DNA from: Romanomermis culicivorax
Lineage: Eukaryota; Nematoda; Enoplea; Mermithida; Mermithidae
Direction of reading: 5' to 3'
Assembly (NCBI GenBank): GCA_963922205.1
Contig: CAWUHX010000417.1
Span: 62,001 to 126,000 of the forward strand
DNA length: 64,000 nt
Below the pieces are notes generated by a model, which was not told the origin of the DNA, ran no database searches, and was given only the letters and a program-made list of their open reading frames with translations. Position numbers and translations under genes: made by a program. Each line of letters begins with the position of its first letter. Within the stretch, counting starts at the first letter, position 1. Positions 1 through 64,000 of this stretch are shown here, one piece after another.

Positions 1-164
1 TTATGAAAAGTGTTTTTATTAAGTGAAGTTTAGCAGGATAACTGATTATTTTATTTTCCACCATTTAGAGAGAGAGAGCTATTCAGGGTCTCCTGAGCTA
101 TTTATAACCATTTGTTAAACCGTGCACAAAATTTGCATAGCTTGTTTATTAGGACGTACAATGC

Positions 165-293
165 GCCAAAGTAGCACGGGCGCCAAAGTGAGATACAGCT
201 TGGGTGCCAAAGTGAGACGAGGAGCCAAAGTAAGACGGGCGCCAAAGTGAGATGGGCGCCAAAGTGAGACGGGCGCCAAAGTGAGACACAATC
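165..293. repeat. Tandem array of a 15-17 bp unit (GCGCCAAAGTGAGAC)
   Basis: About seven degenerate units of the form GGGCGCCAAAGTGAGAC. The complementary orientation (CACTTTGGCGCCC) recurs at 7259-7312, so the two arrays face each other across channel copy A. A related unit (GGCGCCAAAACAG) occurs at 14703-14785. Confidence 0.85.
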
Positions 294-483
294 GGTCAGT
301 CACCTTTCATGGTCGTCCATATGGCACAGTCGGCCACACAGCATGGTCGGCCACTCGGTATACAACAACTTATTTAGATTCCCATGGAACGTCATTTATT
401 CATGCTTCATTAAGTATTAATAAGCAGAAATGGACGAGTAAACCCATCATTAACCATTTGATAGACGTTCCAATACCACGCCA

Positions 484-570
484 ATGGTAGTAGTAGCAGT
501 AGCAGTAGTAGTAGTAATAGAAGAAGTAGAAGTAGTAGTGATAGTAGTAGTTGTTGTTGTTGTAGTAACA
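484..570. repeat. GTA/GTT trinucleotide microsatellite
   Basis: Imperfect (GTA)n with GCA and GAA variants passing into (GTT)n, just downstream of exon 2 of channel copy A. Copy B has only a short relic near 12975. Confidence 0.9.
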
Positions 571-594
571 ATTACCCATTGAGAATTAACTTAC

Positions 595-3500
595 ACTCCA
601 TTAATACTATCTTGGCATAAATCTTCACAATCCTCGACTAAATAACTTGAACTGACCGTATTTTTGTACTCAATTATTTGACCATGTCGTTGGCATTTGT
701 ACGAAGGACGAATATTCTTCAAATATACGACTACTGTACTCATCAGAGTCACAGTTTGTACAGCATTCGACATATGCCATAATGGGAACACTGGTTTGTC
801 ATCCAAATAAACCATACCCGGCTTTTTCAAAACGTGGTCGTTTTCGATGATCTCTCTAATTGGTTTCCTCAAAGTATTGGTATAAACAAATGGTACATGC
901 ATTACGAGCGTTTGACCCATGTTAGGATTTGCTACCTGGAAAAGCAGTAAGGAATTTATACAGGACCTCACAACATTTTTTAATTTCACAGTAACGTGAT
1001 AAATTCACTTTCACATCATGAAAAATGCTAGGAACCCTAGCTCAAAGAGCTGTCTATTGTCGGTGAGACTTTCCAGTTTCGTAACATTTATTGTGGGAGT
1101 ATAATTTTTTTATAGTTCACGTATAAAACAGTCAAAATTTGGACTATGTGGGGAGAAGAAAGGTTTGTTTAGTACGAATGGCTTGAAGCTAGTACATACT
1201 AGGGTTAGAAAAACACAACAGTGATGCAAGGTCTAAGTTATCGTGACCAGACATTAGAGCACAGGGACAATAGAGCGCGGACATTAGAGTGCTGACACAT
1301 TAGAGCGCAGGGACCGCTTTCACTAAAGATACTTAAGCTCCAGCTGAGCTGCAGCTTAAGCTGCAGCTTAACTCTATATGTTATACCATTGTCGTTAAGC
1401 TGCAGCTCAGCACACAAAACATGTCGACAAAGTTAAGCTACAGCTGAGCTGCACCTTAACGGCAATGCTATAACATGGAGTTAAGCTGCAGCTTAAGCTG
1501 CAACTTAACTTTCTCGATTATGTTTTGTGTACGAGTTAAGCTGCGGCTGAGCTACACTTTAACTTTCCGTATAAAGAAATGTTTCCATGGTGCATTGCGC
1601 GGACTTTACCCGAAAACTTTTGTTCGCTTATCGATTTTTTCACAGTCATTAGTAGTGATTTGTCGAGTAGAAAAAAATTTCGCCATTTGTTTTAACTTTG
1701 CCAGTAGCTTGCGTAGGCAGTTTTGGAAGTTTGTCAAACTATTATTTATGTTTATATGTCAAAATGGACCAAAAAACGAGCGAACAAACGAAGAGCCAAA
1801 ACGCTCATCCCCGAGTTGACAGGCGAAATTTTTTCTGGTCGATTGAAAAAATCGATAATCGAACGAAAAGTTTTCGGGTAAAGTCGGTGCTATCCGCCAT
1901 GGAAGCATTTCTTTATACGGAAAGTTAAGGTGCAGCTCGGCTGTAGCTTAACTCGTACACAAAACATATCCAGAAAGTTAAGCTGCAGCTTAAGCTGTAG
2001 CTTAGCTCTATATGTTATAGCATTTCCGTTAAGGTGCAGCTCAACTGTAGTTTAAGTCGCTTTAGTGAAACCGGCCCCAGGACAATAGAGCGCAGTGGTA
2101 TTACAGTGCACTAAGCATTAGGGACGAAGAGTTAGCCTTCTTCTGATTGGTTGTAAATCAAGTCCAACCCCCTCATACAAACACGTTATTTACTCTATAG
2201 TATGTGGGTATTATCGGTTTTAACTAACAACTTCATTTGGAAAAGCCTCAACAGCACTGCGCCCTTCGGGCGCAGCTGCTGTACCCTACGCCTAAGCCTA
2301 AGGAAAATTTAAACTGAAAAATTTTCAGTATATTACCCTTTTAAAACGCATATAATGCATTTTCGACATCTCAAAAATTTTGACCAATCAACAAGGGGGC
2401 GATAATTTCGGCCAATCAAAAGAGGGCTAACGCTTCGTCCCTAATGCTTAGTTTACAGTGCAATACAATAGAGGGCAGAGACATGAGAGTGCAGGACAAT
2501 AGGGCACAGAAACAATAGATCAGAGCAAAATGAAAAAAACAGAAAGTAGATGATTTTTAAAATTACGAATTTCAGCTTAACATGCTTTCTTCACATTTTT
2601 TCATGACTCTGGAGACGTTCTCGTCAAAGCATTTTTCCATCATTGAGAATTTCTTTTTCTTATTTTACTTTTTTTACTTTTTTCCGTCTCCTATTTTTCA
2701 TATAATATCTTTTTCCTCGTTGTTGTCATTTTCTTCGGCTTTTCTTTTTTACTCTTTTCATATCTCGTTGTTCGTCCACTCTCTCATTACTCATATTCAT
2801 TTTTTATTCAGTCGCTCATATGGGGTTTACCTCTAATCTATTTTGTAAAAAATTTTTGTGAGTAGATAAACGGTGGAATCTTATTCGACTTGTTGGTGAA
2901 AAGATGGGGTATGCTAATCTCTCATAAAAAAGTTGTGAACTAGGCCAAAAATCTCAAATATTTGACCTTTGAATCTGTGAACCAAATTGTTTCATGTTTT
3001 ATTTTCGAATTCATCTTCAAATTCTAACTCGCATTCAGAATGACAAACGCAATTTTTTCGTCAGCTTTTCAAATAAAGCTGCTTGCTTAGTGTGCGTTTT
3101 TCACATTCAAAAACAATTTTAAATTCGCGTTCTTTGAAGACCAGGAAACGTTGGTCCGAAGAAAACAAGTTTTTTTCAAATGCACTCTAATCTCCCTGCG
3201 CTCTAATTTTATGCGCTATATTTTTCCGCCCTCTTAAATCCGGTCACCCATCTTCGGAGATTCTGGGGTATCCTATGGGAATGTGCTCCGCACTGCACAT
3301 AAACCTGACGGTCTAGGACAGTTACGCACTGCCACTTCGGTGCCAGACATTTCGGTGCCCGGCTGCTTCGCCTTTAGGCGATTCGGCGCCAGCCAATTTC
3401 ATATGCAATTTTTCATACCCGCGGAATAGAATGAATATTCATGTATTGGATAACGTATTTCCTGTCTAGGCGTCAAAATGTTGGAAGTTTTCCAAACTTT

Positions 3501-4864
3501 GATACACTGTAGCTATGCAAATTTCGGTTTTCAGGCTAAATGAAAGTTTTAGTGAAGTGCTACAAAGACCACAACTATTCTTTTGTCTAAAAGGAATTCA
3601 TTGAACCGATGAAGGCAGAGAAAAAGAGCGGAGCATGAGTGAAGGTAAAATTAATCTTGGAGTATCTGCTCCATATCCACTCCTTCATTTTTCTGTTTTT
3701 CTTTTATTTTTCGCAATTCAGTAAAACAGGAGTAACTTCCGAAAGAAAATTTTTTGCATCCTTTTTTTGTATCACACGCAGCGAGTAGGTTCGGAGCCTC
3801 CTGGGGGCAGTCTGATCAACACATTTTTTCGATTGGTGTTGCAAATGAACAAAGACTGGAAAACCACATAGTGAAAAATCGACATCTTTTATTCTAATTT
3901 TACTCTTGGATCTAGAATTATTCATTCTACACTTGCTTCACTTTCTGTAATATGAAGGTGGAGTAAGTTGGGAGACCGGGAGTAACACTCACGATCGCTT
4001 CTAGGATATGTTCTGCATACAATTTTTGTTCTGACTTTTTCCATATTTTGCTCCTTTGTTGCTCCAACGAGAGAATCTCGACACATTTTTCGCGATCTTT
4101 GCTCCACAGTTGCTCTTTTTCTGCTCTGAGAATGCTCCCAGCTTAGATTGGCCACATTCTGTGATACCAAAAAGTATACTTTCGTAAAAACTGCTCTCAC
4201 TCTGTTCGATATTCACTCCAGCATAGTTACGACGCTGCACAAAATTTAATTACTCCGCTCTCTATAATTTAGCCCTTGAAAATTCAACACTCACCCACTT
4301 TCCTGCAATGGGCTCCAGGACAATGCACATTTGTCCCTTCAGTTCATCAAAATATAATTTTCCCGGCTGGTGAGTAGTGTCATTCGAATCGACTTCGATG
4401 TTTCTATCAAAAAATCTTTCGTACAGTTTCCCCAAGTCCAGAATTGAATCTGAATATGTATGAATATGAGCGTGTACGTCCGTAATATTCAACATGGCAC
4501 AAGCGTCCATCAACACTTTATTTCTCATTTGGATATTGCACAAAACATTTAATACCATAGGATCGATCGTTCTCGTTTCATTGTTAATCATCACCCATTG
4601 GGACCAATGTTCGTAGCAAAATTTGATTTGTGGATAGAAAGCTTCGCCGGGCCAAGCGGGGCGGAATATCAATTTTGAAGCGTCAACGAATTTAGCGGTC
4701 ACTTCACCCGTGATTTGATAAAGAGCAACCAAAGAAGCCAAGCAGGTCACTGCGAACCAAAATGTGCAGGCCCTAACGGTCTTGGTTCTGGAAATATTGC
4801 TAAAACCGTCGATTGTTGTTTCCCGGAAAAATTCACTAGATACAAATTTTGTCATAAAGGCCAT
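595..4864 (-). CDS. DEG/ENaC (degenerin-type) channel subunit, copy A, 3' end outside window
   Basis: This is probably a plasma-membrane sodium or cation channel subunit of the degenerin/ENaC family. Exon 1 is 4864-4295 and exon 2 is 935-595; the last exon should lie left of the window. Exon 1 gives a short cytosolic N-terminus with ETTIDGFSNI (the family's gating motif, where His-Gly is usual), a first membrane helix (about residues 29-53) and the start of the extracellular domain. Exon 1 ends GGAAAGTGG before donor GTGAGT (phase 0). Exon 2 follows acceptor TTTTCCAG and ends GGAGT before GTAAGT (phase 2). Both exons have exactly the same length and phase as copy B, with about 95% residue identity in exon 1. 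I start at ATG 4864; the reading frame is open slightly further upstream but has no ATG there. Family assignment is firm mainly because copy B retains the diagnostic C-terminus. Confidence 0.75.
1245..3235. mobile_element. Foldback-like element with ACAATAGAGCGCAGGG terminal units
   Basis: Units of about 16 bp (ACATTAGAGCGCAGGG and variants) occur at 1245-1312, 2079-2135 and 2455-2535. The reverse complement (CTGCGCTCTAAT) occurs at 3180-3235. The middle (2580-2830) is pyrimidine-rich like the inner arm of the other foldback elements. A palindromic element (1309-2078) has inserted into the left array. The whole lies in intron 1 of channel copy A. Confidence 0.55.
1309..2078. mobile_element. 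Palindromic CAGCTTAAGCTG element, copy 1
   Basis: Ends are inverted: left GACCGCTTTCACTAAAG, right CTTTAGTGAAACCGGCCCC. Next to the ends are runs of TTAAGCTGCAGCTGAGCTGC interspersed with CAATGCTATAACATG. The centre (1575-1925) is unrelated and itself loosely palindromic around the ATGGTGCATT/ATGGAAGCAT segments. No coding capacity seen. Confidence 0.75.
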
Positions 4865-7258
4865 AATTATAGAAGACAATTGAGTAGAACACTAAATATT
4901 TTGTACTACACGATGTTACATATGTAGTAGAGTATTGTTTTGTCCATATTCGGAAACATGTTTTTGCCTTGTTCAGTTACGTCGAAGGCAAAATCTGTCT
5001 AAAAATAAGATCTATATATCGATGTCATTAAAACCTGATCACATGAGCCAGATATATCTTTTATTTATAGAAAGAAAAGGTGATATGATTGGGTTACAAC
5101 TTTTGTGACCATTCAGTATGTTTTAATTTTTGCAGAATGTCATATTCTGTATGAATCGTACTGATTAATCTAAGCAACTATTGTTAGACAGTCCTGCTAT
5201 ACTTACTACTTTAATTTGTTTCTTGTTTGATGTTTGCTTGACTCTCATTCGTGTAAATATATTTTTTATATTTAGTTTTTATTTATTTCCTCTTTACTTT
5301 TGCTATCATCTGTACTCATTTTTTCTACATATGCTTCTCTTGGGCTCGCTTTAAGATTTTCTTTATTCTACGTCCCCTTTTTTTACTCGTTCGTATCTTT
5401 TAAAAATTTACAGATTAAATACAGACAAAAACAAACGACTACGTTGTCATTTACGGTATGATGAGGGTATTACTAAATGTGATGATGAGTCTGCATGGTC
5501 AAGTATAGTTTTTTTTATTAAAAGTTAAGCAAAACGTATAAATAATCTAAAATGGGTTTTGTCTTTTGTTATCACGGAATGTACAAAATACCCCATTTGA
5601 CATCTTTTTTTCACCCACTTTAATTGGTTTTTCTATGAAAAATTGATGATATTCAAAAATTGCGGTTCACCATGATTCTGCATTGGTTTTTCTGTGCACT
5701 GCGTGGTGTGCCCGGTGCACAAATTGGGTCAAAAGGTTTATGCACTGCGAGAAAAAAATCTGCATCATCATCGCATGAATTCATATGATGCTCACTGTTG
5801 CTGATATTTGTGAAGAAAAAAATAGAAAACCAACCAAAAACTAAAGGAAAAAAATCCTAAATTGCCTAAAAAATCCACTGATGACATCTCTGTGATAGGT
5901 CAAAGGAAAAAACTTCGGACTGTATTTGATGTTTTTTCCTCCGGGCGAGAAGCGCCGGAAATTTTTTTGAAGTTCTATACTCTTGGACGCTGATAAATGG
6001 ATGTTTTCAAAATTTATTCCATGACTCAAGGTTAACTTTTTCTGTCTAGAATCATGGTCGGTGGAAGGATGTTTTCAATTAACTAACTTATATTCGAATA
6101 TCAGCTTGAAGAAAATGATGATTAGTAAATTGAGGCGAAAATGTTTAATAATTCAGGCAAGGATAAGAAGTTCCGGCCCGAAGGGCCGAAAATTTTTATT
6201 GGTTTTGATATTAGAATGCTGAAAAATTAATTTTGCCCACATTTATTTCCTGCATAAGCGGTCTAATTCTGCAGTCAATTACATCATTTTCCATACAGAA
6301 GAAAATGTAAAAATCACATTGAAAGCATTCAACTTAAAAACTTATATATGAAAATTGACTTCTGCTGCATAAAACAGCCTAAAAAATTTGTGCACGAGCT
6401 TCGAAAACTGTGCTCTGTGCACAAAAAACCCTGGCAGCAAGCATTAGATATTGTGAGATTCACTTATTTGACTTTAGTTAATGATTGCTTTCAGTGGGAA
6501 CTTCTCTTAATCGGTGGAAAACGACAGTCATGATCTGAGCTATTAACTGCATATAGTCCGTTTATTTTTGTATTGCAAATTCGGCAAGAGTAAGTTTCTT
6601 ATGGGCAGAGTTATCACAGATAAGAAAAATATTGCAATGATCTCAAAGCCATAGGATCATTAATAAAAATTTTTCAAGTACTGTCGAGAAGTGTATTTTG
6701 AAAAGAAATTTGGCTGCACCTCTGCTCCATTTGACATTTAAAAATGAATTTATTATGGTTGACTTACTTTTAACAGCTAGAGCAAACTACAGGAAATCTG
6801 GCGATACTGGAATAGTTATGTATTGATTTTAGGACGAATTCTGCAGCAATTCCGTTTTTTCCACAACATGGAATCATTGCTTTTTTCTCCATTGCAATGG
6901 GAACCTTTTTGGACGTCGCTAAAGTTAACCTAACTGGTCTATTGGTACTTTTTGGGTTCGATTTCGGAGAATCTATTCACTTATCCAGCAGTCCGTTCTA
7001 ACTATGGTTGTGATGGGTATCGTACAGAAAAAATTTCAGTGGCGTATGTGGGTAGTTATACCCACGGCCCGACTTGTTATTTCCACACTTCCAAGGTTGC
7101 AGAAAAAAGTGCCTTCGAAATCATCCTGTCTATCAACTTTTTTCACCTTTGACATCTTTCGTTTTTTCCTATACTTCCTATACAAAATATTCACCACTAA
7201 GACCTTAAGTACAACTCTCGTCTACTTTTTTCCCATATGGTGGCTGTCGCTGATGGTA

Positions 7259-7312
7259 AAGTCTTACTTTGGTGCCCATATCACTTTGGCGCCCATCTCA
7301 CATTGGCGCCCC
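7259..7312. repeat. Inverted partner of the GCGCCAAAGTGAGAC array
   Basis: Three units: TTACTTTGGTGCCC, TCACTTTGGCGCCC and TCACATTGGCGCCC. It starts within about 10 bp of the point where the paralogous sequence (19495) switches into the GAGCGATTCCCAA array. Confidence 0.85.
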
Positions 7313-7344
7313 GTCATAGTCTGTTTTTCGGCATTCACGCTGAT

Positions 7345-7495
7345 CATTTATTTGGGTGGATCCCCGTTCCCCAAAGGTGCTGTTTTCCTGAAATTCCTCT
7401 TTCCCCAAAGATGCTTTAAAACAAGCTTTGATTTCCCTTCTCCTCGGAAGTCCCTATTCCCCGAAATTGTCAAATAGCGTTTCCCCAAAAATAGA
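7345..7495. repeat. Degenerate TTCCCCAAAG tandem array
   Basis: Repeated TTCCCCAAAG, TTCCCCGAAA and CTCCTCGGAAG units spaced 15-30 bp apart, following the preceding array. No partner array was found nearby. Confidence 0.6.
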
Positions 7496-8259
7496 TGAAG
7501 GCTATTTTAGATTGCATTTTGTACAATTAATTTTCCCTCAGGACATTGTAAATTTGAGTTTTAAAAATTTAAGTTCAAAAAAAATTTTTTCCTATGAAAC
7601 ATTTGCACAGAATTCGCACACTAAAAAAATTAGTGCAATGTCATTGAATTTTTAATTATTGTCAAAAAATAAATTACAAAGATCTTTTTGTTAACTTTGT
7701 TACTAAATGAAATACTATGGTCAAAACGACATTTATTCTCGTCAATCATTGAAAATCAATTACTGATATGTGAGAGTGTGACAAATTCCAATTTTTTATC
7801 TGGATGGAATTTTCCTATTGCAATGAACATGGAATCATTGGACACAATCATTTATTTAAATAAGAAGTGATCCCAAATTATTTTATTGTGATACTAAATT
7901 CAATGAAACATAACTACCCCAAAAGGTACTTGACATATCGCTAGTAAGGCTGAATTTCAAACAGAAAAACAACGAAATTCTCTGCATTTTTTAGATTAGC
8001 ACAACATCAAAGAAAATCATATTTGGCCTGAGAAATGTTGGCATCTACTTGATCATATCGGGCCTCCCTTTGTCTGGGCCTTTCACATTGTGCTAATTGT
8101 CTGATGCGAACTTGATTAATGCGGTTTCTCTGCTGAAGCCAATCAGGAAACATATGCAATCGAGGGCGCGGATGACCAAAATCATGATTAATGTGATTAT
8201 GCGATCCTTTGGCATGATTTGTTGTGCACGGACCTGGCAAACGTATAAATGGTGTTTCT

Positions 8260-8800
8260 CTTTTCGAGCCCCCCCCCCCCCCGTTGGCGCGATGCGATCG
8301 CATGCGGATATTTTTAACCTCTTTCTGAAATGGGGACAAAACTTTGGACTGTTTCCCAAGTGGGGAAAAACATTTTCGGATGCAAGGTCGAAAATTCAAA
8401 AAATATTGTGGACGGAAAATACATGGCTACTGTGCCTCGCGCGTTTTAAAATGCAATGTCATACATGTGGGGGGAGGAGTGCCGTAGGAACCCCCACTAG
8501 CTTGGGCCATCCTATCATACATGTAATACCTCGGCCAGGCCGGGTAGGGGGGTCAGCCTGTCCTCGGGGGTTCCAGGTACCCAAAAATTTCATGGTTTTT
8601 CGATAAAAAAATATGAAAAAACAAGTTTTTTTCGAATTTTTCCCAAAAATTGGGGGAGGGTCAAAGCTGGGGGAAGGAAGACCCAACTTTGAGTGGGAGG
8701 GTTCCCCCCATCCCCCCTATTACATGTCTGCATCCTATAGATAGCTAGGCAAAGGGTGCCCCACCCTGGCTGGGACTATCGTACACCTAGGTTTGGGTTT
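8260..8800. repeat. GC-rich block with a poly-C run
   Basis: Begins near a 14-base C run (about 8269-8282) and continues with G-rich segments (8469-8480, 8545-8560, 8651-8720) unlike the AT-rich surroundings. It includes CCTATCATACATGTAATACC-type phrases reappearing in part near 8705-8790. No coding signal accepted. Possibly an old repeat insertion. Confidence 0.4.
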
Positions 8801-9004
8801 TTGGCTCATAGCGCACGATTGTACTCGATTTTCCAGCTCTCCCTCATACCCATACGCGTACGGTTAAGTATATTCAAATGCGGCCCGCAATGTGGCCGCA
8901 TGCGCATTTCTGGCTGAAGTATATTTTGAGAACCCGCATTTCAGCCGCACATTGGCAAGTCGCAAAACTGCTCCGCACGTGCGTACAGGTTAGTGTGTTC
9001 CCGG

Positions 9005-9086
9005 CTTAAGCCTAAGCCTAAGCCTAAGTCAAATTCTAAGCCTATGCCTAAATGTAACCGTAAGCCTATACCTAAACCTAAGCCCC
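9005..9086 (-). repeat. Short degenerate telomere-like array
   Basis: Plus strand CCTAAG units (complement of TTAGGC), perfect for about four units and then decayed (CCTATG, CCTAAA, CCTATA). Confidence 0.85.
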
Positions 9087-10144
9087 ACACAAATTTTTTG
9101 GAAGTTCGGGCAAAATGAGAGTTGACTACAAGAGCAAAAAATGATGTATTCTGAATAACGAATATTAGTCAATGTGATGGAATAAAAAATAGAATTGTAT
9201 ATGCTCGGGACACTAAGAATTAATACAGTATTCAAGATACGATACATTCGGTATATCGGTGTACCGATATATTCGGAATATGTCTACATTCGGGATACCC
9301 ATAAACTGCGTTTTGAGCAAGCAGAGAAATTTGCTTCCAAGAAGCACATGTATAGCATGTACACTTGCTTGTTAGATAAAATTAACTAAGTCCTGATGGG
9401 GGAATAATTTGTGGTCATTGAAGTAACCCTAATGACCACTCGAGTGATCACTGGTCATTCATGTGACTTTTTGGTCAAAAATCGTTCAAACAGCTGTCAA
9501 AAGTGTTTGATTCAGTGAATGATGTCTGGGCATCAGAATAAAATAAGTAACGGCTGGTCACTTGCTTAATGTCTTCATCACGAGTAGTAAAAATGATCAA
9601 CAAAACTAGAGTGACTGAGGTCCTTCAAGTGGCCAGTGTGACCAAATGTCACTGCAGTGATTTTGCCTCTAAAATTTGTGCAAAATCTTAATGGGAAGTT
9701 TAGTTCCCGTGGTTGAAGTCTACGACCTGCGTACAACTTAACCGAGAGCACTTAAGCTTTTATGTATAATTCAGGCTAAATTCAGCATATACATTTTTAT
9801 CGACAGTCTATCACAAGTAATTAGAAAAATCAATCGCTGTCTGTATGAAAAATTTTGACGAGTTCTATTCAGTGACGTATATTTCTGCAAGGTAAATTTG
9901 CATAGTGTTGCAGGTAAATTTGCATAGTAAATGTCTTGGGTTTCTTGCATTTACAAAAACATACTGTTGTACATGCTGGGTGTCTTCCGAACCGAAATTT
10001 CGATATCGGTAATGATGATTTCGATGTTTTTTTGCGAAAAAAAGTATAGGGGGCGTTTATATTCTTCTGGCTCTAGCTTTTATCCAGATGTTTTGTCGTT
10101 TAAATATCTTTGAGGATGTTTAAACGACAAAATGACATTCATCA

Positions 10145-10276
10145 GGGGCTGGTTTCATCAAAGAGACTTAAGCTTAACTCAGACACACAAAAAATATTGT
10201 CGAATTTAAAGCAGTTAAATTACAGCTTGAGCTACAGCTCAGCTTTAGCTTGAGTCTCTTTGGTGAAACTGGCCCC
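10145..10276. mobile_element. Palindromic CAGCTTAAGCTG element, short copy
   Basis: 132 bp with inverted ends (GGGGCTGGTTTCATCAAAG and CTTTGGTGAAACTGGCCCC) and very little interior. This is the minimal form of the family. Confidence 0.8.
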
Positions 10277-10986
10277 GGGAGAATTCACCCAATGACACAC
10301 GCAAGGAAAGAATTCTTGCAACTTGAAAAAAATCATTATCGCTTGAAAAATTTGTTTTCGAATGTTTTCGAGATGCATCGCGAAAAAAATTTGATGAAAC
10401 AATTTGTCGGTGTTCAACATTTTCTCAAGCGTCCCTTTTAATAACCTAATAATCCAGAGAAAAATGAAGACGCCATCATGAAACTAGTCAAGATGGTATC
10501 CTAAAGAACTCAAGATGGCATCTTGAAATGTAAGTCAAGATGGGCTAACAAAGCTAAATTTTTTTTGAAGTAACCTATCGGAAGCTTTGCTCTGACTCCA
10601 GTTTTTATACATACGGAGCTCTCTTTGAAATATTCCTGAGGCAAGGGCCAGCTTGAGGAGGGTGTCGTAGGATTTTAAGTGGCATGTTAAAAATGGGCGC
10701 ATTTTTGCATAACCTTCTAGAGATTTCTAAAAAAAATGTTGAAGACGCGGGTTTTTCACCTGAAGTGCAAAAATTTGGAAAATTGTTCAACTTTTTTTAC
10801 CTTAGCATGAAGTAAAAATTATCAGGGTTAGTATCCTTCATTTAACTTCTCGATACAAGCTTATAGACTTACAGAAATGTTAAAGAGTTGTTCTTGTCGA
10901 GCCTCATTGTTGCAAAATCATTGAGACTTGTAATGCCAAGCGATCCACATTTGATGCAATATTTTACGTGAATGCCTCTACTAAGA

Positions 10987-10987
<1 letters not shown>

Positions 10988-11022
<35 letters not shown>
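10988..11022. repeat. (AT)n microsatellite
   Basis: About 17 AT dinucleotides followed by a short ACATATATAACATC duplication, just downstream of channel copy B. Confidence 0.9.
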
Positions 11023-11027
<5 letters not shown>

Positions 11028-11179
11028 TAACATCATATATATAACATCATTCGGGCTAATGGCTGTGAAATGCTCAACATAACATGTATGATTTTGAAAT
11101 TAGTGTTTGGATAATAGATAATCTGTATATCAAATACAATAATTTTCCATTCTGCCTGCTATACATAAACAACCTGAAA

Positions 11180-14100
11180 TCAAACATTACGAATAACAAA
11201 TTTGGCTGTAGTGTTCGGTTTTTTACGGCACGTTAATTCGATTAAGTAATAGACCAAATGTACCAATGACAAAATACTGGCACCAGTCCACAGACCCAAC
11301 GTTCCTCCTATATTGGCGATTACATCCAGCCAACTCGTATCCTCAGCGTGCTCTATAACCAACCATTCCTCCAATTCGGGAAAAATTATCCTCAATTTGG
11401 TATGTTGCCAACCGTAGTTGTTCAAAGTAGTTCCCATCGTTAGGACGTCAAAAATCCATTTCAGGCAATCGCCACGATTAGCATTGATATTATAATCACT
11501 GGCGGGTGATGTATAATCGAATTTCTGGTAATTCGGCATTGAACGGTTTTCTCTTCTACTGCAGCCTTGCATGTGATTGAAGGTTTCTTGGGTTACTAGC
11601 AGACTAAAAAAAATTAAATTCATGGATGTATATCAGAGTAGTTATATTTATAATAGTAGAATTTATTTTGGGGTGGCTGATGCAGCTAGATTTTACAGAT
11701 GCTGACTTATTTTTAAGACCATAAAAGCATTTGGCACTAAAATTTTTTTGAAGAATCTCAATCTACTTGGGCCCAAAAAAATGTGGTTTGACCCTGTCCA
11801 GTAACTTCAGTTCTTCGGTTTGGACACAGTACAGCCAATGGAATCGGATGAACAAAAAGCCTGGCCTGGCACACACCCGTAAATGCTTATTCATTCAGAA
11901 CTCGGGAATATTAAAGAATCGAATGAATGAATCGAATAAGATGCAGCTATATTGATTAGAAATGCTAATCAAACGTTGGTTTCTATTTTGGGTTGTTCAC
12001 CCGATATCAAAATTCCTCGGGCCGGTTTCATCAAAGAGACTTAAGCTTCCGCTGAGCTGCTTATACACAGAAAACATATCGGGAAAGTTAAGCTGCAGCT
12101 GAGCTGCACCTTAACAACCATGTTATAACATACAGAGTTAAGCTACAGCTCAGCTGCAGCTTAACTTTCTAGATATGTTTTGTGTGCACGAGTTAAGCTG
12201 CAGCTGAGCTACAGCTTAATGGCAATGTTATAACATATGAAGTTAAGCTGTGGTGAGTGGTGAGCTGAAATTTTCGCTTGATCAGACAGGTTGAAAGTTT
12301 TTTCTATTTTTGAGACTTCTCAACAAAAATTTACGTTTTATAACTTATAGTCCATGGACTTATAGTCCATCCAAAAAACGAGATTTCTGTAACATGCACA
12401 CTTCCATATTTTTTATTTATCGTGACAGTTGTGTGCACACAGGATGGTTGGATTTGTTTTTATTGTGTTTCGAGTGGCCGACCCTGCCGACTGTCTTGTC
12501 ATGCCATATGGCCCAATGTGCCTTCTGGCCGACCATGCTGACTATACCATCTGATCTACTTGCTGTGGGAATGAACTCATCATTTTCATTTATGATTTCG
12601 TAATGTCTATTCTATTTCTCATAAAATTTTTCGCACAGGACTTTGCCACCCGGCATGGTCCATACGGTATGGTGGACCGAATGGCCTACTACATGCATTG
12701 AAATCGCTTATAGCATCGATTTTAACCAATTTTTCACGTAGTGATCAGCCACCTTTCATGGTCGTCCACATGGCTCAGTCGGCCACTCGGCATACAACAA
12801 CTTATTCATATTCCTATGGAACGTCATTTTTTCATGCTTCATGGTGTATTAATGAGTGGAATTGGGTGAGTACCAGCATTAACCAATTGATAGATATTTC
12901 AATACCACGCCAATGGTAATAAATGGTTAAGAACGACAATGTCTCATCATCAAGGGGACGGCCTGATGCAACAGTAGGTAGTAGTAATAGCAATAGTTAC
13001 AACTAGAATTACTCATTGAGGATTAACTTACACTCCATGAGTATTATCTTGGCATATATCTTCACAATCCTCGACTAAATAACTTGAACTGACCGTATTT
13101 TTATATTCAGTTATTTGACCATCTCGTTGGCACTTGTACGAAGGACGAATATTCTTCAAATATACGACTGTTGTAGACATCAGGGTGACAGTTTGTACAG
13201 CATTCGACATATGCCATAATGGGAACACTGGTTTGTCATCCAAATAAACCATACCCGGCTTTTTCAAAACATGATCATTTTCGATGATCTCTCTAATTGG
13301 TTTCCTCAAAGTATTGGTATAAACAAATGGTACATGCATTACGAGCGTTTGACCCATTTTAGGATTTGTTACCTAGAAAAGCAGTAAGAAATTTATACAC
13401 GACATTGTTAAATTTTATGATAATGTAAAAAATTCATTTTTACGACCTGAAAATATGCCTAGATCTCTTGCTCAAGAAGCTGTCTGTTTTTGGTCTCATA
13501 TGAGTCTCCCCAAGTTTTCTGGCTTCCTAACAGGAGTATAATTTTTTTATAGTTCAAGTATGAAACGGCCAAAATGTGGAACTTTTTAATTTTTTTGATA
13601 ATTTTTTTAATTAAAAAAAATTAAATTTTTAAACTTTTTCGGATTTAAATTTAATTAATTTAATTTGGTTTTTAAATTTTTAAATCCTTTTTCCAAATTG
13701 AACCAAAATTAAATCTCCCAGCCACCACTCCTAAACTAAGTTTCTTAGTTAATATCACTAAACAGACATTTAATTAACATTTAAAACCTAGCGGCTAAAT
13801 TTACACGGTCCTTGAGAAGCTTCCTTACGACTTGTGAAGGATTCATGAAAGATTGTTCCATGACTCCGGGAGCAACATTTTTTCACATGAGAAACATTTT
13901 TGAGTATGCTCATATCTAAGTAAGCAAGCACAACTTTTTATGAAAATCTAAATTTTACACGTATACGAAAATTTTGCCGCGGCTAAAGATGGCCGGGAAA
14001 TACATATATGCATTTCTCAGGTGTTGTAAAATCTAGTGTAAAATGTTGTAAAACTCAAGTATGATCCCAGACCTTGTACTTGAAGAACATAGTTCACAAA

Positions 14101-17100
14101 GAATCCTGAAATACTTGGTCATTTTTGAAAAACTGCGTTCGAAGTTTCCACAAAAGTCACTAAATTTAAGACACTTTCTGAGAAAATCGACTTTTGCTAT
14201 AAGTAAAATATTAATCACGCCAAAAATTGAATAGTTACAATTCTTTGATGTGTTTCAGTGATTCTGCTTGACCTAGTATAACTCAGTTCAGGGTAGTAGT
14301 TTTTCATATATGTGTGAAATGATCATTCAACCAATATTGACTCGAAGGTGAAATGATTGTATCCCGTTACTCCAAGCGTCCCGTTACTGCGAGTAATGTT
14401 ATAGACCTTTTTACCCCAAGTAATGCAATTTTTTCAAAAAAATTGTGTTTCGTTACTCCTCCTAGAATTTCCCGTAGGTACTTCAACACTTTAACATAAC
14501 AACTTAGACAAACACTTAAGCAAAACGCAGAAACGAAATAAAAAGAAATACAAAAAAGTATAAGGCAAAAAATAACAGCATAAACGTAAACCGAGACATA
14601 AACAGAGACACAGAAAACAATAGAAAAATTAGTTGAAAAGAAGGAAAAGATAAGAAATAAAGTAAATAAAGAAAACTTAAGAAAAAACAAACGAAAAGAA
14701 AAACAGTTTGGCGCCAAAACAGCCAGAGCCCAAATGATCCATTGCCGAAGTAGCTGGCGCCGAAGTGTAGCGCCAAAATGAAAGAATCGAAAACGTTCCC
14801 TTCCGTACTTTGCATGACTTTTACATTAGTCTGTCTTTAGAGAAATCGTTGTGCGATGATGAAACTTGGGAACCAAAAATATATGCAGGTTCTTCATGAA
14901 AGTTGGTGCAGGAGATTACCCCTAGTTTTCCCTCTAGCGCACTTTACAACATACACTTTTTATACATGACAGCCATTTGCATATGCTACCAAACAATGCG
15001 TATTATGTTTACACCACTTGCACACTATATTTACATCACAGTGTAAACTGAGAAAATAATTTTTTGAGTATAGTTCCGAATTTTGTTGAAATCTTTTGAA
15101 CGATGTGCTCTAAAATCTTACGGTTTAGTGCAAAGCAAAGCGGAGTATAAAGTGTTGGGTAAAAGTGGATGGGATGGGAAACGAAGGTATGAAAAAGTGG
15201 TGGACGTTTTGTGCAATAAAATTTTTCACAAAATTATATTAAAAATTTCAAATCATTTGCATTTTGTCATAATTTTGTGATAAATCTTTAATTGTCAAAA
15301 AATTATTTTCAAAATCAGTTATAGATCTAATGAGAATAATCATACGTGTAATGTTCATTACAGATCATTCATATTACAAATAAAAACTCTAACTATGAGT
15401 TGGAAAACTTTCATCATTTCATAATTTTTTCGGTAAAAAACTGTAACTTGGTCTGAATACCTGCTTCCGCTGTTGTCTCAATAAACGTGCCTGTCAGAGC
15501 AAGTTCTAGAATGGCAATGTATAAATTTTTTAGACGAGCTATTGCACTATAGAGTGATATTTGCATACCTACTGAAATACTTTTAAAATGATTAGCTTCA
15601 AAATGATCACTTCAATCTTATTGCAACTTTGAAAATTTATAACATTCTTGGCGTAAACGGGCATTTGGAGTAATGGGACATTTGGAGTAAAAGGATACAA
15701 CGAGATGAAATATCTCTGAGTAAGCGTGTTAAATTAAGCACATTTTGGGAGAGTAGGTACTCTTTTGAGCAGTCCAGCTCCGCACAGGGTACGCAAATCG
15801 CAAAAAAACTTCTACAACTACTGCAGGAGCCCATGCCTCAGCTAATAAAAAATAAACTGCGGCATCCTTTGGGGGGGGGGGGGCTTGGCGGTGTGCATAA
15901 TCGTGATTCCTCCCTTTTTTCACCCTATTTTTTGTTACTTTAAACGGATATTGGAGGTGTAAAGTGCATGACTAGTTTTCAGTGGAGAGCATAGTTCGAT
16001 ATCTGCGGAGTAAAATGAATATTAATTGAGTGGCGCCTTTCCTGAGCTGAATTATATCAATTCAAGTGGAATCACTGATAAGCGCCAAAATGTTGAAAAT
16101 TTTCAAACTTTGGCATACTGTAGCTATGAAAATTTGGATTTTCTGGATAAGTGAATGTTAGAGTGAAGTTTAGCGCATAAAACTACTTAAAATGTCTCAT
16201 TTCGATGTACGATTAATTTTGATCTTATCATACGTCAATATAACACATGGTTGAACTTCTCAGAAATCGTGTCTTGAATTGAATACATGTGCAACAAAGA
16301 CTACAAGCTTTCTTTTGTCCACACATAATCACCAATATTGGAGAATTTTACATGACCTTAGTCCAAATTACTAAGTTTAAAGCGCAACAGTGGAGTATAA
16401 GTAGAAGTAAAATCAATCCTCGGAGTATCTGCTAAACTTCGGCTCCTAAATTTTCCTGCTCCTAAGTATAGTGGAAATCTAAAGAAAAGTTGAAAAAATT
16501 TGTATCAAGGTCAGAGTGGAAACAGATTTGGAGCAAAGAAAGCAAATGTGCACATTATGGTGAATCTTTCCGCAGTCTGATCAACACATTTTACGTGAAC
16601 GGCTGTTTTTACCGCATAGCAACAAACACCATGGGCCGGTCTCATCAAAGGGACTTAAGCTCCAGCTGAGCTGCAGCTTAAGCTCCAGCTTAACTCTGTA
16701 CGTTATACCATTGCCATTAAGCTGCAGGTCAGCTGTAGCTCAACTCATACGCACAAAAGATATCGGGAAATTAAGCTGCAGCTGAGCTGCACCTTAACGA
16801 CAATGTTATAACATGCAGAGTTGAGTTACGTCTCAACTGCATCTTAAGTTTCTCGATATATTTTTCGTGCATGAGTTAAGCTACACCTGAGCTGCAGCAT
16901 AAAGGCAATGGTATAACATACAGACTTAAGCTACAGCTTAAACTACAGCTCAGCTAGAGCATAAGTCTCTTTGATGAAACCGGCCCCATGTCATCAATGG
17001 ACAAGCACAGAAAAATCACATAATGAAAAATCGACCACTTTTATGCTAATTTTACTTCTAGATCTAGAGTTATTACATTTGCTTTTGCTACACCTGCTTT

Positions 17101-17937
17101 ACTTTTTCTAATATGAAGGTAGAGTAAGTTGGGAGACAAAAAATAATTGCACGATACAAATGTTTCGCAGTTTTCGCTATTTTTCTGTTCTGAAAATGCT
17201 CTCAACTTACTTTCGCCACTTCCTGTGATACCAAAAAGTTTACCTTCGTAGAAATTGTTCTAACTCTGCTCAATATTCGTCTCAGCATAGTTCTGAAATT
17301 GTTTCAAATTTACTCACTCCGCTCTCTACGATTTAGCTTGTCTACAAACTGAAAATTCAACACTCACCCACTTTCCTGCAATCGGCTCCAGGACAATGCA
17401 CATTTGTCCCTTCAGTTCATCAAAATATAGTTTTCCCGGCTGGTGAGTAGTGTCGTTCGAATCGTCTTCGAAGTTTCTATCAAAAAATCTTTCGTACAGT
17501 TTCCCCAAGTTCAGAAATGAATCTGAATATGTATGAATATGAGCGTGTACGTCCGTAATATTCAACATGGCGCAAGCGTCCATCAACACTTTATTTCTCA
17601 TTTGGATATTGCACAAAACATTTAATACCATAGGATCGATCGTTCTCGTTTCATTGTTAATCATCACCCATTGGGACCAATGTTCGTAGCAAAATTTGAT
17701 TTGTGGATAGAAAGCTTCGCCGGGCCAAGCGGGGCGGAATATCAATTTTGAAGCGTCAACGAATTTAGCGGTCACTTCATCCGTGATTTGATAAACAGCT
17801 ACCAAAGAAGCCAAGCAGGTCACTGCGAACCAAAATGTGCAGGCCCTAACGCTCTTGGTTCTGGAAATATTGCTAAAACCGTCGATTGTTGTTTCCCGGA
17901 AAAATTCACTCGATATAAATTTTGTCATAAAAGCCAT
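11180..17937 (-). CDS. DEG/ENaC (degenerin-type) channel subunit, copy B
   Basis: This is a likely ligand- or mechanically gated cation channel subunit with two membrane helices and a large extracellular domain. Exons: 17937-17368, 13372-13032 and 11603-11180. The phases (0, then 2) agree and the join is 1335 nt, 444 residues plus stop. Residues about 17-26 are ETTIDGFSNI, in which the family's conserved His of His-Gly is Asp. TM1 follows. Exon 3 has the typical pre-TM2 segment ANIGGTLGLWTGASILSLV: Gly-Ala-Ser fits the G/S-x-S selectivity filter, and the Ala before IGG matches the small residue at the degenerin d position. The usual Glu in TM2 (LSxxE) is His (LSLVH). At 444 residues it is shorter than most family members (about 500 or more), so a small in-phase exon could be missed in the 4.0- or 1.4-kb introns. 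Both introns hold repeats. It lies head to tail with copy A. Confidence 0.8.
12019..12256. mobile_element. Palindromic CAGCTTAAGCTG element, right end missing
   Basis: Left end GGCCGGTTTCATCAAAGAG and several interior units are present. The opposite terminal repeat is absent, so this copy is truncated. It lies in intron 2 of channel copy B. Confidence 0.75.
12474..12800. repeat. Inverted arrays of a GGTCGGCCATATGG-type unit
   Basis: TGGCCGACC/GCCATATGGC units at 12474-12565 face GGTCGTCCACATGG/CAGTCGGCCACTCGG units at 12655-12800. The same units appear at 310-360 in duplication unit A, and a single copy near 20540-20585. Confidence 0.5.
14355..15695. mobile_element. Foldback-like element with CCGTTACTCCAAG terminal units
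   Basis: Left array 14355-14470 (CGTTACTCCAAGCGTCC and variants). Right array 15655-15695 carries the complement (GGACATTTGGAGTAAAAGG). The left inner arm 14510-14700, read on the minus strand, has the pyrimidine-rich core CCTTATA..TTTTTGTATTTCTTT..TTTCGTTTCTG shared with the elements at 19498 and 35072. A secondary GGCGCCAAAACAG array sits at 14703-14785. It is in intron 1 of channel copy B. Confidence 0.55.
16633..16987. mobile_element. Palindromic CAGCTTAAGCTG element, complete copy
   Basis: 355 bp, ends GGGCCGGTCTCATCAAAG and CTTTGATGAAACCGGCCCC. The flanks show ATG on both sides, a possible 3-bp target duplication. It lies in intron 1 of channel copy B, while copy A's intron carries a different copy at another place. 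Confidence 0.8.
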
Positions 17938-19497
17938 AGTTATTTCAGACAATTGTGTAGAACATTAAATAATTTGTACTACATGATGTTACATATGTAG
18001 TAGATTATTGTCATGTCCATGTTTAGAGACATTTTTTGTATAGTTCAGTCCAACGTCAGAGACGAAATCTTTCTAAATATAAAGTCTACATATCAGTGTC
18101 ATTAGAACCTAATCACGTGAGCCAAATATATCTTTTCTTTATGGAAAGAAAATGTGATGATACGGTTGTGTTGTGAGAACCTACATTTGTCATCATTCAA
18201 TGTGTTTTAGGTCTTGCAGAAAGTCAGATTCTTGATGATACGTACTGATGGATCAAAGCGACTTTCGCTTGACATTTCAGCCATATTTTTACTTTAATTT
18301 GTTTATTTTCTGATGTTCCCTTGGCTCTCATGATATTCGTGTAAATATTTTGTTTTTATTTATTTCCCCTTTACTTTTGCTGTCAGCGATATTCATATTT
18401 TCTACGTATGTTTATCTTGGCTGGTTTTCTTTTTTTCTCTTTTTCACTTGCTTAAATTTTTTGGAAATTTCCAGTTTAGGTTAGCAAAAAACAAGGAACG
18501 GCATTACTTTTTGTGGTATGGATGAGGGTATTGAGAGCCCATTATTAACTGATGATGAGGCTGCATCGTGAAATCCGGTTTTTTCCGTCATAAGTTAAGC
18601 AAATAATCTATAATGAAAAATATTTTACCTTCGTCCATCACAGAACGTGCAAAATACCCCATTTGACATATTTTTTATCCTGTTCAATTGGTTTTTTTAC
18701 GAAAAACTGATGATATGAAAAATATTGTAGTTGACCATGATTCTGCCCAGGTCAGCAAGTATTAGATATTGCGAGATTCACTAATCTGACTTGGATTGAC
18801 CATTGCTTTCAATGGGAAGTTCTTTTAATCGGTGGAAAACGACACTCACGATTTGGGCTCAGCTGTATAAAATCCGTCTTTTTTTGAACGGTAAATGTGA
18901 TCTCAGGGTCATTGAATCATTCATAAAAATTTTTCAAATGCTTTCAATAGTCACATTTTAGAAATTAATCTGGGTGTGCACATTCGCTGCATCTGGCATC
19001 TTTTAACAACTGGAACAAGCTAGAGGAAATCTGGCGGTACTGAAGAGTATCGCCAGATACTCTTTGATTTTAGGACGAATCCCGCAGCAATTCCATTGTT
19101 TCTACAAGATGGAATCATTGCTTTTCTCTCTCTATCGCACAATGGGATCCTTTTTGGATGTAGCTAAAGTTAAGCTGACTTTCATCCATACTTTTTGGGT
19201 CCGATCCAGCAGTCCATCCTAATTATGGCTGTGATGGGGATCGTGCAGAAAAATCTTGAGCGGCGGATGAGAGTAGTTATACCTTCGGCCCGATATTTAA
19301 TTTCCACACTTGCAAAGTTGCAGAAGAAAGTGCATAAAAAATCAGAATGTCCATCGATTTTTTCGCATTTCCCATTTTTCACCTTTCGCATCTTTCACGT
19401 CTTTCATTTTTTCCTACACAAAATCATCACCACAAGGACGCTAAGTACAACTCTCGTCTACGATTTTTCCAATATGGAGACTGTCACTAATGGGGTA

Positions 19498-20490
19498 TTC
19501 TCATGTGAGTGATTCCCAAGTTAGCGATTCCCAATTAAGCAAATTCCCAAAAGAGCAAATTCTCAACTGAGCGATTCCCATGTGAGCGATTCCCAATTGA
19601 GCGAATTCCCAAGTGAGCCAACTCCCAATTGAGAGATTCCCGTGTTTGCCTTATATTTTTCTTTGTACTTATTTCTTTTTTCTTTCGTTTTCTGTGTGTA
19701 TTGCTCATATTTTCGTTTATGTATGTTTTTACGTTTTCATCTTTTGTCTGTGCTTTCTTTCAAGTTGTTCCTTCTTGTCATCTAACTTTTCCTTTTTTTG
19801 CTCATGATACAATACATTACAAGTTGTCATTTTAGATAAATGCAGTCTCCCGTATAATTCTTGAACATTTTGGCATGCTTGAGTCTTTCATCGTTATAAG
19901 TGTAAAAATCTCCAGAAAAAATATGAACAAAAGAATGCAGAAAGAAAGAAAACATCAAGGGAAAGGAAACGTCAAGAAAAATGGACACATTAAGAATAAG
20001 TGAAAATAGGTGGAAAAGCATTAGAAAAAGAAAAAAAATGAAAAAGTGACAAGAAGAAAAAGCAAGATAGAGAAAGCAGCAAGAAAAAAGAAAAAAATGC
20101 AAAAACCTACATGAACGATAACATTATTGCAATACACAGAACGAAATGAAAAAGAAATATATACAAAGAAAAATATAAGGTAAAGAAAAAAATGTGAAGC
20201 ATTCTCTATTGCTTTTTTAGAATTTCTCAATTGAGAATTCACTCATTTGGGAACTCGCTCAATTGGGGATGGCTCACATGGGAATCGCTCAATTCGGAAT
20301 TCGCTCACATGAGAAATCGCTCAACTGGGAATCGCTCAAAGGGGAATCGCTCACCTGGGAATCGCTCATTTGGGAATCGCTCATTTGGGAATTTGCTCAA
20401 TCGGGAATCGCTTAGATGGAAATCGCTTAATTGAGCATCGCTCAGTTGGGAATCTCTCACTTGAGAATCGCTCACTTGGGAGTTGCTCAA
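19498..20490. mobile_element. Foldback element with GAGCGATTCCCAA terminal arrays, copy 1
   Basis: Left array 19498-19645 (about nine units of GAGCGATTCCCAAxTxx, 16-17 bp). Right array 20225-20490 carries about 15 units of the reverse complement (TTGGGAATCGCTC). Next to each array lies a matching inner arm (19646-19815 and, inverted, 20025-20215) with the pyrimidine-rich core TTTCTTTGTAC..TTTTTTCTTTCGTTTTCTGTG. About 1 kb overall, no ORF of note. It occupies the site where the duplication partner (7259) has another array. Confidence 0.8.
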
Positions 20491-20649
20491 TTGAAAATAG
20501 ATCTCGCTAATCTAAACGGCCCCTTTCACCATATATTGGGCAGATTGGGTAACTTGAACTGACCGGCACTTTATATGGTCGGTAAACATGCCGCAGAGCA
20601 TCCTGGACTCAATTTTATGATCTTTATGGGGCAAGATTTTTTCGAAGTA

Positions 20650-20862
20650 TAAATGAGCCTTAATGATGTACGGACACATCAGTCCTTTTTAAAATTATCT
20701 GTTCTGGTTCTGGGTATGGCTCTTATGAATCCCTTACAACAAAAACAAATTCTATTGCAACAATCCGAATTCAAAAATTTTTATCCATTCGAAAGTTATG
20801 AGTCAGCACCGGAAACTTTTTTTTGGCTCACCCTGCATATTGTCAGTTCATTGTTGTATTCG
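20650..20862. mobile_element. Mariner-like MITE remnant, one end
   Basis: Ends with ATGAGTCAGCACCGGAAAC...TTTGGCTCACCCTG (20800-20862), the terminal repeat seen twice in the element at 23271-23985. The opposite end is not recognisable. Confidence 0.5.
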
Positions 20863-21694
20863 TTAGCAAAAACGGGCTGGAATCATCCAGATTTTTCGGA
20901 TCAGAACTTGGAGCAGACACGAAATAGGTTGTAATGACTGTAGCTACAGTATACCTGTTTTAATGGATGTAGTTACATGTGGTCGCCAAATGGTCTTCAA
21001 ATATAAATTCTAGGACATTCGATAGCCGACAGCAACCTACGTATTTTTTTGTATACAAATTTTATTTCAAGTATAGTCTGTGAGTGAAAAATATTTGTGT
21101 AACATTGCTTCCATGCCTATAGGCTATCAAATGCACTATAAAGTGCAAATATTTTAAATTTACACTTGAAAACGTTGCTTCGTGGAGTGAACACTAAAAT
21201 ACAGTGAATTGAGGAACAGCCATTAGATTTCGAGGATAACTATATCTGCTAGATCTCCAAAAGAGTTTCTTCGCCTCCCCCAGCAATGCAAATACTGGCT
21301 AAATCATAGCAGGAAGAATTTGATAGGAACTTTCGATTTAGCATTTATCTCAGTAGTGGAAGTATGAGAAAAATCAGAAACTTTTGACGCCTAGCCGTTG
21401 ACATATTTTTGTGTATTTGGAAGACCATATCAATTTAAAATCCATGAAAAAGAAATGATATGCCCCGCAAGCTGAGCTAAGCATATTACATCAGCAGAAA
21501 CCATTTCAAATTCTGGTGGAGGCAACATTTCGAAGCAGAATTCTAAGTTTTTTCTTTCTGTTTAAAATCCAAATACAAAGTTTTCGTTTTTTACGTTAGC
21601 CTAAATTGTTTTGGTGGTGCATCCAGCTGTTTATCCTGCAGCCTGCTCCAAAAACACCACTGCCAATACGACCGCATTTTTCAAATTATCTATG

Positions 21695-21985
21695 TGGTTG
21701 GGTTAGCAAGGTAGTGGTGGTGCTTCTGCTTCGTATTGAGAAGGTTGAGGGTTTGAGCCCCTACCTGAGCATTATCTTTTTGTTGAGCCAGACACGTGAA
21801 TTTGGGCATATGAGGTTGGTAGCTCTACTAATGGCCTCTTCCTCCTCGAAGATGAATGAATTTTGTAGTAGTGCCTCCGACTTTTCGTGATTCGATCTGT
21901 TGTGCACACATCATCTCAACCATAATGCCTGGACGATCCACATGACTCACTGAGTGCAGTTGGTAGCACCTCTGCAGTGCGTGCA
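21695..21985 (+). mobile_element. tRNA-derived SINE, copy 1
   Basis: Head with an A-box-like TTAGCAAGGTAGTGG (21703) and B-box GGGTTTGAGCCCC (about 21749-21761). It is followed by a body with TTTGGGCATATGA and GCCTCTTCCTCCTCGAAGA that recurs in the copy at 41480. No longer a functional tRNA: the anticodon arm and acceptor stem do not fold well. Confidence 0.6.
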
Positions 21986-22233
21986 GAAGATTGTTGCATC
22001 AGACATGTAGATTTGACGTACGGAAACCTATGAACAAAATTTCAAAACCCCAAAAACAGCAATTATATGGCTCCACCAGAATTCAAAGCTGACAGTTTCC
22101 CAGCATGTCTTCTGCCTATCGCAAAGCATGAGATCGATGATACTTCGAAATCAGTCATTGTTATTTTTGTTTAATGAACTACATAAAAAGTACAATATGC
22201 ACTTTCAGTGTATGGCTCGAGAAAAATTCACTA

Positions 22234-24766
22234 TCATGGAAAGCCATTATCATTCAAATCACAACATTTGGCGAATAATTGATTCGTAATCTCGCATTTG
22301 TGTCCTTGCGGGCATGACAGATCACTGCACGAATCAGCGACAACCATATGGCCTCCGAGTTGTAAAGCGGCCTTTCCATTCTGGCATTTTGGGTCATCTG
22401 CCTCCTTGAACCAATCTAGAATGTTTAATTGATAATTTTTACGCAACTCGATGTTCGAGAATTCGAAAATTGACAGCTCACCTTCAGTAGCAGAATGGCA
22501 GCATTGGCTTGTCATTCCCCCATTTTGACACTCGTAACCTGTCGGACATCCGATAGCCTCACACCAGCGGGGCCCCGATCGGAAACCACTGACCGGCATG
22601 GGAGATGGTGGTGAGTACGCAGCACTGAAGCAAGCCGAACCGTCGACTAAAGATATAAGGAAATTCAACAATAGTCGTCAGGCTAGAACTAGAGTAAACG
22701 GAAATATAGTCGAAGTTACTCCAGAGAAATTTTAAATGAAGATTCGATAAAAAGGAACATATTTAGGCCAAAAGCATTTATAAAAATACAGTGTTTTTCA
22801 AAAACTAAAAAAAATCGTATCTATTGCTACAGTATCTTGATCAATAATCATTCAAAATATTGCTATACGTCAAGCGTTTTTCTGCTTCCTTATAATTGAA
22901 TACGACCAACATTCTAGCATTGCTGGTAAAAATCACAATTATGAATAAAATGTGGGAAAATAATGTCAAATACCATGGAAATCTGCATAAATTACGCCTC
23001 TAGAGTCATCGTCGTTTTTTACAGTAACTGGCGATTCATACAACAACACGAATACAGAGGACTAATGCCTCAGAAGTTCTTTTGACCAGAGAAAGTTGAT
23101 TAGGCTTTCCGGTTCAAAGTCAGAAATATTAACTTTTTCTGCTACCGAGGAGCTATGATGAGCTGTACCTTCATTATACACAACGGACTTTTATAGAGCT
23201 TAAGGTTTTGTCGATTGCATTATTAGTGTTTTTTAGTGTTCTATCTGATACGAGATTAAATATTTATTTATTCAGAGTGAGCCAAAAAAAGGCGACTGGT
23301 ACTGACTTTCATAACTTTGAAACGAGTGAAGCTTTGTTAATGCGTTTGCTGCCGTTGATAGATAAATCATCTGGCATAAAAATTGAAAAGTTTCAGCCAG
23401 ATTGCTTGAATATTGACTGACTAGAATCAAAAATACAAAACGCCAATTTTTTTGCAAATAACGAGCAAAAATTGATAAAAATCAACATGTTTTACAACAG
23501 AAAAAGTAAAATAGATACAATCATAAGCACCATAACAACTACAAGAGAGCCATTTTAGTGTGTCCTACTTTCTGTTTCACCAATAATTTTAATCGTTTTT
23601 CGATCTGGTCAATGACAGAATTGATTTTGCTTTTTCCAATTTCAAAACAAAAGCTCTTGATTTTGGCGAAATTTTTCCCCTGCTGAAAAAAGAAACTGAT
23701 GACTTTAAAGTACGTTTAAATTAAAAATCTGGAACTTTTTTTCACATGGGACAACTTTTACTTTGATTTCATAACTTTTACTTTTTTAAAAATGACCACT
23801 TTTACAAAATTTCTATTTGTACAGAAACCATAAGTGCTGGGAGCATAAATTTTGGCCTATATAACAAAGACAAGCAGGGAATTTTGATGCATTAATCCGC
23901 ATTAAAAAAGTTTCATCCATTCGAAGTGTGTGAAAGTCAGCACCGGTCGCCTTTTTTTGGCACACCCTGTATATTCTCAATAAATTTATTCCTACATCTT
24001 CGATTGTGTGGCATCCAGGTCTTTTGTCACTTGAAAACAGTGCCTTAACCCCGAGGGACAATAGGATTCGGCCTCGCAGTATAATTTGATATAAGATTTC
24101 TCACGTTGGATCACAGCTATTGCAATGTAGTCTTTTGCAAAAATGATTCAACACAGATGGGAACTGCACAGACTGAACAGTTATTGTCCAATTTCTGAAC
24201 CTCAGTTGTCCCATTTCAGCAGAACTTGTGTATCAAGATTGGAGCATTACTTTCAGTCGGTTCATGTTTAGGACGGTCCAGGTCATTGACAAAACATGAA
24301 ATATGCATCACAGTATCAGATAGAGTTTTGTGGAATTCGTTTAGATTTTCCAAACAGCCTACTCTGTACAGCTCCTTGTACAATGGATTGTTGGATCCGT
24401 AGTATTTTTTGGCGTGTGTCCTTTGGAGAGAATAACAGCTTTTTCGAAAAACCTTGTAAAATAAAAATTTGAACTTCACCTGGTCGGCATTTTGTTTGAC
24501 ATGCGTCGTACGATTGGAAATTGTTGTCGTTACCGTCACAACCCAAATACGTGAAAGCCATGCACCGGAATTTTTTCTGATTGAAGTACCATCTTATGGA
24601 ATGTGGACTGCCGCAAGTGTTATTACCTTTGTCTTTGTCGCTCGAACAGTCACCTGAAGAATTTTAATAAAGTAGAACATCGTAGAAGCATAGGCTTGGC
24701 AGTCTTACCTTGAACAGCGACCAGGAAATAGTAAGAAAAAATTGATATGACAAAACGCTCGTACAT
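22234..24766 (-). CDS. Secreted Kunitz plus lustrin-type cysteine-rich protein, gene 1
   Basis: This is a predicted secreted protein of 192 residues. Exons: 24766-24709 (signal peptide, about 20 residues ending LVAVQG), 24653-24480 (Kunitz fold), 22646-22482 (first cysteine-rich module) and 22415-22234 (second module). All internal boundaries are phase 1 and the summed CDS is 579 nt. The Kunitz domain has six cysteines with C3-x7-C4-x12-C5-x3-C6 and the GCDGNDNNF core. However, C1-C2 spacing is 10 (8 in BPTI), C2-C3 is 16 (15 in BPTI), and the residue after C2 (P1) is Gly, so ordinary trypsin inhibition is doubtful. Exons 3-4 carry two modules of the form CPxGYxC...CC, as in the lustrin cysteine-rich family common in nematode Kunitz proteins. 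Unlike its paralogues it ends with extra residues after the final CC (DLNDNGFP). The 1.8-kb intron 2 holds a mariner-like MITE. It is the only family member here on the minus strand. Confidence 0.8.
23271..23985. mobile_element. Mariner-like MITE with long terminal inverted repeats
   Basis: Left end CAGAGTGAGCCAAAAAAAGG and right end (complement) CAGGGTGTGCCAAAAAAAGG. Similarity runs for about 75 bp (CGACxGGTxCTGACTTTCA..TTTTAATGCG). 715 bp with no transposase ORF. It lies within intron 2 of Kunitz gene 1. A solo end of the same family is at 42085-42125 in intron 2 of Kunitz gene 3. Confidence 0.7.
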
Positions 24767-25206
24767 GATGTAGTAGTGGTAGTGAATAGACGCTGAATCT
24801 AAAAAGATTTAGTTGTCATCCAAATAACACATGAGCCAATTAAAAACACATTGTTCTTCTTAATATTTCAAGAGTTTTGGCTTCGATCATATCCACAAAC
24901 TGATCCACTTGTTTTTATTTCTTGCAAATCAGAATTCATGTATTTTTGATTTAGGAAGGGTAATGCATTTAGGAATCTATTCTAAAACGACTTCTGTAGT
25001 TCTATAAACCCGAAATTTGTCACGGTTGAATTTGCACATCAATCTGCATTTTTCGAGCGTTTCTTTAAGAACAACACTAAAAAACTGATCACTAAAAGCA
25101 AATTTTGGATTAATAGATTGACCTCTATGGCGGGCCAACTTTAAATTCCTACCTGTGTTTGAAGGAAGTGGTGTTTTCAAAAATGCCATCAATTCATCTC
25201 AGATAT

Positions 25207-26670
25207 AAATGGTATTTCTGGTATTTTTGGTGTTTTTTGTATTTTATGGTGTTTTTGATATTTTTGGTATTTTATGGTATTTTTTGTATTTTATGGTATT
25301 TTTGGTATTTTATGGTATTTTTTGTTATTTTATGGTGTTTTATTGTGTTTTTTGATATTGTACGTTATTTTTCAGAATTTTTTACTTTCTGCTTATTTTT
25401 GTTCTTTATTCTTGTGTTTCTCCATTTTAAAGTTAGTGGTTTTTCATTCTTATTATTTCCTGGTTTTTCCTGCCATTTTTAATTATGTGCAGGAAATTTT
25501 ACACTATTCTTATCGGCTGAAGTAGTATTTACACATTGTGGCTGCCCGGATCATGTTGTATACAATTATTTTAAAGCAGATCTGATTTAGAAACAATAGA
25601 TCTGCTTTAAGGCTTCACCGCAAACAGAGAACAAAATTCAAATGTTTTCACATTGATTCTTTTTCGTGTTCATAAACACGGAAAATTTCGACATAGTACT
25701 TGGTCCAATCACTGGCAAAAGACGAACATCCAGATGGCGGCTGATGGGAAATATTTTCTTGGAAAACATCATTTTCTTCAAGATAGTCAGTAGATATCTT
25801 TTCGATTGATGCTTTGAAAAAACAGGATGTTGCTCGTGTTCCACCGGTACATATTTCTTTGTAAACACCTTGTAGGCATGATCGCCTTGCTTAATTTCGC
25901 CTAAATTTTTCATAACTGTCACACAGTTAATTGCGTCAACACGTACTTTTCTGATGAACATCGATGATGTAACAATTGGGCCAGAAAACTTTAAGATCAT
26001 TTTGCATATGTTGGGTGATTTTGAATTTGCTGATTTATTTGGAGATTCAATCAGTTTTCGTTTCGTAAATTTATCAGGATCTTCGAAAATCATATTACGA
26101 CAAATGTTCAATTGACCTTTCATGACGGATATTAATTCAAATGCGAGTAAAAAGCATTCACGCGAATTTTGCTCTCTGTTTGTGGTGAAACCTTACAGCA
26201 GATGTGAAATGAAAAATCTATTGTTTCTGAATCAGATCTGCTGTAAGATAATTGTATACAACATGATCCGTGCAGTCACCATGCGTAAATACAACTTCAG
26301 CCGATGAGAAAGTATAAAACTTCCTGTACATACTTAAAAATGGCAGGAAAACCAGGAAATATTAAAAATGAAAAACCACAAACTTTAAAATGAAGAAACA
26401 CAAGAATAAAGAACAAAAAATAAGCAGAAAGTAAAAAATTCTGAAAAGTAACGTAGAATATCAAAAAACACAATAAAACAGTAGAAAATACCCAACAAAT
26501 ACCATAAAACACCAAAAATACCATAAAATACCAGAAATACCATAGAATACCAAAAATACCATAAACTGCCAAAAACACCATGAAATACCGTAAACACCCA
26601 AAAATACCATAAAGCATCATGAAAAACCAAAAATACCAAAAACGCCAGATAAAACCAATAACATCCCAGA
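25207..26670. mobile_element. Foldback element with TGGTATTTT terminal arrays and an internal ORF
   Basis: Left arm 25207-25640 begins with about 14 units around TGGTATTTTATGGTATTTT and continues into TTTTACTTTCTGCTTATT and TTTCCTGG-TTTTCC-TGCC. Right arm 26145-26670 is its inverted copy over more than 400 bp, with roughly 85-90% identity by eye. The arms end at CAAACAGAGAACAAAATTC near 25640, and the centre holds a 161-codon frame. Such arms could form a very stable hairpin. Confidence 0.8.
25638..26123 (-). CDS. Hypothetical 161-residue ORF in the foldback element
   Basis: Open from ATG 26123 to the stop at 25638, filling almost exactly the loop between the inverted arms. The product is lysine-rich and basic, with no motif I recognise: no DDE triad, zinc finger or membrane helix. 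It could be a remnant of an element-encoded protein, a captured exon or chance. Without codon-bias or homology evidence I keep it at low confidence. Confidence 0.3.
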   Translation of the reverse strand: MKGQLNICRNMIFEDPDKFTKRKLIESPNKSANSKSPNICKMILKFSGPIVTSSMFIRKVRVDAINCVTVMKNLGEIKQGDHAYKVFTKKYVPVEHEQHPVFSKHQSKRYLLTILKKMMFSKKIFPISRHLDVRLLPVIGPSTMSKFSVFMNTKKNQCENI

Positions 26671-29600
26671 AACTGATACGTATGATTTACGAGTATTAAT
26701 AAATTATTCTTCGAGTTACACAAGGCTAATGAGATACCCCGTTCCGTATGTTCTCTACAGTGCTATGCTTAACCATACAATTAGGAATTTTAAGTTGGGC
26801 CGTACCCTGCCATACTCAAGTAATCAAAAAGTTTTGATCGTATCACTCTTTGTCCATTCAAATATCATGATTGCACAAAAACACTATCATTCGTACATGT
26901 GTAGTAGCTAATGTCTCTGGTTAGATTCAATTGGGGTGGGTGGACTTTTCCTACTAATACCATTGCGAATCATGCACATGTAACACTACTCATGTAGATG
27001 AATTTGTGATTGATTTTCAAGACTAATATGACTCACAATCAATAAGTTTTTAATCAATACTTGAAAATTCTGTATATTACGAGAAAATTGGAAGCTTTCT
27101 GATGAGCTTAATTGAAGTGGAATCTGTTGTGGAACAGCAAGAATTCTGTAAGTGAACAATGGTCTACAGACTTCAACAACAAAGACTCCTCAAGAACACG
27201 CAGTCTCGTGACATAAGTCGACATATGAGTCAGTAATGTGCATAAAGTTTGAAAATAAGATAAAACTGCTTCATATAGCAATGTAGCAGGTTTTATTTGA
27301 TTTGATCTGATTGGTCGGAAAATTGTGATTCCGCATTATTTCAGTTGTCATCAAACATCTAAAAGTGATTACAACTCAAGTGTAATTTGTGGGCAAGGTT
27401 TTTCTTATGAAAAAGCCACTTCTGAGATTTGATGCTGCATGAACTTTACTGCATAAATTAGTTGCCCTGCTTACGCCAAGTTGATTCTCGTGACCGTACT
27501 CCATATTTCAGAACGTAAAATCTAAATATCATTTCTGAAATTTGATCCCCATAGCGAACATTATTGAACTGAACGAAAAATTCCTTACAGCAACTACGGT
27601 ATGCTGTTTACGAGCATGCATTGGAGAGTGTTACAGCTCACACAGAAACTGTTTGACTAATTAAGATAGGTGTCCGACCCCACGCAAATAGTGATTTTTC
27701 AAGGGTATTGGGTATGAATCCTAAGCGTATGGCTAAAAATTGACAAGGCTGATCTATGCTGCAACACATTAAATTAAATTAGACTTGCGAGGGAGTGTTT
27801 CCAAGATCCTGAAATCCTTCAGGTTGTGGTGAATTCGATAACTAGCAACCTGAGTAATGTTACACTGACCATTTCTGCCGATAGAATTTCCTTAAACTGA
27901 AATTTGCATAAATGTTTTGCACAGTGGAAAGTTTCCCGATACCTGATCTTAGCAACTCTCAGAGATGGAGATCAACAAGTAGTTAGCTAGAACATGTTGA
28001 CATAATGGAAGTTTTTGGCCTTGCATCATTATAGATTTTTGAGCTTATAAAAATTTAGAACTGTTAATTCAACAGGGTAGAGAAGATTGTTGAATGCATT
28101 ATAACATCGAAATATTTCGTATTTATACCTGAAGACTTTCCTTCGTTAGAGTCACACTTCAGAATTCTATCAGGAATCTATAAAGGCTTGATATCAGCAT
28201 TCGAAAAAGTATATGTCACTTCATGATCTGATCAAAAACGAGTAAAGTCATCCTATCGAATTAAATACCTTCGGTTGAATTGACGGAATGATTAAAATAG
28301 ACAAATGCAAAGCATCCAAAATATTTATGTCAATTAAGATGGTAAATTTAATTATTAATCCATACTGGACAATGGTATTCGAAAATAGCGAAACTTAAAC
28401 GAGCCAATAAAAAGAATAAACGATTCAAAGTAGGTGAGCAGATTTTAAAAAGGGAAATATGGAAATTTTGTAGGATCAAGATCACGTCTATTTTCAATTC
28501 GATGATGTTGATGCAAACGCAGAGGCTGATTTATTCACTGAGCTATTTGCAAAAAACGTAGGAAATTTTGAACTCATAATAAATAAACATTACGTAAATG
28601 TTCTTATATTTTTTCATAATAAAATGCATTTGACAAACCGGTCGGTAGTTTAGGCTTTGGGGAAAAACATCAGGAGAGGTTGCTAAACGCCTCTTCAAAT
28701 CAAAGTTATTTATCCAGAATTAACCCAAATATCCTTGTTGTGCAGGGCTCAAGTATGGTTGAGCAGGGAAATTGTTAATTGGAACATTTCCGCGGCGATG
28801 ATGATGCAAAAAATGACCCTAAATCAAAGCGACAAATCGAAGTTACTACGTAAAAACATATCATAACATCAAGTTTTCCAGAACTGATTATTTTCCATAA
28901 ATCTGCGATAATATGTACTGATGTTCTGAAACGACATTCGCTCGTGGCATTAGCTGCTGTAATCACCATAATTTTTTACACAATGAAATTCAATTGAGGA
29001 ACGTTGTTTGAATTTCGCGAAATATTTTTGCAGTCTTCAATTTTTGAATTTCGTTAGCGTCTACTTTTTGCATTTGGAAAATGATTAAAACATTATCAGC
29101 ATAGGATAACGACAGAATTTGTTGAACAATCTTATTTTTTGTTGCTTGCCTGATTTTTGAATTTTAAGTTGCGTGTTTTCAATGGTATTTTTACATTTTG
29201 CTCAACTGGAAAATGATTGAATTGGCTGAAAAATTGCTGGAAATAATTGCTAGAAAGATTCATGTTCCAGCATTCTGGAATACTGAAGCCAAAAAAAAAT
29301 TTTATGACACTGCGCTGGAATTGATAAATATTCAAATCCAATAGAAAGTGTCTGCAGCCAATTTTTTTCGTGATCATGATTTTTCTTAGTGTATCATTAT
29401 CATTGCCTGAACTAAAACTCAAAAAAGTTAATTTTTCTAAATTTTTTGATTCGCTCTGAAAATATTAGAATGTTTAAACTCAAAGAAGCATATGTCGACA
29501 TTTTTAAGGGAAAACGATTTATATAAAACGTTGATCATCTTCGTCGAATGGCGAAAAGATCCATGGAAAAAACGTTGTATAAGATAGTATCTCCATCTCC

Positions 29601-29705
29601 TGATGTACTAATCAAAAATTTTTGACCCGAGGAGGTGTATTTTGGTAACAGGAGTTTTCAAATTAATCAGCGGACTGCTGAACAAAATTGCAGACACTTA
29701 AAACT

Positions 29706-29957
29706 ATAGTCTGTTTTTCTTAAAATGCTTCCAAATAATAAAAGTGGAAAGCAAGTAGTATTTCAGATTTTTGCCATTTTCTGATAAACAAAATGTCATG
29801 CAGGACTGGAAATTTGTGAGCGTACTGACCTAACCTTTAGCAATTTTTCGAGTGAAAAATTTTACAAACAGAACTTTATGTAAATGATTTTGGCGGCAGT
29901 ACTGATTTGTATCACTTTTCTATTTGGAAGCATTTTATAAAAAACAAATTATAGGTT
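29706..29957. mobile_element. Small MITE with TATAGTCTG-type inverted ends
   Basis: About 250 bp. Left TATAGTCTGTTTTTCTTAAA then ATGCTTCCAAATAAT; right end is the inverse (TATTTGGAAGCATTTTATAA..CAAATTATA). A lone matching end is at 59662-59705 (ATTATTTGGAAGCATTTTAT). Confidence 0.6.
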
Positions 29958-30055
29958 CGGCTCAGCCCGACAATGTTTCTTCATGGCCTGAAGCCCGACC
30001 CGACATGCGTCGGGTCGGGCCCGCTCGAGCCGGGCCGCGCGGCCCATGCAAGTCC
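29958..30055. repeat. GC-rich GGGTCGGGC-type repeat
   Basis: Runs of CCCGACCCGACATGCGTCGG and GGGTCGGGCCCGCTCGAGCC with strong self-complementarity in an otherwise AT-rich region. It directly abuts the MITE at 29706-29957. Confidence 0.55.
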
Positions 30056-32487
30056 TCACTGCAGATAGAGAGACCCTGTTATAGTACGTATTCGATGTGA
30101 CGTCAGCAATGCCTGTATTGAACTATGTGCCCAGTGGCACCACGCGTTGTCAAATACGACGAGTTTATGCAAATTACTAACAGAGTAATGTTGAAGAAAT
30201 GGACGAACTTATAACATAAGATGTAGTACATCAAAAGAGGAAATGAAATAAAGCATTAATTGGCATTGACATTGTACTCGTATTAAATAATACCTGAAAT
30301 ATTATAATGTATTTTTTGCAAGAAACATGTCTTTTTATGATGCTCAATTGTGCATAAAACAACTATTCTAATCATGCTACTTTTTACAATGTGAATTTTC
30401 GTATGATTTTTATTATTTTAACTCGAAATTATAGCTTGTTATTTATTTAAAGGGGCAAATAGAGGGTAAACACTTTCAAGAGAATGCAATCCGCACGAAC
30501 CTGGACGTTTGGGTTAGTTTGCACAAGTTTTGTTTAATACCTTTAATTGGACAATTTTAGGCCTCTAGCCTTGATTTTCGATTTTTTTTTCTATCAACCG
30601 GTTTCTCTTCATTATGAATAAATGCCGGAACTTTTACTTAACGTTGATGATTTATAGTAAATTAAGAATTTCCTGCATTTTTTGGTAAAAAGCACCGTGA
30701 ATCAGGCTTTGCCTTCGCGTCATAATGACAAAATTGGAATTATTCCTCAATTTTAATGATCATTAAATTTAGCGGCCTTTTTTATCTCTGGTCGCGCACT
30801 CCGAACAATTTATCATTAAATGGGCTCGTTTAGGTTTGCTCTTTTCGAACGTAATTTATCACTTCGCATCGTCATTTATTATCGGATCAAAAAATAATTT
30901 ACTAGTCTTTGAAAACTTAATAATGATAATGATCCATTCCATAGAGATATAAATATTTAGGATAGTATGTGTTGATTATTTTATCCAGTCCGTTATTCGT
31001 AGCAAGGGATTCGGTTTTCAGGACCCGGCTGCTCCAGCTCTTTCTCTAAAATCAAGAATTTCATTTGTGTAATAACGATGTTTCCATCGTTCAAATGAGC
31101 TCTGACTTTTATGTTCATATTTCATGGTTTTCTATCGGAAAATATGTCATCATTTCCAGCTGCGAGGGAATGGTTAATCTAAAGCGATGTTTTTTCCACC
31201 CAACCACGCAATGAAAAATTTTTGTTTTAATTTAAATTTCAAGAGAAATTCTCATGACGTTTTCAAGAAGAGCTTTTCAAGAATATTCGAAATATTTAGG
31301 TGATGTTAGGATAGCAAATATGACTGTTCAAAACTTTTGGATATGCAGATTAGATGTAAACATGATCTTGTAAACTGGTGTTGTAGCATCAGGAAGAATG
31401 ATTTGCTGAAATCGCAACTGTCACATCAGGCACATTCATCGAAAATGTTTATGGACACCCTGTTTCATGTCGCAAATTACTGAGATTAGCTTGAGATCTG
31501 ATCATCGGATTAAAAAATTTTCAGGAATGTGAGGCACTCAGCATCCATTGGGAGGTTTAGACCATAAATGATACTAACAGCCTCAAAGAGTCGAAACGTG
31601 AGTAATCGAGAATTTTTTGAGCACACGGCTGATTAAGGCCTAAAAATAACAAGTTCTCGTTGAATGCTTCACGACAAAAAATAAATTGTGAATCACTATA
31701 ATGAGCGATTTATATCTGAGGCTGAGTAGTTGAGACAGACTTCTCGAATGCTGTTCTGTTCTGCTGAACGGACTTGATAAATTTTGCAGCAGTTTCTCCT
31801 GACACAACATCTGTGTAAAATTAATCTGCATTTTTCAGTATGCATTGTGAATAAAATTTTTTGTCTGCAAAAGAAATGCTCGAGCAATTATTGCGTAAGT
31901 TTCAATCGTGAGATTTATTAAAATGAGTAGGATATCAAAAATGTCAGAATTCTAAGTCTGTTAGGTATTAGAAACTTCATGTAAGGAGTCTATCCATAGC
32001 CACAGTATTTGAAGCTTAACCTAATTTATATTCTGAAAGAGAATTTAATTTTGGATAAGAAGGTCAACTCCACGTGCAACTGTAATTCTTAACTGGTAGC
32101 CAGATGCAATTCTATAGATGATTTAAAATTAGAAAAATATCAGTTTTCAATGACGAAGTTTCAGTTTGCAGTGAAATCAGCTCTTTTAATCCTTGGATTA
32201 CTGTAGTTATTGCTACAGATTTATTAAATTTATGGAATTTTCCATCGCGTAAAGCAAAACAAACGAATGAACCTCTGCATGCATTGTCGTTCTTGAACTA
32301 AATTTTCAACCAGTATTCTGACGTATGATGAACAAAAGGTAATTAATGTATGTGTGCTTCAATCAAAGACAGAAGGTCCAAAACTTTAAGAAAGACAGTA
32401 TATTTGGCATTAAATCCAAAAATGTGTAAGCTGTCCGTTTTTGCATGTTTTTTATCCCTCCATAACGTTCAATATTCAGACTACATT

Positions 32488-34789
32488 ATGTACAAGGCAT
32501 TTGTCATTTCAACCATCGCCTACTATCTGCTGGTCGCCGTTCAAGGTAAGACGGTCAAACTCGTGCTTCCATGAGGCTACAGTTCACTAAAATTCTTTAG
32601 GTGATTGTTCCAGCGATAAAGACAAAGGTACTGAGACGTGCGGGAGTACCCAATCTATAAGATGGTATTTCAACCAGAAAAAATTCCGCTGCATGGCTTT
32701 CACGTATTTGGGTTGCGGTGGCAACGGGAACAACTATATAACGTACGACAAATGTCAGACATGCAGCCCAGGTGAAGCACCATTTTTGATTATCATAATA
32801 GATATGTTTATAGGATGTATAGAATCTGTGTGTTTCTCTATTCTGCACTCAAAAATTGCCATTCTGAACCGCATGATATACTTTTCCCACGGATTCCAAC
32901 CAAAGTCAATCTGATGAAGAGCTGCATATTTTATTTTTTGGGATTCATTGTCAAAATTAACGTACATCTTGGGGCCAAATTTTCTAAAACTTAATTTTGA
33001 ACACTTCAATTCTCATCAGAATTTTGTCTGAATAAAATAGGCATAAGGTTAGGCTAAGGCTTAGACTCAGGCTTAGGCTTAGGCTTGGTCTTAGGCTTAG
33101 GCTCAGGCTTAGGCTTAGGCTTAGGCTTAGGCTTAGGCATAGGCTTGGGCTTAGGCTTAGGCTTAGGCTTAGCCTTAGGCTTAGTCTTAGGCTTAGGCTT
33201 AGGCTTAGGCTTAGGCTTAGGCTTAGGCATAGGCTTGGGCTTAGGCTTAGGCTTAGGCTTAGGCTTAGCCTTAGGCTTAGGCTTAGGCTTAGGCTTAGGC
33301 TTAGGCTTAGGCTTAGGCTTAGGCTTAGGCTTAGGCTTAGGCTTAGGCTTAGGCTTAGGCTTAGGCTTAGGCTTAGGCTTAGGCTTAGGCTTAGGCTTAG
33401 GCTTAGGCTTAGGCTTAGGCCTAGGCTTAGGCTTAGGCTTAGGCTTAGGCTTAGGCTTTGACTTAGGGTTAGGTTTATTCTTAGGCTTAAGCTTAGGCTT
33501 AGGCTTTGGTTTACGCTTAGGCGTAGGCGTATGCTTAAGCTTAGACTTCGGCTCATTAGAGCATTCGAGGTAATGGGTTGTTTAGCACAGAAATCCTTTT
33601 GAACAAAATATTGTTCGAGGTAATGGGAATTTCATGCTTTATTCGACGACGTTCGAAATAGCGGGTCTTAATTGTGTGGTCATGGTGTGTGCTGAGCAAG
33701 CGAAATGGTGGGCAGCCGCACGCACAAGTTTGGCACGCCTACATCCATGAGGAGGAAGGCGGCATGGACGATCACTAATGTAGTATGCCCGGACCCATGC
33801 GTCAGGCGCATCAGAAAAAAACTTTGTAAGGAGCTCGAATTCTCCATCCAATATAGATATGCTACCAACTGAGCTACGTGAATAGCTGGGAAATTTTGGT
33901 TGTAGTCGTAATGAATGATACATGTTTGAGTAGGCCAGGTTAGGATCATATGGATGCACGTTGGAACTGTCCCTCTACTGACCAGTATCAAGGTAGATTT
34001 GACCGTCCAGATCAATGATCGGGATTGTAAGCAATAGATCTACTGGTGTTGAATGTACAGTAATATACAACTAATCCTTAAAGCAACAGATGGCCCATTG
34101 TATGATCATCAGTATTGAAGGCTTCATCGTTGGTGCCGCAGCGGTCTACCTTCGGCTACTGTTTCGGTAGGTTTGACCATCCACGAAGGCTAAAAACGGC
34201 CGAGTTTGGAACAAGTGAATGAAGCATAAGTCCTAACCCTTCACTCAAAACAGTCAAAGCTTGACTCGCTGAGTGTGTTTTCATGGATGGCCAGTTTAAT
34301 GCGAAAAATAGTTTGGATGGAATATTACTTGATTTCTGGTCGAGATTTTTAGAAGCACTATGAGGGAGGTTATTATTGAAACTGCTTTTATTTTATCTTC
34401 AGCCGACGGACCGACTTGCCTCAGTGCTGCATTTTCACCGCCTCCACCAAGGCCAGCTGGTTCAGGCTCGTTGGGGCCACGGTGGTGTAAGACTGTTGGT
34501 TGTCCAACCGGTTACGAATGCCAAAATGGGGGAATGACAAGCCAGTGCTGTAACTCCACCACCGAAAGTAAATCATCGATTTTCGAATGCCAACGCAGTT
34601 ATAGAAAAATTATGGATTGTGTTTTATATAGATTGGTTCAAAGAAGCAGAAAATCCGAAGTGCAAGGATGGGCAGACTGCTCTGCAGCTTGGTGGTCACA
34701 CAATCGTTGCTGATTCGTGTAGCGATTTGTCCTGCCCAGAGGGACACTATTGTGAAACGACCAATCAATTATTTGCCAAATGCTGCTGA
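32488..34789 (+). CDS. Secreted Kunitz plus lustrin-type cysteine-rich protein, gene 2
   Basis: Four exons: 32488-32545 (signal peptide [20 protein letters not shown]), 32601-32771 (Kunitz), 34403-34567 and 34632-34789 (two cysteine-rich modules). All junctions are phase 1 and total 552 nt, 183 residues. Donors and acceptors are canonical (for example TTCTTTAG before exon 2, TTATCTTCAG before exon 3). The Kunitz exon is one codon shorter than in the paralogues: the last cysteine pair is CQTC instead of CxxxC, and P1 is Gly. The change lies at a disulfide position and may weaken folding. The acceptor TATTCAG lies only 8 bases upstream of the ATG with no obvious 5' exon, compatible with spliced-leader addition. 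Intron 2 (1631 bp) contains a 0.5-kb TTAGGC array and a SINE in reverse orientation. The protein is probably extracellular; its target is unknown. Confidence 0.8.
33038..33551 (+). repeat. Interstitial telomere-like (TTAGGC)n array
   Basis: About 510 bp of TTAGGC, nearly perfect in the centre (33250-33450) and degenerate at both ends (TTAGAC, TTAGTC, TTTGAC, GTAGGC variants). This is the nematode telomere hexamer. It lies inside intron 2 of Kunitz gene 2, so it is interstitial here, not a chromosome end. Long six-frame ORFs across it (GLGLGL and SLSLSL) are artefacts. Confidence 0.95.
33690..33890 (-). mobile_element. tRNA-derived SINE, copy 3, reverse orientation
   Basis: Minus strand shows A box TAGCTCAGTTGGTAGC (33877-33861) and B box GGAGAATTCGAGCTCC (33845-33830), then GGGCATACTACATTAGTG and CCGCCTTCCTCCTCATGG, resembling the body of copies 1-2. 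It lies in intron 2 of Kunitz gene 2, directly after the TTAGGC array. Confidence 0.6.
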
Positions 34790-35071
34790 TGAAGGCAACA
34801 TAGAATTCGATATGCATGTAATTACAGGCACAGCTTTAGGTCATATACAAAATGCATTAGGCACTTATATTGATGTTGTTCGACAAAAGTAAATAGTATT
34901 TGCCGGTGGAAAGTCACATTCGATTGAGCTCACTGAAGATAGTAAAGTTTATCACATGAAGACAATTCGATCTCGCACCATTTTGGATCGCTTTAAGTTA
35001 ATCAGAGTTCAGAACTATGCATGTCATAGTGTTATTATGCAGATGAACGCTTCAGTAGTCCGGGGCGGTCT

Positions 35072-36290
35072 ATTCTCAAGTGAGTGATTCTCAAGCGAGC
35101 GATTCCCAAGTGAGCGAACTTTCAAGTGAGCAAATTCCCAATTGAGAGATTCCCTTTCCACGTGAGCGATTCCTCATTGCCCGAATTCCCAAATGAGTGA
35201 ATTCCCATTTGAGCGATTGCTAATGGGGTGATTCCAAACCAGCGATAAAGAATGTAATACGGAATTCTTCCCATTCTTTACCTTATGTTTTTCTTTGTAT
35301 ATATTCTTTTTTCTTTCGTCCTGTGTGTTGCTCATGTTTTCGTTTATGTATGTTTTTGCGTTTTCATCTTTTGTCTCTGCTTTGTTTCATTTTCTTTTAT
35401 CTTATCATCTACTTTTTTCTTTTTTGCTCACGAAACAATACATTAGGAGATGTCATTTCTAATAAGCATTTTCTCCCGTGTAATTGTTATGCAATTCGGC
35501 ACGCTTTGTTCTATTTAATTTTATCCTTTGAGATCTTTTCTTCATTCTTATCTACTTTTGGTCTTAGTTTTTTGCTTTTACTTCTTTATCGTTACCTTTT
35601 TTTATTCTCCTGATTCTTTCTTTTTTTCACATTATTTTTTCTTTCTTCCTTGCTGCTTTCTCTATCTTGCTTCTTTTTTCTTGTCGCTTATTTCATGTTT
35701 TTTTCTAATGCTTCTCCACCTATTTTCACATATTCTGAATGTCCCCATTTTTGTTGACGTTTCCTTTCTCTTGATGTTTTCTTTCTTCTTGCATTCTCTT
35801 TTTATATTTTTTATGAAGATTTTCACACTACTTGCAACGACGAAAAACTCAAGCATGCCGAAATGTTCAAGAATTATACCGGAGTCTACGGTTATCTAAA
35901 ATGACAACTTGCAATGTATGTGTATCATGGGCAAAAAAAAACTTAGATGACAAAAAGGAATAAAATGAAAGAAAGCACAGACAAAAGATGAAAACAAAAA
36001 CGAAAACATGAGCAGTACACACAGAAAACGAAAGAAAAAATAAATACATACAAAGAAAAATGTTAGGAAAAAAAGGAAAATATGAAGAAAGTGTTATTAC
36101 ATTCTCGATCGCTCGTTTGGAATCGCATAATTGGGAGTTCGCTCACTTGGGAATTCGTCCAATTGGAAATCGCTCACTTGGGAATTCGCTCAGTTGGGAA
36201 TTCGCTCACTTGGAAATCACTCACTTGTGAATCGCTCACTTGGGAATCGCTCACTTGGGAATCGCGCGCTTGGGAACAGACCTATGGGGA
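35072..36290. mobile_element. Foldback element with GAGCGATTCCCAA terminal arrays, copy 2
   Basis: Same family as 19498-20490. Left array 35072-35240, right inverted array 36112-36280, inner arms 35279-35430 and 35935-36065 (inverted). An internal segment (CAAGCATGCCGAAATGTTC near 35855) is inverted relative to copy 1. The end units keep GAGCGATTCCCAA. Confidence 0.8.
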
Positions 36291-36374
36291 CAACCTCTAA
36301 AATTGTAAATAAGCATGTATATATGTCATTAAAGACGACACGAGTCACATGATTGTTGGACGGTTGTTGGACAA

Positions 36375-37640
36375 TTCGTCTGCAGTAATTCGCCGCCACT
36401 GCAGTTCACCCCGAACTACTCGCCCCCAGCACAATTCGCCCCTGAGCAATTTTCCTCCTGTAATTCGCCCCTGGTACTAATACTTACCCCGGTTTTATAT
36501 TTAAGCAACTCCGTGCTATGTTATGTAATATATTTCTTGACATTTCCCCGATTAGGTAACCATATTTCATGTGAAGCATAAAGGGGATGAAAAGATGATT
36601 TTTATATTCGCCCTGTCTCCTCTGTTTTCCTTCTCATTTCCACATTGTCTTTTTTACGTATTTTCTTTTTCTCACTTTATTTCTTGTAACTTTTTATCAT
36701 AATCTATGGAGAGAAATTGAGAGTATTACAAAGCATAACAATTATTTTGCGTGTGACTTTATCTTGCTCTTTACTATTTTTTTAATGACAACTTTGCAGT
36801 GTATCAGAAGCGGAAAACAAATAGAAAGATTGAACAGAAGAAAAATATAAAGGAAAAAATAAGAAAACGCGAATGAGTAAAATAATCAAAAACAATACAG
36901 AATATGAAACTAAACAAGAGAAAGAAACGAAGAAAAAAAGAAATACAAGAAAGAAAATTAAAGGAAAAAAGGAACAAAAACAGAAAAAAACAAATGCAGA
37001 TATAAGAACATAAACGACTCACAATTCCGCTCATGATATCTGTGTTACACACGGAAATTCTGTGTATATTCTCCAGGGTATTTACACCATCAGACTAAAA
37101 TTTGGCATGGTTACTGGGAATTGGCACAGCATCATTACAAACTTGAAAAAATGTGAATTTGTAAATTGCCAGTGCTGACATCTTTTACGCATTTATGATG
37201 CCAATTGATCAATATCAGCCACTTAAACTTCGTCTGCAAGCCTTCGTTTTGAACCCGGAGCCACACCTTTTGTTTCAATGGAAAAAACTACCGGTAACTT
37301 TGATTCCGGGGAAATACTGCTAGACGCCTGCCTTGCTAACTGTACAAATAAAAAAGGCTTTTACTGAGGATATTAAAAAAATTGTCCGCGGACCTTTATT
37401 TGGAACATTGCTGTAGATTTTTTTCTTCCTGTACATAATAGTTGAACTCTGCATGCAGAATTCATGAATAAACATGCTATTTAGGCTGAGGAAGATCGTA
37501 TAGTTTTTGTCTGCTAACAACCCAGGCGGAATTACTTTTAAATCAAATTTTTTTATTAAAAACAGCAAATTGGGGGTCAAATACTGGGGACGAATTGTAA
37601 GGGACGAACTGTGTTGAGGGCGAATTGTTGGACACGTTTT
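36375..37640. mobile_element. Foldback-like element with ATTCGCCCCTG terminal units
   Basis: Left array 36375-36480 (AATTCGCCCCTGAGC and variants). Right array 37565-37640 is the complement (GGGACGAATTGTAAGGGAC). The core 36800-37020 is purine-rich on the plus strand, matching the inner-arm composition of the family. It starts only about 90 bp after the element at 35072-36290. Confidence 0.55.
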
Positions 37641-40600
37641 TCACGCCATTAAATGCACCAATTCAATCATAGGACATCAAATTTTGCTTGTAGCTCCTGT
37701 TTTGGAGCCTAAAAAAGCGGTTTGCAAGCTACACGTTTTTAAAAATTATATTTCACGTCCATATAACTCTTGGTCTTGTCAACATCCAAGATACCTACAT
37801 CAAGTGATTTCTTTACGATATCATTGTAATCGATATTCCAGTATAATACGCTATCATTTTACAAAATTTTATATACAGATCTTCCGGACCAAAAAAAACT
37901 TCCCGATTGTTTTCCGGAGCTGAGACGTATTACTCCTTAAAGTTTCCCACGGTTGGGAGCATACATGCACAGCATAGAAATTCTGCTGGGGGTCAGCCAG
38001 GACAGGGGGTGGAATACAAAAATTTTTTTTGTTCTCCATAATGAAAAAAAGATCTTAGATAGGTGTTCCAACATCGAAGCAGCATATTTTTCATTCTATA
38101 TTAGTCAGATATGTGAAACTGTTTGCCTATACTGCACTTTTAATGTTACTTTTTTGGACTTCAAGTACGATTTGTTTAGAAAAATTGTTAAACTTCAGCA
38201 TCACTCCTATTTTTATGACGACTTTGTCTTCTCTCTTGCTCATTTTCCTTCATCATCTTCTCGATCATTGCTGGGGTAGTCAAGTCTGCTTGAGATCAAT
38301 CAAAGTCTGCTGGTGGTCTAAACCCCCAAACCCCCCCCCCCACATTCATGTATGGTTGGGAGCTTCTCAGTCATTTAATCTAACCTGTTTTCGTATATTA
38401 TTTAGTTGCAGGATGTTTATTTCCAACTTCGGGGTAATTGTTTTGCAGTTTTGAAAATCAAGTTTCGGTAGAAAAAAAGGCTTTCAGTTAAATATAACGT
38501 AAGGGAACTAGTTTAAGTGATTTCCGGTAAATACCTTCAAGTGGACGACTTAGACATTTTCCCATAATCTACCATGTTTTTCTCCCAGAACCTGAATTAC
38601 CAACCGGTTTCCGAACGTGCTTCATTCTAAAAAATATTTGAACTATTACGTTATGTTTATTTATTTTAGGTTCGAAATTTCCTTCACATTTCCGCAAACA
38701 TCACAGTTTATAAATCGGATATTTTGAACCAAAATTAGTCGTTGTTTTTATGATTTCAATTCAGCAACATACCTCTTTCTGAAACTATACATGTGAAGTT
38801 TTTTATATCATTTTTTCTCCAGTTTTTCTCTATATTGTCATTGATTGAGATTGATACATCATTGTTGAATATCACTTTGAATGATAATTGACTTTCCGTT
38901 TTTGACTGACAGTGACCACAACTGACGATTTTATTACCAGTTAGAATTAAGAAGACACAAGTATCGAGAACATTTCATGTTTGATCCACATCAAAAAATT
39001 TACCTCAGCTGTTTTTGGTCAGACTGGGCGCAACATGATTATACCCGAGATGCTGGGAATGGCGTCTATTTCAACCGTTTTTCTTTAAAAAATTACTATT
39101 TATCCAATAACATTTTTCCTGTACTACGATTTTGTAGAAGCAAAGTGGTTTGGAATTTTTTGGTGAATAAATTTCGGATTTCTAGCTTCTGCCAGAGTCA
39201 GATTGAAGAACAATATGACTCTAATAGACTCACTCAAACAACTGCATCACAACAGCAATTATAATGCAACCTTTCATTATGAACAGACGATGAAACGTCA
39301 AGTGCAAATTGTAGAGCAAGTTTTGATAGATTCAAGATGCAATCACCATGCATTATCCAACAATAAGAAGATGGCAATGCTCATTGAATTGTTGCACCAC
39401 ATTTTGTGTGTGCATGATTTCAAAACATTTTCTTGTCACTAGTCATTAACAATCTGGCTGAACAAAATCACTATGTCGCAAACACAGACATGAAAGTCGA
39501 TTCTGGATGTTATCTATAATGGCAATGAGCTGCCCTATTTAAAATAAGCCACCTAAAACAACTGGGGTACCACAGAATCGTGTGACAATCTAATATGAAA
39601 ATCTTCAAAGGCTGGACTTCGAGGTCACATTTTCTAAAGTCAAAAATCATCATCAAAATCTTACATATGGAAAATTAATACTTTGACATTCACAAACTTA
39701 ATGTGGACTTTGTATTCATATTGTAGGTCCTTCTACCATAAAATATAAATAATTATTTTCGTGCACGTTTCTTTTCGCACCTATGCTATATCATTTGTAG
39801 ACTGTGGTCCACAAAAGATGACTCTATGAGCTCAAGAATGTTTTTGCATTCTCTAAAGTCATTTCTGTGGATTTCTGTGAGTACATCCTCCAACACAAGG
39901 TGGTCAAAAAACGTGGTGTGTCTAAAAGTGCTAACTTCACAGTAACCAGAGCAGATTTGTGCTCGTGTTACATGTTCATTTATGTTCGAAAATCATAGAC
40001 TGGTTGACATAAAATAAGGCAAAACCACTCCTTTTTGTTTTTTATTGATTATTTATCTATGGATAGTCGAAAAATTAAAAAATGCAACAAAAAATACCGT
40101 TCAGGAGTCTAGTTTTTAATAAAGAAAAAACCATTCAGTATCCTCATTTATGAAAATTCGACCTCAATTAGTTTAAAACTATTTTCGGGTCATTCTGCTG
40201 CTCTAAACCGAAACAATATTGCAATTTTACTGGAAAAATACTTTTTCTCATGATTGTAAAAATTAACTTTTGTAGCTCAGACACCAGACTTTCACTGTTT
40301 ACTTGCTTCAATTATGATTTGTGTTACAGCATTTCTGCAATAAAAATACGTTTTAATAGCCGAAGATAGGTGATCACTTGATATTAAAACAAATGAAGTA
40401 AAAAATCGGCATTAAAAAGCAGTAATTTACTGTCAATAAGAACTATCTTGTGAGCAAAACCCGAACACTCTAACTTGATAAACTAAAGTAAAGCAGGCTT
40501 TTCACACGGGTCGTTTTTTCGGACCATCTTATTTAAATTTCTAGATTGTGATGTCGCCATCAGAATATGCAGGGTTTTCGGAACCTACGGATCTTTGAAA

Positions 40601-40724
40601 CTTCTTGGAAGTGAAATGATGAGCGAGAATGATAATGCAGAATAATGCCTACTTTTTGCACCAATCTGCAAATGTTTGTAGAATTAACTACATTATTTTT
40701 TTATTCAGTCTATTTTCATTGCTA

Positions 40725-43162
40725 ATGTTCAAGCTTTTTGTTTTCTCAACTTTTATCTACTACCTCTTGGTCGCCGTTCATGGTGAGAGCAAGTCAAGCT
40801 GATATGTCCTAAGATTACAATTTGTTTCAATTCTGCAGGAGATTGTTCGATGGACAAAGATAAAGGTAATAGCTCTTGCGGCAGTAAGCCATCGATAAGA
40901 TGGTATTTCAACCAGAAAAAATTCCGCTGCATGGTTTTCACGTATTTGGGTTGTGGCGGCAACGACAACAATTTCGAAAGTTTGGATGCTTGTCAGGGGA
41001 AATGCCATCCAGGTGAAATGCAAATTTTAGGTGTGAAGAAGTGCAGAATTGATTTGCACCAGCATGCTTAATAGTTTCCGATGTTACATAGATCATTAGT
41101 TTGAAACTGGGGCTACTGGAATCAAATCGTTATGTTTTTACACCCATAAGATATCAGAACCAGGATGACTCCAAAAAATGAACACACTGAACAGGTAGCT
41201 CATCGATGGACTATAAAATTCAGGCCTCGTAGTTGCTGATTCGAACCCTACTGATGCAGTTTTTGCTGAAATGTCCAGTGGAGGCGATTGGAACGCGATC
41301 GTCAACCTAGATCTTCTGGCAATAGCTCTAGATCCTCGAGCATTTCCCACACAGATGTTCTTGGCTTAGGCCACCCAAGTACTGCTGAAGATTAGGTAAC
41401 TGTAGCAATTCAGGGAAAGCTGGCAGTGCCTGTAGTAGCCTACTCTGCACACACTGCCACCACTACAACTACAATTTTGTGGCCCGATAGTACAGTTGGT
41501 AAAGCTATGTCTTGTACAGAAGATCGGTGATTCGAGCTCCTCACCAAGCACTATTCTTCTGAGGCACTGTCCATTTGGATTTGGGCATATGACATTGGAG
41601 ACAGTCTAGAGCCTCTTCCTTCAGAAAGGGGAAGGGTAGTTCCGAATGTTCCTCATGCGATCTGCTCTGCTTACACCACCATACGTGCTCCAGAGGAGGT
41701 TTGCTGATCCTCTCAGAATTTTCATTTTTAGGGAATTTTATACCATGAAATGACGAAGTAGATTTGTTCTTAAATAAATGTGGCAAATAAATAAATTAAA
41801 TATATAAAATAAATATGACTTTAAAATATTTCTGCACACTTTGAAGACTTGATCATATAAAAGTTCATTAAAAAATGTAGAAAATTATCAGGAAAAAGGT
41901 GAATTTTTCGTCGGAAATTCAAGAGCACACTTGAAAACCTCTAAAAACAGAGTTTTGAAGCATAATTCCAATGTTCTGCACGTAGGCACACCTCAATCGT
42001 CGCTACACCACCACTCCCGAACCATCCTCGATTAGAGCAGTTGGCAGTGCTCTGCGTTGTATGCAAAAAGTCACCCGCTTGAAAGCTATGAAAGTCAGTA
42101 CCGATCGCCTTTTTTCGGCTCACCCTGTATATTCAAATTGTTTTAACTGCTGTATTTTCTGAGTAAATTCTCCCAAATTATTTCCGAAAATTTCGTGAGT
42201 AATTCGCGGTAAAATAAAATCGCGGCTAAAATCCCCACTAGAAAAATTTCCGAGTACGTAGCCAAAACTTGAATAAAGAGGACATGGCTTTTTAAGGCGA
42301 ATGCACCTGAGTTTTCCATAAGCTCATTAGTTGAAAGAGCTATAGAAAAATTGACTGTTAAGCTATTTTATTGAACTCATGAGGTTTCAGGAACAGTACA
42401 AAAGCAATATTTTTGTTGTGTTGCCCATTGTACAGTTCAATATAAGTTGAAAACACAAATCAGGAGTTCAATGAACAAACAGGAATTTCGACTAATCTAG
42501 AAGTTTATCTCATAATGTGATAATGATTTAAGTGGAATTAGAATGAATGACTTGAGAACCACGGTGATTGTATAAATTTGCAGCACTCCAAGAGCCTGCA
42601 ACATGAATTTTTGGTCTTTAAAACGCAGAAAAATCGCCTTTATTCGACTTCCAAATTTTGTTCCCACATGTACAAAATGATTATTCTGATATTTCTGCAA
42701 TTGGTTTCAGTTCGATGTCCATCTGAGAGGTAATTAATATTGCTGCCACATTCAAAACTGTTTCTATCTCCAGCCGACGGCTTGGCTTGCTTCAGTGCAT
42801 CGTTTTCCCCGCCCGCCCCTATGCCGGCTGGTGCGCTCCGTTTGGGGCCTCATTGGTGTCAAATTATCGGATGTCCGACCGGCTACCAATGCCAAACTGG
42901 CGGTTTGATCAGCCAGTGTTGTAACTCTGCGACTGAAAGTAAGCTATTTCTCTTCGGGTGTTCGAACTCTGGATCTGGAGAACACGAACTTTATTTTTTA
43001 GATTGGTTCAGGGAAGCAGATAACCCGAAATGCAAAAATGGGCAGACTGCTCTACAGCTCGGAGGCCATATAGCAGTCGCGGATTCCTGCAGCGATTTGT
43101 CGTGCCCTCAAGGGCAAACTTGCGAAATTACGAATCAGTTATTCGCCAAATGTTGCAAATAG
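40725..43162 (+). CDS. Secreted Kunitz plus lustrin-type cysteine-rich protein, gene 3
   Basis: Four exons: 40725-40782 (signal peptide MFKLFVFSTFIYYLLVAVHG), 40839-41012 (Kunitz), 42774-42938 and 43002-43162 (two cysteine-rich modules). All junctions are phase 1, 558 nt in total, 185 residues. The Kunitz exon keeps six cysteines, WYFN and GCGGNDNNF; the residue after the second cysteine is Gly. Exon 3 begins after TATCTCCAG with the split codon giving ADG, as in genes 2 and 4. Its WC...GCPTGYQC...QCC spacing matches the paralogues. Intron 3 (63 bp) is open in frame, so a naive ORF reads through it; its position and length match genes 1, 2 and 4, so I splice it out. Intron 2 (1761 bp) holds two tRNA-derived SINE-like units and one mariner-like terminal repeat. 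Acceptor TTATTCAG lies 17 bases upstream of the ATG. Confidence 0.82.
41190..41450 (+). mobile_element. Second tRNA-like SINE head, adjacent to copy 2
   Basis: GGTAGCTCATCGATGG (A-box-like, 41195) and TGATTCGAACCCT (B box, 41237-41249) at tRNA-like spacing, followed by a body different from copy 2. Possibly another SINE family. Confidence 0.45.
41480..41720 (+). mobile_element. tRNA-derived SINE, copy 2
   Basis: Head GGCCCGATAGTACAGTTGG (A box, 41480-41500) and GGTGATTCGAGCTCC (B box, 41526-41540). The body has TTTGGGCATATGA and GCCTCTTCCTTCAGAAAGG, matching copy 1. It lies in intron 2 of Kunitz gene 3. Confidence 0.65.
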
Positions 43163-44180
43163 CTTTCGACTAGTTTTCGATATACATGATCTTTAGTTTA
43201 AGTATAGTGTAGTATTTTATATGCTGTAGTTTATAGTCATATACGTTGAAAGTGCACATTGCGCTCTTTATCTAGTTAATTAAAAATCAAAAATAATAGC
43301 GACAATCAGATTTACCTGTGCATGGATATTCTGCACGGCAAAACATGGAATAAAACTCGAAATTCTGAATTTTACCGGTTTTTGGTTGCATCTAAAAGAG
43401 TAACAAAAGGGTGAAAATTCATAAGATTTTAAGAGAAAAATGTACACGCTAAAAAACGGTGTTAACCCGATAAAAAAATTCGTTATTGAACTACATCCTT
43501 CGTGCAACATTCAAAAATCCTTACGATAAATCGACGTTAGGAGGCGTCTATGGAAGGAAGAGTACATGAAGCGTTTGATCTCATAAAGATATAGGTTTGG
43601 CTGCAATCATTTTTGTATCTTTTGTCGTTGTTTAGATCAGTGTATGGAAACTTTCAATTGATTCGGTCATTTATGCAAATTTTCTGTGTCAGGCAGTTCG
43701 GCGCCGGCCATTTCGGAGCCGGCCATTCAAGCGGCAAACCGCACTTTTTTGTTTAGTTTTTTCTTCCGTTTTCTTTACCGTCTTTCTTTTTTCATCTTAT
43801 TCCATCTATCGTTTTGTGTGTTTTGCTTATGTTTTTGTTTGTATTTTCATGCTTTTCTCTATTATCTTTTTCCGCTAATAATTTAGTATGAATTGATGCC
43901 ATCGCCGTTTGCTAGTTTGCCACTGTTTCCGTCTGAATGAATTATATTCCTTCATTTTATACCAGTTAAACAAAACACAGCAAGGTTGTTCGAAAATGTC
44001 GAAAAAATGGAAAAATTTCTATAATTCGTTCGTAATAAGAAAAAATCATTAAAATACTATGAAAACGACAAATTTAGAGCCTACAATTGACTACAAAAAA
44101 CAACCTGTGAAGATTTGTGAAGTAGTGCAGCAAAACTGTCGAGCTACATTTAGACGATACGAATATCCTATGAAAAATAC
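43163..44180. other. Intergenic between Kunitz gene 3 and the retrotransposon
   Basis: 3' flank of gene 3, then a half foldback element (43686-43880), then unique AT-rich sequence up to the ATAC target site. Confidence 0.6.
43686..43880. repeat. Half foldback element: TTCGGCGCCGGCCA units plus pyrimidine core
   Basis: Units GGCAGTTCGGCGCCGGCCA, TTTCGGAGCCGGCCA and TTCAAGCGGC at 43690-43732 are followed by a core (43738-43880) with TTTTCTTCCGTTTTC, TTTTGTGTGTTTTGCTTATG and TTTTTGTTTGTATTTTCATG, closely like the inner arm of the element at 35072. No opposite arm found. Related TTCGGTGCC units are at 3340-3400. Confidence 0.5.
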
Positions 44181-45085
44181 TGTAACGACCAGATTTCTGT
44201 GAGGTACTTTACTTGGACCAATCGGTCGATACGGCGGGGTAAATAACGGGACGGGGGCGCGGGCGTACGATTACAAATAAAACAAGGGGGATCGACGGTC
44301 GCTTGAACGTCGACAATAAACGCGCTTCGAATTAAAATACGGACGGGGGCCTCGGTTTAAGTGCTTTCGAATAGTCGGCCGCTTGCAAATGTATAAAAAG
44401 ACGGGGGCGAGCGCGGAGGTCAAAACGGAGAAACCACAAAAATAAGAATCAGAATAATAATAAAAATCACGCTTTGCTTCTTCTTTTATACGGCGATTTT
44501 GGCCACTCCCTGGGCGCTGCGGGAGGTCGAGCTTCTGTCCACCTTCTTCCGCCAATCGTCGTTTCCGGCTACGCTTCTTATGCTTTCTTAGTTACGCCTC
44601 TCTAATGCTTTTCTGGTACCGTATGCTTTCTGTGCTTGACTTGCTTTCTACGGTGGGCTTGGCCACACCTTTGTGCTTCTGTGCATGCTTCCTGTATCGG
44701 TTTCTCTGTATACACATGGTTTGTGGGGCCGCCGCTACCGTTACACTTGAGACTACTGTACGGCGGGGCTTCTACATATTTTACTGTGTGCAGGTGTTGT
44801 TTACGATTTTTACTGGGGATTACGGTAGCTGTGGAATGTGTAGTTTAGTGTGGGTTCTAGGGGAACAGCTGCCGTTTGTGCAAATTAATTAGGGCATCTT
44901 AATTGGGCTACCGGGGTGTGAACGGATCAAAATAAAGTACTTCACGTAATTTTGTAGGAATGTTTGGGTGTGAATCCCAGACATCCTTGAGACGATAAAA
45001 TGTGAAAATAAAATAATATCTAATAAATGTCTATTACATACAGTATGCTACATATTTACAGTACTGCTTTAGCAGGTAAGTTACA
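44181..45085 (-). repeat. 3' LTR of the Gypsy-type element
   Basis: Begins TGTAACGACC and ends TTTAGCAGGTAAGTTACA on the plus strand. It is the same length as the 5' LTR. Substitutions noted by eye: one in the GAGCGCGG stretch, one near CGCTTCTTA, one at CTACATAT and one at the fourth-last region (GGTAAG against GGTACG). Several plus-strand ORFs of 60-95 codons inside it occur in both LTRs and are treated as incidental. Confidence 0.95.
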
Positions 45086-45098
45086 TTTCCCTCCTTCC
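45086..45098 (-). promoter_or_regulatory. Polypurine tract of the retrotransposon
   Basis: On the minus strand GGAAGGAGGGAAA directly abuts the TGTAAC start of the 3' LTR. This is the expected primer for plus-strand DNA synthesis. It lies 18 bases past the polyprotein stop codon. Confidence 0.85.
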
Positions 45099-45116
45099 GG
45101 AGCTGAACGTCCTCGT

Positions 45117-48100
45117 TCAAGACTTTCGAGGTTGAGGAGGGGTGGGGGTAGATGCGATAGGTGCTTTCCGAGGGTAGAAAGGGGTCGTCTCGTTTACATG
45201 CACCGTAAATGTAATATTCTTATGGGGGTGTTTGAGTGTAACGTTGGGGTACATGAAATTTGTAACTGTATAGGGCCCGTTCTGGCGAGGGAGGAATTTG
45301 GGAGTCAGCCCTTGTTTACACGAATGATTTTTGTAGAGAATAAGATCACCTGCCTTGTAATGTATGTTCTGAGCATGTTTTTTATACTGACGGGTATAGT
45401 GGGCTTGGGCTTTTTGCAAACTTTTCTGCACGGTTGAGAGTGCTTCTGTGAAATGCGATTTTACACGAAGGGCGTAATCGTCTACGTCGACCATGTAGGA
45501 CGTGGGGAAAAAATTTAAAGCTGCATCTGACGGCAGATTAGCTTGCCTACCGTGGAGTAATTCAAATGGGGGATATGAAGTGCTATCATTTTTATGAATG
45601 TTGATCGAAAAAACGGCGTACGGGAGATAAGTATCCCAATCAGTGTGATTTGAATTGATGTACATGCGGATACGGGTGGCTAGGGTTTGGTTGCAACGCT
45701 CAACTTCTCCATTGGCAATGGGATGATATGGGGTAGTGTGAATTTTCTGAGTATTGCATAAACTGGTGATCCGTGAGAAGAGATCCGATACAAAATCGGT
45801 GCCACGATCACAATGGATGATTTTTGGGGACCCATGACGACAAACAATTTTGGTTACGAATAGCTTGGCAATAGTGGCTGCAGTGATGTCAGGGGTCGGG
45901 AATGCCTCTACATACTTTGTGAAATAATCGATGAAAACGATAATAAATCGGTTGCCGTCTTCTGTGAGGGGTAACGGTCCCATGCAATCAACACCGACTC
46001 TATCAAATGGGCCAGTCGGCTGAATTGGTACCAAGTTTGCATGCACTTTGTGTCTAAGAGCTTTCTGTGTCTGGCATGGGTGGCAAGTTTTGCAGTAACG
46101 TTTGATATCACGGCTCATTTGGGGCCAAAAATATTTCTGTCTGAGCAAGTGTAAAGTTTTCCTGGCCGCAAAATGACCTGTGAATTTGCTGTCATGATGT
46201 GAGGCGATGAGATGCTGGACTTGCGACTTGGGAATGTATAGTTTTGCCTGTTTGTCGACTATACGGAAGAGAATGTTTTGATGCACTGCGAATTTGATAA
46301 GGGTAAGGGGGTGTTTTTGGGCGAATTTTGCTAAGATGCTTTTGACAGTTGGGTCAGTGCGTTGGAGTTCGGCGAAGTTTTTCTGTTGCTCTTCTTGTTC
46401 AGTTGCTTCGGCCTCAAGAACAGAATTGATGGTGGATATTTCGGGACGGGTTTCTAATTGCTCAATATCAAAGGATTGCTTTGCTGTCTGTGAGGGGAAT
46501 CGAGAAACTGCATCTGCGTTGCGGTCAGCAGTGCCTTTCTTAGGGCGAATGTCGAGCTGAATACCGGAGAGGGCTAATCCCCAACGGGCAATGCGAGGGG
46601 ACGGGTTTTCCTTCTGTAAGACTGCTTGAACTGCTGTGTGGTCAGTGTGTACGATAACATGTTGCTGGAAAAGATAGGGGCGGAAATACTTGACAAATTC
46701 GACTACTGCAAGGGTTTCCAGCTCAGTGATCGGGTAGTTGCGTTCTGCGGGTTTCAATGTGCGGCTCCCAAAAGCAATGGGGCGATCCTGACCTTCACTA
46801 TCTAGCTGACTGAGAATGGCGCCGATTCCGAGTTTTGATGCGTCAGTTTGCAGAATAAATGGTTTTGTGAAGTCGGGGTGCTGCAGTATTGGGGCATGAA
46901 TGAGTAATTCTTTTAGCTTAGTGAATGCATTTTGCTGTTCAGGGCCCCAGGAAAATTCTGAGTTCTTTTTGAGTAGCGATGTGAGTGGGCTAGAGACTTG
47001 AGAGCAATTTGGGATGAATCTGCGATAATATGAGGGTAGACCAAGGAATGACTTAACTTCTTTTGAGCTTTTGGGTGTGGGTATGTCATAGATGGCCTGT
47101 ACCTTATGGGGATCTGGTGAAATGCCTTGCTGAGAAATGACGTGGCCTAAGTATTGGACTTGGGGCTGGCAGAATTTGCATTTTTGTATGTTTAGCTTAA
47201 GGCCTGCTTGTGAGAATCGGGCAAGAATAGTGTCTAAACGTTCCAGCATTTGGGCATGGGAGTCTGCGAATACCAAAACATCGTCGAGATACACAAGGCA
47301 TGTGTTCCATTGCAGACCCAAGAGGATAACATCCATTAACCTTTGGAATGTGGCTGGGGCATTGGTGAGTCCAAAGGGGAGGTAATTGAACTGAAACTGG
47401 CCGGCTGAGCAATTAAAGGCCGTTTTTTCTCTGTCTGCTTGTGCTATGGGAATGGAATAGTATGCATTGGATTGGTCAAGGGAGGTGAAATATTCCATTC
47501 CACGGAGGGTGTCTAGAATTTCGTCTATCCAGGGCAAGGGGTAGGTATCTTTTTTTGTGACTTTGTTGGGGCCTCGAAAATCAATGCATAAACGATGGCC
47601 TCCGTCTTTTTTGGGAACTAAAACTGTGTTGGTACACCATGGGGAATTGCTTTGGCTTATGACACCTGCTGCTGCGAGTTGCTCAACTTCTGCTTGTATG
47701 ATTTGTTTTTCTTTTGGGGAAGTCCGATAAAGTTGTCTGCGTACGGGTTGGGAGCCATTGGTGTCAATTGTATGTGAAACGAGGGTGGTTCTGCCTACGT
47801 CCATTTTGGATTTAGCATATAATGTAGGGTACTTCGATAGGGCACGTAGGAGTTGCATTTTCTCGGTTTCTGTGAGGTCACTGGAGGTCAAATTGACGTT
47901 TTCTTTTAACCATGTGAATGTATCAAAACGGTTGGGCTGGTTTTGCGTTGAAGGGGTTAGATTAGCGGGAGCATTTTGTTTTGGGATGTAACATGAGACT
48001 GTACCAATGCATGTTCCAGGATAAAGAATTTGGGCTGTTTCTTGTGTGTTTAAGACGGATATGCGTATGCGACTGTTTTGATTTTCAGAGATGCAAGCTG

Positions 48101-51100
48101 CGAAATGGACTTTAGAGTTCTGTTTGGGTTTCGGGGTGAATTCAAGCTGTTTGACCTGTAAGTACGATTTGGGCAAGGGGACAGTAAATTCGGTTACTGT
48201 ACGGGGTGGTAATTCTAATTTCTCGTCTAGATAAGTTCCACCACGAGTTGAAAGAGGGCTATATTCTAGGCCATCACAGGGTAGTATAACATTGCCAAAT
48301 TTGACCTGTGATTTTTGATTGTTGATAGTGTATTCCGAAAATCGACTGAGAAAGTTTTTGCCTAGAAGGCTGTCTGCTGTGCAATCTTTTTGGACATGGA
48401 CCATGATTGTTTCCTGGATTGTTTGGGCTGTTACTGTGACAAAAGTGGTTCCTACAAAGTGAATGGGAAGATTATTTGCTGCTTTTGCTTGGACTAGCGG
48501 GGGTTTCATGTCTAACTGTAAAAGTTGAGCGATTCGGGAATCAATGAGTGAGTAAACTGCACCAGTGTCAATCATGCCTTTTGTCATTAATTTGCCGTTA
48601 AGTGTGATTGGAATATGAGGAGTATGTTTCTCAGGTACGTTTTGGGGTGGCTTATTTGATGCAGATTGCTGAATTTGATTAATGAGTTCGATTGCAGGAG
48701 TTCGGGGGGTATCGATATCGACAAGGACGTATTTCTGCTGTGTTTGCGCCCCACGACGATTAGCTAATTCTAAAAGAGCATGGCCGAATGATGGGGGAAT
48801 AGTCTCATGTAAATGTCTGTTGTTTGATGGTATTTCGTATGCATGTTCATTTGTGGCATGATGCTTTGGAGAGGGGAAATATTTTCGAAGAATGAGGAAC
48901 GAATAAAAGACGCCTGCGATAACTACAGTAATAACGGCGAGATTGATAATGATTTGCAGGGGCCCTTTGAGTAAATTGTTTAATCCATCTGTGAGACTTT
49001 GGGTGGTACCGGTTATTACATGTTCTATGCCTTGACCAGCACCAGAGAGTGTATTTCCGAGTGCTTGACCAGTGTTTGAGATCGTGTTGTAAACTGTATC
49101 GGAGTTGAGAGACATTTGGGCGGTGTAATTGACGAGTTTTTGGACAACCTTTTCGAGTGCGTGAGTTTTGTAAATGTATTGTTTCAAAAAGAGTAAGTTG
49201 GTTGAAATGGTTGCAAGTTGATCATGAAAAATGGCAGGTGTATTAAAATGGAAAAGGGAGAAATTTTGGTTCCAGACGATTTCTAAAGGTAAATTTGTGA
49301 CATGCGGGGATCCTGTTTCACTTACCCATGTATTATTCTGTTTGTAAAGGGCTACATGCATGTGATGGCAATCAACTGTTTGTGAAAAAGGGGTCAAATC
49401 GTTGCCTCCTGGATTTGAAAACATGAGTTCAGTTCCTACGAGAATGGGCAAAAGTTTGTAGCATGTTTGGTTGATTTTATGGTTGTAAAAGACTTTGGAT
49501 GCGTCTACCTGCTTGCAGGGCCAGACTGTGAGGGCTTCTCCTGTAAATTCTGCTATGATGTCCATTCCCTGTAGGAATGCACGGGCTCCAAGGGTTGCAT
49601 CAAGACGTAAAATTTGCCATACGAGATCAAGGTGACGCTGCGCCTGTCTGCATAATTCACTCCATACATTTTTGAAATTTTGAATTTCGAATTCCTGTAT
49701 TTTGTCTGCTAGATAGTTCAGTTTTGCATTGATGGGTTCAAAATCATCAAAATCGTATAGTGTAGTATGAGTTTCGTTGGTTTTTGGGGTTAAAAATGCG
49801 TTACGATGTGGGGTGCTTTTGTCTAATTGTACAATAATGCCTTGTTCGGTTAGAATGCTGTCTTGGATTTCTGGGCAATTGGGGTTTGAAAAGAGTGTGT
49901 TTTTAACCGAGAATGCACCTTGTAGCTCTTCTATTATCATGTGGGTTGGCATGAGTTTTATGGGATGTGTATTTTTGGATTCGAAGGGGCATAAGTTTTC
50001 AAATGCTGTTTCATTCCAGATAATGGATCCGTCGGCTGTGACACAATGACCTGATGTCGGTTTGCATGACCCTAGGTCGCCTAATGTACCTGTCATAGAT
50101 TTTCCATTCCAAGATGCTATTTGTCCTATTTCTATGATGACGTTAGTGACTGAGGTACAATGGTCTGTACAACACCATGTGTATTCTACGCTTAGGGAGT
50201 TATTTGTTGACCAAAATCCTGGTTGGGTTTCGTATAATTTTTGACCGTTGTGTTCTTTGTCTATAACGATTGCCTTACAAACATGTGGGGTTAGATTTTG
50301 CATTTCGGTTTGGTCGAAGACAATACCTTTTGATCCAAAAAATCCTGTATTAGTACAAATTTTGCGTTTGCGAACACTGCATTTGTATGCGTCTGTAATG
50401 TGGGGCTTAGTGGAGGGGATATAGATTTTTCGGAATGTTTGTACGGGTTTGTCTACTGTGGAAGGGGGCATGCATGATACAAGTTTTGGTATGCTGACTG
50501 AGTGACCGCTCAATGAAGTTCCACACATCTGAAATTGGGCACTACACGATGTGGGGATTATTATACATAAAAATATACAATACAATGGCCAATGTAGTGG
50601 TTTAGTGGAGGCGGCGGGGTACTGTATATTTTCGTTGTGGCCAGTTTGGTGTTGGGGCTTTTGGTGTTGTCGTTTTGCAATTTTGCGCTGGGGGGGTGGC
50701 CCGTTTGTAATCTGAACGTTCTGTAAAACTTTAGAAGTTGAGTTATGGGATGGGGTTTGGACTTGCTTACTTGTGGGGGTCGGTAGCAATGTTTGGCGGG
50801 GGCGAAATTGGTAGGGTTCAGGGGTCAGGCCATGGAGAAGGGACAACAAGTTGCGGCCTGTTTTCGACGGGGTTTCGGGGGCGGTGGGTGGCGTAGTGTC
50901 TTGCTTTCGGGGGATCTTGTAGCCTACGGGGATGGTGGGCGGCGATTTTTCGATTTTTGCGGCTTCAGGCGTGGGGAGTGGTGACATGGCGCACCAATCG
51001 GGTACGTCCAGATCAAGGACGTATTCGTCACTACGGCGGTGGGTGTTGGGCATGATAGTTCCTAAAGTAGTCTGAGGGCCGTTAGTTATGGCGGGTAATT

Positions 51101-52346
51101 TTGAGTAAAATGCGGGGTCGTCAATGTCCATGAGGGGTTGGGGTTGCCTGTACTCAATGCAATTTTGAATATTATGACTCTGCTGATTTGGGCAATACCT
51201 GCTTGTATGACCTCTCTGCTTGCATATGAAACATTGAAAATTGGAGTAGGGTTTTGAAAGGCAGTTATCTGATCTATGTCCTGTTTGGGAACAGTGGATG
51301 CATCGGCTTTTACAATCACGTGTGCTGTGATTATTACGGAAACAGATTTCACATGATTTTCGGGTGCCTACTGATTTACAGTTACGAGCTACGTGTCCAA
51401 TTTGTCCACACTGGAAGCATGTGGGTTGCCTGGGGGTGGTATTGTTCCTGTAAGCATTATTCCTGCTGAAAGTATTGTTACTGAAATTGTTGTAGCTACT
51501 TTGTTGTGGGGGTTGAGGTTTTTGTTTGATCTGCAACTGTAAATCTTTTACTTGTTGTTCTAACTGATGCAAAAGATCCTGTTGGTCTGTATTTTTGGTT
51601 AGGGAAAAGATGGGTTCGGGTTTTGGGGGTATGAAGGGAAGGACGTTAGATTTTAACTCATTTCTAAGAATTTGCTGTTCAATGTAAGCTGCTTCGTCTG
51701 ACATTTCTTTTAGAGTTGCGAATCTTCTATACTTAATTGCTTCCCTGATTTCGTTTTGCATGCCTTCTACAAAGAGGGGTTTTATGATCATTTCTCGTGC
51801 ATCTGTGTTAAAGTTAGGGTAGGCGAGGGTTGCGAGATGTTCTAGATCAAATAAGAATTCCGTTACTGTTTCTGATCGCTTTTGTTTTCTTTCGCGTAAG
51901 AATTGTTGATGTAGCTCATTATCTCTATTGTTTGGGAAAAATGTCTGTAATGCGACTTTATACTGCTCGTATGTGTGGGGAGGGTTTTCGGAATTTGCTA
52001 AACTTTTGAATTTTGCTAACGCGGCTCCTCCTAAATGAATTTCTAAACATGCCAACTTTAACTGTACGTCTGTATCTTTCATGCCTTGGAGTGCCATGAA
52101 TTGTTCTAATCTTTTGTTCCATTCACCAAAATGTTGGGTCACGCCGCCCGTGAATACTGTAGGTTTCGCGTAAAAATTGTTTGCCATGTTATTACGAATG
52201 TTTGCTGTTCTTAGATCGTCTATTAGGGTAGGGTTTACTGTATTCTGATTCAATTGTGTGCGTAGGGTACCAAAATGTTCTGAAAATAAATCGTTTATCT
52301 GTTCTCTAACGATTTCTCCTAAATGATCTTGCGTTTGGTGGGTCAT
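45117..52346 (-). CDS. Retrotransposon polyprotein: Gag, envelope-like glycoprotein, protease, RT, RNase H, integrase
   Basis: One uninterrupted ORF of 2409 residues. Gag: capsid-like region about 50-230, then four CCHC knuckles (C310, C332, C349 and C372, each CX2CX4HX4C). Envelope-like part: hydrophobic signal about 587-603, cysteine-rich ectodomain about 604-1129 with many N-glycosylation sequons, and a membrane helix about 1131-1154. Protease: DTGA at 1260-1263. RT: D1624, LPFGLTNAPATF near 1656, YLDD at 1686-1689. RNase H: D1835, E1875 or E1877, D1902. Integrase: zinc finger H2051/H2058/C2088/C2091, then D2120, D2180 and E2216 (DD35E), and GPY at 2357-2359. Envelope between gag and pol is not the usual order (env normally follows pol). 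The topology is still consistent: signal plus stop-transfer would leave both Gag and Pol in the cytosol. The glycoprotein's origin is undetermined; a chuvirus- or rhabdovirus-like source is only a guess. ATG 52346 is the first ATG after the predicted transcription start. Confidence 0.93.
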   Translation of the reverse strand: MTHQTQDHLGEIVREQINDLFSEHFGTLRTQLNQNTVNPTLIDDLRTANIRNNMANNFYAKPTVFTGGVTQHFGEWNKRLEQFMALQGMKDTDVQLKLACLEIHLGGAALAKFKSLANSENPPHTYEQYKVALQTFFPNNRDNELHQQFLRERKQKRSETVTEFLFDLEHLATLAYPNFNTDAREMIIKPLFVEGMQNEIREAIKYRRFATLKEMSDEAAYIEQQILRNELKSNVLPFIPPKPEPIFSLTKNTDQQDLLHQLEQQVKDLQLQIKQKPQPPQQSSYNNFSNNTFSRNNAYRNNTTPRQPTCFQCGQIGHVARNCKSVGTRKSCEICFRNNHSTRDCKSRCIHCSQTGHRSDNCLSKPYSNFQCFICKQRGHTSRYCPNQQSHNIQNCIEYRQPQPLMDIDDPAFYSKLPAITNGPQTTLGTIMPNTHRRSDEYVLDLDVPDWCAMSPLPTPEAAKIEKSPPTIPVGYKIPRKQDTTPPTAPETPSKTGRNLLSLLHGLTPEPYQFRPRQTLLPTPTSKQVQTPSHNSTSKVLQNVQITNGPPPQRKIAKRQHQKPQHQTGHNENIQYPAASTKPLHWPLYCIFLCIIIPTSCSAQFQMCGTSLSGHSVSIPKLVSCMPPSTVDKPVQTFRKIYIPSTKPHITDAYKCSVRKRKICTNTGFFGSKGIVFDQTEMQNLTPHVCKAIVIDKEHNGQKLYETQPGFWSTNNSLSVEYTWCCTDHCTSVTNVIIEIGQIASWNGKSMTGTLGDLGSCKPTSGHCVTADGSIIWNETAFENLCPFESKNTHPIKLMPTHMIIEELQGAFSVKNTLFSNPNCPEIQDSILTEQGIIVQLDKSTPHRNAFLTPKTNETHTTLYDFDDFEPINAKLNYLADKIQEFEIQNFKNVWSELCRQAQRHLDLVWQILRLDATLGARAFLQGMDIIAEFTGEALTVWPCKQVDASKVFYNHKINQTCYKLLPILVGTELMFSNPGGNDLTPFSQTVDCHHMHVALYKQNNTWVSETGSPHVTNLPLEIVWNQNFSLFHFNTPAIFHDQLATISTNLLFLKQYIYKTHALEKVVQKLVNYTAQMSLNSDTVYNTISNTGQALGNTLSGAGQGIEHVITGTTQSLTDGLNNLLKGPLQIIINLAVITVVIAGVFYSFLILRKYFPSPKHHATNEHAYEIPSNNRHLHETIPPSFGHALLELANRRGAQTQQKYVLVDIDTPRTPAIELINQIQQSASNKPPQNVPEKHTPHIPITLNGKLMTKGMIDTGAVYSLIDSRIAQLLQLDMKPPLVQAKAANNLPIHFVGTTFVTVTAQTIQETIMVHVQKDCTADSLLGKNFLSRFSEYTINNQKSQVKFGNVILPCDGLEYSPLSTRGGTYLDEKLELPPRTVTEFTVPLPKSYLQVKQLEFTPKPKQNSKVHFAACISENQNSRIRISVLNTQETAQILYPGTCIGTVSCYIPKQNAPANLTPSTQNQPNRFDTFTWLKENVNLTSSDLTETEKMQLLRALSKYPTLYAKSKMDVGRTTLVSHTIDTNGSQPVRRQLYRTSPKEKQIIQAEVEQLAAAGVISQSNSPWCTNTVLVPKKDGGHRLCIDFRGPNKVTKKDTYPLPWIDEILDTLRGMEYFTSLDQSNAYYSIPIAQADREKTAFNCSAGQFQFNYLPFGLTNAPATFQRLMDVILLGLQWNTCLVYLDDVLVFADSHAQMLERLDTILARFSQAGLKLNIQKCKFCQPQVQYLGHVISQQGISPDPHKVQAIYDIPTPKSSKEVKSFLGLPSYYRRFIPNCSQVSSPLTSLLKKNSEFSWGPEQQNAFTKLKELLIHAPILQHPDFTKPFILQTDASKLGIGAILSQLDSEGQDRPIAFGSRTLKPAERNYPITELETLAVVEFVKYFRPYLFQQHVIVHTDHTAVQAVLQKENPSPRIARWGLALSGIQLDIRPKKGTADRNADAVSRFPSQTAKQSFDIEQLETRPEISTINSVLEAEATEQEEQQKNFAELQRTDPTVKSILAKFAQKHPLTLIKFAVHQNILFRIVDKQAKLYIPKSQVQHLIASHHDSKFTGHFAARKTLHLLRQKYFWPQMSRDIKRYCKTCHPCQTQKALRHKVHANLVPIQPTGPFDRVGVDCMGPLPLTEDGNRFIIVFIDYFTKYVEAFPTPDITAATIAKLFVTKIVCRHGSPKIIHCDRGTDFVSDLFSRITSLCNTQKIHTTPYHPIANGEVERCNQTLATRIRMYINSNHTDWDTYLPYAVFSINIHKNDSTSYPPFELLHGRQANLPSDAALNFFPTSYMVDVDDYALRVKSHFTEALSTVQKSLQKAQAHYTRQYKKHAQNIHYKAGDLILYKNHSCKQGLTPKFLPRQNGPYTVTNFMYPNVTLKHPHKNITFTVHVNETTPFYPRKAPIASTPTPPQPRKS

Positions 52347-52566
52347 TCTTGGTTTGCGTTGGGATTTCTGCTTAAATGCTTCAATTTTTGCTTCACGCTG
52401 TATTCGTTTAAATGTATCGCTTAATGTTTCGTTGGAGGGGATTTCCAGTTTGCTTTCTACGAATACTGTCTTACTGTAGGAAATGATTACTACTGTATTA
52501 TCTAATGCTTCTAAACGCCCGGATAAGAGTACACCTAACTGGGGGCAGGGAGTTCCACTGGTTAAC

Positions 52567-52584
52567 GTAATGGTACGGTCACCA
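52567..52584 (-). promoter_or_regulatory. Putative tRNA primer-binding site of the retrotransposon
   Basis: Five bases after the 5' LTR the minus strand reads TGGTGACCGTACC. TGG complements the tRNA CCA tail, and the following bases would pair with an acceptor strand ending ACGGTCACCA, which resembles some arginine tRNAs. The tRNA identity is a guess; position and the TGG start are what is seen. Confidence 0.6.
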
Positions 52585-52589
52585 AAATA

Positions 52590-53494
52590 TGTAACGACCA
52601 GATTTCTGTGAGGTACTTTACTTGGACCAATCGGTCGATACGGCGGGGTAAATAACGGGACGGGGGCGCGGGCGTACGATTACAAATAAAACAAGGGGGA
52701 TCGACGGTCGCTTGAACGTCGACAATAAACGCGCTTCGAATTAAAATACGGACGGGGGCCTCGGTTTAAGTGCTTTCGAATAGTCGGCCGCTTGCAAATG
52801 TATAAAAAGACGGGGGCGAGTGCGGAGGTCAAAACGGAGAAACCACAAAAATAAGAATCAGAATAATAATAAAAATCACGCTTTGCTTCTTCTTTTATAC
52901 GGCGATTTTGGCCACTCCCTGGGCGCTGCGGGAGGTCGAGCTTCTGTCCACCTTCTTCCGCCAATCGTCGTTTCCGGCTACGCTTTTTATGCTTTCTTAG
53001 TTACGCCTCTCTAATGCTTTTCTGGTACCGTATGCTTTCTGTGCTTGACTTGCTTTCTACGGTGGGCTTGGCCACACCTTTGTGCTTCTGTGCATGCTTC
53101 CTGTATCGGTTTCTCTGTATACACATGGTTTGTGGGGCCGCCGCTACCGTTACACTTGAGACTACTGTACGGCGGGGCTTCTACGTATTTTACTGTGTGC
53201 AGGTGTTGTTTACGATTTTTACTGGGGATTACGGTAGCTGTGGAATGTGTAGTTTAGTGTGGGTTCTAGGGGAACAGCTGCCGTTTGTGCAAATTAATTA
53301 GGGCATCTTAATTGGGCTACCGGGGTGTGAACGGATCAAAATAAAGTACTTCACGTAATTTTGTAGGAATGTTTGGGTGTGAATCCCAGACATCCTTGAG
53401 ACGATAAAATGTGAAAATAAAATAATATCTAATAAATGTCTATTACATACAGTATGCTACATATTTACAGTACTGCTTTAGCAGGTACGTTACA
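52590..53494 (-). repeat. 5' LTR of the Gypsy-type element
   Basis: Direct repeat of 44181-45085, lying upstream of the polyprotein in transcription direction. It contains a TATA box on the minus strand and therefore presumably the promoter. A 94-codon minus-strand frame (52964-52680) ends at a single TAA in the same frame as gag, but it starts upstream of the predicted transcription start. Confidence 0.95.
52893..52899 (-). promoter_or_regulatory. TATA box in the 5' LTR
   Basis: Minus-strand CCGTATAAAAGAAG. A start 25-30 bases downstream (about 52865) would give a leader of roughly 520 bases. That leader contains no ATG in any frame (no CAT on the plus strand) until the gag start at 52346. 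Confidence 0.6.
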
Positions 53495-54407
53495 ATACGA
53501 TTCAGACTGATTCTAGCATGTTCAATTTCAGAATTCGAAGTTTTGGAAACCACCCCATTAGAATACTCAGGGTAGTACAGATAACTCACATTATCTTGTT
53601 TTCCATATTTTTTGTTACAAATCGTAGGTCACAGAGTTTACGATTTACTATAGTATGCAAAGTTTCGTGTAAAAGAATGCACTGGTGCCAATGAATAATG
53701 TAGCACGACGGCTAAAAGTTCTTTCTGCCATTTAGTAGCGAAATTTTCATAATTAATCATTTGTGACATCAATTTCCACAACGGATTTCCGACGTGGCAT
53801 ATGAATTATTTGTGGAAAAATCACAACTTTATGTTGCCTTCTCACCAAGTTCTGTGATCTATATGATAATTTTCCGGTATGCTTATTCGAGTGGATGTTT
53901 CTGTTGTTGTTCACAGATTGTCGTAGAATAGTTTGAAATCCATTTTTCAAAATTCGAATTCTATTCATTTGTCAGAGTTTAGTTTCTTTGGTAAATACCG
54001 AGCACTGCTTTGAAATGACGATGAAAGTGCAGTCCATTACAGATACGCTTGCTTTTATCGGTTTCTGCATCGTTGCATCCGAAAACTGATTTCATTTGTA
54101 TAATTTTTTCGTTCAGATGTGCTAACGCAGATTGTGTGAAAACCGACATGCGATATTTTCAATTTCCAGTAGAATGTGCAACAAATTCAGATCTTGCAGA
54201 ATTTCCTATCAGTTAGACATAATTGAAGTACTGTGAGTAAATTTCTGCATCTCAAACTGAACATTCTAGCAGAATGTTGATAAGTCACCCTGGGGATGAA
54301 GACCAATGATCCAATTCTGAAAAACATGAGAATACATTGGATACGAAAATCAAATAACTTGTGCAATAGCCTTTATTTCCCCCACTCATAATTTGATTGT
54401 TTGTCGA

Positions 54408-55110
54408 TTCATCGAATGTCGCTATTCCTCCAACGTCCCGATTCAACGAAAGTTCCGATTCTTCGAATAGTGCTTATAATTTTATCTACTAAGTCCCGTT
54501 TTAGCGAAAGTCCCGATTCCTCGAATTTTTTTTTTTTTAATTCCGTTTCCTCGAAAATAATAAATGTGGAGGTTTAAATTTAGTATTTTGTAACGTGAAG
54601 ATTTCCACGACATAAAGTTCCAATGGTCGCCTGACCCATAGTCCTGAGCCTAAGCCTAAGCCTAAGCCTAAGCATCAAAGTGGAGCACCCTAAAAATGAT
54701 CAGAAATGTGCATGAATGGCCATCAACAAAAAACTCTTAATGCTGTTGAGTCTTCATATCATCAGATGTGGCAGTTTTGAAATTATAGTATTTACCATCA
54801 AATTTACAGACGTTTCAAGAAAATCGATCTGTTTGTGTATGCACTGTCGATGAACATGGATTTGTGATGCAACAATTTTCGATGAATCATAAATTTTATG
54901 TTCTTTTCGGGGAATTGGGACTTTGGAGGAATCGGGAAAGCAAATTCATGATGCACTAAAGCATATTTCGAGGAATCGAGAATTTAATCACTTTTCGAGG
55001 AATCGGGACTCTCGAGGAATCGATACTTTCGAAGAATCGATACTTTCGAAGAATCGAGACTTTCGAAGAATCGAGACTTTCGAGGAAAGAGGACGTTCAA
55101 GGAACAGGCA
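54408..55110. mobile_element. Foldback-like element with GGAATCGAGACTTTCGA terminal units
   Basis: Left array 54408-54560 (CCCGATTCxTCGAAAGTCCC units). Right array 54900-55110 is the complement (GAGGAATCGGGACTTTCGA), with five near-perfect units around 55000-55085. The centre includes four CCTAAG units. It ends about 50 bp upstream of the ATG of Kunitz gene 4. Confidence 0.7.
54646..54675 (-). repeat. Very short telomere-like array
   Basis: Four perfect CCTAAG units preceded by GAG, inside the core of the foldback element 54408-55110. Two further units occur at about 2286-2302. Confidence 0.8.
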
Positions 55111-55158
55111 TACAACCCAGAATTTAATTTATATTCAAGTTCTATTCATCGCTCATCC

Positions 55159-58000
55159 ATGTACAAACTTTTTGTCATATCGACGTTTGGTTTCTACCTT
55201 ATAGTCACTGTTCAAAGTGAGATCATAAATCTGATGTATCCAGAGACTGAAAAGTTGTTCACGTTTCATTTTTTCAGGTGCTTGTTCGAGCGACAAAGAC
55301 AAAGGTGACAACAATTGCGACAGTGTAGAATCCATAAGATGGTATCACAATGAGAAAAAATTCCGTTGCATGGCTTTCACCTACCTGGGTTGTGGTGGAA
55401 ACGACAACAATTTCCTGACGTACGATGCATGTCAGGCGAAGTGTTCTATAGGTGAACTTCAAATTTTGATTTTCGAAGGCTTATTGTGGAATGCAAAATA
55501 TTTACTTTCATATTTACCTCGATGTAGGCAGACTATATGATAAAGATTTTTCGAAGCCGGGCACGTGAAAATGGATGTTTTATAGACTGATAAGTTCAAC
55601 TCCTGCGAAGTCCATCTGACACTAAAGGCTACAAAATCCACTTCTTGCATGCGATTTTGCCAATAGTTTACGGTCATTCAACTTGCTCTAATGAGAGTCG
55701 GTCTTCAGGAGTAAAGTGAAAACATTTACATGTTATACAACACTTGATAGCACATAGACATGCGAGTAATGTTACACTAATCTCCTTCACTCATAGGTGG
55801 GTTTTACACTAAAATTTGCATAATTGTGGTCTGAGCCCGCATATACGTGATCTCAGAAACAGGTTGTTAAGACATGTATTTGGCAGATAATTCTGAGCAC
55901 TACAGTAACGCTCATTACAAGAACTGCTTGTAGTTAGCATTGTCAGTCTGGGGCACCCTGTAAAATGAAATTTTTCGAGAAAAGTGTCTGCAGTGAATCG
56001 AACCTCAGCCATAATGCTGAGAGAGAAATATGATTTTGCCTATCTTTTGTGATTCTATATTTTTATTCTTCATAAAACTATCAAACCGAATTTTATCGCA
56101 AACGATTGAGAGAGCTTGTAGAGTTTTTTCAAAATCTTTAAATTAGTGCTGCCTGTCGCAAAAAATTTTTGACTTGTTTTCGAGAAATTTTTACTTGAAA
56201 AAGTTTTGAAAAATTTACACACTTTGCATTAGGATGAGTCACAGATATCGATGACTGGATGCTAGATATGGGGTGGTTCAACGGTACTGGAGCTAAACCT
56301 TGTTTATCAGCAACATTTTTACAATTACTTCCTATATCTGCATGATGTAGTGATAAGCCGTTCAATCCTCAGCATTCTGGCAGACATTTGGTTCTCACTT
56401 AAGACATTTTTTCCTAAGGATTTCATTTTTAGAAGGTGTCCCAGACTAACAATCTTAACTACTGTATTATGTTTTCCTTGCAATGCGTGCAAATATTTTA
56501 GAATGGAATGCCTGTACTATTGCATATTTTTATTATTTCCTACTTAATCAAATGTCTCATGGGATTGAAAATGTGCGGGCCCTTACTATTTTTTAAATAG
56601 ATAATCGTACTGTCATAGCTTTGTGTGAATGACTTTGAAGGCCAACAAGTTCTTTGCCATTCTCTAATTCGAAGCATTTCATAAAAATATACAATGGTAT
56701 TCATCGTTTATACTCTATGACATCAAATCTGAACTTTGACGAAGTTAAAGAGCTCAAAGATCGAAATTAGTGTGAGATCAGATGGTCTTCCAGTGGAAAA
56801 CGTTTCTTATGTTAACAAGATTTATGAAACGTAGTTTTTTACTATCATATATCAGTTATACTTCCTGAGATCAGGGACTGGTTTCATCGTACAGACTGCA
56901 GCGTCAGCTGATCAGCAGCTTAACTTAACTATATATATGTTCTATCATTTCCATCAAGGTACAGCTCAGGTGCAGCTTAACTTATGTTCAAAACATATCA
57001 AGAGATTCACGCTGTGGCTTAAGCTTTAGCTTAACAGCGGTGTTATAACATGCAGAGTTAAGGTATAGCTTCAAGTACAGCTTAACTTTATGTATAGGGA
57101 AATGTTTTCGTGGTTGATTTTATCAAAAAATATTTGCTTTGTTATCGACTTTTCTGTACGACAAATGTGGTTTATATTATTTATTTCGTAGTAAACATCA
57201 ACGCTGACATATGCAAATGCCCATTGAACCTACCAGTAAGGTGCAACTTAAGCTACAGCTAAACTTTCTTGAGACGTTTTGCGTACGAGTAGAGCTGCCG
57301 CTAAACTGCACGTTAATAGCAATGATATAACATATAGAGATCAACTGCAGCTTGAGCTGTAGCTCAGCTAGAGGTCTCGTCATTTTGATAGAAGCGGGCC
57401 CGTGTATTAATTAGACTTTCGATTGATTAGCACATTTATGTAAATTTCTTTGTGAAGAAGCCACACAAGCAAAATTGTTCGGTGGAAGATTACTCAGGTT
57501 GTTTTGATCCATTGGATGCACTATAATACATATGGCTTCAGAATTTACGCCTCTGCCAGTTTGGACTTTGAATATTTTTGCAGTCATTTTCATAGCTACT
57601 TTTCTGTCTTCAGCCGATGGTCCGGCTTGTTTGAGTGCCGCCTTTTCGCAACCACCCCGCATGCCGGCCTGGGCCCACCGGCTGGGGCCTCGTTGGTGCC
57701 AGACCGTCGGCTGTCCAGGTGGTTACGAATGCCAAAACGGAGGATTGGTTAGCCAGTGCTGTAACTCTTCCACCGAAAGTAAATTTCGGCTGTTCATGCT
57801 TTAAAACTGTTGCTCAGGAAAAATATAGATTGTTTATTCTAGATTGGTTCAAGGAAGCAGGCAACCCTCAATGTAGAAACGGACAGACTTCACTGCAGCT
57901 TGGAGGCCGTACAGTTCTTGCAGATTCCTGCAGCGATATATCGTGCCCACAGGGACAAAGTTGTGAAATTACGAATCCACTGTTTGCCAAATGTTGCTGA
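55159..58000 (+). CDS. Secreted Kunitz plus lustrin-type cysteine-rich protein, gene 4
   Basis: Four exons: 55159-55216 (signal peptide MYKLFVISTFGFYLIVTVQS), 55278-55451 (Kunitz), 57614-57778 and 57843-58000 (cysteine-rich modules). The phases are again 1/1/1; the sum is 555 nt, 184 residues. The Kunitz domain has all six cysteines, WYHN in place of WYFN, and Asp directly after the second cysteine (P1), which argues against trypsin-like targets. The second half ends DSCSDISCPQGQSC and then ...FAKCC before TGA. An AATAAA polyadenylation signal lies at 58101-58106, about 100 bases past the stop. Intron 2 (2162 bp) contains a 0.5-kb palindromic CAGCTTAAGCTG element. The gene starts directly after a foldback element (54408-55110), which may have supplied its upstream region. 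Confidence 0.82.
56874..57401. mobile_element. Palindromic CAGCTTAAGCTG element, diverged copy
   Basis: Degenerate ends (GGGACTGGTTTCATCG and the complement-like end near 57395) and interior units TTAAGCTTTAGCTTAAC and TGTTATAACATGCAG. It lies within intron 2 of Kunitz gene 4. Confidence 0.65.
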
Positions 58001-58684
58001 TAATATTCGCACCCGCGATCATAACTTTATCTGTATGTAACATAGTTGAAAGTCATGCGATAGTAAACATTTCAATGTTTATGTACGTATATTGAGAAAG
58101 AATAAAAATCTTATTTTTCTCCAGATTACTTACTTATTTACTCGTATAATAAAAACCACTCATTTGTGATCATTTATCTCCTCGTTAAAATCTTGTTGAA
58201 AAATGATCTGCCATCAGAATGTTTCCAGTCAACATGTTAAACACCATTGACGCCCTCCATCAGCAATTAATGGCATTGGTAATCGACTCCGAAAGTAATC
58301 TTTTATGTAGAAACATTGTAGGCGGAGTAGAGCTGGTGATTGGTTCGTTCCGACTTCCTTTATTCAAGATGAGACATTGGTTTTTTCCGAGTAGTCTAGA
58401 TTTTGTTACGACGTAGTTTTGATTTCATCTGTAGATTATTGAGCATCAGATTCGAAGTTAACAATTTTTTCGAGTGATAACGAACTTTTTCTAGTGGCGA
58501 TAATTTCAGTTTCAAGTTGACTTTCTCATATTCCCCAAACAATTGTTTTCTAAAGTTGTAATGACCTTTACACGTCTAAAAAGTTTGCGAAAAATAGCCC
58601 GTGAATTTCTATCAGTTCTTACACTAAGGTTTCGACGTTTGCCTCAAAATTGTGTCATCCGTTATTCTCAAATTTATCCTTCTA

Positions 58685-60090
58685 TACTTGACGCAGATCG
58701 ACGCCCGTCGACGTACGTTAACGCGCGTTGGTTCATGTCAACAATTGATTCATATTTGGGCACGTCGACATGCGCTCACGCGCGTTGGCACGCGTCAGGC
58801 GTAGACATGTTTTTAAGCTCATCGACATGCATTTCTGTTGTCAGTGTATTGGTTATCTTTTTTCGCCGACTTATAAAATTTCGATAATCATTCTGAGAAA
58901 CGAGAATGTTATTTCATTCATTATTCGGGGAACCGGCATGTTCGGCTGAAACGGACTAATGCGGCCCACCAGCTTAAATAGATAATCTAACCACGCAAGT
59001 ATTGGCCCCGATGGCCCAGTGGTTACAGCTTTCGGCTTACAATCCCAAAGGAACCCCAGTGCAAGCAAGGTTTATCGAAAATTATTCCAATTGTCATAAC
59101 CTGAAGAATAGTACGTACACTACCCGAACGTCGCTCAGCACTGTGTTATTGTGTGTTATATTGTATTATTCTAATAAAGGTGTTTCACGTTTTTACGCGA
59201 TTGTAGGGTCAATAATAGCCAACAATGAATTCTCTTTATTACCAACCGCAATCAACATTCCTGAAATCGGACTAATGCATTGTTCGCAGAAACTGGACTT
59301 TTACTCGTGATTCGGGGAAACGGGACATTCGGGTGAAATAGATATTCGGGAAATGGCGACACAATCAAAAAAACTTAACATTTTTGAGAAAACGAGTATA
59401 AATATTTACCTCGCTGTAAACAAAATAAGGTCGCATCTCAAAACAACCAAATGATTGTCGGCGACAAAAATCCCAGGATTTTTTCACTTCCGAATTGGGC
59501 TAATATTAGGTGACTTGAAAATCCTGTACATGATGCTTTTACTGTAGATTTTTTTATTCAAAAAATTGCCAAGTGTCAGTTGAGTGTCGTCACAAAATTT
59601 TAGTTTCACCTGACGCACGGCTTGGCAGAAAATGCTGAAAATATAAAATGGTGCTTGCTTTCCGGATTCATTATTTGGAAGCATTTTATGAAAAACAGAC
59701 TATAACTGTCTTGACTAAAAGTTTAAACCTTAGATGCGACAACAACTGGCGCAATACAAATAAAACTTCTATGAGTTTATCAAGAATCTTTTTATCTTTC
59801 ATTATCATGAGTAAACCTTGAATTATCGAAAATTGGCAACTGCAACAGTTTTGTGCTCCTGAAAAAATGTGGAGACCATTGTAAGTAGGATTTTGACCAG
59901 ATTCGCACCACTGACGGGTACTGACGCGTCAAAAATTTCAACTCAACCGATAGTGAAAAAACTGCGAATGCGTCGGCATGCATTCATGTGCGTCAATGTT
60001 GACGCAGATAGACGTGCTTTACGCACAACGACGCACATGAGGGTGCATTGACGGGCACGGTCACGCGTCAATGTGCGACGACGTCCGTCC
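58685..60090. mobile_element. Foldback-like element with GACGCGT-rich terminal blocks
   Basis: Left block 58685-58815 and right block 59919-60090 are dense in GACGCAGATCGACG, GTCGACATGCG, GACGCGTCA and similar CpG-rich words, unlike the AT-rich surroundings. The centre contains two ATTCGGGGAAxCGGCAT-type units (58920 and 59308), probably another array. Confidence 0.5.
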
Positions 60091-61079
60091 GAGTACAGAT
60101 GGGGCTTGAAGGTCACCTAGCTTTCATAAAACATGTAGCAAAGAGAAAACTTCTGTTGAATATTTACTGAAAGATCTGACAGGTTTTTCGATGGAACATT
60201 GACGTGATGCATGTGAAAATTCCACACGATGGACAACTTTTAAATCCAGACAAATTTGGCTGTCGGACTTATAGCACCTTTTTTTTGCTGACTGTGCCGG
60301 AAATTTTCTTTCGAAAAAGTGGAATTAAATCTTTTCCTCATTGACGCTATTGAAGGGAAAAAGTTGAAAGCCAATAAAAATCTAGACACTTCACGAAATT
60401 TGCTCAACCTAGTGAAAATTCAAAGAACTTTTTGCTTGTAAAAACCGAAGTGAGAGTACAACATAGGTAACACTTTTCCTGAACCTTATGTAACCGTGAT
60501 TTCTATTTTGAATCGGTATTGATGCTTTGTGATGTGGACATTATCGCAGACGTACGTAAATCGCAATCTTTATTGCCCATTGGTTGCTTAGATCCATAAT
60601 GTAGGCGAAATGTCTTTGTTTATATTATTGGATCCATTTCATACAACGCTAGGAAAATAATCTAAAAATCTGTACGTTAAATCGTATTGTTTTGAATAAG
60701 TTATAATTGCAGAAACGAGGTATTTATTTTCGAACATTTCAACGTCTTGTTGATATTTAGTATCACGAAATCGTGTTTACAAGAAAGAGAGGAAAATTTG
60801 TTTTGTTTCACAGAAAAAACATCATTTCGTGATTCGAATGAATGGGATAATTTCCATTTTTTAGGATGTTGATTCCCGACTTCGACATGTTGTCTAACCT
60901 ATCGTTATATCGCTTCTGACTACACACTGAATTTTTAAGTATACTGTTGGATTATTTGATTATTTTGAATTTTTATCTTGAATTTTGATTCTTTTATCCT
61001 GAATTTTTAAATTTTTTTCTGGAATTTTCAAACGGCTGTATTTGAATGTTTTCTTGCGAGCTATTAGCCACTGGATTCC

Positions 61080-61400
61080 GTTTCTGTTTCTTCATTTTTC
61101 TGTTCCTATGCTTTTCTGTTTTCCTTTTTCTCTGTTTTTCTGTTCACATTTTTATCTGCTTCTCTGTTCTATGTTTCGCCATTTTTCTATTTCTCTGTTC
61201 CTATGTTTCTCTGTTTCCCTGTTTACATGTTTCGCCGTTTCTCTGTTCCACTGTTTCCCTGTTTCTATGCCCCTATGTTTTTGTTTTTGTGTTTCTCCGT
61301 TTCTACGTTTCTATGTTTCTACGTTTCTCTGTTTCTACGTTTCTCTGTTTTCTCTGTTTTCTCTGTTTTCTCTGTTTTCTCTGTTTTCTCTGTTTCTCTT
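61080..61400. repeat. TTTCTCTGTTTCTATG pyrimidine minisatellite
   Basis: Imperfect tandem CTGTTTCTATGTTTCTCTGTT units becoming a perfect 10-bp TTTTCTCTGT run at 61340-61392. The phenylalanine/leucine/serine-rich ORFs in all three plus frames are artefacts. Confidence 0.85.
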
Positions 61401-62952
61401 AGTTTTAAATTATTTATTGACGTTCGTAGTTTGGAATTCGGTCGATCCTATTCACATTTTCTCCCAGTAACAACAAAAAGAAGTTAGTATGATTTTCCCA
61501 TTTCTTGCTTCAAGGTTTTCTTGAATATTCATCAAAGTCTAACTTTTCTTACCCTATTAGTGACCTTTCAAGAAATTCGTCTTACGTTTATCCCCCCGGG
61601 ATGTATACGAGCTAATCATCTTGAACCACGTTTTACTATGAGAAAAAACAACAAATTAGATATAAAACTTCTTTCTGGATAAACACACTAATTACTTTCC
61701 TGTTTCGCGAGCATTGATGAAATGGCCATCAATGTTTTCATTGTTTGGAACGTCCTGACTAGAGAATGTTTCTGAGAAGTTTTGACGAGAGTACCCCCCG
61801 TAAGTGAGATCCGTTCAGGAAATACGTATTTTCGTACGTGATAATCTTTTGTTCAATGCATGAGGCTTCCTGTTTTCTTGAGATTTAAGACGACTCTAAA
61901 GCCGTCTGTGCCATTGTCAGTTCTTTCCTTCTGAAGATTTTTAATTTCAATATTTTATTGGAATGTGCCTTCTATTCTAGCTGGAAAGATTAGTGTATTC
62001 TATGACCTGCTTATCATGAAGTGCATCTAAATTAACAAAAATCAGTACTATTGTGAAAATCGATGGGACAAAAGTATTACAGTAAGATTTCTTCACTCAA
62101 AGAATTGGTAAAGGGTAAGTTGAGTATGCTCATAAGTTTTTAGGGCCACATGTGACATATGTACAGAAAACGATGAAAATGTAGAATATTATTTGATTTC
62201 CTTATTTAGAATCACTTCTGAAAAAAATATTCTGCTCCGAAATTGAGAGTCTGGATTGGTGAATAAGTAATGTTGTCTGTGGTGCTTGTTCGAAAACTTC
62301 AGGAATATTTACTGCAATTATATCAGCGGCAAGAAAAATCTCAGGTGGGTCAATCACATTTAAAGTAAGCTTGACTACGCGTACCTTCATCGAAATTGGG
62401 ATTACATCATTTTGGATATTGTTTCTGCTAAAATTAATTGGTGAACAATAGAAAGTTCTTAACCGCCTCGTAAAGTCACTATTCGAGTAGAATCAATCGC
62501 TGAGCTGGGTTTCTCGGATTGTTGCAAGTCGAAATGGGCAAGTTTCCAAGTGTCAATTAATTCTGAAGCTGCACATGTTATAGTGCATTCGATTGCCCGC
62601 TAGAAATAGAGTGATTATACATATATAAAAGATTCACATCTCAATAGTATCTAATATACCCCATACTTTGCTTGTAAAATAAACGATTATTAACCTCCAT
62701 GTTATGGTTTATTAATCTTGGTATAACAATTTTATTCAGTGTCATAATAAAAAATTGATTTTCAAAAAAACCGGCACACATGCAAAATTATGAAATTTAT
62801 AATTAAATAATGTGATAGACATGAAAAACAGGGGTCGTGTTTCGATCCAAGAATTGCTGCACATGAATCTGATTCTAAAATTTCCATTAACTGACATGCA
62901 CAAATCGTCAAAATAAGTTCATTTCTGTATATTTCAGATTATCGAACAAAGT

Positions 62953-63383
62953 ATGACTAACAACAGTACAATATTTCTTACTAACGACATTTCGATATCC
63001 GTCATTAATGACTCATTGAGAATAATCTTTTATTTTCAAACGTTGCTCCTACTCGTCGTAGCATTGTACTGCCTGGCCGCCAATTCCGTTTTCGTCTGGT
63101 TCCTCAGAATTTTGAAAGTTCTGCCGACAAATTTGAAACAGTTTATGCTGATTTTGACTTGCGCGGTGATTTGTCAGTCGGTATACATAGTTGGCCATAC
63201 GATTTATAATCTATTCTACGGTATGGGCATGACAGTTGACGATCAGGGACGCGATATACTAATCAGAAGTGGGTGGGCGTGCCCGTTGGTGCAATGTATA
63301 AATATTACGTGCATTGCTACTATCGTCACGGCAGCGTTCGCGATCGGATACGAATTGGCATACGCCAGCTACTTGGACAAAAA
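62953..63383 (+). CDS. Probable seven-transmembrane chemoreceptor, first exon only
   Basis: The first exon encodes 143 residues plus two bases. It has a short N-terminus with an N-glycosylation sequon (NNST), then three hydrophobic segments (about residues 26-52, 62-88 and 112-132). The third ends FAIGYELAYASYL, where E and the following residues sit where nematode Sra/Sre-like receptors have their E-R equivalent of the DRY motif. A Cys before the third helix (ACPLVQC) fits the usual extracellular disulfide. Acceptor ATTTCAG ends 15 bases upstream of the ATG, consistent with trans-splicing or a 5'-UTR intron. The donor GTAAGTG at 63384 closes the exon; no convincing second exon is visible before the window ends. 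Family-level assignment is uncertain; the general receptor-like topology is clear. Confidence 0.55.
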
Positions 63384-64000
63384 GTAAGTGATGGAAGTTG
63401 GAATATTGGATAATGTATTTCGGATACCCTAAAGCGCTGTTGTAAAAGAACATTTGTCCCGTGAGAATGTTCCTCCATCCAGTCCACAAGTTCTGGGCCC
63501 ATCATCACGCTCACCCTAACACAGATTAGTGGTTGCATAGCTCCGGAACCGGCCAAAAAGCCCTCCAACAAACACTACATACCATGAGCACCCGTTTGCT
63601 CAAAAAAGGAGGGATGTTGTATTGGAACATTTTTTTCATGTGACTAATATTTATCCAGTAAATAAGTTCCCAATGCGGATATTTTTATAGAATCCTGGTG
63701 GAGATGCCCACTTCTTCATCAACAATGGCCAATAGTGGCATCATAGCTCTGGCACCATCCACGAAGCCGTTCAATACTTATGACCATAATATGGGCCTCT
63801 TGCTCCGAGGGGCGGTGTTGTAATGTATTTTACACATAATACTGCTATTTTATCCAATCTGTCGAAATAAGACTTATGTTTAGAAAGGACCCAATCAGCT
63901 ATTCCCCTACTTCACCTTATCAGGCGGAAACCTTAGGTAGAAATAGTGTGCAACAGTTCGGTATGTCCCAATCTCAACACTCGATCAACTGCTTTCGTTC
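63384..64000. other. Start of receptor intron, right edge
   Basis: Begins with donor GTAAGTG. Phrases such as CTTCATCAACAATGGCC and GGCATCATAGCTCTGGCACC partly echo an earlier stretch (63475-63590, inverted or degenerate), suggesting a repeat insertion. The acceptor-like TTTTTATAG at 63690 leads into a short frame without membrane segments, so I did not call an exon. Confidence 0.4.

What the first reader, a model, noticed from the sequence alone, without database searches (positions are those of the whole stretch)
45117..52346. Gypsy-type element with gag-env-pol order in a single 2409-codon frame
Four CCHC knuckles (310-385) are followed, before the protease DTGA at 1260, by a signal sequence (587-603), a cysteine-rich sequon-studded ectodomain and one membrane helix (1131-1154). 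In known env-bearing LTR elements the envelope normally lies 3' of pol, often expressed by splicing. Here it is fused in frame between gag and protease with no stop. Signal plus stop-transfer would place Gag and Pol on the same cytosolic side, so the fusion is topologically workable. It implies a polyprotein co-translationally threaded into the ER and later cleaved. I know of no described element with this layout, but could not search.
Basis: partly seen in the sequence, partly recalled or inferred. Interest (0 to 1): 0.87.

Follow-up and report, generated by a model that had tools for sequence, protein, structure and literature searches.

The report
Retroelement with envelope inside its polyprotein
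A mosquito-parasitic nematode carries many young virus-like jumping elements whose membrane-fusion envelope protein is fused in the middle of one giant protein, between the shell part and the enzyme part, instead of being a separate gene at the end.

Summary
Window 45117-52346 (-) is one open frame of 2409 codons: Gag, signal sequence, Monjiviricetes (chuvirus-type) fusion glycoprotein, one membrane helix, protease, RT, RNase H, integrase. It lies between 905-bp LTRs (4 mismatches) with a 4-bp target duplication; only 31 bp separate its stop from the 3' LTR. The assembly matches Romanomermis culicivorax v2 in size and scaffold number. A 31-base linker marker has 638 matches there; 10 of 20 sampled copies are open from inside Gag through RT. 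Env is under purifying selection in this frame (pN/pS 0.08-0.09 among open copies). At least four families (Env 36-60% identical to this one) share env followed by pol; Gag lies in phase upstream in the one B, C and D locus examined. My searches found no published gag-env-pol element. New lead: just before the signal sequence lies a 50-nt GT-AG pair, with similar pairs in families B and C, whose removal would shift the frame and end Gag. I propose facultative splicing as in barley BARE1: Gag if spliced, Gag-Env-Pol if retained. Splicing, ER topology and cleavage are inferred; no RNA was examined.

The parts
52590..53494 (-). 5' LTR, 905 bp, TGTAAC...GTTACA
44181..45085 (-). 3' LTR, 905 bp, 4 mismatches to the 5' LTR
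53495..53498 (.). target-site duplication GTAT, 5' side
44177..44180 (.). target-site duplication GTAT, 3' side
52347..52589 (-). leader without ATG; length differs by one base, breaking the frame, in 5 of 10 other copies, pN/pS 0.72, so taken as non-coding; begins TATTTTGGTGACCG, tentative primer-binding site, tRNA not identified
45117..52346 (-). single open frame, 2409 codons: Gag-Env-PR-RT-RH-IN
   Evidence: pieces
51819..52040 (-). Gag capsid match (Retrotrans_gag PF03732), residues 103-176
51192..51419 (-). four CCHC zinc knuckles, residues 310-385
50721..50770 (-). putative facultative 50-nt intron CAA|GTAAGC...TTTTACAG|A; length 50 in 40 of 40 aligned copies; no third-position excess of changes here
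50602..50720 (-). segment after the acceptor: linker in the main frame; in the spliced (+2) frame 38 codons to a TAA just before the signal sequence
50532..50588 (-). internal signal sequence (hydrophobic), residues 587-605
48957..50531 (-). Env ectodomain, residues 606-1130; PF24664 match 49236-49778
48885..48956 (-). membrane helix, residues 1131-1154
48627..48884 (-). cytosolic tail and spacer, with PPSFGHALLELAN at 1184, also seen in B and partly in C; pN/pS 0.05
48342..48611 (-). aspartic protease match, residues 1246-1335; DTGA at 1260
47136..47618 (-). reverse transcriptase RVT_1, residues 1577-1737
46566..46943 (-). RNase H, residues 1802-1927
45720..46235 (-). integrase H2C2 and rve core, residues 2038-2209
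45086..45098 (-). polypurine tract GGAAGGAGGGAAA next to the 3' LTR

Best explanation
A young, recently mobile Ty3/Gypsy-type LTR element of Romanomermis culicivorax whose ancestor gained a Monjiviricetes (chuvirus-type, class III by family) fusion glycoprotein between Gag and protease. SHOWN: order, single frame, LTR/TSD structure, codon-level selection on Env in that frame, several families with Env followed by Pol. INFERRED: full-length RNA is translated from the Gag ATG into Gag-Env-Pol; the internal signal sequence inserts into the ER with Gag on the cytosolic side, the ectodomain enters the lumen, the helix at 1131-1154 stops transfer, so PR-RT-RH-IN stay cytosolic; signal peptidase and the element's protease release Gag, Env and Pol. 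INFERRED, less sure: a 50-nt facultative intron just upstream of the signal sequence sets the ratio. Spliced RNA shifts frame, ends about 39 codons later and yields Gag only; retained-intron RNA yields Gag-Env-Pol and is the genome that is reverse transcribed.
For: Domains. LTR/TSD: (window, plus 8 of 10 other copies with perfect 4-bp TSDs; LTR-LTR identity 99.2-100% in 9 of 10). Open frames. Selection among 11 open copies: pN/pS gag 0.07, env 781-930 0.09, env 931-1130 0.08, tail 0.05, PR 0.07, RT 0.03; among 8 loci not chosen for openness env 801-1130 gives 0.13; the leader gives 0.72. Other families: PR-RT follows Env on the same strand in 30 of 30 PF24664 loci fetched, of 68 scored; Gag in phase upstream in the single representative examined of each of B, C and D. 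RT of A-D in one clade, support 0.908. Mini-intron: the only 40-90 nt pair at that threshold in the ORF; in 40 of 40 copies the length is 50 with GT and CAG; pairs just before the signal sequence also in B (62 nt), the divergent L049 (56) and C (56), against one pair elsewhere in about 28 kb scanned; third-position excess is absent in the intron and the segment after it and returns in Env.
Against: No RNA or protein data. Codon shuffles of the ORF give 0.51 such pairs on average and up to 3, so one pair alone is unremarkable. Splice weights came from recalled nematode consensus, and the threshold was set after seeing scores. The common phase means little: an open main frame excludes some phases, and in C all 6 weaker pairs share it. 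At that lower threshold D shows one 97-nt pair of another length class in 2 of 3 copies, and none in the third; at the higher threshold D has none. Median intron in this species is 405 bp (PMC3890508), so 50 nt is unusually short. Coding in the spliced frame is weak: pN/pS 0.48 against 0.67 in the main frame, segregating sites not significant; the spliced-frame tail is 3 codons in C and is cut short or lost in 10 of 40 A copies. No spliced-junction copy in the genome for A or B, which neither proves nor excludes splicing. The signal sequence rests on hydropathy; the structure model failed (pLDDT 33.5). Gag and protease of D are weak Pfam matches (0.012, 0.007).
Confidence: 0.7

Rival explanations
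1. No splicing: all product is the Gag-Env-Pol polyprotein, and excess Gag arises another way (proteolysis, unequal turnover, stalling at the signal sequence). The linker is a relaxed region with a chance GT-AG pair.
For: Linker pN/pS is raised (0.33); shuffles often hold such a pair; 50 nt is far below the host median of 405 bp; no spliced copies; post hoc threshold.
Against: Pairs in the same place in A, B, L049 and C; conserved donor, acceptor and exact length in 40 of 40 A copies although the flanks vary.
Confidence: 0.38
2. Env is removed as a long in-frame intron to make Gag-Pol, and Env comes from the unspliced RNA or another RNA, closer to retroviral practice.
For: Donor 50770 to AG at 48770 would remove 2001 nt in frame (sites); that AG is present in 11 of 11 open copies. 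I raised this rival from 0.13 to 0.17 after that check.
Against: The site is a TTAG inside a protein stretch conserved in B and partly C, which explains the AG without splicing; one in three pairs is in frame by chance; Env has no in-frame Met between 454 and its signal sequence and the leader has no ATG, so a separate Env RNA lacks an obvious start. Not tested in B or C.
Confidence: 0.17
3. Rearranged or chimeric copy, or chance read-through, without function.
For: Many copies are broken (10 of 20).
Against: 638 marker matches, intact frames, codon-level selection and several families with the same order.
Confidence: 0.02

Closest known systems
Anakin (BEL/Pao plus chuvirus glycoprotein, mosquitoes; PMC7642597, passages)
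   Same: LTR element carrying a chuvirus-type glycoprotein
   Different: Anakin belongs to the Pao family of BEL/Pao; here Pol is Ty3/Gypsy-type and Env is fused between Gag and protease. I did not see where the glycoprotein lies in Anakin; the paper puts the envelope-like protein downstream of the polyprotein in Roo, Tas and Cer-7
Errantiviruses of insects (envelope origin seen in the introduction of PMC12440569; layout recalled)
   Same: Ty3/Gypsy-type Pol with a captured envelope
   Different: Envelope likely from baculovirus, third ORF 3' of pol; here Monjiviricetes-type and internal
Cer1 of C. elegans (PMC10309623, passages)
   Same: Nematode LTR element, no stop between gag and pol, genomic RNA that keeps usable splice sites
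   Different: Its spliced product is the export factor CERV; [quoted passage not shown]
BARE1 of barley (PMC3735527, abstract and passages)
   Same: One ORF with a short facultative intron (104 nt) whose removal shifts frame and leaves Gag only: the proposed logic here
   Different: Plant Copia element without envelope; splicing shown there on cDNA, here only inferred
Jingchuvirales glycoprotein EVEs (PMC10084718, passages)
   Same: Glycoprotein of this type in genomes including nematodes (Event 3, two EVEs); Gypsy fragments often near it in Hymenoptera and other insects, and one inside an unclassified complete element of Bemisia tabaci
   Different: Nematode cases reported flanked by simple repeats; authors state no clear evidence of capture by Gypsy or Copia elements

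Membership tests
Ty3/Gypsy (Metaviridae) | PR-RT-RH-IN between LTRs with short TSD | tested here: met
   (BEL/Pao shares this order, so not decisive alone)
Ty3/Gypsy (Metaviridae) | RT groups with reference Ty3/Gypsy clades | tested here: inconclusive
   Listed relatives (120 of 1738 hits) are mostly unnamed; one is called K02A2.6-like; tree; no curated clade references were available
Ty3/Gypsy (Metaviridae) | GPY/F motif at the integrase end (hallmark per PMC12440569) | tested here: met
   GPY at residue 2357, by eye
Monjiviricetes / chuvirus-type glycoprotein | Match above the curated cut-off of PF24664 | tested here: met
   68.3 bits against cut-off 27; 68 of 68 scored loci above it
Monjiviricetes / chuvirus-type glycoprotein | Class III fold by structure | tested here: inconclusive
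   Model too poor to search; weak glycoprotein B match, E 0.01
Errantivirus | Baculovirus-F-type env as third ORF 3' of pol (recalled) | tested here: not met
   No F-type Pfam match for the Env piece at E up to 1; 31 bp between stop and 3' LTR
Anakin | BEL/Pao polymerase | tested here: not met
   gag-asp protease and RT_RNaseH matches, no Peptidase_A17, which I recall as usual in BEL/Pao
BARE1-type facultative Gag intron | Short GT-AG segment whose loss shifts frame and ends Gag | tested here: met
   Sequence level only
BARE1-type facultative Gag intron | Spliced transcript observed | not testable with these tools

The most novel reading that the evidence does not exclude
A clade of envelope-bearing retroelements that makes Env and Pol only as one membrane-spanning Gag-Env-Pol protein, in fixed 1:1 ratio, and uses retention of a tiny frame-shifting intron as the switch between bulk Gag and Gag-Env-Pol. 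The same unspliced RNA would be the packaged genome, so one decision (splice or not) would set both the Gag excess and the supply of Env plus enzymes.
Probability: 0.4. Interest if true: 0.9.

Novelty: new variant of a known kind. Interest (0 to 1): 0.78.

Why it matters
Envelope-bearing LTR elements are models for how retroviruses arose, and the familiar ones put env 3' of pol. Here a fusion glycoprotein is kept under selection inside the polyprotein, in several families of one genome. This shows another route from transposon to potential retrovirus, poses a protein-topology problem that can be tested directly, and, if the mini-intron is real, adds a nematode case of splicing-controlled Gag excess next to barley BARE1.

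Tried and rejected
Leader as extra coding sequence: in the window the frame runs open 81 codons through the leader, but in 5 of 10 other copies (L009, L011, L012, L013, L023) a one-base length difference breaks it, and pN/pS is 0.72. Env relatives elsewhere: two protein searches gave only a Romanomermis protein and a protein from a 1383-bp contig binned as Gammaproteobacteria; two Env scans of viral contigs and two scans with RT relatives confirmed no relative. PDB sequence search: none. PHROGs and NCBIfam: only transposase, protease and RT-type matches. Troyka paper (two of five parts read): no envelope. Low diversity of Env residues 587-780 is at least partly ascertainment, since that stretch was the probe. 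Env-less sister elements in the host were not searched for. Rfam and tRNA scans of the window: nothing. No unspliced control was run for the family B junction pattern.

Full report
WHERE IT IS. The genome tool places the window at G000:C417:62001-126000 in an assembly of 359,112,060 bases and 595 contigs. Romanomermis culicivorax v2 has 359.1 Mb and 595 scaffolds (PMC10879605, Table 1, passages seen), and the best protein relative of Env is from R. culicivorax.

ANATOMY. One frame, 45117-52346 (-), 2409 codons, lies between two 905-bp LTRs that differ at 4 sites, flanked by GTAT on both sides. The leader has 243 nt and no ATG; 31 bp separate the stop from the 3' LTR, so no gene fits 3' of pol. 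Searched in four pieces, the frame gives Gag (capsid and CCHC), an Env region with a PF24664 Monjiviricetes_fusion match (4.5e-19) and a weak herpesvirus gB match (0.01), aspartic protease, RT, RNase H and integrase. Hydropathy shows one hydrophobic stretch at 584-608 and one at 1124-1157, with 8 sequons from 684 to 1073.

COPIES AND SELECTION. An env DNA probe had 992 first-look candidates, of which 40 were scored, 99-100% identical; a gag probe had 1134, 40 scored, 98-100%. A 31-base marker from the Gag-Env linker (up to 2 mismatches) has 638 matches. Of 8 env loci of 3.6 kb, the window's included, 5 are open throughout, L004 has one stop, L007 four, and L005 a frameshift. Of 20 more copies (4.9 kb, from inside Gag through RT), 10 are open over 1633 codons. 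For those ten, the 5' and 3' ends were fetched: 8 have perfect 4-bp target duplications, L026 and L028 do not; LTR pairs are 99.2-100% identical except L028 (96.7% over a partial match). Among the window and these ten, chosen because open, pN/pS is 0.07 in gag 151-390, 0.17 in 391-480, 0.33 in the linker 481-586, 0.09 and 0.08 in env 781-930 and 931-1130, 0.16 in the membrane helix, 0.05 in the tail, 0.07 in PR, 0.10 in the PR-RT spacer and 0.03 in RT. Among the 8 loci not chosen for openness, env 801-1130 gives 0.13. The leader gives 0.72. Pairwise counts are not independent, but the contrast is large. Env 587-780 was the probe and is left out of this argument; it gave 0.56 and 0.12, on few changes.

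THE LAYOUT IS SHARED. PF24664 in the genome: 2320 first-look candidates, 68 scored, all 68 above cut-off, open frames up to 2578 codons. In 30 of 30 loci fetched, Env is followed on the same strand by PR-RT. By the longest Env match they fall into A (13 loci, 87-97%), B (11, 53-60%), C (3, 42-43%) and D (3, 36-38%). Family A Gag matched upstream within the fetched 1.5 kb in 15 of 30. For one representative each of B (L057), C (L065) and D (L056) further upstream DNA was read and shows an open frame in the same phase with CCHC motifs and capsid-type matches: above cut-off for B, below it for C, and weak (0.012) for D. The D representative has a stop between Gag and Env that the other two D copies do not share; those two are broken elsewhere. 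B, C and D representatives have the two hydrophobic segments (D one weaker extra). An RT tree of 126 sequences (window, B twice, C, D twice, and the 120 listed relatives) puts A-D in one clade of ten tips, support 0.908, with four metagenome proteins whose upstream genes I could not see.

THE LINKER. In the window ORF the only 40-90 nt GT-AG pair above my threshold is in the linker: CAA|GTAAGC...TTTTACAG, 50 nt, 50721-50770; codon shuffles give 0.51 pairs on average, up to 3, so alone this says little. In 40 aligned A sequences (window, L002-L028 and 12 of the 13 A-type PF24664 loci; L067, which has an internal deletion, left out) the length is 50 in 40, GT in 40, GTAAG in 39 and CAG in 40. 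Segregating sites show a third-position excess in gag and env at every minor-allele cut-off tried; in the last 135 nt before the donor it is significant only when singletons are left out. In the 50 nt the order is reversed (11/6/2, p 0.04, not significant without singletons), and in the 117 nt after it the sites are even. Removing 50 nt would move reading to a frame that ends 38 codons on in the window and is open 36-38 codons in 30 of 40 sequences. B has TAG|GTAAAA...TTTTTCAG (62 nt; GT and CAG in 10 of 11 B loci); L049 and C have 56-nt pairs; all lead to a stop before the signal sequence. With a threshold set after seeing scores, one such pair lies elsewhere in about 28 kb scanned. Lengths are all 2 mod 3, but weaker pairs in C share that phase. 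D has none at that threshold, and at a lower one a 97-nt pair in 2 of 3 copies. Genome-wide there are no spliced-junction copies of A or B at up to 2 mismatches, as expected if unspliced RNA is the template, and equally if nothing is spliced. The species' median intron is 405 bp (PMC3890508, passages), which counts against a 50-nt intron. The same donor with an AG at 48770, present in 11 of 11 open copies, would remove 2001 nt in frame and give Env-free Gag-Pol; that AG lies in a conserved protein stretch, so its conservation is no proof.

HOW IT MOST LIKELY WORKS. Shown: order, frame, selection, recent mobility. Inferred: translation from the Gag ATG; ER insertion at an internal signal sequence with the N-terminus cytosolic; one stop-transfer helix; cytosolic Pol; cleavage by signal peptidase and the element's protease. 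A problem for a single-ORF element is the excess of Gag. The mini-intron offers a solution already shown for barley BARE1, where loss of a 104-nt intron shifts frame and leaves Gag only (PMC3735527, passages). I give the fused layout high confidence and the splice switch about four in ten.

WHAT IS KNOWN. Anakin joins a chuvirus glycoprotein to BEL/Pao in mosquitoes (PMC7642597, passages). A 2023 survey found Jingchuvirales glycoproteins in nematodes, and Gypsy fragments near them in insects, but no clear capture by Gypsy or Copia (PMC10084718, passages). Searches for gag-env-pol (0 papers), envelope with between gag and pol (11 papers), Romanomermis with Gypsy and envelope (1) and others listed no such element by title or abstract start; most listed papers were not opened, and the library holds open-licence papers only, so this is not proof of absence.

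Leader breaks are 5 of 10 copies, not 4; the long-intron rival went from 0.13 to 0.17, and the main explanation from 0.72 to 0.70, the no-splicing rival from 0.40 to 0.38 and the novel case from 0.42 to 0.40 with it.

Noticed in passing
window 4262-4879 and 17326-17952 (-): Two nearly identical ORFs of 205 and 208 aa that resemble the start of a DEG/ENaC-type channel (recalled resemblance; no search run), a local duplication.
   Followed up: no
window 22234-22671 (-), 34360-34713 (+), 42740-43162 (+): Three related cysteine-rich ORFs with a CPTGYxCQ pattern, perhaps a dispersed family of secreted proteins.
   Followed up: no
window 33038-33553: Hexamer repeat TAGGCT, about 86 copies, open on both strands; low complexity.
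   Followed up: no
G000:C180 about 404, 8769 and 17134; G000:C2 2956129 and 2964530: Copies spaced about 8.4 kb apart, the distance expected for head-to-tail elements that share an LTR.
   Followed up: no
protein P0006 (GY820_06790): Env relative (39% identity) on a 1383-bp contig binned as Gammaproteobacteria; perhaps misbinned animal DNA, hinting that this Env type occurs outside this worm.
   Followed up: partly
window 48627-48884: Segment between membrane helix and protease, with PPSFGHALLELAN, is as constrained as protease and recognisable in B and partly C; role unknown.
   Followed up: partly
window 50007-50588 in 11 copies: Env residues 587-780 show low synonymous diversity (pS 0.03 against about 0.12-0.14 in the rest of Env); the probe explains part, recombination between copies may explain the rest.
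   Followed up: partly
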